This document shows positions 1 through 64,000 of a stretch of 64,000 nt of DNA, one piece after another. The DNA is from Haloferax massiliensis (GTDB taxonomy: Archaea; Halobacteriota; Halobacteria; Halobacteriales; Haloferacaceae): contig NZ_CSTE01000005.1 of assembly GCF_001368915.1 (NCBI RefSeq), forward strand, positions 124,001 through 188,000, written 5' to 3'. The translations under genes and the position numbers were made by a program. Under the pieces are notes generated by a model. That model did not search any database. It saw only the letters and a list, made by a program, of their open reading frames with translations, and was not told the origin of the DNA. Positions within the stretch are counted from its first letter, which is position 1. Each line of letters starts with the position of its first letter.

Positions 1-51
1 TCCCATGCTCCCGACGCCGATGACGCCGGCGCTCACGGGCTCGTCAGTCAT
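1..51 (-). CDS. Gfo/Idh/MocA-type oxidoreductase, N-terminal fragment
   Basis: Only the first 17 codons lie in the window. They read MTDEPVSAGVIGVGSMG, a Rossmann-fold start with the glycine-rich GVGSMG dinucleotide-binding loop typical of Gfo/Idh/MocA dehydrogenases. The ATG overlaps the end of the upstream aminotransferase by 8 bases, so the two are probably co-translated. Pairing of such a dehydrogenase with a DegT aminotransferase is common in nucleotide-sugar synthesis, which is the inferred role. Other Rossmann dehydrogenases cannot be excluded from so short a piece. Confidence 0.6.
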   Translation of the reverse strand, partial: MTDEPVSAGVIGVGSMG

Positions 52-1186
52 CGGAGACCCCCATGGCGGACGGCCGAGTTCCGGACGGCGGGTCGATGGT
101 GACCTCGTCCCGAAGGACGGTCCCGACGCGTTCGACCTCCGCGTCGGTGAGGCTGGGGTGGACCGGGATGGAGAGAGCCTGCTCGGCGACCTGCTCGGCG
201 GCGGGGACGCTCACGCGGAAGAACTCGTAGGCAGGCTGGTCGTGAATGCAACGCGGGTAGTACACCCCGCTTCCGATGCCGCGTTCGTCCAGTTGGTCGA
301 TGACCGAGTCGCGGTTGCCGACCCGAATCGTGTACTGGTGGTACGAGTGGTCGTACCCCTCGGGGACCGTCGGCGTCACCGCGTCCGTGTCGGCCAGCAG
401 TTCGTCGAGTCGCGCCGCGTTCGAGCGTCGGTCCGCGACGAATCCGGGGAGGCGTTCGAGCTGGACCCGACCCATCGCGGCGGCGATGCTCGTCATCCGG
501 AAGTTGTGACCGAGCGAGACGTGACGGTAGCCGTCGGCCTCCCGACCGTGGTTGACGAAGCTCTCGGCGTTCTGGGCGACGGTTTCGTCGTCGGTGACGA
601 CCATCCCGCCCTCGCCCGTCGTCATGTTCTTCGTCGGGTAAAACGAGAAGCTCGCGGCGTCGCCGAGCGACCCGACCGGCGTGTCGAAGTACTCGGCACC
701 GTGCGCCTGCGCCGCGTCTTCGACGATGGCCACGCCGTGCTCGTCGGCGATGTCCCGGAGTTCCGCCATCGGCGCGGGGAGGCCGTAGAGGTGGACGACG
801 ACCATGGCCTTCACGTCCTCTTCGAGCGATTCGAGCGTCGCTTCGACGTTCGCCGGGTCGAGGTTGAACGTCTCGGGGTCGATGTCGGCGAACACCGGCT
901 CGGCACCGGCGAAGCGAATCGCGTTCGCCGTCGCGACGAACGAAAACGGCGTCGTCAGCACGCGGTCGCCGGGACCGACGCCGACCGCTTCGAGCGCGGT
1001 GTGCAGCGCGGTGGTCCCGTTCGACGTGGCCACGCCGTAGTCGGCGTCGCAGTAGTCCGCGAATTCGGATTCGAACGTGCGTACCTCGGGGCCGTCGGCG
1101 ATCATTCCCGACTCGACGACGGACTCGATGCGTTCGAGTTCTTCGTCTCCGAGAACCGGGTCGGCGATGTTGATGTCTCCGGTCAT
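44..1186 (-). CDS. DegT/DnrJ/EryC1/StrS family PLP-dependent sugar aminotransferase
   Basis: This is a 380-residue fold-type I aminotransferase that probably aminates a keto-sugar nucleotide in the cytoplasm for surface glycan synthesis. Family marks are visible: the SNGTTALHTAL substrate and phosphate-binding segment near residue 55, VEDAAQAHGA near 155 with the PLP-contacting Asp, and FYPTKNMTTGEGG near 182 whose Lys should form the Schiff base. Length is normal for the family. It overlaps the next gene, a Gfo/Idh/MocA dehydrogenase, by 8 bases, supporting a sugar-modification operon. The exact sugar cannot be told from sequence. Confidence 0.9.
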   Translation of the reverse strand: MTGDINIADPVLGDEELERIESVVESGMIADGPEVRTFESEFADYCDADYGVATSNGTTALHTALEAVGVGPGDRVLTTPFSFVATANAIRFAGAEPVFADIDPETFNLDPANVEATLESLEEDVKAMVVVHLYGLPAPMAELRDIADEHGVAIVEDAAQAHGAEYFDTPVGSLGDAASFSFYPTKNMTTGEGGMVVTDDETVAQNAESFVNHGREADGYRHVSLGHNFRMTSIAAAMGRVQLERLPGFVADRRSNAARLDELLADTDAVTPTVPEGYDHSYHQYTIRVGNRDSVIDQLDERGIGSGVYYPRCIHDQPAYEFFRVSVPAAEQVAEQALSIPVHPSLTDAEVERVGTVLRDEVTIDPPSGTRPSAMGVSDD

Positions 1187-1405
1187 CGGCTCGGCCCCTC
1201 GTCCGTCGGACTCAGCGCGCCGCGAAGCGCCGAACAGTCGCGTCGATAGTCAATCGGATGTGTGTGTCTCATAGCGTGTCCTGCGGTCCTGCTACCGCTG
1301 TCGAGTGCCAGACACCAGTAGCCCATTATTATGGTTTAGATAAGCCGACAGGGCCACTGAAACGTCGATTTTGCCGATTCCGTAGGCGAAAACACCGTGG
1401 TTTTA

Positions 1406-1414
1406 TTTTTATAG
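1406..1414 (+). promoter_or_regulatory. TATA box for the DUF7344 gene
   Basis: The AT-rich run tttttatag is centred about 27 bases before the ATG at 1436, the spacing expected for a haloarchaeal promoter whose transcript starts at the start codon (leaderless). Confidence 0.5.
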
Positions 1415-1435
1415 ATTACGTAGCACCTGACGTCA

Positions 1436-2044
1436 ATGGCACCATCGTGGGCACCGACCGGGCCCGACGATGCCGGTGAAAATACCGGCCCGAAGCTCGA
1501 CGATAGACCCGGACTCGGAGGCGTCTCCGAAACCCGGCGACGGAACACCGTGGTCTCGCTCGTGAACGAACGTTCTGAGACGCCGTACACCGTCGGCGAA
1601 CTAACCGTCGCGCTCTCGGCGTGGTTCCAAGACGAGACGGACGGAATGGTTCCGACCGACGAGGAGATACACAGCGTACTCTACGACTTCGACCTCCCAC
1701 AACTCGACGACGACGGTCGCGTGGTCTTCGACCGCGAGACCGGACGCGTGTTCTCGCCGAGCAACGACGGTGCCCACACGGTTCACAGGTCCGCGAGGGG
1801 AGGCCCGGATTCGACGGTCGGTGACGCGGGAGAGTCGGTGGTCGGGTCGGCCGCGTCTGAGTCAACGCGCGACCGAGTGACGGTCTCTCGGACGCAGGTA
1901 GTGAACATCGCCGTCGTGTTACTCGGCGTCGCCGGCGTCGCCGTCACCGCGTCGAGCGTGAGTCCGCTGGGGACTGCGTACGCGCTCGTCCCCGCCGTGG
2001 TCGTCGTTCTCTTTTTCGTCTATCGCGCCCTCGCTGGGGAGTGA
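1436..2044 (+). CDS. DUF7344-type winged-helix protein with C-terminal membrane anchor
   Basis: The 202-residue protein has a winged-helix region at about 30-105 (RRRNTVVSLVNER through LPQLDDDGRVVFDRETGRV), the pattern of the haloarchaeal DUF7344 domain. A low-complexity Ser/Gly linker follows, then two hydrophobic helices at about 152-173 and 177-198. It is therefore a likely membrane-tethered DNA-binding protein. A TATA-like box about 27 bases upstream suggests a leaderless message. The target genes are unknown. Confidence 0.75.
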   Translation: MAPSWAPTGPDDAGENTGPKLDDRPGLGGVSETRRRNTVVSLVNERSETPYTVGELTVALSAWFQDETDGMVPTDEEIHSVLYDFDLPQLDDDGRVVFDRETGRVFSPSNDGAHTVHRSARGGPDSTVGDAGESVVGSAASESTRDRVTVSRTQVVNIAVVLLGVAGVAVTASSVSPLGTAYALVPAVVVVLFFVYRALAGE

Positions 2045-2309
2045 CGCGACCGATATGTGGAGATATCGAACGGTTCGACTCGCGGCACTATTTCGCTCCG
2101 CTTACGGCCACTGTAACGCCGGCCGGCGCTGAATCGACCGCCGAAAAGACGGAATCGTGTCAGGGACGAACCACGAGATAGCGCGACGGTCCCGTTTCAG
2201 TTACACCCTGAATAAGGATATGTCGACGCGCGCAATCCACAGTCATGCCTCGTGGAAACGTGACAAGGTGGACAGAGACGCCGACCGCTTCGCCCGAGGA
2301 GGGCCAGTG

Positions 2310-2471
2310 ATGCTCACGGGAGAATTCGCCGTGGTGAGCGCGGTGTTCGTTGGCGCTGCGGTCGTCACGTCGGGACTCGGGCACGTCAACCGCGTCGGGC
2401 CGTCGTACGTTCGAGCGCGCCAACTCGTGTTCCTGTTCATGCTGTTCGGGACGATTACGCTCGCGCTCTGA
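2310..2471 (+). CDS. Small two-helix membrane protein
   Basis: A 53-residue protein starting MLTGEFAVV. It has two hydrophobic stretches (about 6-24 and 35-52) separated by a short basic loop. The start was chosen because a strong ribosome-binding site, GAGGAGGG at 2296-2303, lies six bases before this ATG. The frame stays open upstream to 2157, but that part reads as Arg-rich non-coding sequence. No family was recognised. Confidence 0.5.
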   Translation: MLTGEFAVVSAVFVGAAVVTSGLGHVNRVGPSYVRARQLVFLFMLFGTITLAL

Positions 2472-2488
2472 GACCGACCGCCGGGGAG

Positions 2489-4420
2489 TCACTGCCCGCC
2501 GCGCTCCACGACGGTTCTGACGACCTTTCTGTGCGCCGCCCGGAGATGCTGTGAGACCGTCGCCGGCGAGAGGTCCAACTGCTCGGAGAGGTTCGTCCCG
2601 TCGGTGTCGCGGGGCCACTCGTAGTAGCCGGCGTGGAACGCGGTTCGAAGCACCTCCGTCTGTCGGTCCGTCAGTTCCTCGTCGACCATCGAGGCGAGGC
2701 GTTGGGACTCGTCTTCGGTCGAGACCGTCCGTTTGGCAACCACTTCGAGGTCGGGGAAGGCGTCGCCGAGTTGCTCGGTGACGGCGCGGACGTTCGCCCG
2801 CTTGGGGAACCGAATCGTGGCGGTGGCCTCCCCGTCTTCGGCGACGAGCGATTCGACCCGTCCGCCGTAGGCGCTCACGACCTGTGTGAGGGGCGCTTCG
2901 TCGAGATAGACCGAAAGCGACCCGCTCGTCTCCCGGTTCCAGAGCACGTCGTACGACTGGACCCGGTCGACGTCGTCGAGAACCGCCCCGACCTCGTGGG
3001 GGTCGACCGATTCGGTACGAACGTACTGCAGGAACGTTCCGGAGGCGGTCTCGGCCGTGCTCGTGACGAAGATTCGCTCGTCCGTTCCCTCGGTGAGTTC
3101 GGTGAGGCGGGGAAGCGTATCGGAGAGCGTCACCTCAAGTTCGGTCATCGAGTCCTCGACGAGCGCCTGCTTTCGGTCGACGGCGTTGAACGCGTAGCCG
3201 ATCATCTCGGCGAGTTCGGCGAGGACCGTCCGTTCGCGCTCGTCGAACGCTTCCGATTCGCCGCTGTAGAGGCACAAGACGCCGTAGGGAATCCCGTCGT
3301 ACTCGATGGGGACGGACGCCGACGAGTAGAACCCGCGGTCGAGCGCGGCCTCTCGCCACGGTTCGAACTGGGGGTCGGAATCGATCCGCTGGGTGACCGC
3401 GACCGACTGGTTGCGAACCGACCGCCCGACCGGGCCGTCGCCCAACTCGCCGTCGAGCGTCACGTCGAGGTCTTCCACGTAGGAGCCGTGCTCGCCCGCC
3501 CATTCGATCGGCGTGACGGCGTTTCGCGCGGGGTCGCTCTCGCCGATCCAAGCCAGTTCGTACCGGTCGTCGCTGGTGAGTCGCTCGCAGATGGCGGTAC
3601 AGATCTCCTGTCGCGTGTTCGCGCGGACGAGCTCGCGGTCGATGTCACGGATGACCCCGTTGATTCGGTTCAGGGTGACGAGTTCGTCGCGCTGATGTTC
3701 GAGTTCGCGCCGCCGGCGTCGCTGCTCCGTCATGTCGCGGACGACCGCGACGAACCCGTGTACGTCGCCGTCGGCGTCGGTGAGCGACCGCAGAGCGACG
3801 CGGGCCCAGAACTCGCTTCCGTCTTTGGAGCGCATCCAGCCCTCCTCCGAGGACTCGCCGTCCAGCATCGCTTCGGCCATGCCCGAGTCCGGGCGATACC
3901 GCTCGTCGCCGTCGTCCGGGACGAACGCGGAGAGACGCATGCCGACGGCCTCGTCCGCATCGTAACCGGTGATGCACCTCGCGCCGTCGTTCCAGTTTTC
4001 GATGCAGCCGTCGCGGTCGATAGAGAAGATGGCGTACTCCGAGACGTGTTCGACGAGCGAGTGAAAGCGGTCTTCTATCCACTGGAGTTGGTCTTTGACC
4101 TCGCGGCGCTCCGTGATGTCGCTGATGAACCCCGCGATTCGCTCGCCGTCGGCCGTTTCGAGCCGCCGGCCGTACTCCCAGACCCAGCGAATCCCGCCGT
4201 CGCGGTGGACGAGTCGATAGGTCAGTTCGAACGACTCGCCGTCCGCGAGCTGCGACCGGCTGGACTCCCGAACCTCCTGCCTGTCGTTCGGGTGGACGAC
4301 CGTCGTCTCCCACGCCACGTTCGACTTGAGTTCGTCCGCGTCGTAGCCGGTGAGCGACGCGACCCGTCCCGAGACGTGGTCGAAGGTCCACGTGTCGGCG
4401 TCCCGCCGCCGGTATATCAT
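2489..4420 (-). CDS. PAS-PAS-GAF-HTH_10 Bat-type regulator, C-terminal part of a gene split by TAG
   Basis: This 643-residue reading frame holds two PAS domains (about 1-110 and 120-235), a GAF domain (about 255-400), the Bat-associated region (about 410-575) and a C-terminal HTH_10 DNA-binding domain (LTDRQTEVLRTAFHAGYYEW, about 585-640). Such proteins sense redox, light or small molecules and control transcription. It is in the same frame as the upstream PAS/GAF frame at 4454-5710, with only a TAG and eleven codons between. The first PAS domain begins before this ATG, so 4420 is a re-initiation site at best and the pair is best read as one broken gene. Confidence 0.8.
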   Translation of the reverse strand: MIYRRRDADTWTFDHVSGRVASLTGYDADELKSNVAWETTVVHPNDRQEVRESSRSQLADGESFELTYRLVHRDGGIRWVWEYGRRLETADGERIAGFISDITERREVKDQLQWIEDRFHSLVEHVSEYAIFSIDRDGCIENWNDGARCITGYDADEAVGMRLSAFVPDDGDERYRPDSGMAEAMLDGESSEEGWMRSKDGSEFWARVALRSLTDADGDVHGFVAVVRDMTEQRRRRRELEHQRDELVTLNRINGVIRDIDRELVRANTRQEICTAICERLTSDDRYELAWIGESDPARNAVTPIEWAGEHGSYVEDLDVTLDGELGDGPVGRSVRNQSVAVTQRIDSDPQFEPWREAALDRGFYSSASVPIEYDGIPYGVLCLYSGESEAFDERERTVLAELAEMIGYAFNAVDRKQALVEDSMTELEVTLSDTLPRLTELTEGTDERIFVTSTAETASGTFLQYVRTESVDPHEVGAVLDDVDRVQSYDVLWNRETSGSLSVYLDEAPLTQVVSAYGGRVESLVAEDGEATATIRFPKRANVRAVTEQLGDAFPDLEVVAKRTVSTEDESQRLASMVDEELTDRQTEVLRTAFHAGYYEWPRDTDGTNLSEQLDLSPATVSQHLRAAHRKVVRTVVERGGQ

Positions 4421-4453
4421 CCCGGGGAAGTCGTCGAGAAGCGAGTCTCGAAC

Positions 4454-5710
4454 CTACTCGATTTCGGCGAGCGACTCCTCGGCGTCGACCCGGTCCGAGA
4501 CGTCCTCGAAGGCGTGGGCGGTCCCGCCGTCGAACCGACCCACTTCGACCGAGTGGGCGGTGTGTTCGAGGACGCGCTCGTCGCGGTCGTAGCTCTCGCT
4601 GACGCGCGCCAAGCGCGCCTCCGAACCGTCCGTAGCCCCCCGGTCGGAGGCCAACAGCGCGTCCGCCAACCGGTCCGTGTCTTCGAGGACCGCGTCGAGC
4701 TGCTCGTCGACGAACCGCTCGTGGTCGCGCCCGACCGCGTCCGCCCGGTCGATGCCGACGTACTCGGCGAACGTCTGGTTCGCCCACGCGAGGTCGTCGG
4801 TCTCGTCGACGAGGTACATACCCACGTCCGCCCGGTCGAACGCGTCCGCGATAGAGCGACACCGCTCTCGTCGGGCGACGTTCTCGACGACGCTGCCGAC
4901 CGCCGCTCCGAGGCGTTCGAAGAGGGTCGCGGCGGCGTGCTCGTGAACGGACTCGTCGACGGCGAGCGTGAGCACGCCGTGGAACCGATCGGCGAGGGCG
5001 ACGGGAACGAACACGAGCGTCGCGCTCAGCGCGTCGTACCGCTCGACGCCCGTCTCGGCGATGGGGACGCGCGTCACCGTCCGCTGTTCGGCGGCCTCGT
5101 CGAACGCGGCGGGCGTCCCGGAGTCGAACGCCAGCGTCCCGGCGCACCGGGTCGCGCGTTCGGTCCCGTCGCCGGCGGCGAACCTGTCGAACCGAGCCGA
5201 GTGAATCCCGTCGACCCGCTGGACTCGGTCGACGAGTCGAGCCTCGAAGTCGCCGACGTTCGACGCCTTCGAACCGAGGGCCGGCACCGCTGTGAACACC
5301 GCGTCGAAGCGTTCCCGGACGCCGAGCCGTTCGCGCTCGCGTTCGAGTTCGACGCGGCGGTCGCGCTCTTCTGTCACGTCCCGGAAGTAGACGGTGAGAC
5401 CCGTCTCAGACGGGAACGCCCGCACCGAGAACCACGTCTCTAGCGGCTCGTAGTACTCCTCGAACGAGACCGGTTCCTGCTCCGAGACGGCGCGGTGGTA
5501 CTCCCGGTAGAACGTCGAGTCGCGGGCCTCGGGAAAGGCGTCCCACACCCGTTCGCCGACGAGTTCCGACGCGTCGGCGCCGAGAACGTCCTCCGCGCGG
5601 ACGTTCAGATAGGTGAACCGCCAGTCGTTGTCGAGTGCGAACACCGCGTCTGTCATCCTCCCCAGCACGGACTCTTTCGAATCTTGGGGTGCGGTCGTCT
5701 GGGTTGTCAT
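4454..5710 (-). CDS. PAS-GAF-PAS sensor, N-terminal part of a Bat-type regulator ended by TAG
   Basis: From MTTQTTAPQ this 418-residue frame has a PAS domain (about 15-115), a coiled segment (RRVELERERERLGVRE), a GAF-like domain (about 150-290) and a second PAS domain (about 295-400). It stops at TAG (4456-4454) immediately before a segment that continues into the next PAS domain in the same frame. A CAG-to-TAG change (Gln to stop) is the simplest explanation. Alone it would be a sensor without an output domain. An extension upstream of 5710 is Arg-rich and unlikely to be coding. Confidence 0.75.
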   Translation of the reverse strand: MTTQTTAPQDSKESVLGRMTDAVFALDNDWRFTYLNVRAEDVLGADASELVGERVWDAFPEARDSTFYREYHRAVSEQEPVSFEEYYEPLETWFSVRAFPSETGLTVYFRDVTEERDRRVELERERERLGVRERFDAVFTAVPALGSKASNVGDFEARLVDRVQRVDGIHSARFDRFAAGDGTERATRCAGTLAFDSGTPAAFDEAAEQRTVTRVPIAETGVERYDALSATLVFVPVALADRFHGVLTLAVDESVHEHAAATLFERLGAAVGSVVENVARRERCRSIADAFDRADVGMYLVDETDDLAWANQTFAEYVGIDRADAVGRDHERFVDEQLDAVLEDTDRLADALLASDRGATDGSEARLARVSESYDRDERVLEHTAHSVEVGRFDGGTAHAFEDVSDRVDAEESLAEIE

Positions 5711-5913
5711 CGTTGCGAAATCGTCGAACTCGAAGACCGAGGCGTCCCGCCGCCCGCGCGGGCGGCCGAAGCGCCGTCGAGTCACCGAGTGACGCTGTGG
5801 TTGCCCATACACTCTCGAAGGAGTATGTCTACTTTGTGGCCGTTACGAACCGGGAGTCAAGAAACGAGACGAGCGGCAGTCCGGCGAGGCGACCGACAGA
5901 CGGACGCGAGCGG

Positions 5914-6444
5914 TTACTCGTCGTCCTGCGGGAGGACGACGCACTTCCCGGAACCGAGTTGGAAGCGCCTGATTCGCCCCTGCGTCTCCATCCGACACAG
6001 CGTTCGGCTGATAGTCGAATCGGACCAGCGCGTTCGCTCGACCACCTGCGACTGCGGAAGCCGTCCGCCCTCGACGATGAGCAGTTGCAGGATTCGACGC
6101 TCGGAGTTGAGCAGTTCGGGGTCGACGCCGAGAAGCGGGTGACCAGCGTCGAGGTCGGGCGCGTGCGCGGCGTGGCCGGGCGTGTCAATCTCGCGCCGCG
6201 CCGGGGAAGCAACGTCTTCGGGCGACCGACGGATTCCGGAGTGCGTCGCCGCTCCGGCCGGTTCCCCGGCGCTGCTGAAACCGAGTTGATTCGAGAGGGC
6301 GACGGTGAGGCCGATGAACACGGCCCACCAGGATGCGACGCGCGAGGCGACCACTCGTCGATAGTTGGTCGACCCACCGTCCGCACCGATCGCGTCCTCG
6401 CCGGTACCTGTCAAGTGGGTGTCGTCGTTACTACAGTCCGCCAT
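5914..6444 (-). CDS. Membrane-associated winged-helix regulator (DUF7343-like)
   Basis: In this 176-residue protein one hydrophobic segment (about 36-56, SWWAVFIGLTVALSNQLGF) precedes a disordered linker and a C-terminal winged helix at about 112-172 (LLNSERRILQLLIVEGGRL then QVVERTRWSDSTISRTLCRM). This resembles the MarR/IclR-like DUF7343 regulators of haloarchaea, which tether an HTH domain to the membrane. It is transcribed away from the next regulator, and no target can be named. Confidence 0.7.
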   Translation of the reverse strand: MADCSNDDTHLTGTGEDAIGADGGSTNYRRVVASRVASWWAVFIGLTVALSNQLGFSSAGEPAGAATHSGIRRSPEDVASPARREIDTPGHAAHAPDLDAGHPLLGVDPELLNSERRILQLLIVEGGRLPQSQVVERTRWSDSTISRTLCRMETQGRIRRFQLGSGKCVVLPQDDE

Positions 6445-6832
6445 GGGAGGATTATCTTTCCCTCATCATATTGTACGTTTTACCAACGTGTTTTGGAGTG
6501 GTTCGTGCTATCATTGTCGGGGAGGCGGTGAGTTCGTCCCCCCTGTTCACCGGAGAACCGACGACCGACCGACGGTGAGGCGGGGAAACGAGAACGAGCA
6601 CTCGGGGCGCAGCGAGTCCGAACGGCGTCGGAGCCGACGGGGCGCGGTACGCAAGCGGGAGGCGTCCGCGACGACTTCCGACCCGACCAGAGCGCGCGGA
6701 GCCTATTCGACGGGCTGAAAGCCCTCAGCGAGGGAACCGCGGCGTTCGGATTCGTCACCCGTCCCGAGCAGTCATTCTGATAGTCGGTACGGTCGTGACG
6801 TTCGTCGTGTTGTTGGTTGCAAGTGCAAGGAG
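6445..6832 (+). other. Non-coding stretch between two regulators
   Basis: 388 bases with no convincing gene. The first 40 bases are AT-rich (attatctttccctcatcata) and probably hold the promoter of the leftward winged-helix gene. The rest is GC-rich without coding character, and no structured RNA was recognised. Confidence 0.4.
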
Positions 6833-7501
6833 CTAATACTGGAGACTCAGCGAGGGTCGCTGGATGAGCGCCCGCCGAATCAGCTGTTCGTGTCCGCGTC
6901 GAAGCCGCTGGGAGATCGCCTGGTGGGAGATACCAAATATGTTTGATAGCTCCGTGATGGTCGAATCGCGGGGGACGCCGTAGTAGCCGTGCCGGAAGGC
7001 GGTGACGAGCGTGTGGTACTGCGAGTCGGTGAGTCCGAACCGCATCGGGTTCGCAAGGTTCTCGGGCGAGACGATTCGTTCGACGTCGAACCGCTGGCCG
7101 GCGCGTCGCCACTGGTCGACGAGCGAACTGAGCGCGTTGCGGTCGGAGGCGAGGACGCGGACGACCCACTCGCCGTCGCGGCCGTACGCGCCGAGGACGG
7201 TGAGGCTGTCGTCGGCGAACAGTCGCATGAACTCGTCGGTGAGCGGGTCGAGACCGAGACGGTAGATACCGCCGTCAGTCGAGGGCGCGACGGGAGAGAT
7301 TTCGCGGACGCTCGGGTCGTCACGGAGCGACGGTTCGACCGGAGTCGAGTCGTCGCTTCGAAGCCACAGCAACGGGGAGAGCGTGGCCCCATCGAGTTGC
7401 ACAGAGCGAACCGGTTGCGCCTCGACGATGGGGTTGCGCGAGAGAACATCGTCGAGCGCGAACGCGGACGCTGGAACGCGAAGTGTAATGATGGTGCTCA
7501 C
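6833..7501 (-). CDS. Bat-type HTH_10 transcriptional regulator
   Basis: A 222-residue protein with the short Bat architecture: an N-terminal sensor-like half of about 150 residues and a C-terminal HTH_10 domain (GLTDSQYHTLVTAFRHGYYG near 163, then SNIFGISHQAISQRLRRGHE). Members bind DNA and regulate metabolic or bacterio-opsin genes. The start is GTG, giving the typical N-terminus VSTIITLRVPASAFAL. A perfect inverted repeat (GGCGGT AA ACCGCC, 7540-7553) lies between it and the next gene. Confidence 0.85.
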   Translation of the reverse strand: MSTIITLRVPASAFALDDVLSRNPIVEAQPVRSVQLDGATLSPLLWLRSDDSTPVEPSLRDDPSVREISPVAPSTDGGIYRLGLDPLTDEFMRLFADDSLTVLGAYGRDGEWVVRVLASDRNALSSLVDQWRRAGQRFDVERIVSPENLANPMRFGLTDSQYHTLVTAFRHGYYGVPRDSTITELSNIFGISHQAISQRLRRGHEQLIRRALIQRPSLSLQY

Positions 7502-7552
7502 GACCGGCCGATGGAACCGGCCGACCCTTATTATCCGGGCGGTAAACCGCCG

Positions 7553-8386
7553 TCACGAATCCGCCGACCGGCGTTCGACGAACCGGTCGCCGAGCGCGAC
7601 GCTTCCGTGGCCGAGGGCGACCCCGGCGACCACGTCGGTCCCCCAGTGAATCCCGAGGTACATCGTCGAGAACGCGATTGCGGACGCGAGGAGCGACGCG
7701 ACGACGGCCCACGCGGGGTACGTCTCTCGCGTCCGAATCGCAATCGCCGCCGCCGACACCGAAAGCGACGTGTGAAGCGACGGGAACACGTTCGTGTTTA
7801 CGTTCACCTCGCCGGTGAGAATCTGCGTCTGCGGATAGCTGCTGTAGAGGAGCGACTCGACCTGCCCCGGCAGGAGGTTACGCGGGCCGTAGGAGATAAA
7901 CAGGATATAGCAGGTCAGACCGATGGCGTAGTTCGCCGCGTACGTGACAGCGGTGAGTTTCAGCGGGCGGTCGTCGGCCGCCACGAAGTACGCGATGAAC
8001 GGGAACACGAGCAAGAAGACGTATCCCGAGAGATACACCGTCGAGAGGACGGCGGTGAGCGCCGGCGTGGCGAGCGACTGAACGGACCCGACGAAGTTCC
8101 CCTCGACGGCGTAGATGACGCCGGTGGCGTTCCAGCCCAGCGCCCACGAGAGCTCCGGACCCACGCCGCGGGCGACCTTGTTCACGAGGAGGACGACCGT
8201 CAGCAGGCCGAGGTACGGGGCCGCCTCGCGGAATCGACCCCTCCCCGAGCCGTACGCCCCCGCGAGGCGCGACGGGCCGACGATAGTGAGCGTCGCGACC
8301 GCCAACGCGATGGCGGCACCGCCGACGACGCGGAGGAGAACCGCGACGAGCGGCGAGACGTTAACCAGAGACTGTGTGGGATTCAT
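7553..8386 (-). CDS. PAP2-family membrane phosphatase
   Basis: A 277-residue multi-pass membrane protein from MNPTQSLVNVS. The PAP2 signatures are PSLHTSLSVS (motif C2, with the catalytic-support His) and STMYLGIHWGTDVVAG (motif C3, with the nucleophile His and Asp). Such enzymes dephosphorylate lipid phosphates or polyprenyl pyrophosphates at the outer membrane face. The ATG overlaps the end of the upstream substrate-binding protein by four bases (ATGA), so the two are translationally coupled. That suggests a joint role in surface lipid or glycan handling. Confidence 0.88.
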   Translation of the reverse strand: MNPTQSLVNVSPLVAVLLRVVGGAAIALAVATLTIVGPSRLAGAYGSGRGRFREAAPYLGLLTVVLLVNKVARGVGPELSWALGWNATGVIYAVEGNFVGSVQSLATPALTAVLSTVYLSGYVFLLVFPFIAYFVAADDRPLKLTAVTYAANYAIGLTCYILFISYGPRNLLPGQVESLLYSSYPQTQILTGEVNVNTNVFPSLHTSLSVSAAAIAIRTRETYPAWAVVASLLASAIAFSTMYLGIHWGTDVVAGVALGHGSVALGDRFVERRSADS

Positions 8387-10248
8387 TCTTGAATGAGGAG
8401 GGTGCCGTCGGTCGAGTAGGCGTACCCGGCGTCTTCGAACACCGACCGCGCTCGCTCCGCGTCGAGCGTGCCGGTCCCCGCGTCGCCGACGAAATCGAGT
8501 TCGGAGACGGTCTCGCGCCACGCGTCGTCGTCCGGGACGTACTGGGTGGTTTCGAGCGGCGAGGACGCGGGCCGGGCCTCGCTGCCGAACAGCGACTCCA
8601 CGAGGAACTCGCGGTCGACGAGTCGGGCGACCGCCCGGCGGAACCGGGGGTTCATAAACGGCGGCCGCCGGTGGTTGTAGCCGATGTGGTAACACCACTC
8701 GGGTCGGCTGGAGCGGACGGAGATGCCGGGTTCCTCCTCCGCGGCTTCCCTCGCGTCGGCCGACAGCGAGTTCGCCGTCGCGTCCGCCGCGTCGGCCGCG
8801 AGAAGCTCGACGGCGGCACCGTCGGACGGAACGACGTCGAACCGCAGCGAGTCGAACGAGAGGCCGCCGTCGAACCGGGACAGCCAGCCGTCGAGCGCGT
8901 CGTCGGTGGCGAGGAAGTGGTCCGCGAACGGCTCCATCGAAATCGACTCTCTGGCCGTCGTTCCCGTCACGCGAAGCGGGCCGCTCCCGACCGGAGAGAG
9001 GTTGTTCCGGACGAGCGCCTCAGTGACGTTGCCCCCGTCGAGCCACGACGCGCTCGTCGGGCGGGCGAACGGCTCCCAGACGTGCTCGGGGAGCACCGGA
9101 ATCGTCAGCGCGCGCGCCGCGACCGACCGGCTCACGTCGCCGAACCGAATCGTCGCCTCGCGGTCGGACGCGGCGTCGACCGAGTCGACGAGCGAGGCGC
9201 GGCCCCGGTACCGCGGCGACGGCACCGACTGGTCGAGCGACCCGAGCGCCGTGTCGGAGATGAACCGGAAGGTGAACGCCACGTCCGACGCCGTTATCGG
9301 CTCGCCGTCGTGCCACACGAGGTCGTCGCGGAGCCGGAGCGAAAGCGTCGTCGCGTCCCCGTCGGACCACTCCCACGACGCCGCCATCCACGGTCGCATC
9401 CGGTCGTAAATCGGACGGCCCAACGAGTCGTAGACGAGGTCGAGGAGCGTCCCGTCCGAGCGAAACGGCGTCGAAAGCGGGTTGAGGTTCTCCGTCGGGC
9501 GCGAGTCGTCAAGCGTCATGCGGAGCTCGTTAGCGGGGGTCGGCCCGTCGGTCGTCGTCGCGGACGTCGGCCGCTCGGTCGGTGTCGGGGTCGCGGACGG
9601 CGCGGCCGTCGACTCGGTCGGCGAGGCGGTCGCCGCCGTGGGGACTGTCCTCGCACCGAGATACCCCGTGAGGCTGTGGATTCCGACGCCGTCGGGCCAG
9701 TTGGCTCGCTCCGGCCGGGTCGCCTGCGCCGGCCGCGGGGCCGCGACGGGCGTGAACGGTTGGGCCTCCGCGACGCGCCGCTGAATCTCCGCGAGCGTCG
9801 CGGCGCGAACGGAGCCGGTCTCCGTCCGCTGTCGCTCCAGAAGCGAGTCCAACGACAGGTCGCCGTATCCGAACGGGTTTTGCCACCCGCGGCCCGGGCC
9901 GTAGCGAGAGTGGAGCAGGGGGCGGAGGAAGTCCGGGTCGCGCCGGAGCAGCAGGCGGGAGACGTAGATATCGAAGTCGTGGTTCGAGAGCACGTCGCGG
10001 AGGAGCTCCTCCCGGCTCATCGGAACCACGGTCGCCGCGATGCCGACCGTCTGGAGGCGCGTGGCGAGATAGCGGGCGAGCCTCGTCGCCATCGCGTCGG
10101 TGTCCGCGGGGACCGTTTTGACAGAGAGCGAAAGCGGCGTCCGTTCGTCGCGCGCGACCGTCGATTCCAGCTGTCGGACACACCCGCCGGTCAGGCCCGC
10201 GCCTGCGAGCGCCAAAACCGACCGTCTGGTTAGCCGTGTTGATGACAT
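8383..10248 (-). CDS. Circularly permuted SBP_bac_5-type solute-binding lipoprotein
   Basis: A 621-residue exported lipoprotein: a Tat-type start TRRSVLALAGAG and a lipobox ending at Cys23. Residues about 38-200 look like the C-terminal lobe of family 5 peptide-binding proteins (ARYLATRLQTVGIAATVV, then FDIYVSRLLLRRDPDFL). A Thr/Ser/Pro linker follows (about 203-238). Then comes the normal N-terminal part (MAASWEWSDG, LRDDLVWHDGEPITASDVAF) running on to VFEDAGYAYSTDGTLLIQE, where family members usually continue into the lobe that is here placed first. No permease or ATPase is adjacent. The following PAP2 gene overlaps it by 4 bases. The ligand is unknown. Confidence 0.85.
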   Translation of the reverse strand: MSSTRLTRRSVLALAGAGLTGGCVRQLESTVARDERTPLSLSVKTVPADTDAMATRLARYLATRLQTVGIAATVVPMSREELLRDVLSNHDFDIYVSRLLLRRDPDFLRPLLHSRYGPGRGWQNPFGYGDLSLDSLLERQRTETGSVRAATLAEIQRRVAEAQPFTPVAAPRPAQATRPERANWPDGVGIHSLTGYLGARTVPTAATASPTESTAAPSATPTPTERPTSATTTDGPTPANELRMTLDDSRPTENLNPLSTPFRSDGTLLDLVYDSLGRPIYDRMRPWMAASWEWSDGDATTLSLRLRDDLVWHDGEPITASDVAFTFRFISDTALGSLDQSVPSPRYRGRASLVDSVDAASDREATIRFGDVSRSVAARALTIPVLPEHVWEPFARPTSASWLDGGNVTEALVRNNLSPVGSGPLRVTGTTARESISMEPFADHFLATDDALDGWLSRFDGGLSFDSLRFDVVPSDGAAVELLAADAADATANSLSADAREAAEEEPGISVRSSRPEWCYHIGYNHRRPPFMNPRFRRAVARLVDREFLVESLFGSEARPASSPLETTQYVPDDDAWRETVSELDFVGDAGTGTLDAERARSVFEDAGYAYSTDGTLLIQE

Positions 10249-10309
10249 GTAGGGGAGGGCAGGTAACTGTCTTGGCGTGTGTCGCCGTTATTATCCGGGG
10301 ACTAAGTAG

Positions 10310-11782
10310 TCAGACTCCCAGAAAGAGCGGCCACGCGAGCAGGAGAACCCACAGGCAGACGGCCGCCGAAAGCGCGGTTCGACGGGGGGAAGACGACTCG
10401 AAGCGACGCTGTCCGACGACGGCGAGCGCCCCGAGCGCGACGAGCACGGCGAACCGATGGAGGACGATTTCGACCGGGACGACCGCGACCTGTATCGACG
10501 CGAAGTCGGCGACCAGCCCGACCCCGTAGCCGACGAACGCGACGCCGAACCACAGTTCCGGCCGGTAACCCCGTGGGAGCCGAACTGCGAGGACGACCGG
10601 AGCCGCGGCAAACACCGGGTAGAGCAGTCCGGCGACGACTTTCGGGTGGTTGGGGACGACGCTCTCGAAACCGAGCGCGGCCGACCGGACCAAAAGCGGG
10701 AGGGCGGCGAGCGCGACGAAGAGCGCGACGCCGCGCTGGAATCGGTAGTCGGCGAGGCGGGACCAGCGGAGGCGCTCGACGACCACGCCCATATCCATCC
10801 CGTCGCGTCGGGTGAACAGGGCGGCGAGACCCCCGACACCGACGAAGACGACGGCGAGTATCGAAAGGGCGTTTCCGACGCCAGCCGCCGTCGTCGTCGG
10901 GGGACCGAGCGCGGAGGCGGCGGCGTCGCGTTCGGGGTCGGCGCGCGCCGCGGCATCGCCCCGGTCAGTCGCCGATTCGACGGTCGCTGGACGGCGCAGG
11001 TCCTCCTTCGGGAGCGTCGAGAGTTGGGGCGGGCCGAGTTCGACGACCGACACCCAGCCGTCGGCGTCGATGATGCCGCCGTTGGCGAACCGCTCGCGGC
11101 GAACGTCGACGACGGTCGGCTGCCGCAGCAGGTCGCGCTCGACGACGTGCTGCGGGCCGGCCAGACTGGTCACCGTGTGTCGGAGCCGAAACCAGTCCCA
11201 GTAGTCACGGTGGGCCTGAATCGCCGTCCACGAGTCGTCCGGTGCCCCGCCGCCGTACAGGCGGAGGTGGATTCGGCTCCCGAAGTACGTCCCGTCGTGG
11301 AGCTGCATCGACTCCGCGATCCACAGCCCGCCCGAGTCTGCGGTGTCGACGAAGGTGAACCGGTCCGCGCCCGTGGCGGCCCCCCACGGGGCGTCAACCT
11401 CGTCGGTCGGTGCCTGTTCGGCGGACGCCTGTTGCCACGATTCGTTCGTCTCGTCCCACGTCGCGTCGCGCGAGTAGAGGAGAAGCGAGCGGACCCGCGC
11501 GGGGTTCCCCTCGACGACGAGGTTCACCGGGAGCGTCAGCGAGTCGAACGAGCGGTCGCGGCTGGTGAACGGCCAGAGCCTGTCGCCCCGTTCGCCGACG
11601 GCGACCAGTCGAACGTCGTCGACGGACTTCGGACCGTTCGGTGCCGACGCCGCCGCGACCGTCGACCCGCCCCCGCGGGCGTCGAAGTCGACGACGCTCG
11701 CAGTCGGCACCGCTGTCGTCGCCACAAGGAGGACGAGGCCGAGGACGACGAGGCCCTCGACCGCTCCGAGACGAGACGCCAT
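10310..11782 (-). CDS. Membrane protein with LssY_C-like extracellular domain
   Basis: The 490-residue protein has an N-terminal membrane helix (about 8-28), an external domain of about 230 residues and about six helices after residue 300. The external part has features recalling LssY C-terminal domains: LPVNLVVEGN, then a late GSRIHLRLYG and an Asp/His-rich ending HVVERDLL. LssY_C is often found near PAP2 phosphatases, and a PAP2 gene lies two genes away. The assignment is by motif memory and is tentative. It is divergent from the arylsulfotransferase gene. Confidence 0.55.
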   Translation of the reverse strand: MASRLGAVEGLVVLGLVLLVATTAVPTASVVDFDARGGGSTVAAASAPNGPKSVDDVRLVAVGERGDRLWPFTSRDRSFDSLTLPVNLVVEGNPARVRSLLLYSRDATWDETNESWQQASAEQAPTDEVDAPWGAATGADRFTFVDTADSGGLWIAESMQLHDGTYFGSRIHLRLYGGGAPDDSWTAIQAHRDYWDWFRLRHTVTSLAGPQHVVERDLLRQPTVVDVRRERFANGGIIDADGWVSVVELGPPQLSTLPKEDLRRPATVESATDRGDAAARADPERDAAASALGPPTTTAAGVGNALSILAVVFVGVGGLAALFTRRDGMDMGVVVERLRWSRLADYRFQRGVALFVALAALPLLVRSAALGFESVVPNHPKVVAGLLYPVFAAAPVVLAVRLPRGYRPELWFGVAFVGYGVGLVADFASIQVAVVPVEIVLHRFAVLVALGALAVVGQRRFESSSPRRTALSAAVCLWVLLLAWPLFLGV

Positions 11783-11921
11783 TGCGTCGTGTTCCCGGCC
11801 TCGGAACCCTAATTATTCCGTGCGTAAGGTCCGTTCGGGAACAGGTCGCGGCGGCAGGGCCCGACTCGCCCGCAGTTTAGCACCCCGATAGTAAGACCGT
11901 CCACCGACCGAGGGGTATGCA

Positions 11922-13271
11922 ATGGTCAAGCGGACGCATCTGCGAGTCGCCGCGGCAGTCGCCCTCCTCGTCTGCGCGGGCATCGTCGGGGCCGCGTACC
12001 TGAGCCGGCCGACCTCGGCGGTGGCGGACGCGACCGGCGAGAGCGCACGGGTCGCGCCCGCGAACGGGACGACGGTCATCGCGACCGATTCGAACACGTG
12101 GCTCGGCCGAGAGAGCGACGGGGCGCGAGCGAACGCCGAACTCGTCGCCTTCGGGGCCGACGGAGAGCGGCGCTACTACGACGACTCCCACACCCGTTAC
12201 TGGGACGTCGACCCCGTCGAGGGGACGAACGCGACGGTCGAGTACCTCTATGCGGACCACCTCACCGCCGACGAGTGCGGCGGCGAGAGCGTGTGTACGC
12301 GGAACGGCATCGAGCGCGTGAACCTCACTACCGGCGAGGTCGAAGGGATTTACAGCAGAGTGACCGCCGGGAAGCACTCGACGCGGTGGCACGACGCCGA
12401 CAGGCTGAGCGATTCGACGTACGTCGTCGCCGACATCGCCGCGGACCGCGTGTTCGTCGTGAACACGACGACGGAACTGGTCGAGTGGTCGTGGGACGCA
12501 CAGGCGGCGTTCGACCCCGCGACGACCGGCGGGCCGTACCCGTCCGACTGGACGCACCTCAACGACGTCGAGGTGCTCGAAAACGGGCTCGTTCAGGTCA
12601 GCCTCCGCAACCACGACAGGGTCGTGTACCTCGACCGCGACACCGGCCTCGTCGAGAACCGGACGCTCGGAGACGGCTCCCACGACGTCCTCTACGAGCA
12701 GCACAACCCCGATTACATCGCGAACCCGGACGGCGACGACGCCGTGCTCGTCGCCGACTCCGAGAACAACCGTCTCGTCGAATACCGCGACGACGACGGC
12801 GAGTGGGTCCGCTCGTGGGACTGGCAGGACGAACAGCTCCAGTGGCCGCGGGACGCGGACAGGCTCCCGAACGGGCACACGCTCGTGACGGACTCGAACG
12901 GGAACCGCGTGTTCGAACTGGACGAGACCGGCGACGTCGTCTGGAGCGTCCCCGTCGCGTTCCCCTACGAGGCCGAACGGCTCGGAACCGGCGACGAGAG
13001 CGCCGGCGGCCCGCCCGCGCACGAACTCGACCTCCGGAATCGGACGGCCGGAGGTCCGAGCGCCGGGGCCGGCGGCACGCCCCGGTCGGTTCTCCCGAAC
13101 CCCGTGGTGAACGCCGTCTACTACGTCCTCCCGCGGTGGATGGGGGTCTCCGAACTGCTGGTCGCCGGCCTCGCGCTCGGAATCGGACTCGCGTGGGCCG
13201 TCGCCGAACTGCGGTGGTTACCGTACCGCGTCTCGCTTACGAACCCGGTCTCCCTCCGAAAGCGGAACTGA
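11922..13271 (+). CDS. Arylsulfotransferase (ASST) family membrane protein
   Basis: The 449-residue protein has an N-terminal membrane helix (about 8-27), a beta-propeller body and a C-terminal helix (about 412-432). ASST-type repeats are clear: RWHDADRLSDSTYVVADI, WTHLNDVEVLENGLVQVSLR, YEQHNPDYI and WPRDADRLPNGHTLVTDSNG. The family transfers sulfate or acts on related conjugates. In haloarchaea sulfated sugars occur in surface glycans, so modification of exported glycan is the likely role. The next gene, a GT-C glycosyltransferase, begins 11 bases after its stop. Confidence 0.82.
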   Translation: MVKRTHLRVAAAVALLVCAGIVGAAYLSRPTSAVADATGESARVAPANGTTVIATDSNTWLGRESDGARANAELVAFGADGERRYYDDSHTRYWDVDPVEGTNATVEYLYADHLTADECGGESVCTRNGIERVNLTTGEVEGIYSRVTAGKHSTRWHDADRLSDSTYVVADIAADRVFVVNTTTELVEWSWDAQAAFDPATTGGPYPSDWTHLNDVEVLENGLVQVSLRNHDRVVYLDRDTGLVENRTLGDGSHDVLYEQHNPDYIANPDGDDAVLVADSENNRLVEYRDDDGEWVRSWDWQDEQLQWPRDADRLPNGHTLVTDSNGNRVFELDETGDVVWSVPVAFPYEAERLGTGDESAGGPPAHELDLRNRTAGGPSAGAGGTPRSVLPNPVVNAVYYVLPRWMGVSELLVAGLALGIGLAWAVAELRWLPYRVSLTNPVSLRKRN

Positions 13272-13282
13272 GAGTCAACGAT

Positions 13283-14986
13283 ATGAGTTCAACGACCGAC
13301 GACACGTCGAACGGTCTCGACCCCGCGGCCCCGAACCGAGAGAACGCGTTCACCGACGGCGTTCCCGGCCTCGGCCGCGAGAGCCACGCGTGGTTCGCCA
13401 TCGCCATCGTCGCCGGACTCGTCGTCTCGGCGGCGTACGTGACGACCCACGACTACCCGGCCTACGGGTCCGGGCTGTATCTCGAAATCGCGGCGCAGAT
13501 TCGGGCCGGCGGCTACGCGCTCCCGACTTCGATTCCGTACTACGACGGCGGGATTCCGTTCGCGTACCCGCCGCTCCAGTTCTACGTGGTCGCGTTCCTG
13601 ACCGACCTCGGCGTCTCGGGGATGACGCTCAGTCTCGTCCTCCCGGCTATCGTGACGGTCCTCTACCTCGTGCCGTACTACGGAACCGCCCTCGAACTCC
13701 TCCCGACGCGGCGACAGGCGGGGGTCGCGACGGCGGTTCTCGCGGTCAGCCCCCCGGTCCTGCAGTGGCACCTCTCGGCCGGCGGCATCGTCCGCGCGTC
13801 CGCGTTCTTCCTGTCGCTCTGCGGGGTCTACGTCGGGGCGAGGCTGTTCCGCCGCGGCACTCGCCGCCCGCTGTGGGTCGGGTCCGGTATCATCTTTTTC
13901 GGGCTGACCGTCCTCTCGCATCCGACGTACACCGTCTTCTTCGGGGTCAGTTGGCTCGTCCTCTACGCGATGCTCGACCGGACGCTCCCCGGTCTCGTCA
14001 GCGGAGCTCTCGTGGCGCTGGGCGGCCTCGTCCTCGCCGCGCCGTGGTGGGTCAACGTCGTCTCCGTCCACGGCGTGGGGGCGTTTGCGGGGGCGGCGGG
14101 CAGTCACAGCGGCATCGCCGGCGGCGTCAGTCGACTCCTCGACCAGTTCGTCTACCCGCTGGAACCGACCGTCGTCACGGTGTTCTTCCTCGCGAGTTTC
14201 GCCGCCGCGGGCGTGCTCGTCTCCCAGCGGAAGTTCACGCTTCCGCTGTGGCTCTTCGTCTGCGCGTACGCCATCGGGAAGGAGCGCTTCCAGTTCGTCG
14301 CCGGGGCGATGATGATATCGACGGTGCTGTTCGGCGTCGTCGTACCGCGGCTGACGGACGGCGTTCGGGGGTCGTTCGATAACCGGCAGGTGATGGCCTC
14401 GACGCTGGTCGTGGTCCTCGTCGTCGGGACGTGCCTCGGCGGGTTCTACGCCGCGAGCGGCCTCGGTGCAGCACACCACGGCAGTCCGAGCCTCCCCCCG
14501 TTCATCGACGCCGACGACCGGGAGGCGATGGAGTGGGCGAGCAACAACACCGACGAGGACGCGTCGTTCGTCGTGCTCTCGGACGCCGCCGAACTGTTCC
14601 CCCACTACGCCGAGCGGAGCATCCTCGTGGGACCGTGGGGCGTCGAATGGAAGAGCCCGGACAGGTACTACGACCAGATTTCGGCGTTCAAAACGGCGAG
14701 CACCTGCGGGAACGCGACCTGCGTCACCGAGTCGATGGAGTCCGTCGACGCCTCCCCCGACTACCTCTACGTCCCCCGCGGGACGTACACCGTCCGGGGG
14801 CTCCAAGAAGACGGGACCGAACGGCTCCGCAGGTCGCTCGCCGACAGTCACCGATACGAGCGAGTCTACGGAAACGACGGGGTCGTGGTGTACGCGGTCG
14901 AGCCGAGCGACACCGACAGTCCGACCGCCGAAACGGCCGGTTTGTCAGACGCTAAGCGCCGTCGACCGGGATTATCCGGCCGATAG
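13283..14986 (+). CDS. GT-C type membrane glycosyltransferase (GT39/ArnT-like)
   Basis: A 567-residue polytopic protein with about 12 hydrophobic helices. Its first outward loop carries the acidic DYPAYGSGLYLEIAAQI and YYDGGIPFAYPPLQFY segments, as in ArnT/PMT-type enzymes that use polyprenyl-phosphate sugars. A soluble C-terminal domain follows (about 440-560). The start MSSTTDDTS at 13283 was chosen because the longer upstream frame is an antisense-like Arg-rich shadow of the arylsulfotransferase. It probably glycosylates surface lipid or protein together with the neighbouring sulfotransferase. Confidence 0.8.
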   Translation: MSSTTDDTSNGLDPAAPNRENAFTDGVPGLGRESHAWFAIAIVAGLVVSAAYVTTHDYPAYGSGLYLEIAAQIRAGGYALPTSIPYYDGGIPFAYPPLQFYVVAFLTDLGVSGMTLSLVLPAIVTVLYLVPYYGTALELLPTRRQAGVATAVLAVSPPVLQWHLSAGGIVRASAFFLSLCGVYVGARLFRRGTRRPLWVGSGIIFFGLTVLSHPTYTVFFGVSWLVLYAMLDRTLPGLVSGALVALGGLVLAAPWWVNVVSVHGVGAFAGAAGSHSGIAGGVSRLLDQFVYPLEPTVVTVFFLASFAAAGVLVSQRKFTLPLWLFVCAYAIGKERFQFVAGAMMISTVLFGVVVPRLTDGVRGSFDNRQVMASTLVVVLVVGTCLGGFYAASGLGAAHHGSPSLPPFIDADDREAMEWASNNTDEDASFVVLSDAAELFPHYAERSILVGPWGVEWKSPDRYYDQISAFKTASTCGNATCVTESMESVDASPDYLYVPRGTYTVRGLQEDGTERLRRSLADSHRYERVYGNDGVVVYAVEPSDTDSPTAETAGLSDAKRRRPGLSGR

Positions 14987-15014
14987 TAAACACCCCTCGG
15001 GGAGAGCGTGAGGT

Positions 15015-16349
15015 ATGTTCGCACCATCACGAATCCGCGGCTCGTACGGGACCCACGTGACCGCGAAACTCGCCCTCAAGGCCGGTCGCGCCCTCGCGGG
15101 GACGGGCGACGAAATCGTCGTGGGCCACGACCCGAGCGACAGCGCTCGGCTCCTCGCGGACGCCGTCGCACTCGGGGTCTGTGAGTGCGGTGGCACCGTC
15201 CATCGACTCGGCCCGGTTGCGAGTCCGACCGTCTCCCACGGCGTGAGGCGACTCGGCGGCGACGCCGGCGTGGCGGTGACGACCGTCAGCGACCCCGACG
15301 ACGACACCGCGCTGAAACTGTTCGACGACGACGGCTCGCGCCTCTCGTGGGAGCGACAGAGCAGGGTCGTCCGCCGGGTCAACGGCTCGTCCGCCGAAGT
15401 CGCCTCGTGGGACGAAATCGGGGCGGAGCGTCGCTGGGACGACGCCACGACGCGTCATCTCGACCATCTCTGCGACTCTCGACCGTCGTTTTCCGACACG
15501 CGCGCCGTGGTCGCCGTCGGCGAGCGGGGCGACGGCATCGTGGCCGAGGCGCTCGAACGCCTCGGCTGCGACGTCGAGCGCCTCACTGACGCCGCGGACG
15601 ACTCGTTCCCGCGACGCCGAGTGGCCGACGGCGACGACGTCTGCCGGACGCTCCGGCGGACCGTCGCGACCACGGACGCCGATATCGGTCTCGCCCACGA
15701 CGCCGACGCCGACCGCCTCGTCGCCGTCGACGAGACCGGCGAGGTCGTCGGCGGGGACACGCTCTTGGGGCTGTTCGCGCGGGAAGCGGTCCGCGATGCC
15801 GACGGCGACGCGCGCGTCGCCGTCCCGCTGGAGGCGAGTCGACGCATCGAGGAGGTCGTCTCCGACGCGGGCGGGAGCATCGTGCGAGTCGAGATGGACG
15901 GAATCCCGGGGTCCGGACCGGCGTCGAGCGCGGACGTCGTCTTCGGCGGCGAGCCGAGCGGCGTCTATCAGTGGCCGGACGAGTCGCCCTGCCCGGACGC
16001 GGCGCTGTCGGCGGTTCGGCTCGCGCGCCTCGTCGACGAGGGAGCGCCGCTCTCCGAACAGGCGGGCGACGTCGCGGCGTACCCGCTGTTTTTCGACTCG
16101 GTCGCGGTCGACAACTGCGCCCGCGAGATGACGCGGCTCGCGACCGAGAGCCAAGCGCGGTTCGACGACGTTCGAACCGACGACGGCATCTTCGTCGAAC
16201 GAGACGACGCGTGGTTCGTCGTCAGGGCGAGCCGAACCGAGCGCGTCCTTCGCGTGACCGTCGAAGGAACGTCCCGAAACAGTGCGAAACAGTTGTTCGA
16301 AGCGGTGTGGGCGCTCGTGGCCGACGAGCGAGCGACGCTCGTCGCCTGA
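15015..16349 (+). CDS. Phosphohexomutase-family protein with altered catalytic loop
   Basis: A 444-residue member of the alpha-D-phosphohexomutase family (phosphomannomutase/phosphoglucosamine mutase). The metal loop DADADR (229-234) and the sugar-binding GGEPSG (311-316) are intact. The catalytic loop, normally TASHNP with a phosphorylated Ser, reads TTVSDP at 89-94, so the usual Ser position is Val and a Ser sits one place later. It may be a variant or inactive mutase. It follows the glycosyltransferase by 28 bases, which suggests sugar-phosphate supply for the same pathway. Confidence 0.85.
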   Translation: MFAPSRIRGSYGTHVTAKLALKAGRALAGTGDEIVVGHDPSDSARLLADAVALGVCECGGTVHRLGPVASPTVSHGVRRLGGDAGVAVTTVSDPDDDTALKLFDDDGSRLSWERQSRVVRRVNGSSAEVASWDEIGAERRWDDATTRHLDHLCDSRPSFSDTRAVVAVGERGDGIVAEALERLGCDVERLTDAADDSFPRRRVADGDDVCRTLRRTVATTDADIGLAHDADADRLVAVDETGEVVGGDTLLGLFAREAVRDADGDARVAVPLEASRRIEEVVSDAGGSIVRVEMDGIPGSGPASSADVVFGGEPSGVYQWPDESPCPDAALSAVRLARLVDEGAPLSEQAGDVAAYPLFFDSVAVDNCAREMTRLATESQARFDDVRTDDGIFVERDDAWFVVRASRTERVLRVTVEGTSRNSAKQLFEAVWALVADERATLVA

Positions 16350-16398
16350 CCGCGCCCGGCCGGCGCATCGGCGAGCGCCGCGGGCGAGCAAAACACAC

Positions 16399-17028
16399 AT
16401 GCCGGCGCGCTCCGAATCGCGGCTCGAAATCGTGGGACACGAAGACGGGAGCCAAAGCGCGTACGACGCGGTCGAGACCGGCGACGAGCTGGTGAGCTGG
16501 TCGCGGGCGTACTGCCGCCGCGCGGCGAGCGACTACGACTTCAGCGTGGACCTACACCGCGTCGAGTGGGAAGTGTCCACCCGCGCGAAGCGCCGAGCGG
16601 CCGCGGTGAAAACCCCGACCGTCGACGACGCCGCGGTCGGCGAACCCAAGCAGTGGGAGAGCACGTCGGCGCGCGCGGACCGACTCGGCGGCGCGCCGAC
16701 GTGTACCATGTCGCTGTCGTGGCGGGCGTTCGAGTCGTTCGACCGCGCGGAGTGGTCGGCGACGCTCCGACACGAACTCGTCCACGTCGAGCAGTTTCAG
16801 GCGTTCGGCGCGACCGACCACGGGCCGGCGTTCAAGCGCCGCGCCGAGGCGGTCGACGCGCCGGTTCGCGTCCGCCGGTTCGCGGAGCCGAAGTACACCC
16901 TCACCTGCGAGGACTGCAGCGCGGACGTGGCCTACCGCTACCGCGAGTGCAAACTGGTTCGCAGGTCGTCGGCCTATCGCTCCGCATGCTGCGATGCGCC
17001 GCTGGACTGTCGAAAACGAGAGGGATAG
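16399..17028 (+). CDS. SprT-like zinc metalloprotease
   Basis: This is a 209-residue protein. The SprT signature HELVHVEQF (about 122-130) gives the zinc ligands and the catalytic Glu. The C-terminal part has four Cys-containing steps (TCEDC, REC, ACC and DC), consistent with a small zinc-binding module. SprT/Spartan proteins are linked to proteolysis, including DNA-protein crosslinks in eukaryotes; the archaeal role is unproven. The start MPARSESRL was taken because it leaves the upstream gene intact. Confidence 0.85.
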   Translation: MPARSESRLEIVGHEDGSQSAYDAVETGDELVSWSRAYCRRAASDYDFSVDLHRVEWEVSTRAKRRAAAVKTPTVDDAAVGEPKQWESTSARADRLGGAPTCTMSLSWRAFESFDRAEWSATLRHELVHVEQFQAFGATDHGPAFKRRAEAVDAPVRVRRFAEPKYTLTCEDCSADVAYRYRECKLVRRSSAYRSACCDAPLDCRKREG

Positions 17029-17061
17029 CGGGCGAACGCGAGCGCCCGCCGCCCGGAGCGA

Positions 17062-17256
17062 CTACCGACTCGGCGGGTGCGCCCGCGCCTCCCGAATCGC
17101 CACGAAAGCGATGACGAGGACGAACACGAGCGCCAAGAAGAACTCGATGCCGGGAACGGTCCCGGAGACGGCCCAGACGTACGCGTCCTCCGCGCCGAGG
17201 ATGACGAACAGTCCGACGAGAATCGCCACGCCGGTTCGACCGATGCCGAGTCTCAT
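17062..17256 (-). CDS. Small two-helix membrane protein
   Basis: A 64-residue protein with hydrophobic helices at about 7-29 and 36-56 and a basic tail. Codon use matches the neighbouring genes and the ATG gives a clean start. No family was recognised. Confidence 0.55.
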   Translation of the reverse strand: MRLGIGRTGVAILVGLFVILGAEDAYVWAVSGTVPGIEFFLALVFVLVIAFVAIREARAHPPSR

Positions 17257-17629
17257 ACCCCGATTTTACCGCCGCGACGACATAAGCGTTGGAGGCGGCT
17301 GTCGTCGCGTGAGACGCGGCGGTATTGCTCGCTACCACGAATACTACACCGACGGAGACCGCCGACCGAGTTAGATTGTGGTCTCGTACTTCCTCAGAGA
17401 GGAGAATGAAATCATTCACGCCCGATTCGAAAAGATCCGAAGAAGATACTCAGTCAAATAAGAGAGATGGGCAGACAATAATGTCTATTTTTTGCACTAC
17501 TATTGGGATATTTGGAGTGGGAATCGGACGCGAAACACGCGCGTCGAGACACCGCGCCACGTTCACGCCACGCCCCCCGAGAGGGGAGTATTTATCACGC
17601 GAGCGCGACCCAAACCCAGTATCGAACCC
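17257..17629 (+). other. Intergenic region with promoter of the DUF1028 gene
   Basis: 373 bases, AT-rich in the middle (17420-17520), with no supported gene. A TATA-like gtatttatc at 17588-17596 lies about 36 bases before the ATG at 17630, suggesting a short leader. Confidence 0.45.
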
Positions 17630-18319
17630 ATGCGACACGTCCCAGGAACCTTCTCGATAGCGGCGCGCGACCCCGAGGCGAACGTCTACGGCGCGGCGGT
17701 GACGACCGGCACCGTCGCCGTCGGCGCGACCTGTCCCTACGTGAGCGCCGGCGGCGCGGCGGTCACGCAGTCGTACACGAAGCCCGAACACGGCCGCGAC
17801 GCGGTCGCCCGCGCCGAAGGCGGCGAGCGCATCGACGACGCCTTCGAGGCGCTCCTCGCCGCCGACGACCACGCCGCCTACCGGCAGGTCCACGGCGTCG
17901 GCGCGGGCGGCGAGTTCGCCTTCACCGGCGACGAGTGCGTCTCGTGGGCCGGCCACCGCGTCGGCGACGACTACACCGTCGCGGGCAACATGCTCGCCGG
18001 CGAGGCGGTCGTCGAGGCGACCGCCGAAGCCTACGAATCCGCCGACGGCGACATGGCCGAGCGACTCGTCTCGGCGCTCGAAGCCGGCGAGGCGGCGGGC
18101 GGCGACGACCGCGGCGAGCTGAGCGCCGCGCTGCTCGTCCACGCGCCGACGCCGGAGTTCTACCACAACCTCCGGGTCGACCTCTCCGCCGAACCGGTGG
18201 CCGACCTGCGCGACCTGCTCGCGGAGGCGCGGCGCGCGAAAGACCAGATTCGCCGCGAGACGGACGCGCAGTTCGGCGACTACCCCGACGAGATTCTCGA
18301 CTTCGGCGTCAAGTACTGA
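17630..18319 (+). CDS. DUF1028 family protein
   Basis: The 229-residue protein starts MRHVPGTFSIAARDPEANVYGAAVTTG and contains VGATCPYVSAGGAAVTQSYT, the typical N-terminus of DUF1028, a family thought to have an Ntn-hydrolase-like fold. The activity is unproven. It is convergent with the Dpp-type transporter operon and near an M20 amidohydrolase, an association that favours a role in hydrolysing imported peptides or amides. Confidence 0.85.
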   Translation: MRHVPGTFSIAARDPEANVYGAAVTTGTVAVGATCPYVSAGGAAVTQSYTKPEHGRDAVARAEGGERIDDAFEALLAADDHAAYRQVHGVGAGGEFAFTGDECVSWAGHRVGDDYTVAGNMLAGEAVVEATAEAYESADGDMAERLVSALEAGEAAGGDDRGELSAALLVHAPTPEFYHNLRVDLSAEPVADLRDLLAEARRAKDQIRRETDAQFGDYPDEILDFGVKY

Positions 18320-18363
18320 CCCGACTTCGCGTCAAATACTGAAAAGAGGCCGCGCGGGCGGCG

Positions 18364-20517
18364 TCAGTCCGAGTCGGCCGGACTGGTCTCCGCGCGCTTC
18401 GACGGCGTGATAAACGAGTCGCGCTGGCTCATCTCCTCATCCGATAGGTGACAGGAGATGTAGTGGTCGCCGCCGTCGACCGCTTCGAGTTCCGGGAGGT
18501 CCCGCTCGCAGACGTCGCCGATTTTCTTCGGGCAGCGCGTCTGGAACGGACAGCCCGACGGCGGGTTGATGGGGCTCGGAACGCTCCCTTCGAGGAGGAT
18601 GCGGTCCGTCTCGCGGTCCGGGTTCGCGTGGGGGACCGCGGACAGGAGGCTCTCCGTGTAGGGGTGGAACGGCGGCGAGAACACCTGTTCGATGCTCCCG
18701 AACTCCGCTATCTTCCCGAGGTACATCACGGCCACGCGGTCGCAGATGTGCCGGATGACGCCGATGTTGTGCGAGATGAACAGGAACGAGATGTTCTCGT
18801 CGTCCTGAATCTCGTTCAGGAGGTTGAGAATCTGCGCCTGCACGCTCACGTCGAGCGCCGACACGGGCTCGTCGCAGACGATGAGCTTCGGTTCGACCGC
18901 GAGCGCGTGCGCGATGGCGACGCGCTGTTGTTGGCCGCCGGAGAACTCGTGGGGGTACTTGCTCGCGGCGGCCCGCGAGAGGCCGACGCGTTCGAGCAGG
19001 TCGCCCACGCGTTCGCGCTTTTCCTCGCCGGTGGCGATGCCGTGTTTCTCCATCGCGCGACCGACGATTTGGCCGACGGTCTTCCGCGGGTTGAGCGAGC
19101 TCTGGGGGTCCTGGAAGATCATCTGCATCTCGCGGCGCAGACTCCGAATCTCCGAGGAGCCGAGCTCGTGGAGCGGCTGGCCCTCGAAGTACACCTCGCC
19201 GTCGGTCGGTTCGAGGAGGCGGAGCGCGGTGCGAGCGACCGTGGACTTCCCGCAGCCGGACTCGCCGACGAGCCCGACGGTCTCGCCGGGGTAGACGTCG
19301 AAGCTCACGTCGTCGACGGCCTTGACGTGCCGCCGCTCGACGGTCGGCAGGCCGCCGCCCTCCCACGAGAGGTGGACGTTGCCGAAGACGCCCTCGCCGG
19401 CGTCGAAGTACTTCTTCAGGTTCCGCACCTCGAACAGCGGCTCGCCGGTGCGGTCGATGTCGCGGCGGCCGGTCCCCGCTTCGGGGACCGTGCTCTCCGA
19501 GAGGTCGAGGTCGTCGGCGTGGAGACACGCCGCGCGAGAGGAGTCGTCGCCGACGGCGTCGAGCGACGGGTCGCCGCCGGTCCGGCACGCTTCGGTGGCG
19601 TGGGGACACCGCGGCGCGAAGTTACAACCGCTCGGGAGGTTCCCGAGGTCGGGCATCGCGCCGTCGAGCGTCGGCAGTTCGTCGTAGTCGGTGTCGACCT
19701 CCGGGATGGAGTCGATGAGCGCGCGGGTGTAGGGGTGTCGCGGGCGGTCGAACAGGTCGCCGAGTTCGGCCGTCTCCACGAGGTTCCCCGCGTACATCAC
19801 GCCGACGTGGTCGCACGTCTGGGCGACGACGCCGAGGTTGTGGGTGATCATCAGCACGGCCGTCCCCTCGCGCTCCTGCATCTCGTTGAGCAGGTCGAGA
19901 ATCTTCGCCTGCGTCGTCACGTCGAGCGCGGTGGTCGGCTCGTCGGCGATGATGAGGTCCGGCTCGCAGGAGAAGCCGATGGCGACGAGGACGCGCTGGC
20001 GCATCCCCCCGGAGAACTCGTGGGGGTAGTCGTCGACGCGCTCTTCGGCGTCGGGGATACCGACGTCGTCCATCGATTCGACGGCGAGCCGGCGTGCCTC
20101 TGACTTGGAGACGTCCTGGTGGCGGCGAATCGTCTCCGTGATTTGCTCGCCGACGGTCATCACCGGGTTGAGCGACGACATCGGGTCCTGCGGAATCATG
20201 GCGATGCGGTTGCCGCGGATGTCGCGCATCTCGGCGTCAGTCTTCTGCAGGAGATCTTCCCCATCGAAGACGACCTGCCCGCCGGTAATCTCGCCGGGCG
20301 AGTCGATGAGGCGCATGAGCGACCGCGCCGTCACGGACTTGCCCGCGCCCGACTCGCCGACGAGACCCATCGTCTCGCCGCGGTCGAGTGAGAACGACAC
20401 CTCGTTTGAGGCGACGACGGGGCCGCCCTCGGTGCGGAACTCGGTTCTGAGTCCGCGCACGTCGAGCAGCGGGCCGTCGTCGGCCTCGCCGTCGGTCGCG
20501 GTGCTGGGAGCGCTCAT
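18364..20517 (-). CDS. Fused DppD-DppF ABC transporter ATPase
   Basis: A 717-residue protein with two complete nucleotide-binding domains. First: Walker A GESGAGKSVT, signature FSGGMRQR, Walker B LIIADEP. Second: GESGCGKST, FSGGQQQR, LIVCDEP. Each ends with the Cys-containing oligopeptide-transporter tail (FAPRCPHATEAC and FQTRCPKKIGDVC). It powers import by the two permeases encoded upstream, with a 4-base overlap to DppC. Fusion of the two ATPases into one chain is common in haloarchaea. It is the last gene of the operon. Confidence 0.93.
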   Translation of the reverse strand: MSAPSTATDGEADDGPLLDVRGLRTEFRTEGGPVVASNEVSFSLDRGETMGLVGESGAGKSVTARSLMRLIDSPGEITGGQVVFDGEDLLQKTDAEMRDIRGNRIAMIPQDPMSSLNPVMTVGEQITETIRRHQDVSKSEARRLAVESMDDVGIPDAEERVDDYPHEFSGGMRQRVLVAIGFSCEPDLIIADEPTTALDVTTQAKILDLLNEMQEREGTAVLMITHNLGVVAQTCDHVGVMYAGNLVETAELGDLFDRPRHPYTRALIDSIPEVDTDYDELPTLDGAMPDLGNLPSGCNFAPRCPHATEACRTGGDPSLDAVGDDSSRAACLHADDLDLSESTVPEAGTGRRDIDRTGEPLFEVRNLKKYFDAGEGVFGNVHLSWEGGGLPTVERRHVKAVDDVSFDVYPGETVGLVGESGCGKSTVARTALRLLEPTDGEVYFEGQPLHELGSSEIRSLRREMQMIFQDPQSSLNPRKTVGQIVGRAMEKHGIATGEEKRERVGDLLERVGLSRAAASKYPHEFSGGQQQRVAIAHALAVEPKLIVCDEPVSALDVSVQAQILNLLNEIQDDENISFLFISHNIGVIRHICDRVAVMYLGKIAEFGSIEQVFSPPFHPYTESLLSAVPHANPDRETDRILLEGSVPSPINPPSGCPFQTRCPKKIGDVCERDLPELEAVDGGDHYISCHLSDEEMSQRDSFITPSKRAETSPADSD

Positions 20518-21413
20518 TCTATCGCCTCCACTTTGGGGTCGAGCACGTCACGCAGTCCGTCGCCGAGCATGTTGAACCCGACGACGGCGATGCCGATAGC
20601 CAGCGCGGGGAACAGCAACATCCACGGCGCGGTCTCCATGAAGCCGCGACCGGTGTTAATCATCAGCCCCCACGACGGCCGCGGGGGTTGCGCGCCGAGA
20701 CCGAGGAACGACAGGCTCGCCTCCGCGAGGATGGCAAAGGAGACGTTCAGCGACCCCTGCACCAGCATGGGTGCCATGCAGTTCGGGAACACCTCGCTGA
20801 AGACGATGCGCGAGTCGCTCTCGCCGCGGGCGACGGCGGCCTCGACGTACGCCTCGTTGCGTTCGGCCAGCGCCGCGCTCCGCGAGACGCGGGCGATGTA
20901 GGGCGTGTAGACGAACGCCAGCGCGATGATGACGTTGCTCAAGTCCGGGCCGAGGACGACGAGGAGCGTGAGCGCGAGCAACACCGGCGGGAACGCCATC
21001 GCGGCGTCCATGACGCGCATCAGTATCTCGTCGGTCAGGCCACCGGCGTAACCGGCGACGACGCCGATGACCGCCCCGACGGCGAGCGCGCCGGAGATAG
21101 CGCCGAAGCCGACGTACAGCGAGATGCGGCTCCCCATGACGACGCGGCTGAAGATGTCGCGGCCGAGGTCGTCGGTGCCGAACGGGTGTTCGACCGACGG
21201 GGCCTGCGAGCGGTCTTCGATGTTCGTCTGCTCGATGGGGTACGGCGCGATGAGCGGCGCGAAGACGGCGACGAGCACGAGCATCACCACGATGGAAAAG
21301 CCGAGCATCGCCTTCGTGTTACTGCGGAACTTCCGGACGAACCGGGCGATACGGTCGCGCTGTGACTGCGTGATGGTGAACCGACCGCGGTCGGTCTCCT
21401 GTTCGGTCGCCAT
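20514..21413 (-). CDS. Dipeptide/oligopeptide ABC transporter permease, DppC-like
   Basis: A 299-residue inner permease of the DppC/OppC type with the N-terminal extension helix and the EAA-type loop SAALAERNEAYVEAAVARGE that contacts the ATPase. The segment HPFGTDDLGRDIFSRVVMGS is the family signature. It starts in a TGATG junction with the stop of the DppB gene and overlaps the ATPase gene by 4 bases, so the operon is tightly coupled. Confidence 0.93.
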   Translation of the reverse strand: MATEQETDRGRFTITQSQRDRIARFVRKFRSNTKAMLGFSIVVMLVLVAVFAPLIAPYPIEQTNIEDRSQAPSVEHPFGTDDLGRDIFSRVVMGSRISLYVGFGAISGALAVGAVIGVVAGYAGGLTDEILMRVMDAAMAFPPVLLALTLLVVLGPDLSNVIIALAFVYTPYIARVSRSAALAERNEAYVEAAVARGESDSRIVFSEVFPNCMAPMLVQGSLNVSFAILAEASLSFLGLGAQPPRPSWGLMINTGRGFMETAPWMLLFPALAIGIAVVGFNMLGDGLRDVLDPKVEAIE

Positions 21414-22372
21414 CAGTCGTCACCTCCGTAGCGGATACGGGGGTCGAAGTACGCGTACAGCAGGTCTGCGGCGAAGTTCGAGAACATGTAGATGAGTGCG
21501 ACCACGAGGATGCACCCCTGAATCAGGGGGATGTCGCGGCTCTGAATCGCGGTCAGCGTCAACCGACCGATGCCGGGCCAGAAGAACACCTCTTCGAGCA
21601 CGACGACCCCGCCGAACGCGTAGCTGAACTGGAACGCGATGACCGTGATGACGGGGATGATTGCGTTCTTGAGCGCGTGCCTGAGGACGATGACCCGTTG
21701 GCTCATCCCCTTCGCACGCGCGAGATTGATGTACTCCTCGCTGAGCACCTCCAGCATCGACGACCGGGTCATCCGCATGATGTAGGCGGTGAGCGCGAAG
21801 CCCATCGCCCCCGCGGGGAGGGCGAGTCGCGTGAGCGACCCGACGAGGTCCTCGCTCGGGGAGACGTACCCCCCGGTCGGAAAGAGGTTCAGCCAGACGG
21901 CGAACACCAAAATGAACACCAGCCCCCACAGGAAGATGGGCATCGAGATGCCGACGAAAGCGAACATCGAGGCGCTCACGTCGGGCGCTTCGTTCTGGTT
22001 GACGGCGGCGTAGACGCCGAGCGGAACCGACAGCACGACGGCGACGAGCGTCGCGGCGACCGCGAGCATCATCGACCGCGGCAGGCGCTCGGCGATGAGT
22101 TGCGCCACGGGCTCGCCGAATCGGAGCGATTCGCCCATGTTCCCCTGGAGGAGCCCGACGACCCAGTCGATGTACTGCACGTACAGCGGGCGGTTGAGTC
22201 CCAGTTGGGTTTGGAGCGCTTCGAGCGATTGTTCGGTCGCGTTGGGGCCCAAGATGAGCAGGGCCACGTCACCGGGCAGGATGTTGGTGACGGCGAAGGC
22301 GATGAGCGTGACGAAAAACAGCGTCACCGCCATGAACCCGACGCGCCGAACGACGTAGTTGTACATCGACAT
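21413..22372 (-). CDS. Dipeptide/oligopeptide ABC transporter permease, DppB-like
   Basis: A 319-residue permease with about six helices. It begins MYNYVVRRVGFMAVTLFFV after two residues and has the DppB landmarks LLQGNMGESLRFGEPV and the EAA loop EYINLARAKGMSQRVIVLRH. It shares one base with the start of the DppC gene. Sixteen bases separate it from the substrate-binding protein upstream, so all four genes form one operon. Confidence 0.93.
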   Translation of the reverse strand: MSMYNYVVRRVGFMAVTLFFVTLIAFAVTNILPGDVALLILGPNATEQSLEALQTQLGLNRPLYVQYIDWVVGLLQGNMGESLRFGEPVAQLIAERLPRSMMLAVAATLVAVVLSVPLGVYAAVNQNEAPDVSASMFAFVGISMPIFLWGLVFILVFAVWLNLFPTGGYVSPSEDLVGSLTRLALPAGAMGFALTAYIMRMTRSSMLEVLSEEYINLARAKGMSQRVIVLRHALKNAIIPVITVIAFQFSYAFGGVVVLEEVFFWPGIGRLTLTAIQSRDIPLIQGCILVVALIYMFSNFAADLLYAYFDPRIRYGGDD

Positions 22373-22387
22373 TGTGTGGAATCCCTG

Positions 22388-24061
22388 TTAGCGGTCGAGC
22401 CAGTTGTCGCCGAACTGCAGCGTCGATCCGTCGGGCGCGCCGATGTCGCCTTTGTACTGCGAGGCGGCTCCGTAGAGGCTCGGCTGCCACCACAGGAAGA
22501 GGTGGCCGGCGCGGTCCTCGTGGAGAATCTCCGTCGCCTGGTGGTAGAGTTCGGCGCGCTCCTGTTCGTCGTAGATGGTCCTCGCCTCCTCGACGAGCGC
22601 GTTGTAGTCCTCGTTCACCCAGTTGGTGAAGAAGAACGCCCCGTTGGGGTGCAGGAACTTGTAGAACGACACGTCGGGGTACCAGAGCGCGAGGTAGGAG
22701 CTCGTCGTCGCCTGGAAGTCGCGGTTGGAGTAGACGTCAGAGAGCCACGTGCTCCACGTGATCTGCTGGATTTCGAGGTTGATGCCGACCTCGGCGGCGT
22801 CGGCGGCGATGACCTCCGCGGCCTGCACCTGCGTCGGGTAGGACTGCGGAATCTTGAACGTCGCCGTGAAGCCGTCGGACATGCCGGCGGCGTCGAGGTG
22901 CTCCTGTGCCTTGTCGAGGTCGCGTGGGCGAGGTTCGATGTCCGGGTTGACCCACGGGCTGCCGGGCGTCGCCGGGGACGCGGTGGTCTGACCGGTGCCG
23001 TAGAGGGCCGCCTCGGCGACCTTCTCCTTGTCGATGGTGTAGTCGAGCGCGAGGCGGGCGTCCCGGTTGTCGAAGGGAGCCACGTCGCAGTTCAGGCCGA
23101 GGTAGACGAGCGATTTCGGGAACTGCTTCTCGAATCGAACGTCGGGGGCCTGCTCGACGCGGGAGACGTCCTTCGGCGCGATGCCGTTGATGAAGTCGTA
23201 CTCGCCGGCGAGGAACGACTGGAGGCGGACGCTCGGGTCCGGAACCTCGCTCTTGACGATGGTGTCGATGAACGGGCCGTCCTCGTCGGACGCGCCCCAG
23301 TAGTCCTCGTTGCGCGTCATCGTGAACGAGGTCTCGATCTCCCGGCTCTCGAACTTGTACGGGCCGGTCCCGATGGGTTCTTCGACCATGTCCTTCTCGG
23401 CGTTCTCGGCGGGCATGACCGACAGTTCCGCCGTCGCCATCTTGGCGAGGAACGGCGCGAACGGCTCGGTGAGTTGGACTTCGAACGTGTAGTCGTCGGG
23501 GGCGCGAAGCTCCTCGACGTAGTCGAAGAAACCGGTGGCGAGGTAGTCGCCGTTCTGGACGCGCTCGTAGCTCGCGAGCACGTCGGCCGAGGTCATCTCC
23601 TCGCCGTTGTGGAAGGTGACGCCCTCCCGGAGGTTGAACGTCAGGACCGTGTTGTCGTCGGACTGCTCCATCGACTCCGCGAGGTGCGGCTGGATGGAGT
23701 AGTCGTCCTGCAGCGCGACGACTTCCTCGTAGATGTTCTCCAAGACGCGCTTGGAGGCCGCCGAGGTGTCGATGTGCGGGTCGAGACCCTGCACCGGCAC
23801 CGCGCCGCCCCACTGGAGCGTCCCGCCCTGCTTCCCACCACTTGCCGCGGTCGTGTCGGTGCTCTCCGTGTCGCCGCCTTCGTCCGTGGAGCCCGAACCT
23901 TCGGTCGTGCCGTCGTCGGAACCGCCGCCCGTACAGCCGGCGAGCGCCACCGCGCCGGTCGTCGCCGCCGCCCCGAGGAAGGTACGGCGGTCGAAACGAC
24001 TGCGACGCGTACCGTCGCCGGTGCTATCGGAGGAATCGCTCCCCTTGCCATTCTCTTGCAT
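22388..24061 (-). CDS. SBP_bac_5 solute-binding lipoprotein of the Dpp-type transporter
   Basis: From MQENGKGSD this 557-residue lipoprotein has a Tat signal (DRRTFLGAAATTGAVALAGC) and lipobox Cys, an acidic Thr/Gly/Ser spacer, and the normal family 5 order: LQWGGAVPVQGLDPH, FNLREGVTFHNGEEMTSADV, then EHLDAAGMSDGFTATFKIPQ and the C-terminal lobe. This unpermuted order contrasts with the paralogue at 8383-10248. The ligand may be peptides or N-carbamoyl compounds, judged from the adjacent hydrolase. An ATG 18 codons upstream is less likely because it would precede the Tat region with non-signal sequence. Confidence 0.9.
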   Translation of the reverse strand: MQENGKGSDSSDSTGDGTRRSRFDRRTFLGAAATTGAVALAGCTGGGSDDGTTEGSGSTDEGGDTESTDTTAASGGKQGGTLQWGGAVPVQGLDPHIDTSAASKRVLENIYEEVVALQDDYSIQPHLAESMEQSDDNTVLTFNLREGVTFHNGEEMTSADVLASYERVQNGDYLATGFFDYVEELRAPDDYTFEVQLTEPFAPFLAKMATAELSVMPAENAEKDMVEEPIGTGPYKFESREIETSFTMTRNEDYWGASDEDGPFIDTIVKSEVPDPSVRLQSFLAGEYDFINGIAPKDVSRVEQAPDVRFEKQFPKSLVYLGLNCDVAPFDNRDARLALDYTIDKEKVAEAALYGTGQTTASPATPGSPWVNPDIEPRPRDLDKAQEHLDAAGMSDGFTATFKIPQSYPTQVQAAEVIAADAAEVGINLEIQQITWSTWLSDVYSNRDFQATTSSYLALWYPDVSFYKFLHPNGAFFFTNWVNEDYNALVEEARTIYDEQERAELYHQATEILHEDRAGHLFLWWQPSLYGAASQYKGDIGAPDGSTLQFGDNWLDR

Positions 24062-24488
24062 ACAGTCGCTCCAATCCGTTACTGTGTGATAAAAATTGTG
24101 GTTGTGTGAGTACAATCCCCATATCGAGACGGAGAAGATGTAATATCAGATACCGTTCCGAGCGCCGAGCGCGAGGGAACTGTAGAATGACCAATTATAT
24201 CTCGTCGCTGTCCGGGATTACTGCACGGATGTCAACCCGTTCGCCGCAGGCGACGGTCCATACCGACGGCCCGCAGGTCGCTCGCGGCGACCGAACCGTC
24301 GCCGGCGCGCGTCCTCGAACGTCGCTAACGTGCGCCCTCGAACGACACGGGCGGTGGGCAAGAGTCCCGGAACCCACATCTAACGCGCTGTACCTACTGA
24401 TTTCGGGGATTTCTCGGTCGCCAGGTACTGTCACGCATGTGACCGAATTCCAAACAATAAAATAGGGTTAGTCACGAATCCGGGAACC
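24062..24488 (+). other. Divergent promoter region between transporter and amidohydrolase
   Basis: 427 bases between two divergent units. AT-rich blocks lie at both ends (around 24085-24200 and 24450-24470), fitting two back-to-back promoters. The middle is GC-rich without a supported gene. An IclR regulator encoded nearby could act here, but no clear operator was seen. Confidence 0.4.
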
Positions 24489-25736
24489 ATGCGAGTCAAC
24501 CAGCAGCGACTCCGCAGTGACATCGAGTCGAACGCGGAGTTCGGGGCCGTCCCGACAGACGAGGGTCGGGGACGGACGGTCCTTGCCGGCAGCGAGGCGG
24601 ACCGGCGGGCGAGAGAGTTCTTCTGCGAGCGCCTCCGGGACGCCGACCTCTCCATCACCATCGACGAGGTCGGCAACATCGTCGGCCGGTGGGAGCCCGA
24701 GAGCGCGGACCCCGACGCGGCCCCGGTCGCGACCGGGAGCCACCTCGATTCGGTCCCCGAGGGCGGCATCTTCGACGGACCGCTCGGCGTGTACGCGGGG
24801 CTGGAGAGCGTCCGCGCGATGCAGGACGCCGGCGTCGAACCCGTCCGCCCCGTCGAGGTCGTCAACTTCACCGAGGAGGAGGGCCAGCGGTTCGGCGGCG
24901 GCCTCATCGGGTCGGCGGTCGCCGTCGGCGAGCTGAGCGTCGCGGAGGCGCTCGATATCGAGGACGCCGACGGGATTCCGCTCGGCGACGCCCTCGCGGA
25001 CATCGGCTACCGGGGTGACGGGCGCATCGACGCCGCGGACTGGGACGCGTGGATAGAGCTCCACATCGAGCAGTCCGAGCGCCTCGAAGACGCGGCGGTC
25101 CCGGCCGGCGTCGTCACGAGCATCGTCGGCCTCTCGCGCTGTGCCGTCGAAATCACGGGCGAGGCCGACCACGCGGGGTCGACGCTCATGGACGACCGCT
25201 CGGACGCGCTCGCCGCCGCCAGCGAGTTCGTCCTCGACGTGGAGCGCGCGACGAACGAGCGGGGCGAGGTCTCGGAGACCGCGGTCGGAACCGTCGGCAA
25301 ACTGGAGGTCTCGCCGAACGCGCCCAACGTCATCGCCGGAAAGGTCGACCTGACCGTCGACGTCCGCGACGTGGCGTACGACTCCATCGAGTACGTCATC
25401 GACGAGGCGGAGGCGAGCCTCGACCGCATCGAGGCCGAGCGCCCGGTCGAGACCGCGCTCTCGCACCCGTGGGACCGCAAGCCCGTCGAGATGAGCGAGC
25501 GGTGCCGCGCCGCGCTCCACGACGCCGGGACCGACGCCGACCTCGAAACCCTCGACCTCCACTCCGGGGCCGGCCACGACACTATGCACGTCGCGGCCGT
25601 CACCGACGCCGCGCTGCTCTTTGCCCCCTCCCGCGACGGCATCTCCCACAACCCCCGCGAGTGGACCGACTGGGAGGACTGCGCCGACGCGACCCGCGTG
25701 CTCGCCGGCGCGCTCGCCGACCTCGCGACCGAGTGA
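24489..25736 (+). CDS. M20 family amidohydrolase (N-carbamoyl-amino-acid hydrolase / allantoate amidohydrolase-like)
   Basis: A 415-residue metal-dependent hydrolase. The metal-binding signatures are GSHLDSVPEGGIFDGPLG (about 82-99), EEEGQRFGGGLIGS (about 130), LHIEQSERLE (about 192) and LHSGAGHDTMHVA near the C-terminus; the last matches the HSGAGHDA pattern of the carbamoyl hydrolases and allantoate enzymes rather than of peptidases. It probably releases ammonia or amino acids from imported carbamoyl or ureido compounds. It is divergent from the transporter and followed by an IclR regulator. Confidence 0.87.
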   Translation: MRVNQQRLRSDIESNAEFGAVPTDEGRGRTVLAGSEADRRAREFFCERLRDADLSITIDEVGNIVGRWEPESADPDAAPVATGSHLDSVPEGGIFDGPLGVYAGLESVRAMQDAGVEPVRPVEVVNFTEEEGQRFGGGLIGSAVAVGELSVAEALDIEDADGIPLGDALADIGYRGDGRIDAADWDAWIELHIEQSERLEDAAVPAGVVTSIVGLSRCAVEITGEADHAGSTLMDDRSDALAAASEFVLDVERATNERGEVSETAVGTVGKLEVSPNAPNVIAGKVDLTVDVRDVAYDSIEYVIDEAEASLDRIEAERPVETALSHPWDRKPVEMSERCRAALHDAGTDADLETLDLHSGAGHDTMHVAAVTDAALLFAPSRDGISHNPREWTDWEDCADATRVLAGALADLATE

Positions 25737-26141
25737 CGAAACCGCCCGACTGACGACTGCCGTTCTCGTGTTCGTCCGCCGCTCTGCTGTTTTCTCGGTG
25801 AGGTCGAACGACCGCCGCCCGCGTCTCTGCGAGACTCAGTCGAGCGCGGTCGAATCGCTCGCCACACCCGCTCTCGAATCCTCGTGTAGAGCCACTGAAA
25901 CGCGTGTTTTCTCTCGGGTCGACTCGTATCGACACCCTCGGAACGGCGAATCGTTCGTACAATGAGAACGCAGCGTCTCGAAGTCGAATTCGCCGTTTTC
26001 AGAACTTCGTTAGACGTAATTCGGCGTTTTCGTGTCCCCGGTCACGGGATTTTGCGGCAATTAGTGCGATTATCGGGCCGTCTCGGAAGTGGACGTTTGT
26101 CAAATACAAACAGCTATGGCGACGGAGCTTCGAACTGGACT
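25737..26141 (+). other. Intergenic region before the IclR gene
   Basis: 405 bases without a supported gene. It becomes AT-richer from 25900, and the run tgtcaaatacaaacagct (26098-26115) about 30 bases before the ATG at 26142 is the likely promoter. An open frame that extends the IclR protein upstream lacks haloarchaeal codon character. Confidence 0.4.
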
Positions 26142-26957
26142 ATGGCAGACGAACACACGACCGGCTCACCGCGGACCCTGAAAACGGTGTCTCGCGCGTT
26201 CGACGTCGTTCGTGCGCTCGAAGAGTTAGACGGCGCGCGAGTGACGGAGCTGGCGAACCACCTCGACCTCTCGAAGAGCGTCGTCTACAACTACCTCAGC
26301 ACGCTGCGGGCCGAGAAGTTCGTCGTGAAGGAAGAAGACACCTACCGGCTGTCGCTACAGTTCCTCCTCGTGGGCGAGTACGTCCGGTACCAGAACATCC
26401 TCTACCGCATCGGCAAGCCCGAAATCGAGGAACTCGCGGAGAAGACGGGCGAATACGCCCACTTAGCGACCGAACAGCACGGACTGGGCGTCAACCTCTA
26501 CAAGGTGAGCGGCGAGAAGGCTGTCGGGAGCGACTATCAGGTGAACAAGCTCCAGCGCGCCGACTACCTCCACTTCTCGGCGACGGGGAAGGCGATTCTC
26601 GCCCACCTTCCCAAAGAGCGCGTCGAGTGGATCGTCGACCAGTACGGACTCCCGCGCAAGACCGAAGCGACCATCACGACCCGCGAGGAGCTGTTCGAGG
26701 AGTTGGAGACGATTCGAGACCGGGGCTACTCGCTCAACGACGAAGAGGAGATAAAGGGCCTGCAGGCCATCGGCGCGCCGGTGACGAACCGTCACGGCCG
26801 CGTCCTCGGCTCCATCAGCGTCTCCGGGCCAGTCCGCCGGATGAAACAGCCGGAGTACCACGAACGGCTCATCGAGAGCGTCGTCAACACCGCCAACGTC
26901 ATCGAGGTGAACGTCAACATGGAGGAGTCCGACGACGACTTCCCGACGTTCAGCTAA
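26142..26957 (+). CDS. IclR family transcriptional regulator
   Basis: A 271-residue regulator. The N-terminal winged helix (about 15-75) includes VTELANHLDLSKSVVYNYLS. The effector-binding IclR domain follows, with YLHFSATGKAILAHLP and ITTREELFEELETIRDRGYS as family marks. It sits next to the amidohydrolase and the Dpp-type transporter and is their likely local regulator. The start MADEHTTGS at 26142 matches the usual family N-terminus; longer upstream frames look non-coding. Confidence 0.9.
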   Translation: MADEHTTGSPRTLKTVSRAFDVVRALEELDGARVTELANHLDLSKSVVYNYLSTLRAEKFVVKEEDTYRLSLQFLLVGEYVRYQNILYRIGKPEIEELAEKTGEYAHLATEQHGLGVNLYKVSGEKAVGSDYQVNKLQRADYLHFSATGKAILAHLPKERVEWIVDQYGLPRKTEATITTREELFEELETIRDRGYSLNDEEEIKGLQAIGAPVTNRHGRVLGSISVSGPVRRMKQPEYHERLIESVVNTANVIEVNVNMEESDDDFPTFS

Positions 26958-27880
26958 TCGGGGCGCGTCGTCCACAGGCATCCACGTCGGCACCGTCTCC
27001 GCGTCGGCAACATTCCGCAGTCGGCGACATCCCACCGTCTTCCTCCGATCCGGTTCACAAACTGAGAACCGCCGGTCCCGGTCGGGGCAGTCGGGTCGAG
27101 AGGCCGCGCTCGACACGAGCGAGCGACCGAACGACCCGCCCGGCCGCGAATTTCGGCTCGGGGTATCGAAGCCTCCTCCGCGCCTTCGACGCCGTTCGTC
27201 GGCCGAGAACGAGGGTTCGAACGTCGGACAGTCGCACGCCCGAACAGTTTCGAGACCGGACAGTGTGAGAACCGACACGTGACGACGAATCTCCCCGGAG
27301 GGCTTGACTAAATAAGAACGAATCCGATTTCCAGTCGCCGAACACCAAGTTATGCTCCATATTCTACCGAACTCACCGCATTCACCACCTACTGCCGAGA
27401 CGCCCGACCCACCGCTGGCAACGACGGCCACCGACCGGACGGCGCCGAATGCCATTACACAACTATTAGTGTAATTAGCGTTGCCACACGGTTCGACCGC
27501 CAGTCACGCACGACTCGGGCGGACCCGAAGCGTCGCGTGCCGGGCGACACTCCCCGGACTTTCGAGTCGGGACGGACTGAGTACCTCTCGAACTCGGTTA
27601 TCAGACGACATGTTAATTCAGTAGTTGTACAATAGTATTCCCGTTCGAACGAAGTGGTACCGAAACCGAACATTCGAGAGTAGAACAGACGTTCGCAACC
27701 GCGCACACAAACGTCGTCTACCGGACTTTTCTCCCGATTACATGTGAAATTTGTAAAAATTGTAAAAATTCTACAGAACCCATTATCCGTGGCCGCGCTC
27801 AAATCGAGTGACCACTCATGAAAAGTGTTCTAAATCCACAATAGTATGGGCGTGTCGGAAGGGTCGAGAGCGGACCGACC
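26958..27880 (+). other. Long intergenic region, no gene recognised
   Basis: 923 bases between the IclR gene and the 3' end of the Usp gene. Several open frames exist but none has recognisable domains or haloarchaeal composition. The right part (27590-27840) is AT-rich and contains a short tandem repeat, TGTAAAAAT twice at 27753-27771. Decayed genes are possible. Confidence 0.35.
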
Positions 27881-28642
27881 TCACCCCGAGTCGGCGTCCT
27901 CGTCGGCGTCGTCAACCTCGGAGTCGAGCGGTCGCCGGACCACGAGCACCGGGGCGACGGTCTGTTCGGCGACGCGATCGGAGGTTTCGCCGAACAGTCG
28001 GCCGCGGAGCGTGGGTTTCTCCTCGCCCATCACGACCACGTCGTGGTCGTCCGCGGCCTCGATGAGCGCCTGTAGCTGGTTCTGTGCGACGACGACGACG
28101 CGCGAGATGTGCTTGCTGCAGACGCCGAGAAGGGCCAGTTCGTGGGCGACCTCGTCGAGGAGGCGTTCGCCCTCGGCGACCGCGTCGTCGTCCTCGGCGG
28201 CGTGGAACAGCGTGAGGTCTATGTCCTCGCGTCTCCCGACGGCCGCGGCGACCTTGGTAATCGTTTCGAGGTTGATGTCCTCTTTTATCGGGACGATGAC
28301 GCGGTCGATGGTCGGGGCGGGGTTCGAGAGCAACACCGCGTCGCAGTCCGCCTCGGTGGCGATGCGCTCCGTCGTCTGGTCGGCGTCGTGGGTGAACACG
28401 AGGCGCGTCTCGACGGTCGCGCCCGCGGCTTCGAACGCCGAGACGAGCTCGTCGAGTTCGTCGCGGACCTTCGGTTCGAACTGCTCTCTGGCCTGTTCGG
28501 GAGCCGTCTGCTCGGGTATCTCGTGGTACGCGAGGAGGACGACCGTCGTCTCCGAGAGCAGGCGGGTCAGTTGGTCGGGTATCACCTGACCTTCGAGCAC
28601 CGCGACGGGGACGAGCACGCGAACGTCGTCGGGATTACGCAT
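27881..28642 (-). CDS. Universal stress protein (UspA family), permease-linked
   Basis: A 253-residue cytoplasmic protein with a degenerate N-terminal Usp unit and a second unit carrying [13 protein letters not shown] and the nucleotide-loop-like [26 protein letters not shown]. It overlaps the upstream APC permease by 8 bases. In haloarchaea Usp genes are commonly fused or coupled to APC transporters, so it is likely a regulatory partner of that permease. Confidence 0.88.
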
Positions 28643-30104
28643 CGGAGCTCACCCCCTTGAGGCGCACGTCGCGGGCGTAGACGAAGTACCACGCCAGCGC
28701 GGCGAGCGCGACGACGACACCGACCGCCTGCGAGAGCGGTTGCATGAACGCGACGAGGCTGAAACTCGCGAGCGCCCCGAGCACCGGGACGACCGGGTAG
28801 CCGGGGACGCGGAACGACGGGTCGTACCACGCGGGGTTCGACCGGCGGAGCACGACGAGCGCCACGCAGATGAGCCCGTAAGTGACGAGGTGGAGGAACG
28901 ACGCGACTTCGGCGAGCACCTCCGTCCGGCCGACGGCGACGAGAACGACGGTCGGCCCGCCGACGAGCGCGAGCGCGACGTGGGGCGTCCCGTACCGAAG
29001 GTTGATTCGCGCGAGCTGCGGCGGGACCAGCGCGTCGCGGCTGAGCGCGTAGAGGGCGCGCGACGAACTGAGAATCGAGGCGTTCGCGCTCGACACCGTC
29101 GCCAAGAGCCCGGCGACGAGGATGGCGACCGCGCCGGGGAAGCCGAGGTACGAGCGGGCGACCTCGACGATGGCCGTCTCGCCGAAGGAGGCGAGTTGGG
29201 TGCTCCCGAACGCGCCGGTCGAGACGAGGATGGTCACGACGTACAGCACCCCGACGACGACCACGGAGCCGACCATCGCCAGCGGGAGGTTCCGCCCGGG
29301 TTTCGTTATCTCGCCCGCGACCGTCGCCACCTGCGCGAACCCGAGGTACGAGGTGAACACGAGCGCGGCCGTGGTGAAGACGCTGAGCGTCCCGAGGGGC
29401 ATGAACTCCTCGGGGACCGTCTGGCGGCCGAACAGCCCGAGCGTGTCGAGCGACCCGTAGACGAGGAACACGAGGAGGATGCCGAGAAGCAGGCTCACGA
29501 TGCTGTTCTGGAGTTTCGTCGCGTTCTCGGTCCCGAACATGCTGAGCGCCGTCAGGACGAGCCCGAAGCCGACGCCGAGCACCGCCACGAGCGGCAGGTC
29601 AGAGACCATCGACGCCGCGCCCAACTCCGCCAGCACGGCGATGGCGTACTGCGCGAACCCGACGAGGTAGAACGCCGACGCGAAGACGAGCCCGAGCCAG
29701 AGTCCGATACCGACGACCGCGCCGAACGCCGACCCCATGCCGCGGGAGATGAAGTAGTACGCGCCGCCGCTTTTCGGCATCGCCGTCGCCAACTCGGAGG
29801 TCGGAAGCGCGACCAACAGGGCGATGACCGCCCCGAGCGCGAACGAGAGCGCGGCCGCGGGCCCCGCCTGCCCGGCGGCGAGACCGGGAAAGACGAAGAT
29901 ACCCGCGCCGACCATCGTCCCGATACCGATTGCGAGGCCGCCGCGGAGGCCGATTGTCCGCTCTAACTCGGTCCCGCTTTCGAGGACCGTCACCTCGTCG
30001 GCCGCGTCCCCGACGTCGACCGCCGGGTCCGCGTCGCCGACTCGCTCCCCGCCGCCGGGCGGGTCGACCCCGAGCACCGAACCGCCGTCGTTTCCATCTG
30101 ACAT
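28635..30104 (-). CDS. APC superfamily amino-acid permease
   Basis: This 489-residue membrane transporter has about 12 helices. The first helix region [22 protein letters not shown] is the APC signature; [18 protein letters not shown] and [22 protein letters not shown] are further family marks. The N-terminal 40 residues are acidic and cytoplasmic. The downstream Usp gene overlaps it by 8 bases. The substrate is probably an amino acid, cationic or other, not determinable here. Confidence 0.92.
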
Positions 30105-30311
30105 TGTACCGTCTTGTTATTGCGTCTCACAAATATATCTAGCACCCATCATATAGAGGGTGTCGGAGCGGCCGGTGGACGCGCCCCCGGCGGCCCGACA
30201 CCGATCACCGGCGACGAGAGAAAGTGTTAATTCGTCCGCGACACGCCCAACATGCAGAACGATGGCGTACGGAACGTGGCGCGGCGGCCGGTTCGCACGG
30301 GGTGACCAGCG

Positions 30312-31562
30312 GTGAACTGGTCGCGGAAGTCGCTCGACGAACTCGAAGCGTTCTACTGGGAGACGATAGCCCCCGCGATGGACCGCGACGGGATGGACCC
30401 GACGCGAGACGTGCCGACGTACGCGTGGCTGACGGAGCGCGGGTGGTCGGGTATCGCCTACGCGCTCCGCGAGAAACACGACCTCACGCCGCGGGAGTTC
30501 TTCGTCGAGGTCGTCGGCCTCGGCGGCGACGAGCCCGACGAGGGCTACGACTGGGGCATCGACGACGACCGCACCGTCGAGGCGTTCGAGTCCTACCTCG
30601 ACATGCTCGAATCGCGGCGCGGCCTCGCCGACTCGACGCTGCCGACCCGCCGAACCCACCTCGCGCGGTTCGCCCGAATCTACCGCGACCGACACGGGTC
30701 GGCTGACCTGCTCTCTCGGCTCGACGACCGCGACGCCGAGCCCGACGAGATAGACCGCTGTCTCGCGGTCCTCGACGAGTTCGACGCCGAACTCGCCACC
30801 GACGGGACGAAGCTCAAATACCTCCAGACGGTCCGGTCGTTCTACGAGTACCTCGTCGACTTCCGACGCGCGCGGTACAACCCCGTCGAGAACGCCGCGA
30901 AGCAGTTCCGCTGGGAGCAGGGCCAACCCGACAACCGCACGATGACGGCCGATCAGGTGAGCGACGTGTACGCCGTCGCCGACGACCTCGAAGACCGCCT
31001 GCTCGTCCTCGGACTCGCCGGCTGGGGGCTCCGCCCGAACGAGCTCGCGTCGCTCCGCGCGTCGCAACTCGTCCTCTCCGGCGACGACCCCCACATCGAG
31101 TTCGAAGAGCGGAAGAACGGGCCGGGAACCGTCGCGCTTCTCTACGGCGTCGACGCCGTCGCCGCCCGCATCGACGCGCTCGCCGAGGACGACGACTGGA
31201 GCGGCGCGCTGTTTCCCTCCTCGCGGGCCGCGTCGGGCCACATCGCCCGCGAGACGGTCAACCGGCGGTTCAAGCGCCTCGCCGACGAGGCTGACGTGAC
31301 CGTCGACGGCGACGTGCCGACGGCGAAGCTCTGTCGGCGCTTCTGGTACACGGCCTATCAGGCGGCGGTCGACGAGATGCTCGCCCAGTTGGAGGGCGTC
31401 GCCGCGGACCAGGGGTCGAAAAGCGCCGACGTCGTCATGTCGAACTACCTCTCCGAGGAGCGCCGCCGGTCGTTCCGTCGGCAGGCGATGCGCGAGACGC
31501 TGGCCGAGGTGTTCGAGCCTGACGGCGAGTCCGCGACCGTCGAGACGCAGATGCCGCGGTGA
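30312..31562 (+). CDS. Tyrosine recombinase/integrase-like protein
   Basis: A 416-residue protein. An acidic N-terminal region is followed by a SAM-like core-binding part (about 95-195, SYLDMLESRRGLADSTLPTR) and a catalytic-type domain. Visible active-site candidates are the Arg in GLRPNELASLR (about 240), the segment LCRRFWYTAYQ (about 343), where the usual His-x-x-Arg is altered, and Tyr in MSNYLSEERRRSF (about 379). It starts at GTG with GGTGA five bases upstream. No tRNA or att site is adjacent, so it may be a chromosomal recombinase-like factor, not an active element integrase. Confidence 0.75.
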   Translation: MNWSRKSLDELEAFYWETIAPAMDRDGMDPTRDVPTYAWLTERGWSGIAYALREKHDLTPREFFVEVVGLGGDEPDEGYDWGIDDDRTVEAFESYLDMLESRRGLADSTLPTRRTHLARFARIYRDRHGSADLLSRLDDRDAEPDEIDRCLAVLDEFDAELATDGTKLKYLQTVRSFYEYLVDFRRARYNPVENAAKQFRWEQGQPDNRTMTADQVSDVYAVADDLEDRLLVLGLAGWGLRPNELASLRASQLVLSGDDPHIEFEERKNGPGTVALLYGVDAVAARIDALAEDDDWSGALFPSSRAASGHIARETVNRRFKRLADEADVTVDGDVPTAKLCRRFWYTAYQAAVDEMLAQLEGVAADQGSKSADVVMSNYLSEERRRSFRRQAMRETLAEVFEPDGESATVETQMPR

Positions 31563-31711
31563 CTGTGACTGCCGGCGTCACCGCGGTGCGTGCGTTGCGG
31601 GGCGACAGCGGCTCACGGCGGCCGCCGGGTGCGTGACCGTCTCGTCGTGTGAGCGGCCGTCCGACGTCGGTGGTCGTGGCTTTTACCCGTGTCGAGGAGT
31701 CACCCTCCACT

Positions 31712-32035
31712 ATGGACCTTCGAGTTGCCGGCCTGAACGGTCTCGAAGAGCGGGTCGAGAGCGCGCTGAACAGAATCAGCGAACTGCAAGCGGGCACGCG
31801 AGTGCAGTCCGACGCGTTCTTCTCACAGTCGTTCATGAGCGACCACACCGAGTTCGACTCGTTCGCCGCGTTCTGCGAGCAGAGCCCGTGGCCCCTCGAC
31901 GACGTCAGCGACGTCCAGGACGTCTCCCGTGACCGACTCAACGGATACATCGCGGCGACGACCGACTTCGAGACGTGGGAGGGAATGAAAACCCGGGCCG
32001 CGGAGGAGGAGATTATCGACCAGATAGCCCCCTGA
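31712..32035 (+). CDS. Conserved haloarchaeal small protein, unknown function
   Basis: A 107-residue acidic protein beginning MDLRVAGLNGLEERVESAL. An N-terminal helical region is followed by SFAAFCEQSPWPLDDVSDVQDV and a helical end. The composition is typical for haloarchaeal cytoplasmic proteins. No enzyme motif was recognised. It is convergent with the phosphate permease; the two stops abut. Confidence 0.6.
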   Translation: MDLRVAGLNGLEERVESALNRISELQAGTRVQSDAFFSQSFMSDHTEFDSFAAFCEQSPWPLDDVSDVQDVSRDRLNGYIAATTDFETWEGMKTRAAEEEIIDQIAP

Positions 32036-33253
32036 CTAGCCGACGGTTTGAACCGCGGTCAGGACGTGATACAGGCCGTAGCTGATGAGGCCCGCGCCGA
32101 ACATCGAGCCGACCCACGAGCCGAGGGTAATGCCGACCTTCCGCAGCGAGACGCCACTCCCGCCGGACGAACTCGCCGCGAGTCCGCTGCCGACGATGCT
32201 CGCGATCATCACTTTGTTGAACGAGATCGGGATTCCCAGCACGATTGCGAGCTGGGCGATGAGAAAGGCGGGAATCAGGGCGGCTATCGACCGCCGGGGG
32301 CCGAGCGCGGCGTACTCGTTCGAGACGGCTTGCACGAGTCGCGGCCCACGAATCCACGCCCCGAGCAGAATCCCGCCGCCGCCGAGTGCAAGCAGGTAGA
32401 TAGACGGGAGCCGGAGGTCCGTCTCGAACACCGCCTCCAGTGGGCCGGTCGCCAACCCGACCTGCGTGCCGCCGCTCGTGAACACGACGATGAGTCCCAG
32501 CACGACCAGAAACTGATTAATTCCGGCAGTCTCGTCGCGTCGGAGCAACCCGAGCGTCCCGACGAGGGCAACGAGCCCGCAGAGTACGCTCACGGCGACC
32601 ATCCCGAGGGTGTACGAGCCGCCGACGACCGTCGGAAGAAGCTGGGACGTCGTAGCGAGGTATCGAGCGACTGACCCCTGTGCGCCGCTCGCAGTCGGGA
32701 TGACCGTGAGTTGGATGTTGGCTAACGCGTAGCCGACTGCGCCACCGAGGACGGGAATACCGACGGTTTCGGGGACGGCGTCGCTTCGGAGCCCCCGCGC
32801 GAGGCCGTACGCGAGCACGGCCTCCACGATGGGAATGGCGAACCAGAACCCGAGGATGACGGCGTACTCGTCGACAGCGAATCCGCCGCCGAGGGCGATT
32901 CCGGACCCGATCATCGCCCCCGTGACGGTGAACGCGGACGGTATCGGATACCCGTAGGTGTTCCCGATCGTGATGAGGGTCGCGGCGGTCAGCAGGGCCG
33001 CCGCCGCCGCGAGCGGTGTAATCGACACGCCGGTCACGAGGTCTTTGCCGATGGTCTCGGAGATGCTGCCTCCCTGAAGGACCGCCCCCAGTCCGGCGAC
33101 GATGCCGACGAGCAGGGCGGCCCGAAGAACCGAGAGCGCGTTCGCTCCGACGGCGGGCGCAACGGGCGCAGAGTTACTGTTCGCCCCGACGGTGAACGAC
33201 ATGAACAGGGCCGCGAGGAGCGCAATCGAGAGAACGAGCAGTACGGATGCCAT
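32036..33253 (-). CDS. PiT family inorganic phosphate permease
   Basis: A 405-residue membrane protein with about 10-11 helices. The inverted repeat signature of the family is present: FTVGANSNSAPVAPAVGANA near residue 20, and PISFNKVMIASIVGSGLA near 345. It imports phosphate with a cation. The start MASVLLVLS was chosen because it begins directly with helix 1; a longer frame upstream has no coding character. The start codon lies in an inverted repeat described separately. Confidence 0.88.
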   Translation of the reverse strand: MASVLLVLSIALLAALFMSFTVGANSNSAPVAPAVGANALSVLRAALLVGIVAGLGAVLQGGSISETIGKDLVTGVSITPLAAAAALLTAATLITIGNTYGYPIPSAFTVTGAMIGSGIALGGGFAVDEYAVILGFWFAIPIVEAVLAYGLARGLRSDAVPETVGIPVLGGAVGYALANIQLTVIPTASGAQGSVARYLATTSQLLPTVVGGSYTLGMVAVSVLCGLVALVGTLGLLRRDETAGINQFLVVLGLIVVFTSGGTQVGLATGPLEAVFETDLRLPSIYLLALGGGGILLGAWIRGPRLVQAVSNEYAALGPRRSIAALIPAFLIAQLAIVLGIPISFNKVMIASIVGSGLAASSSGGSGVSLRKVGITLGSWVGSMFGAGLISYGLYHVLTAVQTVG

Positions 33254-33291
33254 ACTCACACCACCCGACGCGGTCTCTGGTGGTGTGGTAT
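33251..33291 (-). promoter_or_regulatory. Hairpin over the PiT start codon
   Basis: In the mRNA direction ATACCACACCACC pairs with GGTGGTGTGAGTAT (one bulged base, 12-base loop). The second arm contains the GGTGG-like ribosome-binding stretch and ends in the ATG at 33253. A folded transcript would hide the start. The same symmetry could instead be a protein operator. The pairing is read directly; the function is inference. Confidence 0.5.
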
Positions 33292-33867
33292 CCAGAACGG
33301 TCGGCGACGACGACAGGTTCTCATTTGACTGAAAACCGAGCCACGAGACAGATGAACCCATCGAAATCACGTATATCGGCTGATAGTGAAGCAATCGTCT
33401 CGATAAGTAATGCGATGCATATCCGAACGACGGTAACGCAGGTTTCAGGGGTCGCGAGAGTGCGAGCCAGTCCCGGAAGCGGCTCGAACGATGCCGATTC
33501 AGATCGCTGGTCTCGATCGCACGGGTCCGAACACCGTCTCGACGACCAACCATCGACTTCCGAACGAAATCGGAGAGGAGTTCTTCCAAGTCGGTATCGT
33601 CGGTATCCTCGCCATCGCTATTCCCGTACCCGACCGCTCACCGGCGAGAGATCGGAGTACGCGTCTGACTCCAGTTGAGGTCGGGTTCGATAAACCACAT
33701 AGAGCGATACACAAGAACACACGGTCAGAAGTTGCAGAACTTCGGAGGATGGATTATTTTTGCGTTTTTCTAGGCCTTTTCGTGGTTCGGACAGGCCACA
33801 TCGGTATCGCATCAACTACCGACCTCGGTGAGACGCCGTCGAATGCTCGAAAACAGCCCAAAAATTG
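33254..33867 (+). other. Region between phosphate permease and first insertion sequence
   Basis: 614 bases without a supported gene. Open frames on both strands lack recognisable domains. It holds the permease promoter, one copy of the short dispersed repeat (33729-33752) and a fall in GC content that marks the left edge of the accessory island. Confidence 0.4.
33729..33752 (+). repeat. Short dispersed repeat, copy A
   Basis: AAGTTGCAGAACTT forms a small hairpin and runs into CGGAGGATGG, the core shared with the copies near 39.58 and 42.67 kb. It may be a remnant end of an IS200/IS605-type element. Confidence 0.35.
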
Positions 33868-35582
33868 ACCACTCGCAGAGTGTCGCCACTCACAACAGGC
33901 AGTCCGAGCTGGTGTAGAGCGCTAGTCAGGCGGGAGTAGTGCCGAGCAAACCAACTCGACACACTCACCAGCAGTCAATACCGGCGCATACTCCATCTCA
34001 CCGCCGACACCAATCTTCAACAGGAAATCGGTAAGCCGCCAGATATTGTGCAACAGCACCGCAAACACGAAGTAGAATAATCTTACGCGGTAGTCCTTAG
34101 ACGAGGTCTTCGCCAAGAAATCGTTCTTGATCGATTTGTATTCGTTCTCGATCTGCCACCGAGAACTGTACCGACGACACACGGCTTGAGCCTCGTCCGC
34201 GCTCACACGAAGATTCGTCGCGAACACCGCTGTTCCATCGCTCTTCGTCGAGGGCACGTAGAGAAACTGCATCGAGTGCGAGCCCTGCTCAACGTGGACA
34301 GAGGCCGATTCAACGGCGACTTCTTGCTCATCTTCATCCATCGTCTCTATGTTCTCGCGTTCGGCACTGTGAATCCGCTTCGGGATGAGATAGTTCACAT
34401 CGAGGTTCGAGAGCGTCTGGTAGACAGCTTTCGAGTCAAACTCTCGATCACACAGCACCATCTCAATCGGTACGTGCTCCTGTGCCCGTCGAACGAGTCG
34501 TCGGACTACACGATGAACTCGGTTCGGCGGGTTCTCGTCCCACGACGAACTCTCACGGACAGGTTCGACAGCGAGAATCAGCGGGATGTTCCACCCGACA
34601 ATCGAGAGCGTGGCGAATTTGAACGCTCTCCCCTCGCCGTCTTTTGTCCCGCTGACCATCGGCATTCCCTCTATGTTACCAAAGTAGCGAATGGTCGTGA
34701 TATCAATTGCGACGGTGACAGGACGACGAAACGAAGACTCCGATTGAATCACCGAAAGCAACCGTTCTGTCGCCTGTTGAAATCCCTTGAGTAGGCTCTC
34801 TGGGTCGAATTGCTTGACGGCTCGGAGGTGGGTGTCTCCGTGAGGACCGTACTCTTTGCCTCGTCGGAACTTGAACCGGGCTGCACCCTGTGGAGTACCA
34901 CAGCCGACCATCCCAATAAACGTCTGAAGCTCAAAGAATCGCGTGTCTTCATACGTCGCGTTCTGAGCTCTCTCAGAGTCGAACGGACCGAAGCCGTGCT
35001 CACGAGCGAGACGGGTTGTACGGTAGATTTCTTCGTCAGAAAATTCGGTAGCATCCTCAGCTGAGTCAGTAGTTTCTTCTGATGACTGCTTGACTTCCTC
35101 TAGTGGCCGGACTTCGGGAACTGAGAGGCCCTGATTGTGTATCTCCTTGACTAAGCAGTGTGCGCTGGCGGTGATATATCGACGAACATCGTCATCGAAG
35201 CGATTGCGCCACGTTCGAGAGATGACTGACTCGTTAGGAATTTGGCCGAGACCGAATACGTCGGCAAGCTCTGGATGGCGTGTGAGAGATCGGTAGCTGT
35301 CTCCGGTGACTTCTAGATAAACAAAGAGCTTGAGCATTCCGTGGAATGAGTACGGGGCGGGATGCCACTCTGGGTAGTCGTCTTCGAGCGTTTCGATCTG
35401 GAGCTTAAGAACGGTAAGTGCATCGCAGAACGCTGTCCCCTCACGGAGGTGTTTGCGGAGTTCGAGAGCAGCGACAAATGCGTCGGTTAGTCGGCGGCCA
35501 CGCTGTTCCATCAGATAGTCTTGTCAGCGGATACTCAACAACGTTGATGACTTTTTCTCCTTGGTAGTGACTCGCCACATTC
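33868..35582 (-). mobile_element. Insertion sequence with intact DDE transposase
   Basis: The element holds the transposase at 33922-35511. Imperfect ends: inward from 33878 GAGTGTCGCCACTCACAAC, and inward from 35582 GAATGTGGCGAGTCACTAC, matching at 14 of 19 bases. AAAATTG occurs at 33861-33867 and again at 35583-35589, a possible 7-base target duplication; this would put the left end at 33868, ten bases outside the repeat match, so the left boundary is uncertain. A decayed relative with a similar end lies at about 40768-42508. Confidence 0.65.
33922..35511 (-). CDS. DDE transposase of a haloarchaeal IS4-like family
   Basis: The protein has 529 residues. The catalytic triad can be traced as Asp in VTVAIDITTIRYFG (about 275), Asp in MVLCDREFDSKAV (about 357) and Glu in SSRWQIENEYKSIK (about 465), the YREK-like end of IS4-type enzymes. 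The N-terminal region (LKLQIETLEDDYPEWHP) resembles the dimer and DNA-binding part. It looks intact. GC content and codon use are lower than in the flanking core genes. The family name in ISfinder terms is not certain. Confidence 0.82.
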   Translation of the reverse strand: MEQRGRRLTDAFVAALELRKHLREGTAFCDALTVLKLQIETLEDDYPEWHPAPYSFHGMLKLFVYLEVTGDSYRSLTRHPELADVFGLGQIPNESVISRTWRNRFDDDVRRYITASAHCLVKEIHNQGLSVPEVRPLEEVKQSSEETTDSAEDATEFSDEEIYRTTRLAREHGFGPFDSERAQNATYEDTRFFELQTFIGMVGCGTPQGAARFKFRRGKEYGPHGDTHLRAVKQFDPESLLKGFQQATERLLSVIQSESSFRRPVTVAIDITTIRYFGNIEGMPMVSGTKDGEGRAFKFATLSIVGWNIPLILAVEPVRESSSWDENPPNRVHRVVRRLVRRAQEHVPIEMVLCDREFDSKAVYQTLSNLDVNYLIPKRIHSAERENIETMDEDEQEVAVESASVHVEQGSHSMQFLYVPSTKSDGTAVFATNLRVSADEAQAVCRRYSSRWQIENEYKSIKNDFLAKTSSKDYRVRLFYFVFAVLLHNIWRLTDFLLKIGVGGEMEYAPVLTAGECVELVCSALLPPD

Positions 35583-35605
35583 AAAATTGGAGTCAAACAA
35601 CTCAG

Positions 35606-36151
35606 CTATCGAGACGCTGGAGCGTCAGGGACCGTCTGTAGATATTGGTCAGGATTTTCGTGGAAGCAATCGCCAACGACTACGGCATCGGCACCAGCGT
35701 CAAGAATTTCCTCGGTCTGTTGCTGACTCTTGGTACCTCCACCGTAGAGAAAAATTGTGTCGTCAAGATATTTTGCCGCTGCTTTCACGTCTTCGGGCCC
35801 CATTCTTTTTGGAGTACTTGATGTAGAATATCGAAAATCGATAGAAAGATTCAGTTGCTAGTGCGGCACCTGCTATCTGATCAGGTGTGTATAGTGTCTC
35901 AACACCAGACTCATCGGCTGCTTTTGAGTCGGGATTTTGAACGACGTACCCCTCACCCAGTATCTTATCCGAGATTTTGGCAATAGCATCGCGACCTCTA
36001 GACGCAATCAGGGCACTTACAAGTGGAAGCCCAGCACCGAATACTTCTTCGGCTTACTCCCGACCTCTGTGAAGAAATCCACGTGTTTTGCAACGAAGTT
36101 GTCGCGGTCTCCGTTGTAGACTGCTGGTACGGAAAGTACGTCTACAGTATC
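35606..36151 (-). pseudogene. Broken geranylgeranylglyceryl-phosphate synthase (PcrB/GGGPS) relative
   Basis: Reading leftwards in three frames gives DTVDVLSVPAVYNGDRDNF, then LIASRGRDAIAKISDKILG and GYVVQNPDSKAADESG, then DTIFLYGGGTKSQQQTEEI and LDAGADAVVVGDCFHENPDQ. These match the order and core of GGGPS/PcrB proteins (a PxVxN stretch, xVxNPxSxxA, YGGGxxS, GADxxVVGD). At least two frameshifts (near 36050 and 35800) and loss of the N-terminus make it non-functional. It is AT-rich and directly abuts the right end of the insertion sequence. Confidence 0.7.
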
Positions 36152-36437
36152 TATTCATTATCTGCGACAAGGTCGAGGAGACAGAAGCAAAGATGAGGAC
36201 GGTATTTCATGGACGCTTCTATGAAGCAAACAAGCTCAAAGAAACTTTCGCCGATATTGAGTTCAGAGATGTTGAAATCATTGACGAAGATGGCCCAACT
36301 ATCCTTCACGCCGTAGAATAGACACACCTGCTCTGTATCAAGCGTAGCAGTGTCTAAACTCTCTTTGAGCAGGTCTGAGAGTAGCATAGGAAACTAGCTC
36401 TTCGACCTGTTTATCGGTTAACTAGACGGTGCCCAAA

Positions 36438-36446
36438 CTTATATTA
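36438..36446 (+). promoter_or_regulatory. TATA box before the 40-residue membrane protein
   Basis: cttatatta is centred 27 bases before the ATG at 36469, the spacing of a leaderless haloarchaeal promoter. Confidence 0.45.
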
Positions 36447-36468
36447 CATCTCAATTCAACTACAATTC

Positions 36469-36591
36469 ATGGCACCATTCCCACAATCGCCGACTGGACT
36501 TGACCTTGTAGTTTCAGTGGTATTTTGGTTACTTATCTTGGTTGTGATCGTTTATATTATCAAAATTCTAATTTCGAAGTACGTCTCTTAG
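36469..36591 (+). CDS. Possible 40-residue single-helix membrane protein
   Basis: The frame reads MAPFPQSPTGLDLV, one long hydrophobic helix (about 13-36, rich in V, I and L) and the basic end KILISKYVS before TAG. A TATA box at leaderless spacing supports expression. It lies between the decayed GGGPS relative and an IS5 element. No family is known to me. Confidence 0.4.
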   Translation: MAPFPQSPTGLDLVVSVVFWLLILVVIVYIIKILISKYVS

Positions 36592-36678
36592 GTCAGCCGT
36601 TATCAAATTCAGTTAGTAATTTAATTGGCTCTGTTGAAATCCTCAGAGAGTTACAGGTTCGTCTAGTAGTCTGAACGG

Positions 36679-37500
36679 ATGGAGGCCCTCCCGAAGTCGC
36701 GGTTACTCCGGTTCGTTGAGCAAGCGATGCACTTGGCTAGGCGAGCGGTCACTCGATACTCCTCAAAGTTCTCGAAACGGCGGTACACACTTCATCAACA
36801 CATCGTCTTGCTCTGTCTCAAGGTTCGGAAGAATACGACGTACCGGACGCTTCTGGACGAACTTATCGAGATGCCTCGGGTTCGGAGCGCTCTCGATCTT
36901 GAGGAGCTCCCCACTCCTTCGACGTTGTGTAAAGCGTTTGAACGGCTCGATATGGCCGTTTGGCGGGTTCTTCTCAATCTCTCAGTCACGCTTCTCCCGA
37001 CCAACGGTGTCGTCGGGATCGACGCCTCCGGGTTCGACCGGAGTCACGCCTCAAAACATTACACGAAACGAACGAAGCTGACGATTCAGCAGTTGAAAGT
37101 CACACTTCTCGTGGACACGAGGGTGAACGCAATCATCGACTTACACGTGACGACGACCAGAAAACACGACTCGAAAATCGCGCCGTCGCTCATCGAGCGG
37201 AATACCGGTAAAGTAGCGATTCTCCTCGGCGACAAGGGATACGACGACCAGAAGATTCGCGCGTTAGCCCGTGAAGATGGCATTCGTCCCCTGATCAAGC
37301 ACCGAGAATTTTCGCCGCTCCACAAGGCGTGGAACGCTCGGTTGGACGCCGACCTCTACGGGCAACGTAGTCAGAACGAGACGGTGAACTCTCGCCTGAA
37401 ACGGAAATATGGCACATTCGTCCGCTCACGACGCTGGTGGAAGCAGTTTCGTGAACTCGTTGTTTGCTGTCTCACTCACAACATCGACAAGGCATTCTGA
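36679..37500 (+). CDS. IS5 family transposase
   Basis: A 273-residue DDE transposase. Asp in VVGIDASGFDRSH (about 114), Asp in ILLGDKGYDDQKI (about 189) and Glu in QRSQNETVNSRLKRKYG (about 234) form the triad in the usual IS5 setting. The protein looks complete. A decayed copy of the same gene lies on the other strand at 38650-39061. Confidence 0.9.
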   Translation: MEALPKSRLLRFVEQAMHLARRAVTRYSSKFSKRRYTLHQHIVLLCLKVRKNTTYRTLLDELIEMPRVRSALDLEELPTPSTLCKAFERLDMAVWRVLLNLSVTLLPTNGVVGIDASGFDRSHASKHYTKRTKLTIQQLKVTLLVDTRVNAIIDLHVTTTRKHDSKIAPSLIERNTGKVAILLGDKGYDDQKIRALAREDGIRPLIKHREFSPLHKAWNARLDADLYGQRSQNETVNSRLKRKYGTFVRSRRWWKQFRELVVCCLTHNIDKAF

Positions 37501-37518
37501 ACGTTCGATATAGGGGAC

Positions 37519-37713
37519 TCAGTTATCGACCAGTTCTACCACAATATCTGCGATAATATATGCCGGTGCGAGAATCATCACAGCAAAGGAGACAATAAAT
37601 GCTATAGAACCAAATATGCTGGCTGGGAACGTGAGCGACGAGAGATCACTCGTTAGCGTCATCATCGCCAAAAGAAATAGTCCGATGACGTGGTAAAGTT
37701 CAGTTCTATCCAC
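37519..37713 (-). CDS. Passenger small membrane protein inside the IS5 element
   Basis: The 64-residue frame starts at GTG (VDRTELYHVIGLFLLAMM). Two hydrophobic segments lie at about 8-23 and 29-57, and it ends VVELVDN. It is within the terminal repeats of the IS, antisense to and downstream of the transposase. The function is unknown and reality depends on the frame being translated. Confidence 0.45.
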   Translation of the reverse strand: MDRTELYHVIGLFLLAMMTLTSDLSSLTFPASIFGSIAFIVSFAVMILAPAYIIADIVVELVDN

Positions 37714-37841
37714 AGGCGAACTCGAACGGATTTACCGAAGACTGTTTCGATAAGTTCGCATATCTACCTAGCGCCTGTTGCAGCGAGAAAGTTGTCGAAT
37801 CAATAGGATTTCAACAGAGCCATTTAATTATAAAAATTAGG

Positions 37842-37857
37842 TCTGTTGAGATCCTAT
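37842..37857 (+). repeat. IS5-like terminal repeat remnant
   Basis: GGTCTGTTGAGATCCT differs from the intact element end by one deleted and one changed base. It lies 20 bases beyond the intact element and points rightward. It could be the transposase-3' end of a decayed sister element whose transposase remnant lies at 38650-39061. Confidence 0.45.
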
Positions 37858-38031
37858 TCACGTCTTGCGATGTGCGGATGAGCGAGTTCCCAGCAGAATC
37901 TGTGGAAACCCGAGGAGAGAGACACTCCACCAATGTAAACACTTCTAGATTATCAACAGATCAGAAATTAAAATTCATCGACTAGATTTCCCACAACAAT
38001 AACTTCATTATGTGACAACAACTATGGATAT

Positions 38032-38634
38032 ATGGTCAACATGAAAAAGGACCTTCCCCGCCGAGAGATGATACGAAAGATTGGCATTTCTGCTGTCTCT
38101 CTATCTGCTATTAGCGGTACTGCAGCTGCGGAAAAGAGTGATTCTCAAACTCAGAATGGTACTTCAACCCCAGCCCCGACTAAGGGTGGAGAGCCAGATG
38201 ATGGTCACGAAGTCACTCCACAGTTGGTTACTAACTGGACCTCGGAATGAAGCCCCTACGAGGTCAACGAAAGCGATACGTCTATTCTGAAAAGTAGGTG
38301 GAACGTGATCTCCCCCACTATCGCATCGTACCACCGATTTGACGCACTGGTTGAAGCATCAATGGCAGAACGCCCTGAGATGGTCAGTTCGAATATCGGA
38401 GCTGGCGCTGTAAAGAAAAATTGGGTATATACCGAAGATACAGCTCTTGGAGTACCTGCGTATCACTTCAAGGCGAAGATGTTAGTCGCTCAGCCAACGG
38501 GATCGGAACTGTATCTTGACTCACGGGTTAAAACCGAGAGAACGGGACAGGTCGAAGCGAGAACCGGATGTTACTTCGACCCCGCAACGAATCTCGCTGA
38601 ATCATGGTCTAGGGCATACCTGACTGTAGAATAG
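38032..38634 (+). pseudogene. Secreted protein gene with in-frame TGA
   Basis: From MVNMKKDLPRREMIRK, a twin-arginine-like export signal is followed by a Thr/Pro-rich spacer. The frame meets TGA at 38248-38250 and then continues without another stop to 38634. The second part (SPYEVNESDTSIL to SRAYLTVE) reads as a normal exported domain. A Trp codon TGG changed to TGA would explain it. Overall about 200 residues, family not recognised. Confidence 0.55.
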
Positions 38635-38649
38635 GCTTAGAGCACCACC

Positions 38650-39061
38650 TGGTTTTTTGTTGTGACATCTTTGCGTGGAAAGCGTGACTGTGGTTGAAGC
38701 CGGAAGCGTAATTCCGATGACGCAATTAGTCGGGGGAATTAAGACCGAGATAGTTGAGAAGCACGTGCGAGATGGCCATATCGGGCCGACCAAACGCTTT
38801 ACACAACGTCGAGGGAGACGGAAGCTCCTAAACCTCGATACCTCTCCGAATCCGAGGCATCTCGATAAGCTCGTCACAACGGGTAGTCGTATTCTTCTGC
38901 ACCTTGAAACAAAACAGGACGATGTGCTGGTGGAGTGTGTACCGCCGTTTTGAGAGCTTCGAAGAATAGCGGGCAACAGCTCGCCGAGCCAAGTGAAACA
39001 CTTGCTCTACAAATAGGAGTAACCGCGACTTCGGGAGGACCTGTATCTGGTCAGACTATTG
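38650..39061 (-). pseudogene. Decayed IS5 transposase fragment
   Basis: The minus strand matches the first half of the intact IS5 transposase gene at 36679-37500 at DNA level, from the start region (CCTCCCGAAGTCGCGGTTAC) through ACGTTGTGTAAAGCGTTTG to the first catalytic Asp region, but with frame breaks and no 3' half. It is a truncated and mutated copy. Confidence 0.75.
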
Positions 39062-39755
39062 GGCGGCACCAGCCTGATGGGTATGGAATGGTGCTATCGA
39101 TGACGGACCCGGTCAAGATGTTCGACCGAATTCGGAGTGCCCGATCTATCAACGTGGTGTGCCAGCTATTCGACCAGACAACGTTCTCGACATGATCCAC
39201 AAACTCCTCCGTTATCGTTCAAGTAGAGGAGGATTTTGTACTGGTAGCGTCTATTCTCCCCACAATGAATAAAGGGCTTAGCGTGATGGTGAGTTCCACG
39301 TAACTTGGCGAGACACATAGCGGTTAGAGACATCTATGAGAGCGGCTTCGACGAAGACGTCCGCGAGGCACTCCGTCGTCTGATAGCCGAACAGGCACAG
39401 GTGAGCGTTCCAGAGCGAATCCTCGTTGGTATCCACCACGACGCCGAGATTGGGAGCCCCGACTATAAGCTAATTCAGTCCAATACTGCAATACCGCCTA
39501 GTTGCCCTGCTGAATATACTCTCTCTTAATTAGCTAATTCATTCCCAAATACCATGGAAATAAGCCACGCAACACTTCCATCCTCCGAGGTTGTGGAAGT
39601 TGAGACCGACCTTCTCAATGCATATGGCTCCTCTCTCGTTAGGACCATGATCTTGGGAGTTCGATCGGGTGTTCACCTACTCTGGAAATGCTGAGAACAC
39701 GATGTGCATCTGCATTCCCCAGAAAGAATTTACATCCTTGCGATTGTTCTCCGGT
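39062..39755 (+). other. Degenerate intergenic stretch
   Basis: 694 bases with gene-like scraps but no intact frame. A piece at about 39330-39475 (YESGFDEDVREALRRLIAEQ and onward) has haloarchaeal protein character but no proper start and ends in low-quality sequence. It holds copy B of the short dispersed repeat. Confidence 0.4.
39562..39606 (-). repeat. Short dispersed repeat, copy B
   Basis: The minus strand reads GTCTCAACTTCCACAACC, then TCGGAGGATGGAAGTGTTGC and GTGGCTT. CTTCCA and TGGAAG can pair around the core. Copy C at 42641-42702 shares both the beginning and the end. Confidence 0.5.
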
Positions 39756-40143
39756 GTGACATCTTGGTGTCGGCGTGACTTCGTTCGCTACGGGGCGGTC
39801 GCAGTAACCGCTTCAACTACACTCTTGGCTGGTTGCTCGTCGTGGCAGGATAGCGTTGATGTTGAGGTACACAATGAAGACACGGCTCAACACAGGGTAG
39901 AGGTCACAGCCGTTTCTGAAAGTGAGGAGGAACTATTTACAAAAACTTCGCGTCTTGACCCTGATGAATCGGTTTATTACGATAATGTACCCACCGTTTG
40001 ACCCTGAGAATCCATACTATGTGACGGCGACTCTTGAAAACGGAACTACGGCCAGGTCCGACCCCGAAATGAGCGAGATGACGGCCGTCTGGTTCACCAT
40101 CCGATCCGCCGACGAAATGGTTGGGGGGCGGGAAGCGCCCTGA
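39756..40143 (+). pseudogene. Frameshifted Tat lipoprotein gene
   Basis: From GTG at 39756 the frame gives SWCRRDFVRYGAVAV, then TASTTLLAGCSSW: a Tat motif and lipobox. It continues to DPDESVYYDNVPTV, where it meets TGA at 39999-40001. The next frame continues the same domain as DPENPYYVTATLENGTTA and SDPEMSEMTAVWFTIRSADE. A single frameshift near 39995 splits a small surface lipoprotein of about 128 residues. Confidence 0.6.
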
Positions 40144-40183
40144 CACCGTTCAATCCAATTAGTAAACTCATAGAACACACATC

Positions 40184-40744
40184 ATGAGACGATTTACCAC
40201 ACAGATTCTGTTGATCGTAATCGGCTTCGTCAGCGCGTTGCTTACCGTCGCCGCTGCTCCACGGATCGGAGATAGTCCTCCTGAGCAGTTGGCGACTGTT
40301 TGTACGCTTCTCGCCAGCGGTGCGTTCCTCATTACGGGCAGTGTGTGGTTCGTTGAACGGGAAGCGGAGACAGAGCGATATATTCAGATTCCCGCAGCGA
40401 TGCTCCTCCTACTCGGTGGCGGAGTAATCGTCGTTGCAATCGTGGCATTACAACCACTACAAGGAGGAATAACACAAGGACTTAGAACGATTCTCATGGG
40501 GATTGTGGTTCTCGCAGGAGGCGGCGTCGCCGTTTCGGGGTGGCGATGGCTTCGGGGACGGAATATTCGGCACCCACTCGCTCTGCACACGATTGTACTG
40601 GGACTCGGCTTGAGTTATATTCTATACAAACTTGTTGATCAGGCCATCGCCCCAATTCCAACACCTGTCCTCGTTCTCATTCCGCTTGGTACCGTTGTAC
40701 TTGGGCTGGGAGTGTTGTATCGATTTCCTGCTCAATCCATTTGA
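40184..40744 (+). CDS. Multi-pass membrane protein, unknown function
   Basis: A 186-residue protein with about six hydrophobic helices (8-26, 38-54, 68-86, 98-118, 135-150 and 158-178), the last preceded by the loop DQAIAPIPTP. The frame is intact within an otherwise decayed region. No family was recognised. Confidence 0.6.
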   Translation: MRRFTTQILLIVIGFVSALLTVAAAPRIGDSPPEQLATVCTLLASGAFLITGSVWFVEREAETERYIQIPAAMLLLLGGGVIVVAIVALQPLQGGITQGLRTILMGIVVLAGGGVAVSGWRWLRGRNIRHPLALHTIVLGLGLSYILYKLVDQAIAPIPTPVLVLIPLGTVVLGLGVLYRFPAQSI

Positions 40745-40767
40745 TGATCAGTTAGTCGGATTCTTGA

Positions 40768-42508
40768 GCGTGTCGTGGCCAGCATCTCATAGTGGCTTCG
40801 ACTTGTAAGTCACAACGTACTGTCTTTCGACGAATCGCCCAACAGCCGTACGTTGAGTGGCCAGTCTATGACTCGACACCGTTGTACGATCGAACTTCGC
40901 TCGCCGGGTTAGAATTGGACGTTCGAGTCGTCTCGAAGACGTGGTTCGAACACAAAGATCACGACTCAATTGAGCAGTTCGTCTGTTCACTCCCGCTAGC
41001 CTACTTCCGATTCAACGCTCAAGATCGCTACGCAGCGTCGACTTGCCACGAGATGAACACGCTCTTTCGCGTCTTCATCCTGAAAGAAATCCACGGGTGG
41101 AAGCACGAAACAGCGCTGATCGAGTATCTCGGGTGTCGTCCAGCGCTCTGCAAGCAGTTGGGCTTGGAAAGTGTCCCGGACCAGTCTACGCTGTGGCGCA
41201 GTTGGCACAACCGGTTCACTGCCGAGCTTCGCAGTTCAGTCGAGACAGCTGCGCGGACGATTCTGATCAAAGCCCAGAACGCAGGTGTTGCAGTCCCGCG
41301 CGAACCAGAACGGCACCTCCCATCTCACGGTGACGAAGAGGACGAATCAGATCCGGACGAGCAAGCCGTCCTTGACGAAGCGGCAACGGTTACGGACCAC
41401 GTCAGTCACGTCATCTTCCCGGCCTTCTCATTGAATCGTGGCGACAGCTGTGAGATTCACGAGAACGCCTACTGGGACCTGCAGACGTATCTCGGACTTC
41501 GTGAGCGCCTCGCGGCCAACGAGGGCGCTCGTAGCTTCACCTACGAGTCAACTCGTGAGCGGTAGGGCACGCCCATCGCGAGCAAGTTCGTGACCTCTCA
41601 ATTGCGGAGATCCGAGAGATGTACCGACAGGCCATCGGAAGACTTCTGAACGAAGTTTCGGAGACAGAGCAGTTCTTCCGAGCTGGGATTGTTGCAATCG
41701 ACATTACCGAAGCTGATCCCTTCACTGGTGATAGGACTGGGCACGAAGACGAGATCATCGGCACGAAGGAGTAGACCGACGAGTATGCCTACCAGTGGGC
41801 GACGGTCCAGTTGGTCGGCAATGCCGTCCCTATCGTGCTGGACGCGCGCCCCGTCCGAAAGGGGGAGACTCGACTAGAAATCGTCGAGGACTTGCTCGAT
41901 TCAGCTGAGGACCTCGTTCACGTCGATAACGTGCTGATGGACCGGGAATTTGATAGCCAGCACGTTCTGGAGATGATCAGCCAGCGCGGGCTGTCTTACG
42001 TCGTCCCGAAACGGACGCAGACCAGCGAGAAGGCACAGGCGAATCGATTGCTCCAACGAGATCGGGATCGATACGAGACCGACCGCGGGCTTCACCTCGG
42101 GAGGAACGAATGGCACGAGACGACGCTGATCTACCGACGGAAAGAGGACTCCGAGCACGACGACCACCGGCAGTACTCGGTGTTCATGACGAATTGTGGG
42201 AGTGGGCACCTCACTGAGTACGGGTATCGGTGGGAAATCGAGAGCGGGTACAGATCGATAAAGCGGTTCATGGCTGCTACCACGTCGAAGAATTTCGGGC
42301 TTCGTTTCTTCTACTTCGCGTTCGCGTGCCTGCTGTACTCGATCTGGCGAGCCGTCGACTTGCTCGTCCAGGTCGCGTTGACCGGTGAGTACGAGCACTC
42401 GCCGATGGTGACGGCAGATAACACACTGACGCTGCTGAAGAAGGAGACCGGAATCGGATAGAGAGACACTCAGTTCTGGGTTAGCGCGCGGTCTGAGTGG
42501 CTACACTG
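40768..42508 (+). mobile_element. Decayed insertion sequence, relative of the element at 33.9 kb
   Basis: It contains a broken transposase (40792-42461). Its right end, read inward from 42508, is CAGTGTAGCCACTCAGACC, which matches the transposase-3' end of the element at 33.9 kb at 15 of 19 bases. The left end near 40768 is only weakly similar, so that boundary is approximate. Confidence 0.55.
40792..42461 (+). pseudogene. Broken DDE transposase of the same family as at 33922-35511
   Basis: The first frame (to 41565) carries YWDLQTYLGLRERLAANEGA. A frameshift near 41560 is needed to continue with AVGHAHREQVRDLSIAEI, and a TAG at 41772-41774 interrupts before TDEYAYQWATVQLVGNAV. The rest is intact: VLMDREFDSQHVLEM (second Asp) and YGYRWEIESGYRSIKR (Glu). 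These parallel CDREFDSKAV and WQIENEYKSIK of the intact relative, so it is a dead transposase. Confidence 0.8.
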
Positions 42509-42946
42509 TTGGATGTCTCGAAAATTCGCCCTTACGATTGGAAGTGTGACAAGAATGGCCGCTTGGAGAGAGAATTGAGGTAGTTTCCGCTGACCCAATC
42601 GGCAAAATACACGCATTACAGCCCTGCTATACCCGTTGTAGTCTCAACTTCCAACACACGGTACGCCTCCAAGTTTCGGAGGATGAATGTGTTGCGTGCC
42701 TTCTCAACAAGGCTATCGGGCTTGAATCAAACCTGGTGACGAGTACCTGCATTCCGACTCCGTTTCTCCGGAAACGGTGGGGTGTGTAGTCCAAATACCA
42801 ACGGTTATGCTGAGAACTGACAACTCGTTTCGCTCCCTATAGAGCTGAACTCCAGAACTTCTGACGATATCTGAGGTGGCTTTGCGAGGGGAGTCAAGCG
42901 ACGAGGAGCCGACACAGTTTTGATTCTGTGCATACAACGTATGTAC
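42509..42946 (+). other. Intergenic region before the toxin-antitoxin pair
   Basis: 438 bases without a supported gene. It contains copy C of the dispersed repeat (42641-42702) and presumably the promoter of the antitoxin gene, although no clear TATA box was identified. Confidence 0.4.
42641..42702 (+). repeat. Short dispersed repeat, copy C
   Basis: It reads GTCTCAACTTCCAACACACG, then TTTCGGAGGATGAATGTGTT and GCGTGCCTT. It shares the first 13 bases, the CGGAGGATG core and the GTGTTGCGTG end with copy B at 39562-39606, with a longer middle. Confidence 0.5.
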
Positions 42947-43249
42947 ATGGGCACGAAGCGGGTCAATTTCCGGCTCCCCGAAGAGTTGGTAACACGCGCC
43001 GACATCGCTGCCGAAGTTACTCACAAAAACAGAACGGAGATTCTCATTGAAGCACTCCGACAGTATCTCGAAGAGAAAGAGTCTGATGAGAGTTTTCGTG
43101 AGGCCGTCGTCGAACTGTATCTGGACAACCACATCGAGTTCGAGAAACTTGTCGAGATTATCGGGCGGCAAGATGCCGAAGCTGTCCGTGCGTCGAAAGA
43201 GGTGCTTGATCGTGGCGAAGAACTCGCAGACAAACTCGCAGACCTCTAA
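42947..43249 (+). CDS. Ribbon-helix-helix antitoxin
   Basis: A 100-residue protein. The RHH DNA-binding unit is at the N-terminus: MGTKRVNFRLPEELVTRADI gives the strand and first helix, and HKNRTEILIEALRQYLEEKE the second helix. The C-terminal half is acidic and helical and would bind the toxin. Its TAA is directly followed by the ATG of the PIN-domain gene, so they form a toxin-antitoxin operon. An ATG two codons earlier (42941) is an alternative start. Confidence 0.85.
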   Translation: MGTKRVNFRLPEELVTRADIAAEVTHKNRTEILIEALRQYLEEKESDESFREAVVELYLDNHIEFEKLVEIIGRQDAEAVRASKEVLDRGEELADKLADL

Positions 43250-43750
43250 ATGCTCGTTGTAGACACGAGCGCATTCATCTCTCTTTCAGTCGGCGAAGTG
43301 CTTGACGTCTTCGTCACCGAGTTTGACGTCGCCACTACAGAGACAGTTCTTGAGGAACTACACAGAACTGCTGAGTACAACGACCACCATGGCAAAGCCG
43401 CCAATACCGCCCTCGATATGGCCGACGAGTTCACCGTTGTTGCTGTCGCTAGTGGTGAGTTTGTGACGAGTCGAATCGACGATGGTGAAGCCAGCTGCGT
43501 AGCTGCAGTCCGTGAGGTGGATGCAGCGTTCTTGATCACCGACGACTACAGAGCCCTTCCTGAGCTTCGAAAACTAGTGAGTGCAGAAGTTGCGTTATCT
43601 CCGATCGTTCTCCGGGCGCTGGTCAAACGCGCTGCTCTCAGCGAAGAGGAAGCAAGAGTCGCTTTCGAGACCATGGCAGAAGGACGCGATTGGCTTGGTG
43701 CGCCGATCTACCGGTACGCTCGGCAGCTCCTCGACGATACCTCAAAGTAG
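43250..43750 (+). CDS. PIN-domain (VapC-like) toxin
   Basis: A 166-residue PIN nuclease. The acidic site residues can be placed: Asp in MLVVDTSAFISL (5), Glu in TVLEELHRTAEY (about 36), Asp/Glu in SRIDDGEASCVAAVRE (about 77-80) and Asp in FLITDDYRALPEL (about 97). VapC enzymes cleave RNA and are held in check by the antitoxin encoded immediately upstream with no gap. The position next to decayed IS elements fits an accessory module. Confidence 0.85.
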   Translation: MLVVDTSAFISLSVGEVLDVFVTEFDVATTETVLEELHRTAEYNDHHGKAANTALDMADEFTVVAVASGEFVTSRIDDGEASCVAAVREVDAAFLITDDYRALPELRKLVSAEVALSPIVLRALVKRAALSEEEARVAFETMAEGRDWLGAPIYRYARQLLDDTSK

Positions 43751-44650
43751 GGCAGGCTTCCTCAAACTCTACAGAAGAATCAACGCGAGTGCCCCGGGGC
43801 TTGACCCCGAGGCGGTTCATTGCTACAAGAGGATGTACGAAACTGGCATCTCCGCTGAGTACGTGGGTGCCCTGATAGCGCTTCAGTCGTTCTTCGGCGA
43901 GTCGTCGTGGGAAGACCCACTATCGGCGAGGAGGAGTGAGGCGTCCACCCGCCAACTGCTCTCGGTGCAGTTCGTGTGGCCAGATATCGGCCGGCAACCG
44001 GTATTCGAATCCTCGGGGTCGTTCTGAAATGACGAATATGTGCTAGACCCGCCCCGAGGCCCACTGTCTGCACTTCCATCCAGAGTCCAGCGGTGGGACG
44101 AGTCCAGCGATTTCGTCGCCGAAACCGAACTCAGAGGGGCTTTACTACGGAATCTGACTGGAAGGGTAGGTTAAAATAATCCGGACAGAATTACAAATAT
44201 AAGTTTGTAAATCCTCGTACGCCCTTCGTAAACGTCACCTGACAAGTGACGTTCGCCGTGCAATAGTCACCCAGATGGTATTCTCTAATTCAGAACGAAC
44301 GTTCGACGTGAGGGCGATCAGTACGCGAGTAGCGTCAGTGATGCCGGCTATCGGCCTCGTTAACGAACGGTTCGGAGGAGGGACAGTACACACCGGGATT
44401 CGCTGTTCTCAGACAAAGAATTCTGTCGATGGCCGTCGGCTTCGAGCGACCGCCGTGTCCCGTCGGCCGTGGCGATCGGACGCCCATTGTGCATCGGCTC
44501 GCATCAAAGCGCCCGAAAGCGGAGCGTTCATGCGTGGTGAGGCATGTGAGCAGCGTTCGAAGCGTCTGAGTTCGCGCCCCAGGCTATCGAAACGCGAGCA
44601 GCACGCAACTACCCCAAGAGTTTACTACAGGCTACTCAGTTTGGATACTC
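43751..44650 (+). other. Right edge of the accessory island, no intact gene
   Basis: 900 bases. A fragment at about 43785-43910 (SAPGLDPEAVHCYKRMYETG, then ISAEYVGALIALQSFFGE) has protein character but no start or end of its own. Two neighbouring inverted repeats lie at 44191-44253. From about 44270 GC content rises again. The promoter of the oxidoreductase gene at 44651 must lie at its right end. Confidence 0.4.
44191..44253 (+). repeat. Two adjacent inverted repeats
   Basis: TTACAAA TATAAG TTTGTAA (44191-44210) is followed by AACGTCAC CTGACAA GTGACGTT (44231-44253). Both arms pair perfectly. They could be operators or hairpins. They stand about 400 bases before the next gene. Confidence 0.5.
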
Positions 44651-45721
44651 ATGAGAGAATGGATCGATTCATACGAGGAGCGCGACTGGCAGACGACCAC
44701 CGATGGAAGCGTTCGATACGCGTTAATCGGCCTCGGGTGGTGGACCGTCGACGTTGCACTCCCCGCCATCGAATCGTCCGAACTCGGGGAGGTAACGACC
44801 CTTGTGAGCAGTACGACCGAGAAAGCGCAGCGACTCGCTGATGCCAACGGCGTCGACCACGGCATCAGCTACGACGAGTTCCACGAGGGGAAGGCGGAAT
44901 CGGCGTACGACGCCGTGTACGTCGGAACGCCGAACGCATTCCACCTCGAATACGTCGAAACCGCGGCATCGCTCGGCAAAGCGATCCTCTGCGAAAAGCC
45001 GATGGAATCGACCGTCGAGCGGGCGAGACAGGTCGTCGAAACGTGCGACGACGCCGACGTACCCCTGATGGTCGCCTATCGAATGCACACCGACCCCGCA
45101 GTCCGTCGGGCCCGTGACCTCATCGAATCGGGGTTCATCGGCGAACCCGTGTCGGTGTACGGGAACAACACCCAACCGCTGCTAAAGATGATTCCCGACG
45201 AGGACCAATGGCGGCTCGACCCGGAGCTGTCGGGCTACGGAACGTCCGTGATGGACCTCGGAATCTACTCCATCAACACGGCGAGATTCCTCCTCGACCG
45301 TGACCCGGTCGCGGTGCAATCGCAGATGAGTTCTCACCACGACGCCTTCGAGGACGTCCCCGACGAACGGTCGGGGGCGCTGTTAGTCCTCGAAGACGAC
45401 GTGAAGATGGTCACCACCGACAGCCAAAACGCCCACGAAGACACCCAGCTCAAGATTACGGGAACCGAGGGGCAGATAGACCTGCACCCGGCCTTCCACG
45501 GGAAGTGCTCGCTCCATCTCTCGCGTAACGACACCAAAGTCACCGTCGAACACGAGACGTTCGACGACGAACGCGAGATGAGAGAGGAGTTCGACTACTT
45601 CTCAGACCGTATCCTCAGCGATACCCCGGTGTACGCAGACGGGAGACACGGGCTCGAAGACATGCGTATCATCTCCGCGATCCACGAGGCGGCCCGGACC
45701 AACGAAGTAGTGGAGCTCTGA
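44651..45721 (+). CDS. Gfo/Idh/MocA dehydrogenase, D-xylose 1-dehydrogenase-like
   Basis: A 356-residue NAD(P)-dependent sugar dehydrogenase. The nucleotide loop is YALIGLGWWTVDVALPAIES (from residue 23), and the catalytic Lys is in ILCEKPMESTVERA (about 117). The GLGWWT pattern, the extended N-terminus (WIDSYEERDWQ) and the end GLEDMRIISAIHEAA resemble, as I recall them, the haloarchaeal D-xylose dehydrogenase (Gfo6/XDH) group. It stands alone, so a sugar oxidation role is likely but the substrate is unproven. Confidence 0.8.
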   Translation: MREWIDSYEERDWQTTTDGSVRYALIGLGWWTVDVALPAIESSELGEVTTLVSSTTEKAQRLADANGVDHGISYDEFHEGKAESAYDAVYVGTPNAFHLEYVETAASLGKAILCEKPMESTVERARQVVETCDDADVPLMVAYRMHTDPAVRRARDLIESGFIGEPVSVYGNNTQPLLKMIPDEDQWRLDPELSGYGTSVMDLGIYSINTARFLLDRDPVAVQSQMSSHHDAFEDVPDERSGALLVLEDDVKMVTTDSQNAHEDTQLKITGTEGQIDLHPAFHGKCSLHLSRNDTKVTVEHETFDDEREMREEFDYFSDRILSDTPVYADGRHGLEDMRIISAIHEAARTNEVVEL

Positions 45722-46062
45722 GCGGGTAGTCGGTTCGGGTCTCGAACCCGCTGTTGAGCGCACCCGAGTCAGGGTTGTCGGAGAGGAGATCAATCATAGT
45801 AGATGACAATTATACTGATTTAATGCCCCACTGTATCTGTCTTTTGATATTTATGCCGGAAGGCGAGAGCCGCACAGAAGAATCGGGGCATCGGGTGCGA
45901 TTGGTCGCGGGATACACTAACGATGGACCGAGCGCCTCATCGGCGAGCGACCCGCACCCTTCGGGGAGACGGCCACCCGTCACACACCGTCACCACTACT
46001 CGACTCGGCGAGCGCGCTCTCGCGCCCGGACAGACGGCTGGCTGGGTCCGGCCGGGCGACGC
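45722..46062 (+). other. Intergenic region between convergent genes
   Basis: 341 bases with an AT-rich middle (45795-45855, including tgatatttatgcc). No gene is supported. It lies between the 3' ends of the oxidoreductase and DUF1269 genes, so it may only hold transcription ends. Confidence 0.4.
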
Positions 46063-46560
46063 TTATCCCGCGATCTCCTCGGCGGCGAACGCCTCACGGA
46101 GTCGGTCTTCGTCCTCGGGCGAGAGGTTCGTCTCGATGATCTCGAACTCGACGTCCGACAGTTCGGCTTTGATTCGGTCGACCTGTGCGTCGTGGGACAA
46201 CAGAAACAGCGCGGAGTTACCGGGTTCGACCGTGTTCGCGACCTCTTTGATGAACGCGTCATCGATGCCGATGTCGGTGAACTTGCCGCTGAGCGCGCCC
46301 GTCACGGCCCCGACCGCCATCCCGAGCCACGGCATCCAGAAGATGACGCCGATGAGGAGGCCCCAGAACGAACCCCCCAGCGCGCCGACGCCGACGAGGC
46401 TCTGGGCCTGTTTGACTTTCACCTGCCCGTTTTCTTTTCGGACGGCGATGGCGGCGTCCTCTATCGTAATCAGTTCGCGCCGCTGGAGGTGGTACAGCTT
46501 CTCCCGCATGTTCTCCGCACCGTCCATCGTATCGAACGCGAGTACGACCAGTGAACTCAT
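46063..46560 (-). CDS. DUF1269 family membrane-associated protein
   Basis: A 165-residue protein: MSSLVVLAFDTMDGAENMRE, then ELITIEDAAIAVRKENGQVK, a hydrophobic glycine-rich hairpin (about 57-95, GALGGSFWGLLIGVIFWMPW) and a C-terminal alpha/beta part ending DEDRLREAFAAEEIAG. This is the full DUF1269 layout. The biochemical role is unknown; it is often stress related. Confidence 0.88.
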   Translation of the reverse strand: MSSLVVLAFDTMDGAENMREKLYHLQRRELITIEDAAIAVRKENGQVKVKQAQSLVGVGALGGSFWGLLIGVIFWMPWLGMAVGAVTGALSGKFTDIGIDDAFIKEVANTVEPGNSALFLLSHDAQVDRIKAELSDVEFEIIETNLSPEDEDRLREAFAAEEIAG

Positions 46561-46767
46561 CTCATCAACTCACCCACACGTAAGCAGGAAACCATAATAA
46601 ACTGCGTTTACCGAGTCGCTGACTGTCTCAGAGCCAGTAATTCGTGGAATACCGAAAAGTCAGTAACGGCCCCTCGAACGAGTTTCGCCCGGCGACGTCG
46701 AGAGCGGTCGCCCGTTCGGCCCGCGGCGACCTGCGCCTCTATATTCGTCGCCCGCCAATCGTTCGGT

Positions 46768-47271
46768 ATGACCGATCGGGAGTCGTTCACGCACGAGGAG
46801 TGGCGGACGCTCGCGCAGACGCCGGTCGAGGTGATGTACGGCGTCGTCGTCGCCTCGAACGGCGGCCTGTGGCGAGAGCTCAAAACCATTCGTCGAACCC
46901 TTCGACACGCCGACGAGTTCGAGCCGGAGACGGAACTCGTCACGCACCTCGCCGGGTTCGTCCGGGTGAACGCCGGCCGAGTGCGACGCGACGCGGAGAC
47001 ACACGATTTCAACCGCGCGGTGGCGAAGGCCCGCGCGCACGACTACTGTCGGGAGGCGGCGACAATCGTCCGAGCGCGAGCGACCGCGGCGGAGCGAGCC
47101 GAGTACGGACAGTTCGTGCGCTGGTGTGCCGAACGAGTCGCAGACGCCGGCGTCGAGGGCGGACTACTGGGATTGGGGGGCCGGCGAATCAGCCCGGCCG
47201 AGCGGGCGTTCATCGACGCTATCGGGGAGACGCTCGCAATCGCCGACGGGGCACGCGAGACAATCGAGTAA
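46768..47271 (+). CDS. Conserved haloarchaeal protein, unknown function
   Basis: A 167-residue helical cytoplasmic protein. The N-terminal half has EEWRTLAQTPVEVMYGVVVA, and the C-terminal half contains ISPAERAFIDAIGETLAIAD. A TATA box (ctatattc, about 46737-46744) lies 27 bases before the ATG, indicating a leaderless message. No catalytic motif was seen. It precedes the DUF389 gene by 54 bases but probably has separate promoters. Confidence 0.65.
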   Translation: MTDRESFTHEEWRTLAQTPVEVMYGVVVASNGGLWRELKTIRRTLRHADEFEPETELVTHLAGFVRVNAGRVRRDAETHDFNRAVAKARAHDYCREAATIVRARATAAERAEYGQFVRWCAERVADAGVEGGLLGLGGRRISPAERAFIDAIGETLAIADGARETIE

Positions 47272-47325
47272 GCCATCCTATCAAAGCACTCATATTTTTT
47301 GGTCCCGCGGGACGTTGTACTCCGT

Positions 47326-48726
47326 ATGCGACTCGTTCAGGTGTTGATACCCCGGGGGAGCCGAGAGAGCGTGCTTGAGTCGCTCGACCGACAGGCCATC
47401 GACTACGCCGTCTTCGAGGAGGTCGGCCGCGGCGACTTCGAGGCGATGGTGCAGTTCCCGGTCCCGCCCAGCGGCGTCGAGACGGTGATGGAAGAACTGA
47501 CGAACGCGGGCGTCCGAGGCGACAGCTACACTATCGTACTCCCCACGGAGACGGTCGTCTCGCAGCGCCTCTCGGCTCTGAAAGAGCGCTTTCCCGGACT
47601 CCGCATCTCCCGCGAGGAGCTCCACGCGAGGGCCGAAGACCTCGCGCCGGCGAACTCGACGTTCTTCAGCTTCCTGATTCTCAGCACGGTCATCGCCGCG
47701 ACGGGCCTGCTTCTCGACTCCGCGGCGACGATCATCGGGGCGATGGTCGTCGCCCCGCTGATGGGGCCGGCGGTTTCGGCGTCCGTCGGGGCGATTCTGG
47801 CCGACAGGCGCATGGCGACCCGCGGCGTCGTGCTTCAGGTGACGGGGCTCGCGGCGGCCATCGCGACGGCCGCCGTCCTCGGCGTGATACTCCAGCAGAC
47901 GATTCTCATTCCGCCGGGCGTCGACATACAGGCGATACCGCAGGTCGCAGAGCGCACCAGTCCGAACGTCCTGTCGCTGTTCCTCGCGTTGGGGTCGGGT
48001 ATCGCGGGGGCGATAAGCATCATGCGCGGGTCCGGGTCGACGCTCGTCGGCGTCGCCATCGCCGTCGCGCTCGTCCCGCCGGCGGCGACGTCGGGGTTGG
48101 GTATCGCGTTCGGGCTTCCCGTGGTCGCCGTCGCGGGCGCGGTGCTCGTCGTCGTCAACCTCCTCGCCATCAACCTCTCGGCGCTGATTCTGTTCTATCT
48201 GTCGGGGTTCAAGCCGCTGGACGCCGACGAGCGGGAGGGAGTCAGAGCGTCCATCGCCTCTCGAATCGCCGTCATCGGCGTGGCTATCGCGGTTCTCTCG
48301 CTCGTCCTCGCCGGCGTGACGTACGCGTCGTTCCAGACCGCGTCGTTCGAACAGCAGACGCAGACCGAACTCCAGCGACAGTTCGACGAGGCGGACATCG
48401 AGGGCGTCGAACTCGTCAGCGTCACGGTCGACTACAGGCCCGTCGACTACCTCCTCGGGAATCAACCGCGGGTCGACGTGCTCGTGGGGATTCCGCGCGA
48501 CCTGCAAGCGCCCCCCGACCTCGCACAGCGGTTCGACGACCAACTGACCGAGGGGTTGGACCGAGACGTAGTCGTCAGGGTCGGCTTCGTCGAGGCGCAG
48601 GTCTCCGACGACGCGGCGACGAGAGCTTCGACCGGCGCGTTCGCATCCACCAGTCGCCCGCATACATCCGGTAACCGCACTCTCACCGGTACGGCGCTCG
48701 TCAGCTCCCCGGGGGCATGGCCGTGA
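47326..48726 (+). CDS. DUF389 / TIGR00341 family membrane protein
   Basis: The 466-residue protein has an N-terminal ferredoxin-like cytoplasmic domain (about 1-105) followed by about six membrane helices, with the family signature LDSAATIIGAMVVAPLMGP (about 135) and GVAIAVALVPPAATSGLGIA (about 245). A soluble C-terminal domain is at about 350-430. The family is proposed to be transporters; the substrate is unknown. The start MRLVQVLIPRG at 47326 is preferred over one nine codons upstream. It overlaps the next gene by 10 bases. Confidence 0.85.
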   Translation: MRLVQVLIPRGSRESVLESLDRQAIDYAVFEEVGRGDFEAMVQFPVPPSGVETVMEELTNAGVRGDSYTIVLPTETVVSQRLSALKERFPGLRISREELHARAEDLAPANSTFFSFLILSTVIAATGLLLDSAATIIGAMVVAPLMGPAVSASVGAILADRRMATRGVVLQVTGLAAAIATAAVLGVILQQTILIPPGVDIQAIPQVAERTSPNVLSLFLALGSGIAGAISIMRGSGSTLVGVAIAVALVPPAATSGLGIAFGLPVVAVAGAVLVVVNLLAINLSALILFYLSGFKPLDADEREGVRASIASRIAVIGVAIAVLSLVLAGVTYASFQTASFEQQTQTELQRQFDEADIEGVELVSVTVDYRPVDYLLGNQPRVDVLVGIPRDLQAPPDLAQRFDDQLTEGLDRDVVVRVGFVEAQVSDDAATRASTGAFASTSRPHTSGNRTLTGTALVSSPGAWP

Positions 48727-50069
48727 CCGACGCGTACTACTTCATCAGCGACCTCCACATCGGCGGCGACGAGCAACTGGGAAAGGTCGATTTCCTCGAC
48801 GAGCTTCTGTCGTTCCTGCGGACGCTCGAAGCGACCGACGAGGACGCCGAACTGATCATCAACGGCGACGCCTTCGGGCTGTGGGAGTTCACCGACGTCG
48901 ACGGACTCGACAAGTTCGACGCGCTCGTCGAGCGCTATCCGGAGCTGTTCGACCAGTTCGAAGCGACGGGCGAGCGAATCCCCATCACGCTCATCCCCGG
49001 GAACCACGACTACGAGCTCGCGGCCTACCCGGAGTACGTCGACCGACTGGCCGAGTTCAACGTCACGCTCCGACAGGAGGTCTCGATAACCCGGCGCGTC
49101 GGCGACTACGTCGTCCACGTCGAACACGGGATGCAACGGGACCCGAACAACCGGATTCCGGACTTCGGAAACCCCCACGCGAACCCCCCGGGCTACTTCG
49201 TCAACAGGCAGGTCACGAGCCGCGCCGGCCGGCTCTCCGAGCGCGGGAAGTTCAACTGGCTCAAAGACGTGCAGGCGGTGACGCCGATGACGCAGATTCC
49301 GGCGTGGATGCTGTCGAACTACTTCTATCGGGAGATGAGCCCGTGGCTCAGATACGTCTCCGCCCCGTTTCTCCTCCTTTTCAACGTCGGCTTTCTCTAC
49401 GTGCTCGCGTTCGCGCTCGACGCCGCCGGTCTCTGGTCGCTCCCGATGGACCTCATCGAACGGGTTCTCGGGCTGTTCGGCCCGGTCGGGACGCTGGTCG
49501 ACCTGCTTTTGACCGCGAATCTCGCCGTCACGCTGTTGTTGATACTGGTCGCGGTACCGCTTTTCGTCTTCGCGCGCGACGTCCGAAAGACGCTCCGGCG
49601 GTTCGGCATCGACCGGCCGGAAGAACGGGAGTCGTCGGCGGACACCTATCTGACGGCCGCCAGAGAGCTGTTCGCGTCCGACCCGGCGGTCGCGGTGTTC
49701 GTCTACGGCCACACCCACCGACCCGCAGTCACCGAAATCGAAGGCGGGGTCGTCGTCAACACGGGGACGTGGCTGAAGCGACTGCGCCGCGTCGAGTCCG
49801 CGTTCGGCGTCCTCCCGCCCGTGTTCTACTCGTGGTACCAACTCAACTACGTGCGCGTGTCGGCGACGGAAGACGGCGGGGTCGCCGTCGACTACGAACT
49901 CGTCGAGAAGTCCGCGCCGAACGAGGAGACGTGGTTCCAACGGCTCGTCACGTCGACACCGAGGCGGGAGGCCGCGATTCCGTCGCGGACGGTCGTCCGG
50001 TCGGGCGGGTCGAGCGAGTCGGTTGCGACCGAGTCGATTGCGACGGAAGCCGACACGGCCGACCGCTGA
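48717..50069 (+). CDS. Calcineurin-like metallophosphoesterase with inserted membrane hairpin
   Basis: A 450-residue protein. Metal-binding motifs are SDLHIGG (Asp12, His14), NGDAFG (Asp51), GNHDYE (95-100), VEHGMQ (His137) and VYGHTHRP (331-334). Between His137 and the GHTH motif there are two hydrophobic helices (about 213-236 and 260-286), so the catalytic fold is split around a membrane hairpin. The family includes LpxH-like diphosphatases; the substrate here may be a lipid or nucleotide pyrophosphate. It overlaps the DUF389 gene by 10 bases. Confidence 0.85.
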   Translation: MAVTDAYYFISDLHIGGDEQLGKVDFLDELLSFLRTLEATDEDAELIINGDAFGLWEFTDVDGLDKFDALVERYPELFDQFEATGERIPITLIPGNHDYELAAYPEYVDRLAEFNVTLRQEVSITRRVGDYVVHVEHGMQRDPNNRIPDFGNPHANPPGYFVNRQVTSRAGRLSERGKFNWLKDVQAVTPMTQIPAWMLSNYFYREMSPWLRYVSAPFLLLFNVGFLYVLAFALDAAGLWSLPMDLIERVLGLFGPVGTLVDLLLTANLAVTLLLILVAVPLFVFARDVRKTLRRFGIDRPEERESSADTYLTAARELFASDPAVAVFVYGHTHRPAVTEIEGGVVVNTGTWLKRLRRVESAFGVLPPVFYSWYQLNYVRVSATEDGGVAVDYELVEKSAPNEETWFQRLVTSTPRREAAIPSRTVVRSGGSSESVATESIATEADTADR

Positions 50070-50086
50070 CGGTCCGAACCGCAGAC

Positions 50087-50092
50087 GGGAGG
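50087..50092 (+). promoter_or_regulatory. Ribosome-binding site deciding the potassium-channel start
   Basis: GGGAGG lies nine bases before the ATG at 50102 and supports that start over the in-frame ATG at 50126. Confidence 0.6.
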
Positions 50093-50101
50093 AAACGACA
50101 T

Positions 50102-50986
50102 ATGACTCGGCGGCGATACTGTGGCATGGCGCAGACGTCCAGAGACCAGGTGTGGACGGTGGTCGACCCGGATTCCGAGAACCGCTGGGGCGAACGGTTC
50201 GAGCGCCTCGTGTTCGTCCTCGCGTCGGCGAACGTCGTCGCCGTCGTCCTCTCGACGGTCGAGTCGCTGTACGAGCGGTTCGGAGCCTACTTCGACGGCC
50301 TGCTCGTCGCGTCCATCGCGCTGTTCACGTGCCTGTACGTCGTCCGGCTCTGGGCCGCCGGCTCGGCCGCTCCCGACGCCGGACGGAGTCGGTTCGCGTT
50401 CGTCCGCGACCCCATCTCGGTCGTCGACTGTTTCGTCATCGCGACGTTCTGGACCGGACTCCTCTTCGAGATACGGCTGTTCGAGTCGGGGCTGTTCCGC
50501 GTCTTGTGGTTGGCTCGCGTGCTGAACCTCTCGTGGTTCAGACGCTCCCGGCGGCGGTTCAAGCGAGTCCTCGACGCACAGCGCGACGACCTCGGGGTCG
50601 CGTTCAGCGGGGCCGGGATGTTGGTCCTCGTCTCGTCGACGCTCATGTACTTCGTCGAGGGAAGCGTCCAACCGGACGCGTTCTCGTCGATTCCGGAGAC
50701 GCTCTGGTGGGGCGTCGTGACGCTCACCACGGTCGGCTACGGCGACGTGGTTCCCGTGACGCCGCTCGGGCGTCTGCTCGGCGCTGCGACCATGCTCGGC
50801 GGCGTCGCCTTCTTCGCGCTCCCGTCGAGCATCTTGGCCGCGGGGTTCTTCGCGGAGCGGGCGGGAGAACGGGCGCAGGAGACCGAAGAGACACGGACGA
50901 CCGACCGAGGACGGCCCGGAGGAAAGCGGGTCGAATGGTGCCCGTACTGCGGCGAGTCGCTCGACACCGGGTCGTCGCACGGCTGA
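50102..50986 (+). CDS. Voltage-gated-like potassium channel
   Basis: A 294-residue membrane protein with an S1-S4-like region (about 30-140, including the Arg-rich SWFRRSRRRFKR linker), the pore with selectivity filter TLTTVGYGDVVPVTPLGR (about 228), and the inner helix. The C-terminus ends with a single CPYCGESL knuckle, an unusual half of a zinc site. It forms tetramers in the membrane and conducts potassium. The start at 50102 is backed by a GGGAGG site. Confidence 0.9.
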   Translation: MTRRRYCGMAQTSRDQVWTVVDPDSENRWGERFERLVFVLASANVVAVVLSTVESLYERFGAYFDGLLVASIALFTCLYVVRLWAAGSAAPDAGRSRFAFVRDPISVVDCFVIATFWTGLLFEIRLFESGLFRVLWLARVLNLSWFRRSRRRFKRVLDAQRDDLGVAFSGAGMLVLVSSTLMYFVEGSVQPDAFSSIPETLWWGVVTLTTVGYGDVVPVTPLGRLLGAATMLGGVAFFALPSSILAAGFFAERAGERAQETEETRTTDRGRPGGKRVEWCPYCGESLDTGSSHG

Positions 50987-51059
50987 GCCGAACCGACCGG
51001 AAGACGGGCCACGCCCGCCGTCAGCAGGGTTTATCGAACAGGACGTGATATCAACAGGG

Positions 51060-52727
51060 ATGGACGCAGACGCGAACGCTCACACCCTCGGAGAGGGCAC
51101 GGTAGTGACCGACTCGGCGAGCGGGCTGGCGTACTGGGGGCCGGCCGTGGCGGTGAGTCTCGCGATGTTCATCGGGGTCATCGACTCGACGCTGATGAAC
51201 GTCGCGATTCCGTCCATCGTCGCCGACCTCGACACGACCGTCACGGTCGTTCAGGGCGCGATTTCGTTCTACGCGATGGTCATGGCGGCGCTGATTCTCC
51301 CCGGCGGCAAGCTGTCGTCGATGTACGGGATTCGGCGGCTGATGACCGCGACGCTCCTCGTGTACGGGGTCGGGACGACGCTGGCGGCGCTGAGTTGGAA
51401 CGTCGTCGTGCTCTACGTCGGCTGGTCGGTCGTCGAGGGGGCCGCCGCCGCCGTGTTGCTCCCGCTGACGTTCACCGTCCTCCTCGTCAGCTACGAGGGC
51501 GCAGACCGGGCGAAAGCCCTCGGTATCCTCGCCGGAGTGAACGCCGCGGGTGCCGCGTTCGGACCGCTACTCGGCGGCGCGGTCACGACGTTCGCGAGTT
51601 GGCGATGGGGGTTCGGCATCGAGGTGCTAATCGTCCTCGTCGCGCTCGCGTTCGTCAGGTATCTCCCCGAGGAGTCTCTGAGCGAGACGCCGACGAAACT
51701 GGACGTCGGCGGCACGGTCCTCTCGGTGGTGGGGACGACCGCCCTCGTCGCCGGTGTCCTCTTGGCCGGGCGGTACGGCTGGCTATTGGCCCGCCGGCCG
51801 TTCGTCGTCGGCGGCGTGCGACTGGACCTGCTCGGCGCGTCTCCGACCCTCTGGCTCGTCGGCTTCGGGGCCGTCGCCTTCGCGGGCTTCGTCCAGTACG
51901 AGCGCCGCGTCGAGCGCGAGGGCGGGTCGCCGCTCGTCCCGGTCCGGCTCCTATCGAACGGGCAGTTCACCGCCGGCGTCGTCACGAACGCCGCGCGGTC
52001 GCTGGTCCTCGCGGGGTTCATCTTCGTCGTCCCGGTCTTCCTCCAGTCCGGGGCCGGATACACCGCGTTCGAAACTGGCGTCGCAATGCTTCCGTTCTCC
52101 CTCGCGACGTTCGTCGCGTCCATCTTCACGACCGACTGGCGGCGGGCCGTCGCGCCGAAACTGCTGATTCAGGGCGGCGTCGTGCTCATGGGGGTCGGCG
52201 TGCTCGCGCTCGTGTCGCAGACGACGCTCGACGCGACGGTGACGCAACTCGCCGTACCGATGGGGCTCGTGGGGCTCGGTCTCGGGCTCGTGATGGCACA
52301 ACTCATCGATATGACGCTCTCGGCTGTCGACCAACGGGACTCGGCGGCGGCGTCCGGCCTGCTGAACGCGACGATGATGCTCGGCTACTCGTTCGGGACC
52401 GCCATCGTGGGCGCGTACCTGCTCGGGCGCTTTTACGACGGCGTCGTCGACGGCGTGCTGACCGCCATTAACGCGAGCGTGTCGGCGAGCGAGCGAGGGG
52501 CGCTCGTCGTGGCGCTGGAAAACGCCGCCGAGACGGCGACCGAAGAGACCCAACGGGCGTTTCTCGCCGGTCTCACACCGGCGCAACGGGAGCTACTGAC
52601 CGACGTGTTCGACGCCTCGATAGTGCAGGCACAGCGGGAGACGCTGTTTCTCCTCGCGCTTTTCGTGTTGCTCGTGCTCCTCGTTTCGACGCTCCTACCG
52701 GACGAAGGGACCAGCGGCGACCCGTGA
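51060..52727 (+). CDS. MFS transporter, DHA2 (EmrB/QacA-like) family
   Basis: A 555-residue protein with about 14 helices. The first helix has SLAMFIGVIDSTLMNVAIPS with the D-x-T-x-x-N-V-A pattern, motif A is GGKLSSMYGIRRLM, and the antiporter motif C region is GVNAAGAAFGPLLGGAV. It probably exports drugs or other lipophilic compounds in exchange for protons. It stands as a single gene 73 bases after the channel. Confidence 0.9.
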   Translation: MDADANAHTLGEGTVVTDSASGLAYWGPAVAVSLAMFIGVIDSTLMNVAIPSIVADLDTTVTVVQGAISFYAMVMAALILPGGKLSSMYGIRRLMTATLLVYGVGTTLAALSWNVVVLYVGWSVVEGAAAAVLLPLTFTVLLVSYEGADRAKALGILAGVNAAGAAFGPLLGGAVTTFASWRWGFGIEVLIVLVALAFVRYLPEESLSETPTKLDVGGTVLSVVGTTALVAGVLLAGRYGWLLARRPFVVGGVRLDLLGASPTLWLVGFGAVAFAGFVQYERRVEREGGSPLVPVRLLSNGQFTAGVVTNAARSLVLAGFIFVVPVFLQSGAGYTAFETGVAMLPFSLATFVASIFTTDWRRAVAPKLLIQGGVVLMGVGVLALVSQTTLDATVTQLAVPMGLVGLGLGLVMAQLIDMTLSAVDQRDSAAASGLLNATMMLGYSFGTAIVGAYLLGRFYDGVVDGVLTAINASVSASERGALVVALENAAETATEETQRAFLAGLTPAQRELLTDVFDASIVQAQRETLFLLALFVLLVLLVSTLLPDEGTSGDP

Positions 52728-53188
52728 GCCGTGAGCACAGCGTCGTTCGCTGTCGTCGCTCTCATCGCTGTCGTCGTCTCAACGAACAATGCGTTGAGTG
52801 GGTAGACTGACGTGAGACCGCCATTCAAAATATTTGTTTTGATAACTTCCTCACCAACAGGTATTGAATAAAAATAGCAATATTGAATTCAGAGACGACT
52901 GAGAAGATTTGTCTAAATACCCCTACTCAACCCGCTAAAGTCACAAATTCTAGAATTTGTAAAATGTTTTCAGATATAATCGTGTGAGTGTCCAACATAA
53001 CAAAATTAGATTCGGAATCGTAGTTTAAAATATTTATATTCAAAAGCACGATTTTATTCGGCATCGTTATACAATATCCCCGTTAGTCTGTATCGACCAA
53101 TTATCGGACGTGAATCCGTATTTGGCAGTAATATGGTATTTAAGGGACTCAGGGGCCACGGCAGGGCGGACGGGGAGGCGAACAGCTG
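52728..53188 (+). other. AT-rich promoter region of the large surface protein
   Basis: 461 bases, very AT-rich from 52820 to 53110, with no gene. A TATA box gtatttaag at 53136-53144 and ribosome-binding site GGGGAGG at 53172-53178 (10 bases before the ATG at 53189) serve the surface-protein gene, which is therefore a leadered message. Confidence 0.55.
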
Positions 53189-56100
53189 ATGACGAGGGGG
53201 GTCGGGATAACGCGACAGCAGGTGAGCACACTCGTGCTGACGCTGGTGACGGTGATTTCGCTCGTCGCGTGGGTACCCGTCGGTGCGGCGGCGGTCACGA
53301 ACGGCGCGGATATCACGCATTCGAACCTCTCGGTGACGCCGACGACGCTCTACGAGGGAAGCGCCGTCACCGTGAACGTCACCGTCGAAAACACCGGGGC
53401 GTCACAGCAACCGTACAACACGACCCTCACCGTCGACGGCGAGGTCGTGGCGTACCAAACCGGGACACTCAACGCGAGCGAAAGCCGACAGCTCACGTTC
53501 ACGGAGACGCTCTGGGGGGCGGGGACCTACGACGTCGCCGCCGGGGGGCTCGCCGCACAGACCGTGACCGTCGAGGCGGCCAACGCGAAGTTCCACGGCG
53601 GGCCGGGCAACCTCGGGAACTACCCGAACCAGGAGGGGCCGCTCACCGAACCCGTGGAAGTCTGGAACGTCTCCGACACCGCCCCGCAGGTGATGCAACC
53701 GACCATCGTGGGCGACACGCTCTACACCGCCTTCCACGACGGCGGCGAACTCTACGCGTTAGATCCCGAAACGGGAGAGGTGAAGTGGAACGCGACGCCC
53801 GGAGGGACTTGGGGTTCGACGTGGACCACGCCCGCCTACGCCAACGGCGTCCTCTACCTCGGAAGCAACGACTACAAGCTACACGCGATAAACGCGACCG
53901 ACGGCACCGAAATCTGGAGTTACGAGACGCAGACGAACGTCCGGTCGGCCCCCGCGGTCGTCGACGGCGTCGTCTACTTCGGGAGCAACGACGGGAACCT
54001 GACCGCGGTCGACGCCGACACCGGCGAAGAGCTCTGGTACTACACGATGTACCAGCCGGTGCTGGTGGAGTCGAACCCCGCGGTCGTCGACGGCGTCGTC
54101 TACGTCTCGGCCGACGACGATAACCTGACCGCGCTGAACGCCACCACCGGGGCGAAACTCTGGAACTACACGCTCCGCGACGAGAGCCAGTCGGACCCGA
54201 CGGTCGCGAACGACACGGTGTTCGTCGGGAGCGACAGCACGATGGGCGAAACAAGCGGGAACGGAAGCGTGTACGCCATCAACGCGACCGACGGCACCAA
54301 GCGCTGGAACTACTCGATGACGGGCGACGTGGATTCGAGTCAGGTGTACGCCGACGGCGTCGTCTACGCCGGGAGCCGCGGCGGCGAACTCGTCGCGCTC
54401 GACGCCGCCGACGGAAGCAGACTCTGGAACGCGTCGGGGAGCGACTTCCGCGGCGCGCCGGTCGTCGCGGGCGACGTGCTCTACATCACGGATTTCGGTG
54501 ACTCGACCGTTCGCGCGTTCAACGCGACCGACGGGACGGAACTGTGGTCGTACAACTCGCCAGCGAGCAGCCTCTACGCGACGCCGCTCGCGTGGAACGG
54601 CTATCTCTACTACGGCAGCGGCAGTCAGTTCCACGCGCTCGCGGAGCCGGCACCGACCGTCTCGGCGGTCAACGCGACCAATCCCACGGGACAGAACCTT
54701 TCCGTGTCGTTCGACTCGTCGCAGGCTCTGACGAACATCTCCGTCTCGGTCGCCGGCCCGAGTTCGACGGCGTTCACCGAGGCCGACTTCACGGAATCGG
54801 GGAGCGAGCCGTACACGTACACGCTCGCGTCGCCGTACGAGACCGGAAGCGACGGCACCTACACCGTCACGGTCGACACCGCGGAGAACGCCGACGGGCA
54901 GGATGGGGCCGCAAGCGAGTCCGACAGCGTCACTATCGACACGGTCGCGCCCGCCGTCGACGCGGGGGCGAACGCCACCGTTGACGAGGACGTGGCGCTC
55001 GACTTCAACGCGACGGCGACCGACGCCGTCGGCGTCACGAGCACCTCGTGGGACTTCGGCGACGGCTCCGCGAACGTGACCGGCAAAAACGCCACTCACA
55101 CCTTCGCAGACCCCGGCACCTACACGGCGACGTTCACCGCCAGCGACGCGGCGGGGAACGAGGGAACCGACACGCTGGTCGTGACCGTCAACGACACGAC
55201 CGCACCCACCGCAGACGCGGGCGCGAACCAGACCGTCGACGAGGACACCGCCGTCGACTTCGACGGCTCCGCCTCGACCGACAACGGCGTCATCGACAGC
55301 TACGAGTGGGACTTCGACGACGGCTCCGCGAACGCGACCGGAGCGACCCCGAGTCACACGTTCGCCGACCCCGGTACCTACAACGTCACGCTGAACGTGA
55401 CCGACACCGGCGGTAACGCCGACGCCGACACGCTGGTCGTGACGGTCGCCGACGCGACCGCGCCCACCGCCGACGCCGGCGACAACGTGTCGGTCACGGA
55501 GGGCGACGCGGTCAAGTTCGATGCCAGCGGGTCGACCGACAACGGTGTCCTCAACAGCTACGAGTGGGACTTCGGCGACGGCGCGAACTCGACGAACGCC
55601 ACCGAGACCCACAGCTACGGCTCGACCGGCACCTACACCGTCACCCTGAACGTGACTGACGCCGCCGGCAACGTCGATTCGGACACGATGACCGTCACCG
55701 TGAACGAAGAATCGTCGTCGTCGTCGTCGTCGTCATCCTCCTCCTCGTCGGGGGGAACCGCGGAGACGACCGAAGAGACGGACGACGACGCGGACGTCGT
55801 CGTCGACACGGCGAGCGAAGGGACGACGAAGCGGTCGGACGTGTCGGTGACGAACGTCGACACGACCCGCCCCGTCGTCATCCCGCTCGAACCCCCCGCG
55901 ACCGACGCCGAGGCCGGCGGGAGCGAGACCAACGAGTCCGCCGGGGGCGCTGGGGACGCCGCGAGCGCCGACGAATCGGCGTCGACCGCCGCCGAGAACA
56001 TCTCGGTCGCACAGCTCTCGATGAACGTGAGAAGCGAGGACGACTTCACGCTGAGCGTCACGACGTACGAGGCGTCCGAGGACGAGGCCACGAGCGAGCG

Positions 56101-56851
56101 CTTCCGGCGCGAGACGGGCGCGACCTCGGCGGGCTACGTCGTCGTCGACCACTCGATACAGGACGACGACATCGACGACGTGACGTTCACGTTCAGCGTT
56201 CGGAAGGACTACTTCGAGACGACGGGCGTCGGCCCGGAGTCGGTCGCGCTCTACCGCGACGAACAGACGCAGTGGCGCAGGCTCGACGCGAGCCTCGTCG
56301 AGGAGTCCGAGTCGCGCTACGTCTTCGAGGCGACCTCGCCCGGCCTGTCGCGGTTCACCATCGGCTCGACCGTCCCCGTCTTCGAGACGACCGCCGCGGA
56401 GGTCACAGAGACGAGCGTGTCGGTCGGAGAGGAAGTCGAACTCTCGGTCGACGTGTCGAACCTCGGCGGCGCGGGAGGCTCCCACGAACTCGACTTACTG
56501 GTCGACGGCGAGCGCGTCGCCGGCCAGACCGTGGAACTCGGCGCGTTCGAGAACGGGACGGCCACGCTCAGCTACGCGTTCGACGAGGCCGGAACGTACG
56601 AACTCGCGGTCGGCGACCGGGTCGTCGGCAGCGTCACCGTCGAGGACGCAGGCGAGACCGAGACGGCGGCGTCGGTCGACGACTCGACCGCCGAGGCTAC
56701 CGGCGGCGAGGCCGTCAGCGGTGAGACCGACGGCGATGAGACCGGCGGCGACGACGGCGGCAACGCCACCGGATGGACGCTCGCCGTCGTCGCCGTGCTA
56801 CTCGCCGCCGGGCTGGGCATCGCCTACCGGCGGCGAGAGCGCGACGAGTAG
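53189..56851 (+). CDS. Large surface protein: CARDB, PQQ beta-propeller, three PKD, PGF-pre-PGF, CARDB
   Basis: A 1220-residue exported protein. Order: Sec signal (about 1-35), CARDB (about 38-128), PQQ-type propeller repeats (about 135-485, e.g. LYALDPETGEVKWNATPGGT), an Ig-like stretch (about 490-590), three PKD domains (about 590-840, SYEWDFDDGSANATG), a 12-Ser run, a PGF-pre-PGF domain (about 890-1070), a second CARDB, an acidic Gly/Thr spacer and a C-terminal helix GWTLAVVAVLLAAGLGIAYRRR. No PGF tripeptide precedes that helix, so anchoring is probably by the helix itself and not archaeosortase cleavage. Ligand or adhesion role unknown. Confidence 0.85.
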   Translation: MTRGVGITRQQVSTLVLTLVTVISLVAWVPVGAAAVTNGADITHSNLSVTPTTLYEGSAVTVNVTVENTGASQQPYNTTLTVDGEVVAYQTGTLNASESRQLTFTETLWGAGTYDVAAGGLAAQTVTVEAANAKFHGGPGNLGNYPNQEGPLTEPVEVWNVSDTAPQVMQPTIVGDTLYTAFHDGGELYALDPETGEVKWNATPGGTWGSTWTTPAYANGVLYLGSNDYKLHAINATDGTEIWSYETQTNVRSAPAVVDGVVYFGSNDGNLTAVDADTGEELWYYTMYQPVLVESNPAVVDGVVYVSADDDNLTALNATTGAKLWNYTLRDESQSDPTVANDTVFVGSDSTMGETSGNGSVYAINATDGTKRWNYSMTGDVDSSQVYADGVVYAGSRGGELVALDAADGSRLWNASGSDFRGAPVVAGDVLYITDFGDSTVRAFNATDGTELWSYNSPASSLYATPLAWNGYLYYGSGSQFHALAEPAPTVSAVNATNPTGQNLSVSFDSSQALTNISVSVAGPSSTAFTEADFTESGSEPYTYTLASPYETGSDGTYTVTVDTAENADGQDGAASESDSVTIDTVAPAVDAGANATVDEDVALDFNATATDAVGVTSTSWDFGDGSANVTGKNATHTFADPGTYTATFTASDAAGNEGTDTLVVTVNDTTAPTADAGANQTVDEDTAVDFDGSASTDNGVIDSYEWDFDDGSANATGATPSHTFADPGTYNVTLNVTDTGGNADADTLVVTVADATAPTADAGDNVSVTEGDAVKFDASGSTDNGVLNSYEWDFGDGANSTNATETHSYGSTGTYTVTLNVTDAAGNVDSDTMTVTVNEESSSSSSSSSSSSSGGTAETTEETDDDADVVVDTASEGTTKRSDVSVTNVDTTRPVVIPLEPPATDAEAGGSETNESAGGAGDAASADESASTAAENISVAQLSMNVRSEDDFTLSVTTYEASEDEATSERFRRETGATSAGYVVVDHSIQDDDIDDVTFTFSVRKDYFETTGVGPESVALYRDEQTQWRRLDASLVEESESRYVFEATSPGLSRFTIGSTVPVFETTAAEVTETSVSVGEEVELSVDVSNLGGAGGSHELDLLVDGERVAGQTVELGAFENGTATLSYAFDEAGTYELAVGDRVVGSVTVEDAGETETAASVDDSTAEATGGEAVSGETDGDETGGDDGGNATGWTLAVVAVLLAAGLGIAYRRRERDE

Positions 56852-56919
56852 CCCCGAAGCGACCCGATTTTTCGGCGATTCGTGAACAGAATTATTAGTT
56901 GAGAGACACGAATGGGAGT

Positions 56920-57360
56920 ATGACCAGATTTCGCGCGCCGTCCGAACTCCCGTGGCGACGGCGGTACAGCCTCGCCGGCGGACTCGTCGCGGCGGCGTTC
57001 GTCTCGTGGAGCTATCTGGACGGGCGGTCGGCGATGTCGCTGAGCGCCGTGTTCTTCGCCGGACTCGTCGTCGGTGCGCTGGCGAAGCGACGGCACGGAA
57101 CGGCGACCGGCGTCGGTGTCCGGACGGGACTCGTCGGCGGCCTCCCCGTCCTCTGGATACTGGCCACCGTGTTCGGAGCCGCCACCGCGCTGTCCGGCCC
57201 GACGTGGTTCGTCGTCGGGGGGTGGCTGATGATGCTCGGCGGGGTCGCCACCGTCGGCCTGCTCGGATTCGGCCTGTCGGCGCTCCTCGGCGAAGCGGGA
57301 GCGAGGGTCGGCGCGGCGCTGACGACATATGACCCGCCGTCGCCGGCGACGAGCGAGTGA
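56920..57360 (+). CDS. DUF5518-like membrane protein
   Basis: A 146-residue protein with four hydrophobic helices (about 16-34, 41-58, 70-92 and 102-128). The pattern SLSAVFFAGLVVGALAKRRH and GVRTGLVGGLPVLWILATVF resembles the haloarchaeal DUF5518 family of small membrane proteins. The start MTRFRAPSE is preferred over one seven codons earlier. The function is unknown. Confidence 0.6.
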   Translation: MTRFRAPSELPWRRRYSLAGGLVAAAFVSWSYLDGRSAMSLSAVFFAGLVVGALAKRRHGTATGVGVRTGLVGGLPVLWILATVFGAATALSGPTWFVVGGWLMMLGGVATVGLLGFGLSALLGEAGARVGAALTTYDPPSPATSE

Positions 57361-57447
57361 GCGCGTCGGCGGGCGCGACTCCGCAACCGCCCCGAGTCAG
57401 GACGAGAAAATAGTCCGGGAGTGACTCGTCCGGGAATGACCCCGGCG

Positions 57448-57663
57448 TCAGCGCTGTTCTCGCGCGGCTTCGACCGAGGCGAAGAAGCCGAAGTACGCGA
57501 CGACGCCCGCACCCAGACAGAGGTAGAACGCCCACTGCGGCCCGTCGACGACGTCGAACAGGAGCGAAACGACCGTCACCCACGCCAGGGCGAACAGCAG
57601 GTCGGTCAGCATGCCCGAGCGGTGCTCGCGCACGTGGGTGCGAATCGTCTCCGCGAGGCTCAT
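57448..57663 (-). CDS. Small membrane protein near the acetate cluster
   Basis: A 71-residue protein with two helices (about 20-39 and 46-63), start MSLAETIRTHVREHRSG. It is the last gene on the minus strand of the acetate module and may be transcribed with it; 68 bases separate it from the Usp gene. No family is known to me. Confidence 0.6.
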   Translation of the reverse strand: MSLAETIRTHVREHRSGMLTDLLFALAWVTVVSLLFDVVDGPQWAFYLCLGAGVVAYFGFFASVEAAREQR

Positions 57664-57731
57664 CGGCGGGTCACCCCGTCGGGAGCCGCGGACGGCGCGT
57701 TCGTCCTCGCGCGGGTCGTGTCGTGCATGGG

Positions 57732-58226
57732 TTACGGTTCCGCTTCGGCTTCTGCTTCCGCTTCCGCTTTCTTTTCGTGGACGTCGACGACGAGCACCGG
57801 AAGTCGGGTCCGCCGCAGGACGCGTTCGGTCACGCTCCCGAGGACGACCCGGGAGAGACCGGACCGGCCGTGCGAGCCCATCACGACGAGGTCGATGTCG
57901 TTGTCCTCGACGAACTTCCTGATGGCTCGCGCCGGTTCGCCCGGGACGACGTGTTCGCGGACGGCCAGTCCGTGTTCGGCGGCGGCGTCGGCGACGTAGC
58001 CCGTCGCCTTGTCGGCCGCCTCCTTCACTTCGGGCATGTCGTCGAGGCGACCCTGTCGGATGCGGTCGACCTGCTCTGTCCCCAGCGAGTAGCTGGTGGC
58101 GTCGACGTCGACGACGTACAGCGCGTGGACCGTCGCGCCGTACTTCGAGGCGAGGTCGACCGCCTGTTCGACGGCGTACTCCGCCGCGTCGCTTCCGTCA
58201 GTCGGAACGAGGATGTGTTCGTACAT
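57732..58226 (-). CDS. Universal stress protein UspA family
   Basis: A 164-residue single-domain Usp: MYEHILVPTDGSDAAEYAVE at the start, and the ATP-binding motif VVMGSHGRSGLSRVVLGSVTERVL (G-2x-G-9x-G-S/T) near 130. It follows the SSS symporter by three bases, so it is probably a soluble partner or regulator of acetate transport. It ends in an Ala/Glu repeat. Confidence 0.9.
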   Translation of the reverse strand: MYEHILVPTDGSDAAEYAVEQAVDLASKYGATVHALYVVDVDATSYSLGTEQVDRIRQGRLDDMPEVKEAADKATGYVADAAAEHGLAVREHVVPGEPARAIRKFVEDNDIDLVVMGSHGRSGLSRVVLGSVTERVLRRTRLPVLVVDVHEKKAEAEAEAEAEP

Positions 58227-58229
58227 TGG

Positions 58230-59879
58230 TTAATCGTCCGCGGGGGACTGGCCCCCGTCGGCGCTCATGACGACGTCTTCTGCGGACTGTTGCTGGCCCA
58301 TCGGTTCCGGGCTGTGACACTGCCGGACCATCTTCTTGATTCGCTCGGGCGGCTCGTCAGTCGCCATCGAGACGGCGATGGTGACGACGAACACCAGCGG
58401 CGTGCCGACGAGCGCCGCGCCGATGGCCGGCACGAACTCGGCGAAGGCGTCGCTGAAGTGGAAGATGAGGTCGTTGACCACCGCGGCGACCCAGAGCGTG
58501 AGGCCGACGCTCATGCCCGCGAGCGCGCCCTGACGGTTGGTGTTCTCCCACCAGAGACCGAGGAAGAACATCGGGAACAGCACGATGGCCGCGAGCGAGA
58601 ACGCGAGCGCGACCAGTTCGCCGACGAGCGCCGGCGGGTCGAACGCGGTCACCGTCACGATGATACCGAGCGCGACAATGGTCGCCCGACCGACGAACAC
58701 CTGCTGGCGCTGGGTCGCGTCGGGGTTGATGATGTTCGTGTAGATGTCGTGGGAGACGGCGGACGAGGCGGTGATGAACAGCCCCGCCGTCGTCGCGATG
58801 GCGGCGGCGATGCCGCCGGCGGCCACGAGGCCGACGAACCACGTCGGCAGGTTCGAAAGCTGTGCCGCGAGCACCACGATGAGGTCGCCCTCGCCGCCGC
58901 TCATGCCGCCGTTGGCCGCGAACGTCGGGCCGTACTGGGAGGCGTCGTAGAGGTCGACGCCGAACGCCGCCAGCGCCGGGGCGCTCCAGTACAGGAGCAG
59001 GATGAAAAACAGCCCCCAGACGGTCGACTGCCGCGCCGTCTTCTCGTTTTCGACCGTGTAGAACCGCACCAACACGTGCGGGAGGCCGCACGTCCCGAAG
59101 ATGAGCGAGAACGCCGTGGCAATCCAGAGGTAGAACCCCGCGTTGGCGAACGGTTCGGAGAACTCCGCGGACAGTTCGCCGATGAGTCGGCCGTACTCGA
59201 TCTGCGGGAGGACGGTCGAGTAGCCGCCGGTGAACCCGACGACGTAGACGGCCGTCAGGAACGCGACGATGAGGATGACGTACTGGACGGCCATGTTCTT
59301 GGTCGCGCCCATCATGCCGGAGATGGTCAGGTAGCCGACCGTAATCGCCATCATGACGACGACCATCGTGACGTAGTCGGTCCCGAAGACGTACAGTCCG
59401 ACGAGGCCCATCCCGCGGGCCTGTCCGACCGAGTAGACGAACCCGATGAGGATGGTCGTCAGCGCGCCGATCGCCCGCGCCGTGTCGGAGTTGAACCGGT
59501 CGCCGACGAAGTCGGGGGCCGTGTACTTCCCGAACCGACGCATCTGCGCGGCCAGGAAGATGAGGAGGACGAAGTAGCCGGCGGTCCAGCCGATGATGAA
59601 CGCGAGCCCGTAGAAGCCCGCGAGAGCGACGAGCCCCGCCAGTCCGAGGTACGAAGCCGCCGACATCCAGTTCGCGCCGATTGCCATTCCGTTCTCGATG
59701 TTTCCGATGGACCGGCCGGCGACCCACATCCCCTCGGTGTCGGCGACTTTGAACACGTAGCCGATGGCGAGAAACAGGGCCAACATCCCGACGACCATGA
59801 CGGCCGGCACGAGTTTGAACGAGATGTTGAGCGCCTCGGGGAGCAGGTCGCCCGACTGGAGGAACACGCTCGGCGTCAT
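58230..59879 (-). CDS. Sodium:solute symporter (SSS family), probable acetate/monocarboxylate uptake
   Basis: A 549-residue protein with about 13 helices. Marks of the ActP-like branch are WVAGRSIGNIENGMAIGANW, SAASYLGLAGLVALAG and FGTCGLPHVLVRFYTV. It begins in a 4-base ATGA overlap with the DUF4212 gene, and acetyl-CoA synthetase is encoded just upstream. It likely brings in acetate or a similar short acid with sodium. Confidence 0.9.
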   Translation of the reverse strand: MTPSVFLQSGDLLPEALNISFKLVPAVMVVGMLALFLAIGYVFKVADTEGMWVAGRSIGNIENGMAIGANWMSAASYLGLAGLVALAGFYGLAFIIGWTAGYFVLLIFLAAQMRRFGKYTAPDFVGDRFNSDTARAIGALTTILIGFVYSVGQARGMGLVGLYVFGTDYVTMVVVMMAITVGYLTISGMMGATKNMAVQYVILIVAFLTAVYVVGFTGGYSTVLPQIEYGRLIGELSAEFSEPFANAGFYLWIATAFSLIFGTCGLPHVLVRFYTVENEKTARQSTVWGLFFILLLYWSAPALAAFGVDLYDASQYGPTFAANGGMSGGEGDLIVVLAAQLSNLPTWFVGLVAAGGIAAAIATTAGLFITASSAVSHDIYTNIINPDATQRQQVFVGRATIVALGIIVTVTAFDPPALVGELVALAFSLAAIVLFPMFFLGLWWENTNRQGALAGMSVGLTLWVAAVVNDLIFHFSDAFAEFVPAIGAALVGTPLVFVVTIAVSMATDEPPERIKKMVRQCHSPEPMGQQQSAEDVVMSADGGQSPADD

Positions 59880-60313
59880 TCGACGCTCCCCCCGTCGGCG
59901 ACGGCGGCCTCGCTCTCACTCTTCGAGCGCGACGTCGACGCCGTGTGGTCGATGCCGTAGCGCTTGTCGAGTTGGTCGCGCTTGCGCGAGTAGACGAACG
60001 CGAGGACGAGCGAACTCGTCGGCGACAACACGGCGACGAGGAAGTAGTGCGCCGGGAAGCCGACGACCGGAAGCTGCGCGGTCATCGTCGCCGGTGCGAA
60101 GTAGGTGAGCACCGGCGGGCCGAACGTGAGGAGCGCCCACGCGATGAAACCGACCCAGATTACTTTCAGGTGGTCTCGCATGAACGGGGTGCTCGGTTTC
60201 AACAGGTTCACCTCCCGCGACAGGTAATCTATCTCGTCGTGGTCGGAAGCTGTGCTCCGGTCGGCGTTCGTGGCGTGTGAGTCAATATCTGACTCGGTGG
60301 TTTCGCTTGACAT
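59876..60313 (-). CDS. DUF4212 small subunit of the SSS symporter
   Basis: A 145-residue protein. An acidic N-terminal tail of about 45 residues is followed by two membrane helices (about 50-73 and 88-108) and the family ending FVYSRKRDQLDKRYGI. DUF4212 proteins are encoded next to SSS symporters and are thought to be small subunits. The 4-base overlap with the symporter agrees. Confidence 0.88.
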   Translation of the reverse strand: MSSETTESDIDSHATNADRSTASDHDEIDYLSREVNLLKPSTPFMRDHLKVIWVGFIAWALLTFGPPVLTYFAPATMTAQLPVVGFPAHYFLVAVLSPTSSLVLAFVYSRKRDQLDKRYGIDHTASTSRSKSESEAAVADGGSVE

Positions 60314-60364
60314 AGGTTCGGCGTCTCGCAGTTGCTCTCGATTCGCTCGGTCGATTGCGGCCGT

Positions 60365-62359
60365 TCAGTCGGCCTGAGTGCGGACCTTCGCCGCGATTTC
60401 CTCGACGACCTCGGGATTTCGGAGCGTCGAGGTGTCGCCCAGTTCCGCGCCGTTCGCCACGTCTTCGAGCAGGCGGCGCATGATTTTGCCCGAGCGGGTC
60501 TTCGGCAGTTCGGGCGTGAACACGACCTGTTCGGGTCTGGCGATGGGGCCGATAGCGTCCTCGACGCCCTCGATGATACGCGCGCGAAGGTCTGGGCCCT
60601 CCTCGTACCCGTCTTCGGTGATGACGTAGGCGTAGACGGCCTCGCCTTTCACCTCGTGGTCGCCGCCGACGACGGCGGCCTCAGCCACGCCTTCGACGCC
60701 GACGATGGCCGACTCTATCTCCATCGTCCCGAGGCGGTGGCCCGAGACGTTGAGAACGTCGTCGACGCGACCGAGCACGGTGACGTAGCCGTCGTCGTCC
60801 ACTTTCGCGCCGTCCTCGGGGAAGTAGACCCAGTCGTCGGGGTCGTCGCTGTCGGTGTCGGAGTACTCCGCCCAGTATTCGGAGACGTAGCGCTCGTCGT
60901 TGTCGTAGAGCGTCCGGAGCATCCCCGGCCACGGCTTGTTCACCGTGAGGTAGCCCGCCCGGCCGGGTTCGACTTCGTCGCCGTCGGTGTCGACGATTTG
61001 GGCGTCGATACCCGGCAGCGGCGGGCCGGCGGAGCCGGGCTTCATGTTCTTGACGCCCGGTAAGGTCGTCACCATCATCCCGCCGGTCTCGGTCTGCCAC
61101 CACGTGTCCACGACCGGACACTCCTCGTTGCCGATGTGTTCGTAGTACCACTTCCACGCCCGCGGATTGATGGGCTCGCCGACCGTCCCGAGCAGGCGGA
61201 GGCTCGACAGGTCCCGCGACTCGGGGAACTTGCTGCCCCACTTCATGAACGCGCGAATCGCCGTCGGCGCGGTGTAGAAGACGTCGACCGCGTACTTCTC
61301 GACGAGCTCCCACATTCGGTCGCGGTTGGGGAAGTCGGGCGTCCCCTCGTACATCACCGTCGTCGAACCGAGTGCGAGCGGCCCGTAGACGATGTAGGAG
61401 TGGCCCGTAATCCAGCCGATGTCGGCCGAACACCAGTAGGTGTCTTCCCTCTCGATGTCGAGGACGGCGTGCGAAGTCCACGTCGCGTAGGAGAGATAGC
61501 CGCCGGTGGTGTGTTTGACTCCCTTCGGCTGGCCCGTCGTTCCCGACGTGTACATGAGGAACAGCATGTCCTCGGCGTCGCGTTCGACCGGCGCGACTCG
61601 CTCGCCGCTCTGTTCGTCGAGGAGGTCGTCCCAGTCGTGCTGGTTGCCCTTCAGGTCGTGGCCGAAGCCGTCGTCGCCGAGGCGGTCGACGACGACCGTC
61701 GCGTCGACGCCGTGGTCGACGCCGTCGAGGCCTTCGTTCGCCTTGTCGAGGTGGTCGAGCGGGTCGCCGCGGCGGTAGTAACCGTCGCAGGTGACGAGGA
61801 ACCGGGAGTCAGCGGCGTTCATCCGCGTCGCCAGCGCGTCGGCCGAGAAGCCTGCGAAGACGACGTTGTGGGGCGCGCCGATGCGGGCGCACGCGAGCAT
61901 GGCGACGGGGAGCTCAGGAATCATCGGCATGTAGAGCGTCACCACGTCGTCCTCCTCGACGCCCTGCGCGCGGAGCGCGGCCGCGAACTCGTTGACCTCG
62001 CGGTAGAGGTCCTGATACGTGTACGTCCGCGTCTCGCCGTGTTCACCCTCCCACTTGATGGCGACGCGGTTCTTGTCGCCGTTTTCGACGTGGCGGTCTA
62101 CGCAGTTGTAACAGGCGTTCAGTTCGCCGCCGGTGAACCACTCGTAGAACGGCGGGTTCGAGTCGTCCAACACCTCGTCGTACGCTTCGTCCCAGTCGAG
62201 CATCTCGGCCGCCCGCTCCCAGCAGTCCGGCCAGTTCTCCTCGAACTCCTCGTAGATGTCGGGGTCCGAGACGTTCGCTTGCGCGACGAACTCCTCGGAG
62301 GGTTCGAACTCGTCTTGTTCTGCCAGCCGTGCCTCCAGTTCAGCGTCACCCTGTGCCAT
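60365..62359 (-). CDS. acs: Acetyl-CoA synthetase
   Basis: This 664-residue AMP-forming acyl-CoA ligase converts acetate, ATP and CoA to acetyl-CoA. Motifs: YTSGTTGQPKGVKHT (ATP loop, about 272), DTWWQTETGG (about 417), VLGRVDDVLNVSGHRLGTME (about 525) and the acetylation-type Lys in PKTRSGKIMRRLL (about 616). Length is normal for acetyl-CoA synthetase. It heads an apparent acetate module with the DUF4212/SSS transporter (51 bases downstream) and Usp. A Bat-type regulator is encoded upstream. Confidence 0.95.
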   Translation of the reverse strand: MAQGDAELEARLAEQDEFEPSEEFVAQANVSDPDIYEEFEENWPDCWERAAEMLDWDEAYDEVLDDSNPPFYEWFTGGELNACYNCVDRHVENGDKNRVAIKWEGEHGETRTYTYQDLYREVNEFAAALRAQGVEEDDVVTLYMPMIPELPVAMLACARIGAPHNVVFAGFSADALATRMNAADSRFLVTCDGYYRRGDPLDHLDKANEGLDGVDHGVDATVVVDRLGDDGFGHDLKGNQHDWDDLLDEQSGERVAPVERDAEDMLFLMYTSGTTGQPKGVKHTTGGYLSYATWTSHAVLDIEREDTYWCSADIGWITGHSYIVYGPLALGSTTVMYEGTPDFPNRDRMWELVEKYAVDVFYTAPTAIRAFMKWGSKFPESRDLSSLRLLGTVGEPINPRAWKWYYEHIGNEECPVVDTWWQTETGGMMVTTLPGVKNMKPGSAGPPLPGIDAQIVDTDGDEVEPGRAGYLTVNKPWPGMLRTLYDNDERYVSEYWAEYSDTDSDDPDDWVYFPEDGAKVDDDGYVTVLGRVDDVLNVSGHRLGTMEIESAIVGVEGVAEAAVVGGDHEVKGEAVYAYVITEDGYEEGPDLRARIIEGVEDAIGPIARPEQVVFTPELPKTRSGKIMRRLLEDVANGAELGDTSTLRNPEVVEEIAAKVRTQAD

Positions 62360-62557
62360 AGTACGTGCTAACGAGTCTCGACAAGGGGCATAAGTAGGGT
62401 AACTAATTATCGAAAATTAACAGCACTATTATACACGATAGTATTTAGGAGCGTTCACAGGCTTCAGAGCCGGATATGGTCGGTCTGAATTACTATAGAT
62501 ATTCTTTAGTAAACTATCATTCAATAATGAACGATTGTGTGCCAAGGCGTCGCACGC

Positions 62558-64000
62558 CTAAGGGTCTAGGGTCGAAGCCTCCTCGTCGGTGTCGTCGTCG
62601 AAGAACGCGGTCATGAGTTTCTGCTGTGCGGTTCGAAGATGTTGGTGGAGCGTCGGCGACGAGATATCTATCGAATCGGCGAGGTCTTCGGCGGTACTGC
62701 CGCGAGGCCACTCGAAATACCCGGCGAGATAGGCCGCTCGCAGGACGGACTGTTGCTTGTCGGTGAGTCGCGCCACGAGCGACGCCCGGAAGTCGGCGGT
62801 GTTCCGCGCGGGCCGTTCGACCTCCTGTTTCGCGACGAGTTCGGTGGCGGGATAGGCGTCGGTTAGGTCGGACAGCACGTCTCGCAGCGGCGTTTCGTTC
62901 GAGAACTCGCCGACGAAACGGGCGACGCCGTCCTCCGCGACGAACCGCGAGACGGTGCCGTCGTAGGAGGTGAGCGCCGTAATCGTCGACCCCGCGGAGA
63001 GCGCGACTTCGAGGAGCGACTCCGTCCCTCGGTCCCGTATCAGGCGGATGTGCTCGACGTCGGCCGACGACTGCAACTCGTCGAACACCGCGTCCGTCGC
63101 CGCCTCCCGGACGGTGAGGAAACACAGCAACGCCCGCTCCTCGATGGGGACGACGCCGCGGAGTCGAATCGAACAGCCGAGGTCCGCGGAGAGTCGAACG
63201 AGCACATCCCGCTCGTCCGAGGATTCGAACTCCAATTGGACGACCGTATCAGCCAGCAGTAGCTTCCGGCGCTCGGCGGCGGCGATTGCCTGTCCGACGT
63301 GACGACCCAGCGTCGCCAGTACGTCCGCCTCGGGGTCGGTGACCTCCTCGCCGTCGAGGGCGACGTAGAGCGCGCCGTAGGCGGTTTCGCCGTGTCCCAG
63401 CGGAACGACGGCAAACGGGCCGTTCTCCGAGGTCGATGACGAGCCGAGACGCGCCGTCTGGACGGCCCCGGCCTCGCACGCACGCCGGGTGAAATCCGTG
63501 CCTCGACCGGCGAGCGACCGACGGACCGCTTCGAGCGACCCCTCGTCGATGCCGGCGGCGGTGAGCGACGCTCGCGCGTCGGTTTCGCCCGACTCGGTCC
63601 AAGCGAAACGGTACTGGTCAGACTCGACGAGTCCGTCACAGACCGCCTGTTCGACCTCGTTTCGGGTGTTCACTGCCGAGAGTGCCGACCCCACGCTTCG
63701 CGCGGTCTCGACGACCCGATGCAGTCGGTCGGGGTTCCCTGCCCCGGCACGCCCGCCGCCGTCGACGGGGGCCGGCGAGAGCGCATCGAGAACCTCGTCG
63801 TCGCTCGGTTCGTCGAGGAGCGGCGCGAGGGTCTCGATGCGGTCCCATCCACCGATTCGCATGACGACGCTCGGAGGGACGCCGTCGGCGAGCATCGTTC
63901 GGGCGAAGTGCCGACGCAGGTCGCGGGTCGAAACGTCCGCCAGTTCCTCGCGGCCGGTCTCCTCGGCGGCCCGCGTTCCGACCGACGCCACGAGCATCTG
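62558..64000 (-). CDS. Bat-type HTH_10 regulator with N-terminal recombinase-like domain, 5' end outside the window
   Basis: At least 480 residues are visible and the frame is open to the window edge. The first 50 residues match the end of a tyrosine-recombinase catalytic domain (DLRRHFARTMLADGVPPSVV, then IGGWDRIETLAPLLDEPSDD), but the position of the nucleophile Tyr is Leu (LAPLLD where family members have a Y). Then come a GAF domain (about 90-250), the Bat sensor region and HTH_10 (LTDKQQSVLRAAYLAGYFEW). It is probably a transcription factor; the neighbouring acetate genes are possible targets. Confidence 0.85.
   Translation of the reverse strand, partial: QMLVASVGTRAAEETGREELADVSTRDLRRHFARTMLADGVPPSVVMRIGGWDRIETLAPLLDEPSDDEVLDALSPAPVDGGGRAGAGNPDRLHRVVETARSVGSALSAVNTRNEVEQAVCDGLVESDQYRFAWTESGETDARASLTAAGIDEGSLEAVRRSLAGRGTDFTRRACEAGAVQTARLGSSSTSENGPFAVVPLGHGETAYGALYVALDGEEVTDPEADVLATLGRHVGQAIAAAERRKLLLADTVVQLEFESSDERDVLVRLSADLGCSIRLRGVVPIEERALLCFLTVREAATDAVFDELQSSADVEHIRLIRDRGTESLLEVALSAGSTITALTSYDGTVSRFVAEDGVARFVGEFSNETPLRDVLSDLTDAYPATELVAKQEVERPARNTADFRASLVARLTDKQQSVLRAAYLAGYFEWPRGSTAEDLADSIDISSPTLHQHLRTAQQKLMTAFFDDDTDEEASTLDP

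Follow-up and report, generated by a model that had tools for sequence, protein, structure and literature searches.

The locus raises the question of what a solute-binding protein (SBP) of family 5 does when the parts of its fold stand in swapped order along the chain, its neighbour is a PAP2 enzyme and no ABC transporter genes lie at its side. It is found in a window of 64,000 nucleotides from Haloferax massiliensis, the whole stretch of DNA that was analysed. Taken together, the observations are best explained by a permuted two-lobed lipoprotein that would serve a PAP2 lipid phosphatase or phosphotransferase rather than an ABC importer, a reading to which we give a probability of roughly 0.55.

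The SBP gene occupies positions 8383 to 10248 on the minus strand, an open reading frame read-out having confirmed the coordinates of the first-pass annotation, and its product of 621 residues was classed as a circularly permuted SBP_bac_5 lipoprotein by Pfam, hhalign and AlphaFold. Residues 1-23 (10180-10248) form a twin-arginine signal peptide with a lipobox, so that the RR motif and lipobox cysteine of a Tat lipoprotein are both present; Cys23 is invariant in the 56 aligned family members, and the RR-to-lipobox pattern is seen in 40 of them, many of the others being cut short at the N-terminus. The segment of the C-terminal lobe that has been relocated to the N-terminus follows (approximately residues 36-192, 9673-10143), as delimited by hhalign and by the second stretch of its match to the structure 5isu described below. 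It contains a GWQNPF motif (residues 121-126, 9871-9888), which the family alignment shows in all 56 members, against none of the 17 permuted SBPs outside the PAP2-linked family. A Thr/Pro-rich linker (residues 203-237, 9538-9642), placed by the alignment and by low model confidence, joins the old C- and N-termini and leads into the normal N-terminal part of SBP_bac_5, which runs to the new C-terminus (residues 239-616, 8401-9534). The linker is a Haloferax trait, most relatives in the 56-member alignment having a short and different joint; the nearest named relatives of the protein are themselves from Haloferax (86-87% identity).

The whole protein is a clear match to Pfam SBP_bac_5 (151.1 bits, cut-off 32.4). 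Residues 284-616 align to positions 2-285 of the 368 in the model, and residues 38-202 alone fall weakly on positions 294-362 (15.6 bits, below the cut-off). The unpermuted paralogue at 22388-24061 (minus strand), which lies with DppB, DppC and DppDF genes at 18364-22372, covers positions 2-362 in a single stretch and serves as the internal control for which it had been proposed. For a comparison of the two halves by hhalign, the alignment of the 56 relatives was set against one of nine unpermuted SBPs from the same genome. Residues 34-202 match the canonical C-part with P = 2e-15 versus 0.25 for the N-part, and residues 238-621 match the canonical N-part with P = 3e-42 versus 0.4 for the C-part; the best of 30 column shuffles gave P = 0.028 and the reversed control 0.24. 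The two matches cover canonical columns 421-571 and 110-419, respectively, and abut at 419|421. When the pieces were rejoined in normal order, the hhalign score rose from 320 to 409 with coverage of columns 110-571. An hmmsearch of PDB sequences gave the same picture for the canonical SBP 5isu, where profile positions 222-547 match chain residues 31-321 and positions 52-186 match 354-485, with the order swapped. Canonical and permuted orders also separate cleanly in an HMM comparison of 70 proteins, with HMMs retrained on the same proteins, the independent tests of order being the hhalign comparison, its controls and 5isu.

Both parts of the SBP_bac_5 fold are present and the canonical chain order is absent; the protein is therefore a permuted variant of the family rather than a canonical member. 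The earlier claim of swapped lobes is borne out by the reciprocal matches with their controls, by the abutment and by the 5isu alignment, and profile searches with the separate segments, as that claim had called for, place the N-terminal segment on the C-part only and the rest on the preceding part only. Judged from sequence comparison and supported by the predicted structure, the chain is circularly permuted: its old termini are joined, and new ones have been created where a strand of the C-terminal lobe begins. The domain limits of OppA are known, and these together with the Pfam position place the cut most likely inside the C-terminal lobe and not between the lobes.

The AlphaFold model of the permuted SBP is a single confident body (pLDDT 86.1, pTM 0.83), with low confidence at residues 1-32, a short loop (118-121) and the linker (207-217 and 223-234). 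One body, rather than two separate domains, is what the proposal of a permutation had predicted. Going by pTM and pLDDT, the moved segment should pack in the same body, and the protein is predicted to fold as one two-lobed binding protein. The top Foldseek matches are only SBPs of the same fold, over about 400 columns with TM about 0.5 on the target, as is to be expected of a sequential aligner faced with a permutant.

The gene for the PAP2 phosphatase/phosphotransferase (277 residues, 7553-8386, minus strand) begins within the SBP gene, its ATG (8386-8384) overlapping the SBP stop codon (8385-8383) by 4 nt (ATGA) on the same strand. Its product has the PAP2 profile and the catalytic His/His/Asp of the superfamily. 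Among 50 PAP2 proteins from such loci, all match PF14378 and PF01569, and FPSLH, IHW and Asp251 are invariant; the invariant His and Asp are as expected of an active PAP2 enzyme. Its model is confident (pLDDT 91.6), with Aur1-Kei1 and inositol phosphorylceramide synthase as nearest but weak Foldseek matches (best E = 1.5e-3, TM about 0.5). The partner thus resembles PAP2_3/Aur1-like lipid phosphatases and phosphotransferases in its PAP2_3 match, common to 50 of 50, and its invariant catalytic-type residues, and differs from them in having a partner SBP and in the weakness of the fold match. A search of the open-licence literature for haloarchaeal PAP2 enzymes returned nothing.

The same layout was found in 67 loci of the genome collection, in haloarchaeal or archaeal records. 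These are close relatives by construction, because they were retrieved with peptide patterns from the permuted SBP; 65 match the query over essentially the whole length, one (L061) is cut by a contig end and one (L063) is frame-broken. The same order of segments throughout attests the conservation in other haloarchaea that had been left for checking. A PAP2 gene lies directly downstream of the SBP in 73 of 85 gene copies (SBP open frames counted in the 67 loci, a few of them fragments), with a median gap of 5 nt and often a 4-nt overlap. The 12 copies without a PAP2 gene of their own comprise those at the contig edge (L061) and in the broken frame (L063), nine in Natrinema-type clusters, which are second copies after an SBP-PAP2 pair, and a second Halogeometricum copy (L026). 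Tandem SBPs in eight loci each have their own PAP2.

Among 194 Halobacteria genomes drawn evenly, 126 carry the SBP family (best E below 1e-100), and 27 others have weaker matches only (1e-20 to 1e-74), which belong to other SBPs. A profile of the 50 PAP2 proteins from SBP loci picks out the strong PAP2 subfamily in precisely these 126 genomes (best E below 1e-70), the other 68 having neither. The overlap of 126 in 126 does not amount to 126 independent events, because adjacent genes are inherited and transferred together. Even so, the coupling to PAP2 noted at first is stronger than one locus could show, both in adjacency and in shared genomes.

Other neighbours are less constant. Upstream of the SBP lies a conserved membrane protein of 490 residues (10310-11782, minus strand; 22 of 67 relative loci), which is conserved in haloarchaea and has many invariant Trp, Arg and His residues. 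It matched no Pfam family, and its identification as the PAP2 companion domain LssY_C was rejected since none of 21 members gave that Pfam match. Divergent from the SBP gene, at 11922-14986, are genes for arylsulfotransferase-like (ASST-like) and large membrane glycosyltransferase-like proteins, which are near in 21-27 of the 67 loci. Elsewhere in the window, adjacent genes at 42941-43750 look, from their sequences, like a ribbon-helix-helix antitoxin and a PIN-domain toxin.

With the DppB and DppC of the window as queries, no homologue was found in any of the 67 PAP2-linked loci, and OppD/F-like matches occur in only six, always on the opposite strand. The first-pass annotation was thus right that ABC partner genes are absent nearby; permease and ATPase genes are not in the same operon and could be encoded elsewhere. 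What failed is its implication that permutation goes with a loss of transport, since DppB-DppC operons, which usually include DppD/F, also harbour permuted SBPs of the same cut, one of them in the same genome. This second permuted SBP_bac_5 protein (L082:6753-8684, contig C3:44752-46683) is followed by two BPD_transp_1 permease genes, and its type occurs full-length in 37 of 194 genomes. The operon is preceded by an HTH_10 regulator gene. In a third, diverse group, the permuted SBP shares its operon with DppB, DppC and two ATPases (L118-L127, L140, L141, L143); another permuted SBP, in L133, has Dpp-type genes nearby on the other strand. All three haloarchaeal groups share the same order. The Dpp-operon proteins (L082:6753-8684, L118-L127) also share the cut and are Tat lipoproteins, and differ from the PAP2-linked family in lying beside DppB and DppC and in having neither PAP2 nor GWQNPF. 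Permutation as a mark of departure from transport is ruled out by these relatives, and it is not the cause of a new role, because permuted SBPs also occur in Dpp transport operons.

Across L118-L127 and L128-L137, permeases encoded beside permuted SBPs mostly have their best match in the DppB and DppC of the other permuted operon, and those beside unpermuted SBPs match the window's set. SBP order and permease lineage may go together, a pattern which L138 and L141 do not fit.

Outside the Halobacteria but within the same phylum, nearly all matches listed cover the canonical N-part region only. The exception, from genome G352 (L138:6730-8496), is permuted at about the same place, lies with Dpp genes and ends in a Thr/Pro/Lys-rich tail with PGF and a hydrophobic anchor; an independent origin or a transfer is possible. 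Its family holds three more genomes with full-length matches, and permutation was confirmed for one of these (L156). Three further SBP_bac_5 lipoproteins of that family (706-766 residues; L154:5325-7445, L155:4865-7012, L157:3967-6267) show another permutation, with the cut midway through the C-terminal lobe, and adjoin DppB, DppC and ATPase genes. When the L138 protein was used as query for a bacterial permutant with the same cut on plasmids, the matches listed were two-piece only.

The PAP2-linked family forms a single long-stemmed clade in the tree (support 100), placed beside the Dpp-linked permuted SBPs (support 88), and the split between permuted and unpermuted SBPs is weakly supported (46). 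Some unpermuted SBPs fall among the permuted in a second tree, from which two long rows were removed. A single clade of all permuted SBPs was rejected by the AU test (p = 0.004, with long branches in play), whereas the haloarchaeal core minus L141 was not rejected as one clade (p = 0.43). Because the single clade was rejected, more than one origin of permutation is most likely, subject to caution over the long branches and weak backbone. Permutation is thus a recurrent trait of archaeal family-5 SBPs, and pairing with PAP2 is a separate specialisation.

The nearest structures by fold are the family-5 SBPs OppA, DppA, NikA and AppA, of which the permuted SBP likewise has all segments and the WHDG, P-H-W and GSGP motifs. 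Unlike them, it has the swapped order, a PAP2 partner, the GWQNPF loop and no ABC genes alongside. Natural circular permutants are uncommon. For family 5, neither the solved structures that matched nor the open-licence literature searched yielded one; the only natural permutant in that literature was MglB-2. This protein (Treponema Tp0684) and its relatives are tethered ligand-binding proteins of ABC type that are circularly permuted in nature; the authors describe MglB-2 as serving an ABC-type glucose transporter as its binding protein (PMC4990184). It is of another SBP class (Type I/cluster B, glucose) with another cut, and the haloarchaeal SBP falls in family 5 instead of the permuted class Ic/Bc. 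What is possibly new is permutation in family 5, with the SBP-PAP2 pair as a new system, a permuted binding protein being already known from MglB-2.

PAP2 active sites face the outside, so that the active site of this partner should lie on the same extracytoplasmic side as the SBP, which would be Tat-exported and lipid-anchored with its chain permuted. SBP and membrane enzyme form a two-gene unit, as their co-occurrence shows. On the cell exterior, the SBP most likely captures a solute or the head group of a lipid; it may present this ligand to the PAP2 enzyme or regulate that enzyme, and would feed no ABC importer. The permutation goes back to transport SBPs and does not account for the new role. 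Recognition of a ligand for the enzyme, or its regulation, is the simplest account, held at slightly better than even odds on the basis of the anchored extracytoplasmic SBP, the loss of ABC partners, the near-invariant tie to PAP2 and the GWQNPF loop. As for the surface role first suggested, one coupled to PAP2 is our best guess.

The main rival is that the SBP is an orphan importer subunit feeding a DppBC permease encoded elsewhere, with PAP2 first stripping phosphate from the nutrient. SBPs that share permeases are known, those sister permuted SBPs that were examined belong to ABC operons or adjoin them, and the same genome has dipeptide permease sets at 18364-22372 and in L082. We nevertheless consider it unlikely, with no permease gene beside the SBP at any of the 67 loci but PAP2 almost always there, and with the family forming its own long-stemmed clade whose GWQNPF motif is absent from the transport forms. 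Less probable still is a shared operon of convenience, where both proteins would work in the same envelope process (e.g., glycan or lipid-carrier turnover) with no action on each other. The ASST-like, glycosyltransferase-like and other membrane genes near a third of the loci would fit, but such neighbours come and go while SBP and PAP2 stay together in all 126 of the sampled genomes that have either, often with overlapping reading frames. That there is no permutation, but a fusion of unrelated or partial domains or else a domain-swapped dimer, is very improbable: Pfam alone does leave the N-terminal segment under its cut-off, but the controlled profile tests, the exact abutment, the single confident body and the uniform layout of the loci speak against it, although a domain-swapped dimer could agree with these data.

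The preferred reading, of an SBP that serves the PAP2 enzyme, can be extended to a haloarchaeal two-protein surface system, in which a former ABC SBP is the ligand-recognition subunit of PAP2 and comes from an archaeal SBP lineage permuted more than once; this fuller version is tentative, at somewhat less than an even chance. Profile libraries label the PAP2-linked family simply as ABC transporter binding proteins. The radiation of permutants, apparently of several origins, together with unpermuted paralogues in the same genome, makes the cost or gain of permutation in a transport protein testable, and the strict pairing of one branch with PAP2 suggests that about two thirds of the sampled Halobacteria have a cell-surface system not yet described.

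Follow-up and report, generated by a model that had tools for sequence, protein, structure and literature searches.

A natural circular permutant of the family 5 solute-binding protein coupled to a PAP2_3-type membrane enzyme in haloarchaea

The closest described counterparts of the locus analyzed here are the solute-binding proteins (SBPs) of family 5 (SBP5; OppA, DppA, NikA and AppA; PF00496), the PAP2_3 enzymes (PF14378), the LssY_C proteins (PF14067), which in bacteria are associated with PAP2, and LpqW (PDB 2grv), a mycobacterial lipoprotein of the SBP5 fold that is tied to lipid-linked glycan synthesis. We know of no PAP2 partner of LpqW and, to our knowledge, the enzymes of lipid carrier and head-group chemistry on the outer face of the archaeal membrane largely remain to be identified. 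According to a review (PMC3229680), LpqW channels AcPIM4 for lipomannan synthesis. The haloarchaeal SBP described below shares both the family and, over its two parts, the fold of the canonical SBP5 proteins but differs from them in that the parts are swapped, no linked permease is seen and the gene is coupled to PAP2.

The locus lies within a window of 64,000 nucleotides of Haloferax massiliensis DNA, in which positions 7553-16349 had been read as a run of six adjacent genes (PAP2, permuted binding protein, LssY_C-like protein, arylsulfotransferase, GT-C and phosphohexomutase) that might act in one pathway of exported lipid or glycan chemistry. All six ORFs were confirmed and the gene types do point to such chemistry, but instead of a single run the genes form two divergent sets of three, namely, the 490-residue membrane protein (hereafter P490), the SBP and PAP2 on the minus strand, and the arylsulfotransferase (ASST)-like, GT-C-like and mutase genes on the plus strand (Table 1), so that a single six-gene operon was rejected. 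The gene set is more than a chance assemblage because all six genes are found in the same order, with 82-90% identity, on the plasmid pHGLR2 of Haloferax gibbonsii, and five of the six, with the mutase missing, on a Haloarcula plasmid (37-61% identity).

Table 1. Features of the locus, in window coordinates
Feature	Position	Strand	Evidence and remarks
HTH_10 protein, candidate regulator, adjoins PAP2	6833..7501	-	PF04967, 54.3 bits
PAP2_3-family membrane phosphatase/phosphotransferase, 277 aa	7553..8386	-	PF14378, 61.1 vs 27 bits
Circularly permuted SBP_bac_5 protein, 621 aa	8383..10248	-	Tat-type lipoprotein signal: RR at 8-9, lipobox Cys23
SBP C-terminal part, front two thirds of canonical SBP5	8386..9534	-	profile A4; VIA fit, model residues 236-621
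SBP N-terminal part, C-terminal third of canonical SBP5	9664..10143	-	profile A3
P490, membrane protein, 490 aa	10310..11782	-	one helix at the N-terminus, exported alpha/beta domain, helix bundle at the C-terminus
Divergent intergenic region	11783..11921		139 bp between divergent starts; from ORF coordinates
ASST-like exported beta-propeller protein, 449 aa	11922..13271	+	PF14269, 32.3 vs 27 bits; PF05935, 30.6 vs 24.2 bits
GT-C-like putative glycosyltransferase, 567 aa	13283..14986	+	conserved family; relative annotated family 39
Phosphohexomutase-family protein, 444 aa	15015..16349	+	four PGM_PMM domains above cut-off

Computation shows the SBP to have a naturally occurring, circularly permuted SBP5 fold, in agreement with the original prediction, and to carry a Tat-type lipoprotein signal. 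The protein scores above the curated cut-off of PF00496 (151.1 vs 32.4 bits) but the canonical order of the lobes is swapped: all 23 PDB sequences hit by profile A3, which represents the N-terminal part, are matched at chain residue 340 or beyond, and the remainder of the protein matches the front of solved SBPs, both by profile A4 and by structure fit with VIA. Among the ORFs matched by both profiles, 69 (from 50 loci) are permuted, and 22 canonical ORFs, used as the control, show the opposite order; 14 further ORFs matched the C-part profile only, and one of the SBP sequence scans was confined to its best 80 matches. The twin arginines and the lipobox are present in 39 of 40 cases, a count that leans towards the motif because the start codons were chosen partly by it. 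A gene-calling artefact was rejected as the origin of the permutation because the reading frames of the permuted SBPs are open in genomes and plasmids that are independent of one another, the haloarchaeal proteins form one clade (support 1.0), and canonical SBPs show the opposite order with the same profiles. The tree comprised 41 rows; short matches and roughly four in five of the haloarchaeal loci L142-L189 had been dropped. There may have been more than one permutation event, given that a Gemmobacter protein, a pair from Thermoproteota and Marsarchaeota and the haloarchaeal clade fail to group in this tree, where the deep nodes are weak.

Both the sequence and the modeled fold of the SBP suggest a resemblance to LpqW. 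LpqW is among the 23 PDB matches of the N-terminal part (E 8.4e-6) and fits the model of the C-terminal part with a Z of 20.0 and an rmsd of 3.8 over 327 residues, ranking 31st among the many SBPs that fit; it is absent among the 60 matches listed for the C-part profile. Unlike the SBP, LpqW is mycobacterial, and its matches are in the canonical order.

Computation likewise shows that the SBP is coupled to the PAP2_3 membrane enzyme, whose gene is in most cases the immediate neighbour and often overlaps. In addition to the PAP2_3 model, the enzyme exceeds the cut-off for PF01569 (35.8 vs 27.2 bits), and it retains the active-site pattern of the PAP2_3 enzymes: the GPRN and PSLH motifs, H205, H247 and D251 are invariant in all 29 sequences compared, with H205 and H247 taken by us to be the catalytic histidines. 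What sets it apart from these enzymes is the SBP partner. The likeliest start of the PAP2 gene is the ATG at 8386, which overlaps the SBP stop codon; the listed GTG start is less likely. PAP2 is the next gene downstream of 83 of the 102 distinct haloarchaeal permuted SBPs (104 less two duplicates, drawn from two genome sets that may hold near-identical species), with a median gap of 4 nt and with 34 of these 83 pairs touching or overlapping, and the next gene upstream of another 12. In six cases (L111, L117, L119, L129, L131 and L135), there is no PAP2 gene nearby, but all six genomes carry one elsewhere; the SBP genes L129 and L135 overlap the gene for a YdjM-family membrane protein. Mere inherited synteny was rejected as an explanation of the adjacency, given that the other neighbours vary and the phyletic profiles hold even where the genes are unlinked.

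The third member of the set, P490, had been called LssY_C-like, and a weak match to PF14067 is seen in two of 23 relatives (best E 7.8e-4). The window protein itself, for which neither Pfam nor NCBIfam gives a match at E 0.1, is below significance and differs from LssY_C proteins in having an added helix bundle; LssY_C relatives were found neither in genome G000 nor in any of 20 other genomes. With the P490 model as query, neither Foldseek (at E 0.001) nor VIA (at a Z of at least 8) found a match. Across 99 genomes, with thresholds set after the tables had been seen (E <1e-30 for the SBP, <1e-40 for PAP2 and 0.001 for P490), the SBP is present in 56, PAP2 in 55 and P490 in 53. The SBP and PAP2 occur together in 55 genomes, with one genome that has the SBP only and none with PAP2 only, and the SBP and P490 occur together in 51, while five genomes have the SBP but no P490, and two have P490 but no SBP. 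Neither overlap was reached in any of 20000 within-family shuffles. The permuted order is visible in 55 of the 56 SBP genomes, the exception being G010, for which there is no N-part row. All three genes are present in 50 of the 99 genomes, and they co-occur even where they are unlinked. The conserved unit, carried by many haloarchaea, is P490-SBP-PAP2, and the permuted SBP occurs in many haloarchaeal genera.

The divergent half of the locus is optional. GT-C is present in 19 of the 99 genomes, and at nine loci, that of the window among them, GT-C and ASST adjoin the SBP in divergent orientation, so that the original prediction does not fail for lack of co-occurrence in the haloarchaeal neighbourhood comparison that it called for; the mutase is found beside GT-C at three of these nine loci. 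The predicted functions of this half fared unevenly. The ASST-like protein passes both curated cut-offs of the arylsulfotransferase family, and H157, H212, N214, R229 and H261, which presumably resemble the known ASST active site, are invariant in 12 of 12 sequences, but a phmmer search against the PDB at E 1 returned mostly NHL-repeat propellers and no ASST structure. The sulfotransferase name comes from the two Pfam models, and sulfation is a putative activity. For the GT-C-like protein, neither Pfam nor NCBIfam gives a match above cut-off; its probable assignment comes from motifs that we assume to be of the GT-C type and from one relative annotated as 'glycosyltransferase family 39 protein'. 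The mutase belongs to the phosphohexomutase family and is nearest to archaeal GlmM (TIGR03990), yet scores below the cut-off for that model (285.9 vs 439 bits).

With a probability of roughly 0.4, we propose that P490, the SBP and PAP2 act together, as a module of three parts, on a lipid-linked substrate at the outside of the cell membrane, in the manner of LpqW and without an ABC importer. The SBP would be tethered to the outward-facing side of the membrane, where it would close on a head group, either lipid-linked or phosphorylated, and pass it to PAP2, which would remove or transfer the phosphate-linked group, and P490 might hold the SBP and PAP2 together or bind lipid. In conjunction with the divergent ASST and GT-C genes, the product or the carrier could feed the glycosylation, and perhaps the sulfation, of surface glycolipids or glycoproteins. 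Under this proposal, the SBP would have its functional counterpart in LpqW, the mycobacterial lipoprotein of the SBP5 fold by which a lipid-linked precursor is steered, and would not work as an import receptor.

Three permuted SBPs from outside the haloarchaea adjoin ABC transporter genes, namely, two ATPases and two permeases in a Marsarchaeota MAG (L204), a permease in a Thermoproteota MAG (L191) and an ATPase in a Gemmobacter MAG (L190), so that the permuted fold is compatible with import. The haloarchaeal SBP might, then, be an orphan receptor for a Dpp-type ABC importer encoded elsewhere, with PAP2 as an ecto-phosphatase by which phosphorylated nutrients are trimmed ahead of their capture; among the SBP5 structures matched are some with bound sugar phosphates or phosphodiesters, such as AccA with agrocinopine, and a Dpp operon is located ~8 kb away in the window. 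This operon, however, already has its own canonical SBP, and linked permease and ATPase genes, as expected of an ABC importer receptor, do not accompany the haloarchaeal permuted SBPs: DppB or DppC was found within four predicted genes of none of the 104 (all eight neighbours were available for 90 of these), and an ABC ATPase match within four genes of five. PAP2 and P490, by contrast, track the SBP across genomes, and we consider the import receptor unlikely.

Two further explanations make other use of the neighbouring genes. The SBP could bind an outside ligand and signal via P490 to PAP2 activity or to the HTH gene, as in some SBP receptor systems. The architecture of P490, an exported domain with a helix bundle, and the HTH_10-type genes that follow PAP2 in the window, in pHGLR2 and in Haloarcula JP-L23 are compatible with such a sensor, but domain searches with P490 and its relatives found no kinase or known signalling domain and the HTH match is missing in most of the neighbourhoods listed, which makes a sensor quite improbable in our estimation. 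A pathway of all six genes to a sulfated surface glycolipid or glycoprotein, as originally envisaged, draws on the order kept in pHGLR2, on the nine loci that combine the SBP, ASST and GT-C, and on the invariant ASST-like residues; the many genomes that carry P490-SBP-PAP2 but lack GT-C, the scarcity of the mutase beside GT-C and the unmatched ASST structures speak against it, and we regard it as improbable.

The three-part module could be part of a new archaeal surface-lipid system, in which the permuted SBP would have left ABC transport and become dedicated to presenting substrate to a membrane enzyme formed by PAP2 and P490. This enzyme would shift phosphate-linked head groups from one surface lipid to another or release them from the glycan carrier, and some versions, of which several lie on plasmids, would add a GT-C/ASST cassette for glycosylation and sulfation of the product; in this extended form, the proposal is speculative and rather unlikely. 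A natural permutant that is tied to a lipid-phosphatase family in place of a transporter would show how an import receptor can be drawn into the assembly of membrane lipids or glycans. The linked profiles of the three genes offer a direct, genetically testable entry to archaeal surface biosynthesis, in particular, the lipid carrier and head-group chemistry of the outer face. Neither a natural permuted SBP5 protein nor the P490-SBP-PAP2 module was described in the titles and beginnings of abstracts covered by a literature search with subscription journals mostly outside its range; several of the papers that it turned up are, by the same portions of text, about engineered sensors. The Haloarcula relatives of PAP2 are annotated as 'inositol phosphorylceramide synthase'.

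All six ORFs that the original prediction had joined are present in the window, arranged as two divergent sets. Of chief interest among them are the circularly permuted SBP_bac_5-type binding protein (hereafter SBP) and its association with PAP2 and P490.

Features of the window (window positions)
Feature	Position	Strand	Remark
P490 (490-aa membrane protein)	10310-11782	minus	first in transcription order
Permuted SBP	8383-10248	minus	after P490
PAP2 (PAP2_3-family membrane phosphatase/phosphotransferase)	7553-8386	minus	start codon overlaps SBP stop
HTH_10 gene	6833-7501	minus	after PAP2
ASST-like (exported beta-propeller protein)	11922-13271	plus	
GT-C-like (putative glycosyltransferase)	13283-14986	plus	
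Phosphohexomutase (nearest archaeal GlmM)	15015-16349	plus	
SprT-like gene	about 16399-17028	plus	after phosphohexomutase
Dpp-type ABC operon	17630-24115		
Transporter-linked SBP	22388-24115		canonical order
Low-GC patch	34000-46000		
PQQ/PKD protein	53189-56851		1220 aa

The SBP is a natural circular permutant. When compared with PDB sequences using phmmer, its residues 262-574 align to the front and residues 56-169 to the back of one 5isu chain, and 6i3g yields the same swapped two-part alignment, the second match being weak on its own in both cases. A profile of the N-terminal part, built from 36 sequences, matched 23 PDB sequences at E ≤0.1, all at chain residue 340 or beyond, and a profile of the C-terminal part, built from 35 sequences, matched 100 PDB sequences at E 1e-5, with the best stretch ending by residue 381 in the best 60 of these 100. 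In the AlphaFold model (pLDDT 86.4, pTM 0.84), the main fit is that of residues 236-621 onto the N-terminal 326 to 403 residues of solved SBP chains, with the best match to 4oet (Z 22.1, rmsd 4.0, 326 residues). As controls, 22 other ORFs matched by both of these profiles, as well as the transporter-linked SBP of the window, display the canonical order. The break point lies after the helix ending '...F..AGYRY' and ahead of the strand 'LSLSVKTVP'. All 37 aligned SBPs have both the RR motif and the lipobox Cys; their start codons were picked partly by this very motif. On a Salinigranum rubrum plasmid (locus L240, about 7947-9717), the SBP extends over two reading frames and each piece has its own gene annotation, which means either a broken gene or a sequencing frameshift.

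A strong SBP match was detected in 56 of the 99 genomes of the same order. A sample of 120 genomes from the phylum yielded 10 genomes with a match at 1e-40, every one belonging to this order. In the scan of named genomes, 50 of the 79 loci among the best matches listed are permuted, 47 of these haloarchaeal (for example, Halorubrum, Natrinema, Natrialba, Halorientalis, Natronomonas, Halorussus and Halobacterium). The three others come from MAGs of Gemmobacter (L190, on a 3 kb contig), Thermoproteota (L191) and Marsarchaeota (L204), and in all three, the permuted SBP adjoins ABC transporter genes. In the tree of 41 SBP sequences, the haloarchaeal proteins form a single clade (support 1.0) and L191 pairs with L204 (0.957); L190 is placed elsewhere, the deep nodes being weak. 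The L204 protein has a hydrophobic C-terminal segment beyond the break point.

Among the 102 distinct permuted SBP ORFs with fetched neighbourhoods, 83 have PAP2 as the immediately following gene in the same orientation (median gap of 4 nt; the gap is at most 25 nt in 71, and 34 pairs touch or overlap). Another 12 have it directly upstream (tandem SBP-PAP2-SBP). The remaining 7 have it in neither position; in one of them, L187, PAP2 comes one predicted ORF later. P490 is directly upstream of the SBP in 16 of the 102. Of the 99 genomes, 55 contain SBP together with PAP2, one has SBP without PAP2 (G015, 76% complete) and none has PAP2 without SBP; for P490, the respective numbers are 51, 5 and 2, and 50 genomes carry all three genes. 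None of the 20000 shuffles within families reached the SBP/PAP2 or the SBP/P490 overlap. Where the SBP stands alone, PAP2 may adjoin P490 (genomes G070 and G023). Searching up to four predicted genes to either side of 104 SBPs (14 of these stretches are shorter than four genes on a side) gave no DppB or DppC match, and an ABC ATPase match in five cases. In L129 and L135, two loci without PAP2 nearby, the SBP overlaps a YdjM-family membrane protein (PF04307, 61.0 bits vs 29 in L135); YdjM-family proteins also occur near the permuted SBP in L102 and L239.

The GPRN and PSLH motifs, H247 and D251 of PAP2, which correspond to the catalytic pattern, are kept in 29 of 29 sequences, so that, judging from these residues, PAP2 is expected to be catalytically active, either as a lipid-phosphate phosphatase or as a head-group transferase. 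Because the SBP is coupled closely to a PAP2-type enzyme and not to a transporter, the exported, anchored protein most likely would present a substrate to PAP2. Mycobacterial LpqW would be a precedent by likeness of working, not by membership; it is among the PDB matches of the N-terminal profile, and the fit of the C-terminal part to it has Z 20.0 (rank 31). According to one review, LpqW channels AcPIM4 into lipomannan synthesis, where GT-C enzymes carry out the later mannosylation after a flip to the other side of the membrane that is itself speculative (PMC3229680). In the P490 model (pLDDT 73.3, pTM 0.70), a single helix precedes an exported alpha/beta domain, and a helix bundle forms the C-terminus; the link to LssY_C is weak.

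The reading of the six genes as a possible route for decoration of surface glycolipids or glycoproteins holds in part. ASST and GT-C lie divergently beside the permuted SBP at nine loci, namely the window, H. gibbonsii pHGLR2, two Haloarcula sp. JP-L23 plasmids, Salinigranum rubrum, Halobaculum halophilum and genomes G031, G041 and G074, but this cassette is an optional part, and the mutase accompanies it in only three of the nine (the window, pHGLR2 and G031). Halorussus halobius has GT-C without ASST beside the SBP, with P490 present, and G090 has a GT-C fragment there, at a contig end. GT-C is represented in 19, ASST in 53 and the mutase family in all 99 genomes. In G029, G014 and G057, GT-C comes after a flavin oxidoreductase and a glycosyltransferase-2 protein that also has an LPG_synthase_TM region (Pfam, G029 copies), neighbours that would fit sugar-lipid chemistry. 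All 12 compared sequences of the ASST-like family share H157, H212, N214, R229 and H261, residues that presumably resemble the known ASST active site. The mutase carries VTTVSDPDDDTALKLF instead of the TASHNP that is usual in this family; the phosphoserine loop therefore looks altered, and the protein may not be an ordinary active enzyme.

The 326 kb contig carrying the window is probably a megaplasmid, given that the 323 kb plasmid pHGLR2 of Haloferax gibbonsii LR2-5 matches the window in gene order, Dpp operon through HTH gene, the six genes being 82-90% identical. In the Dpp-type operon, two ATPases are fused into one protein and the SBP is canonical; the operon adjoins a DUF1028 gene and is 94-100% identical to the compared part of pHGLR2. 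The low-GC patch (0.48-0.58 vs about 0.66 in the surroundings), with three DDE transposase matches, is rich in insertion sequences. The 1220-aa protein, which combines a PQQ-type beta-propeller with PKD domains, is probably a surface protein.
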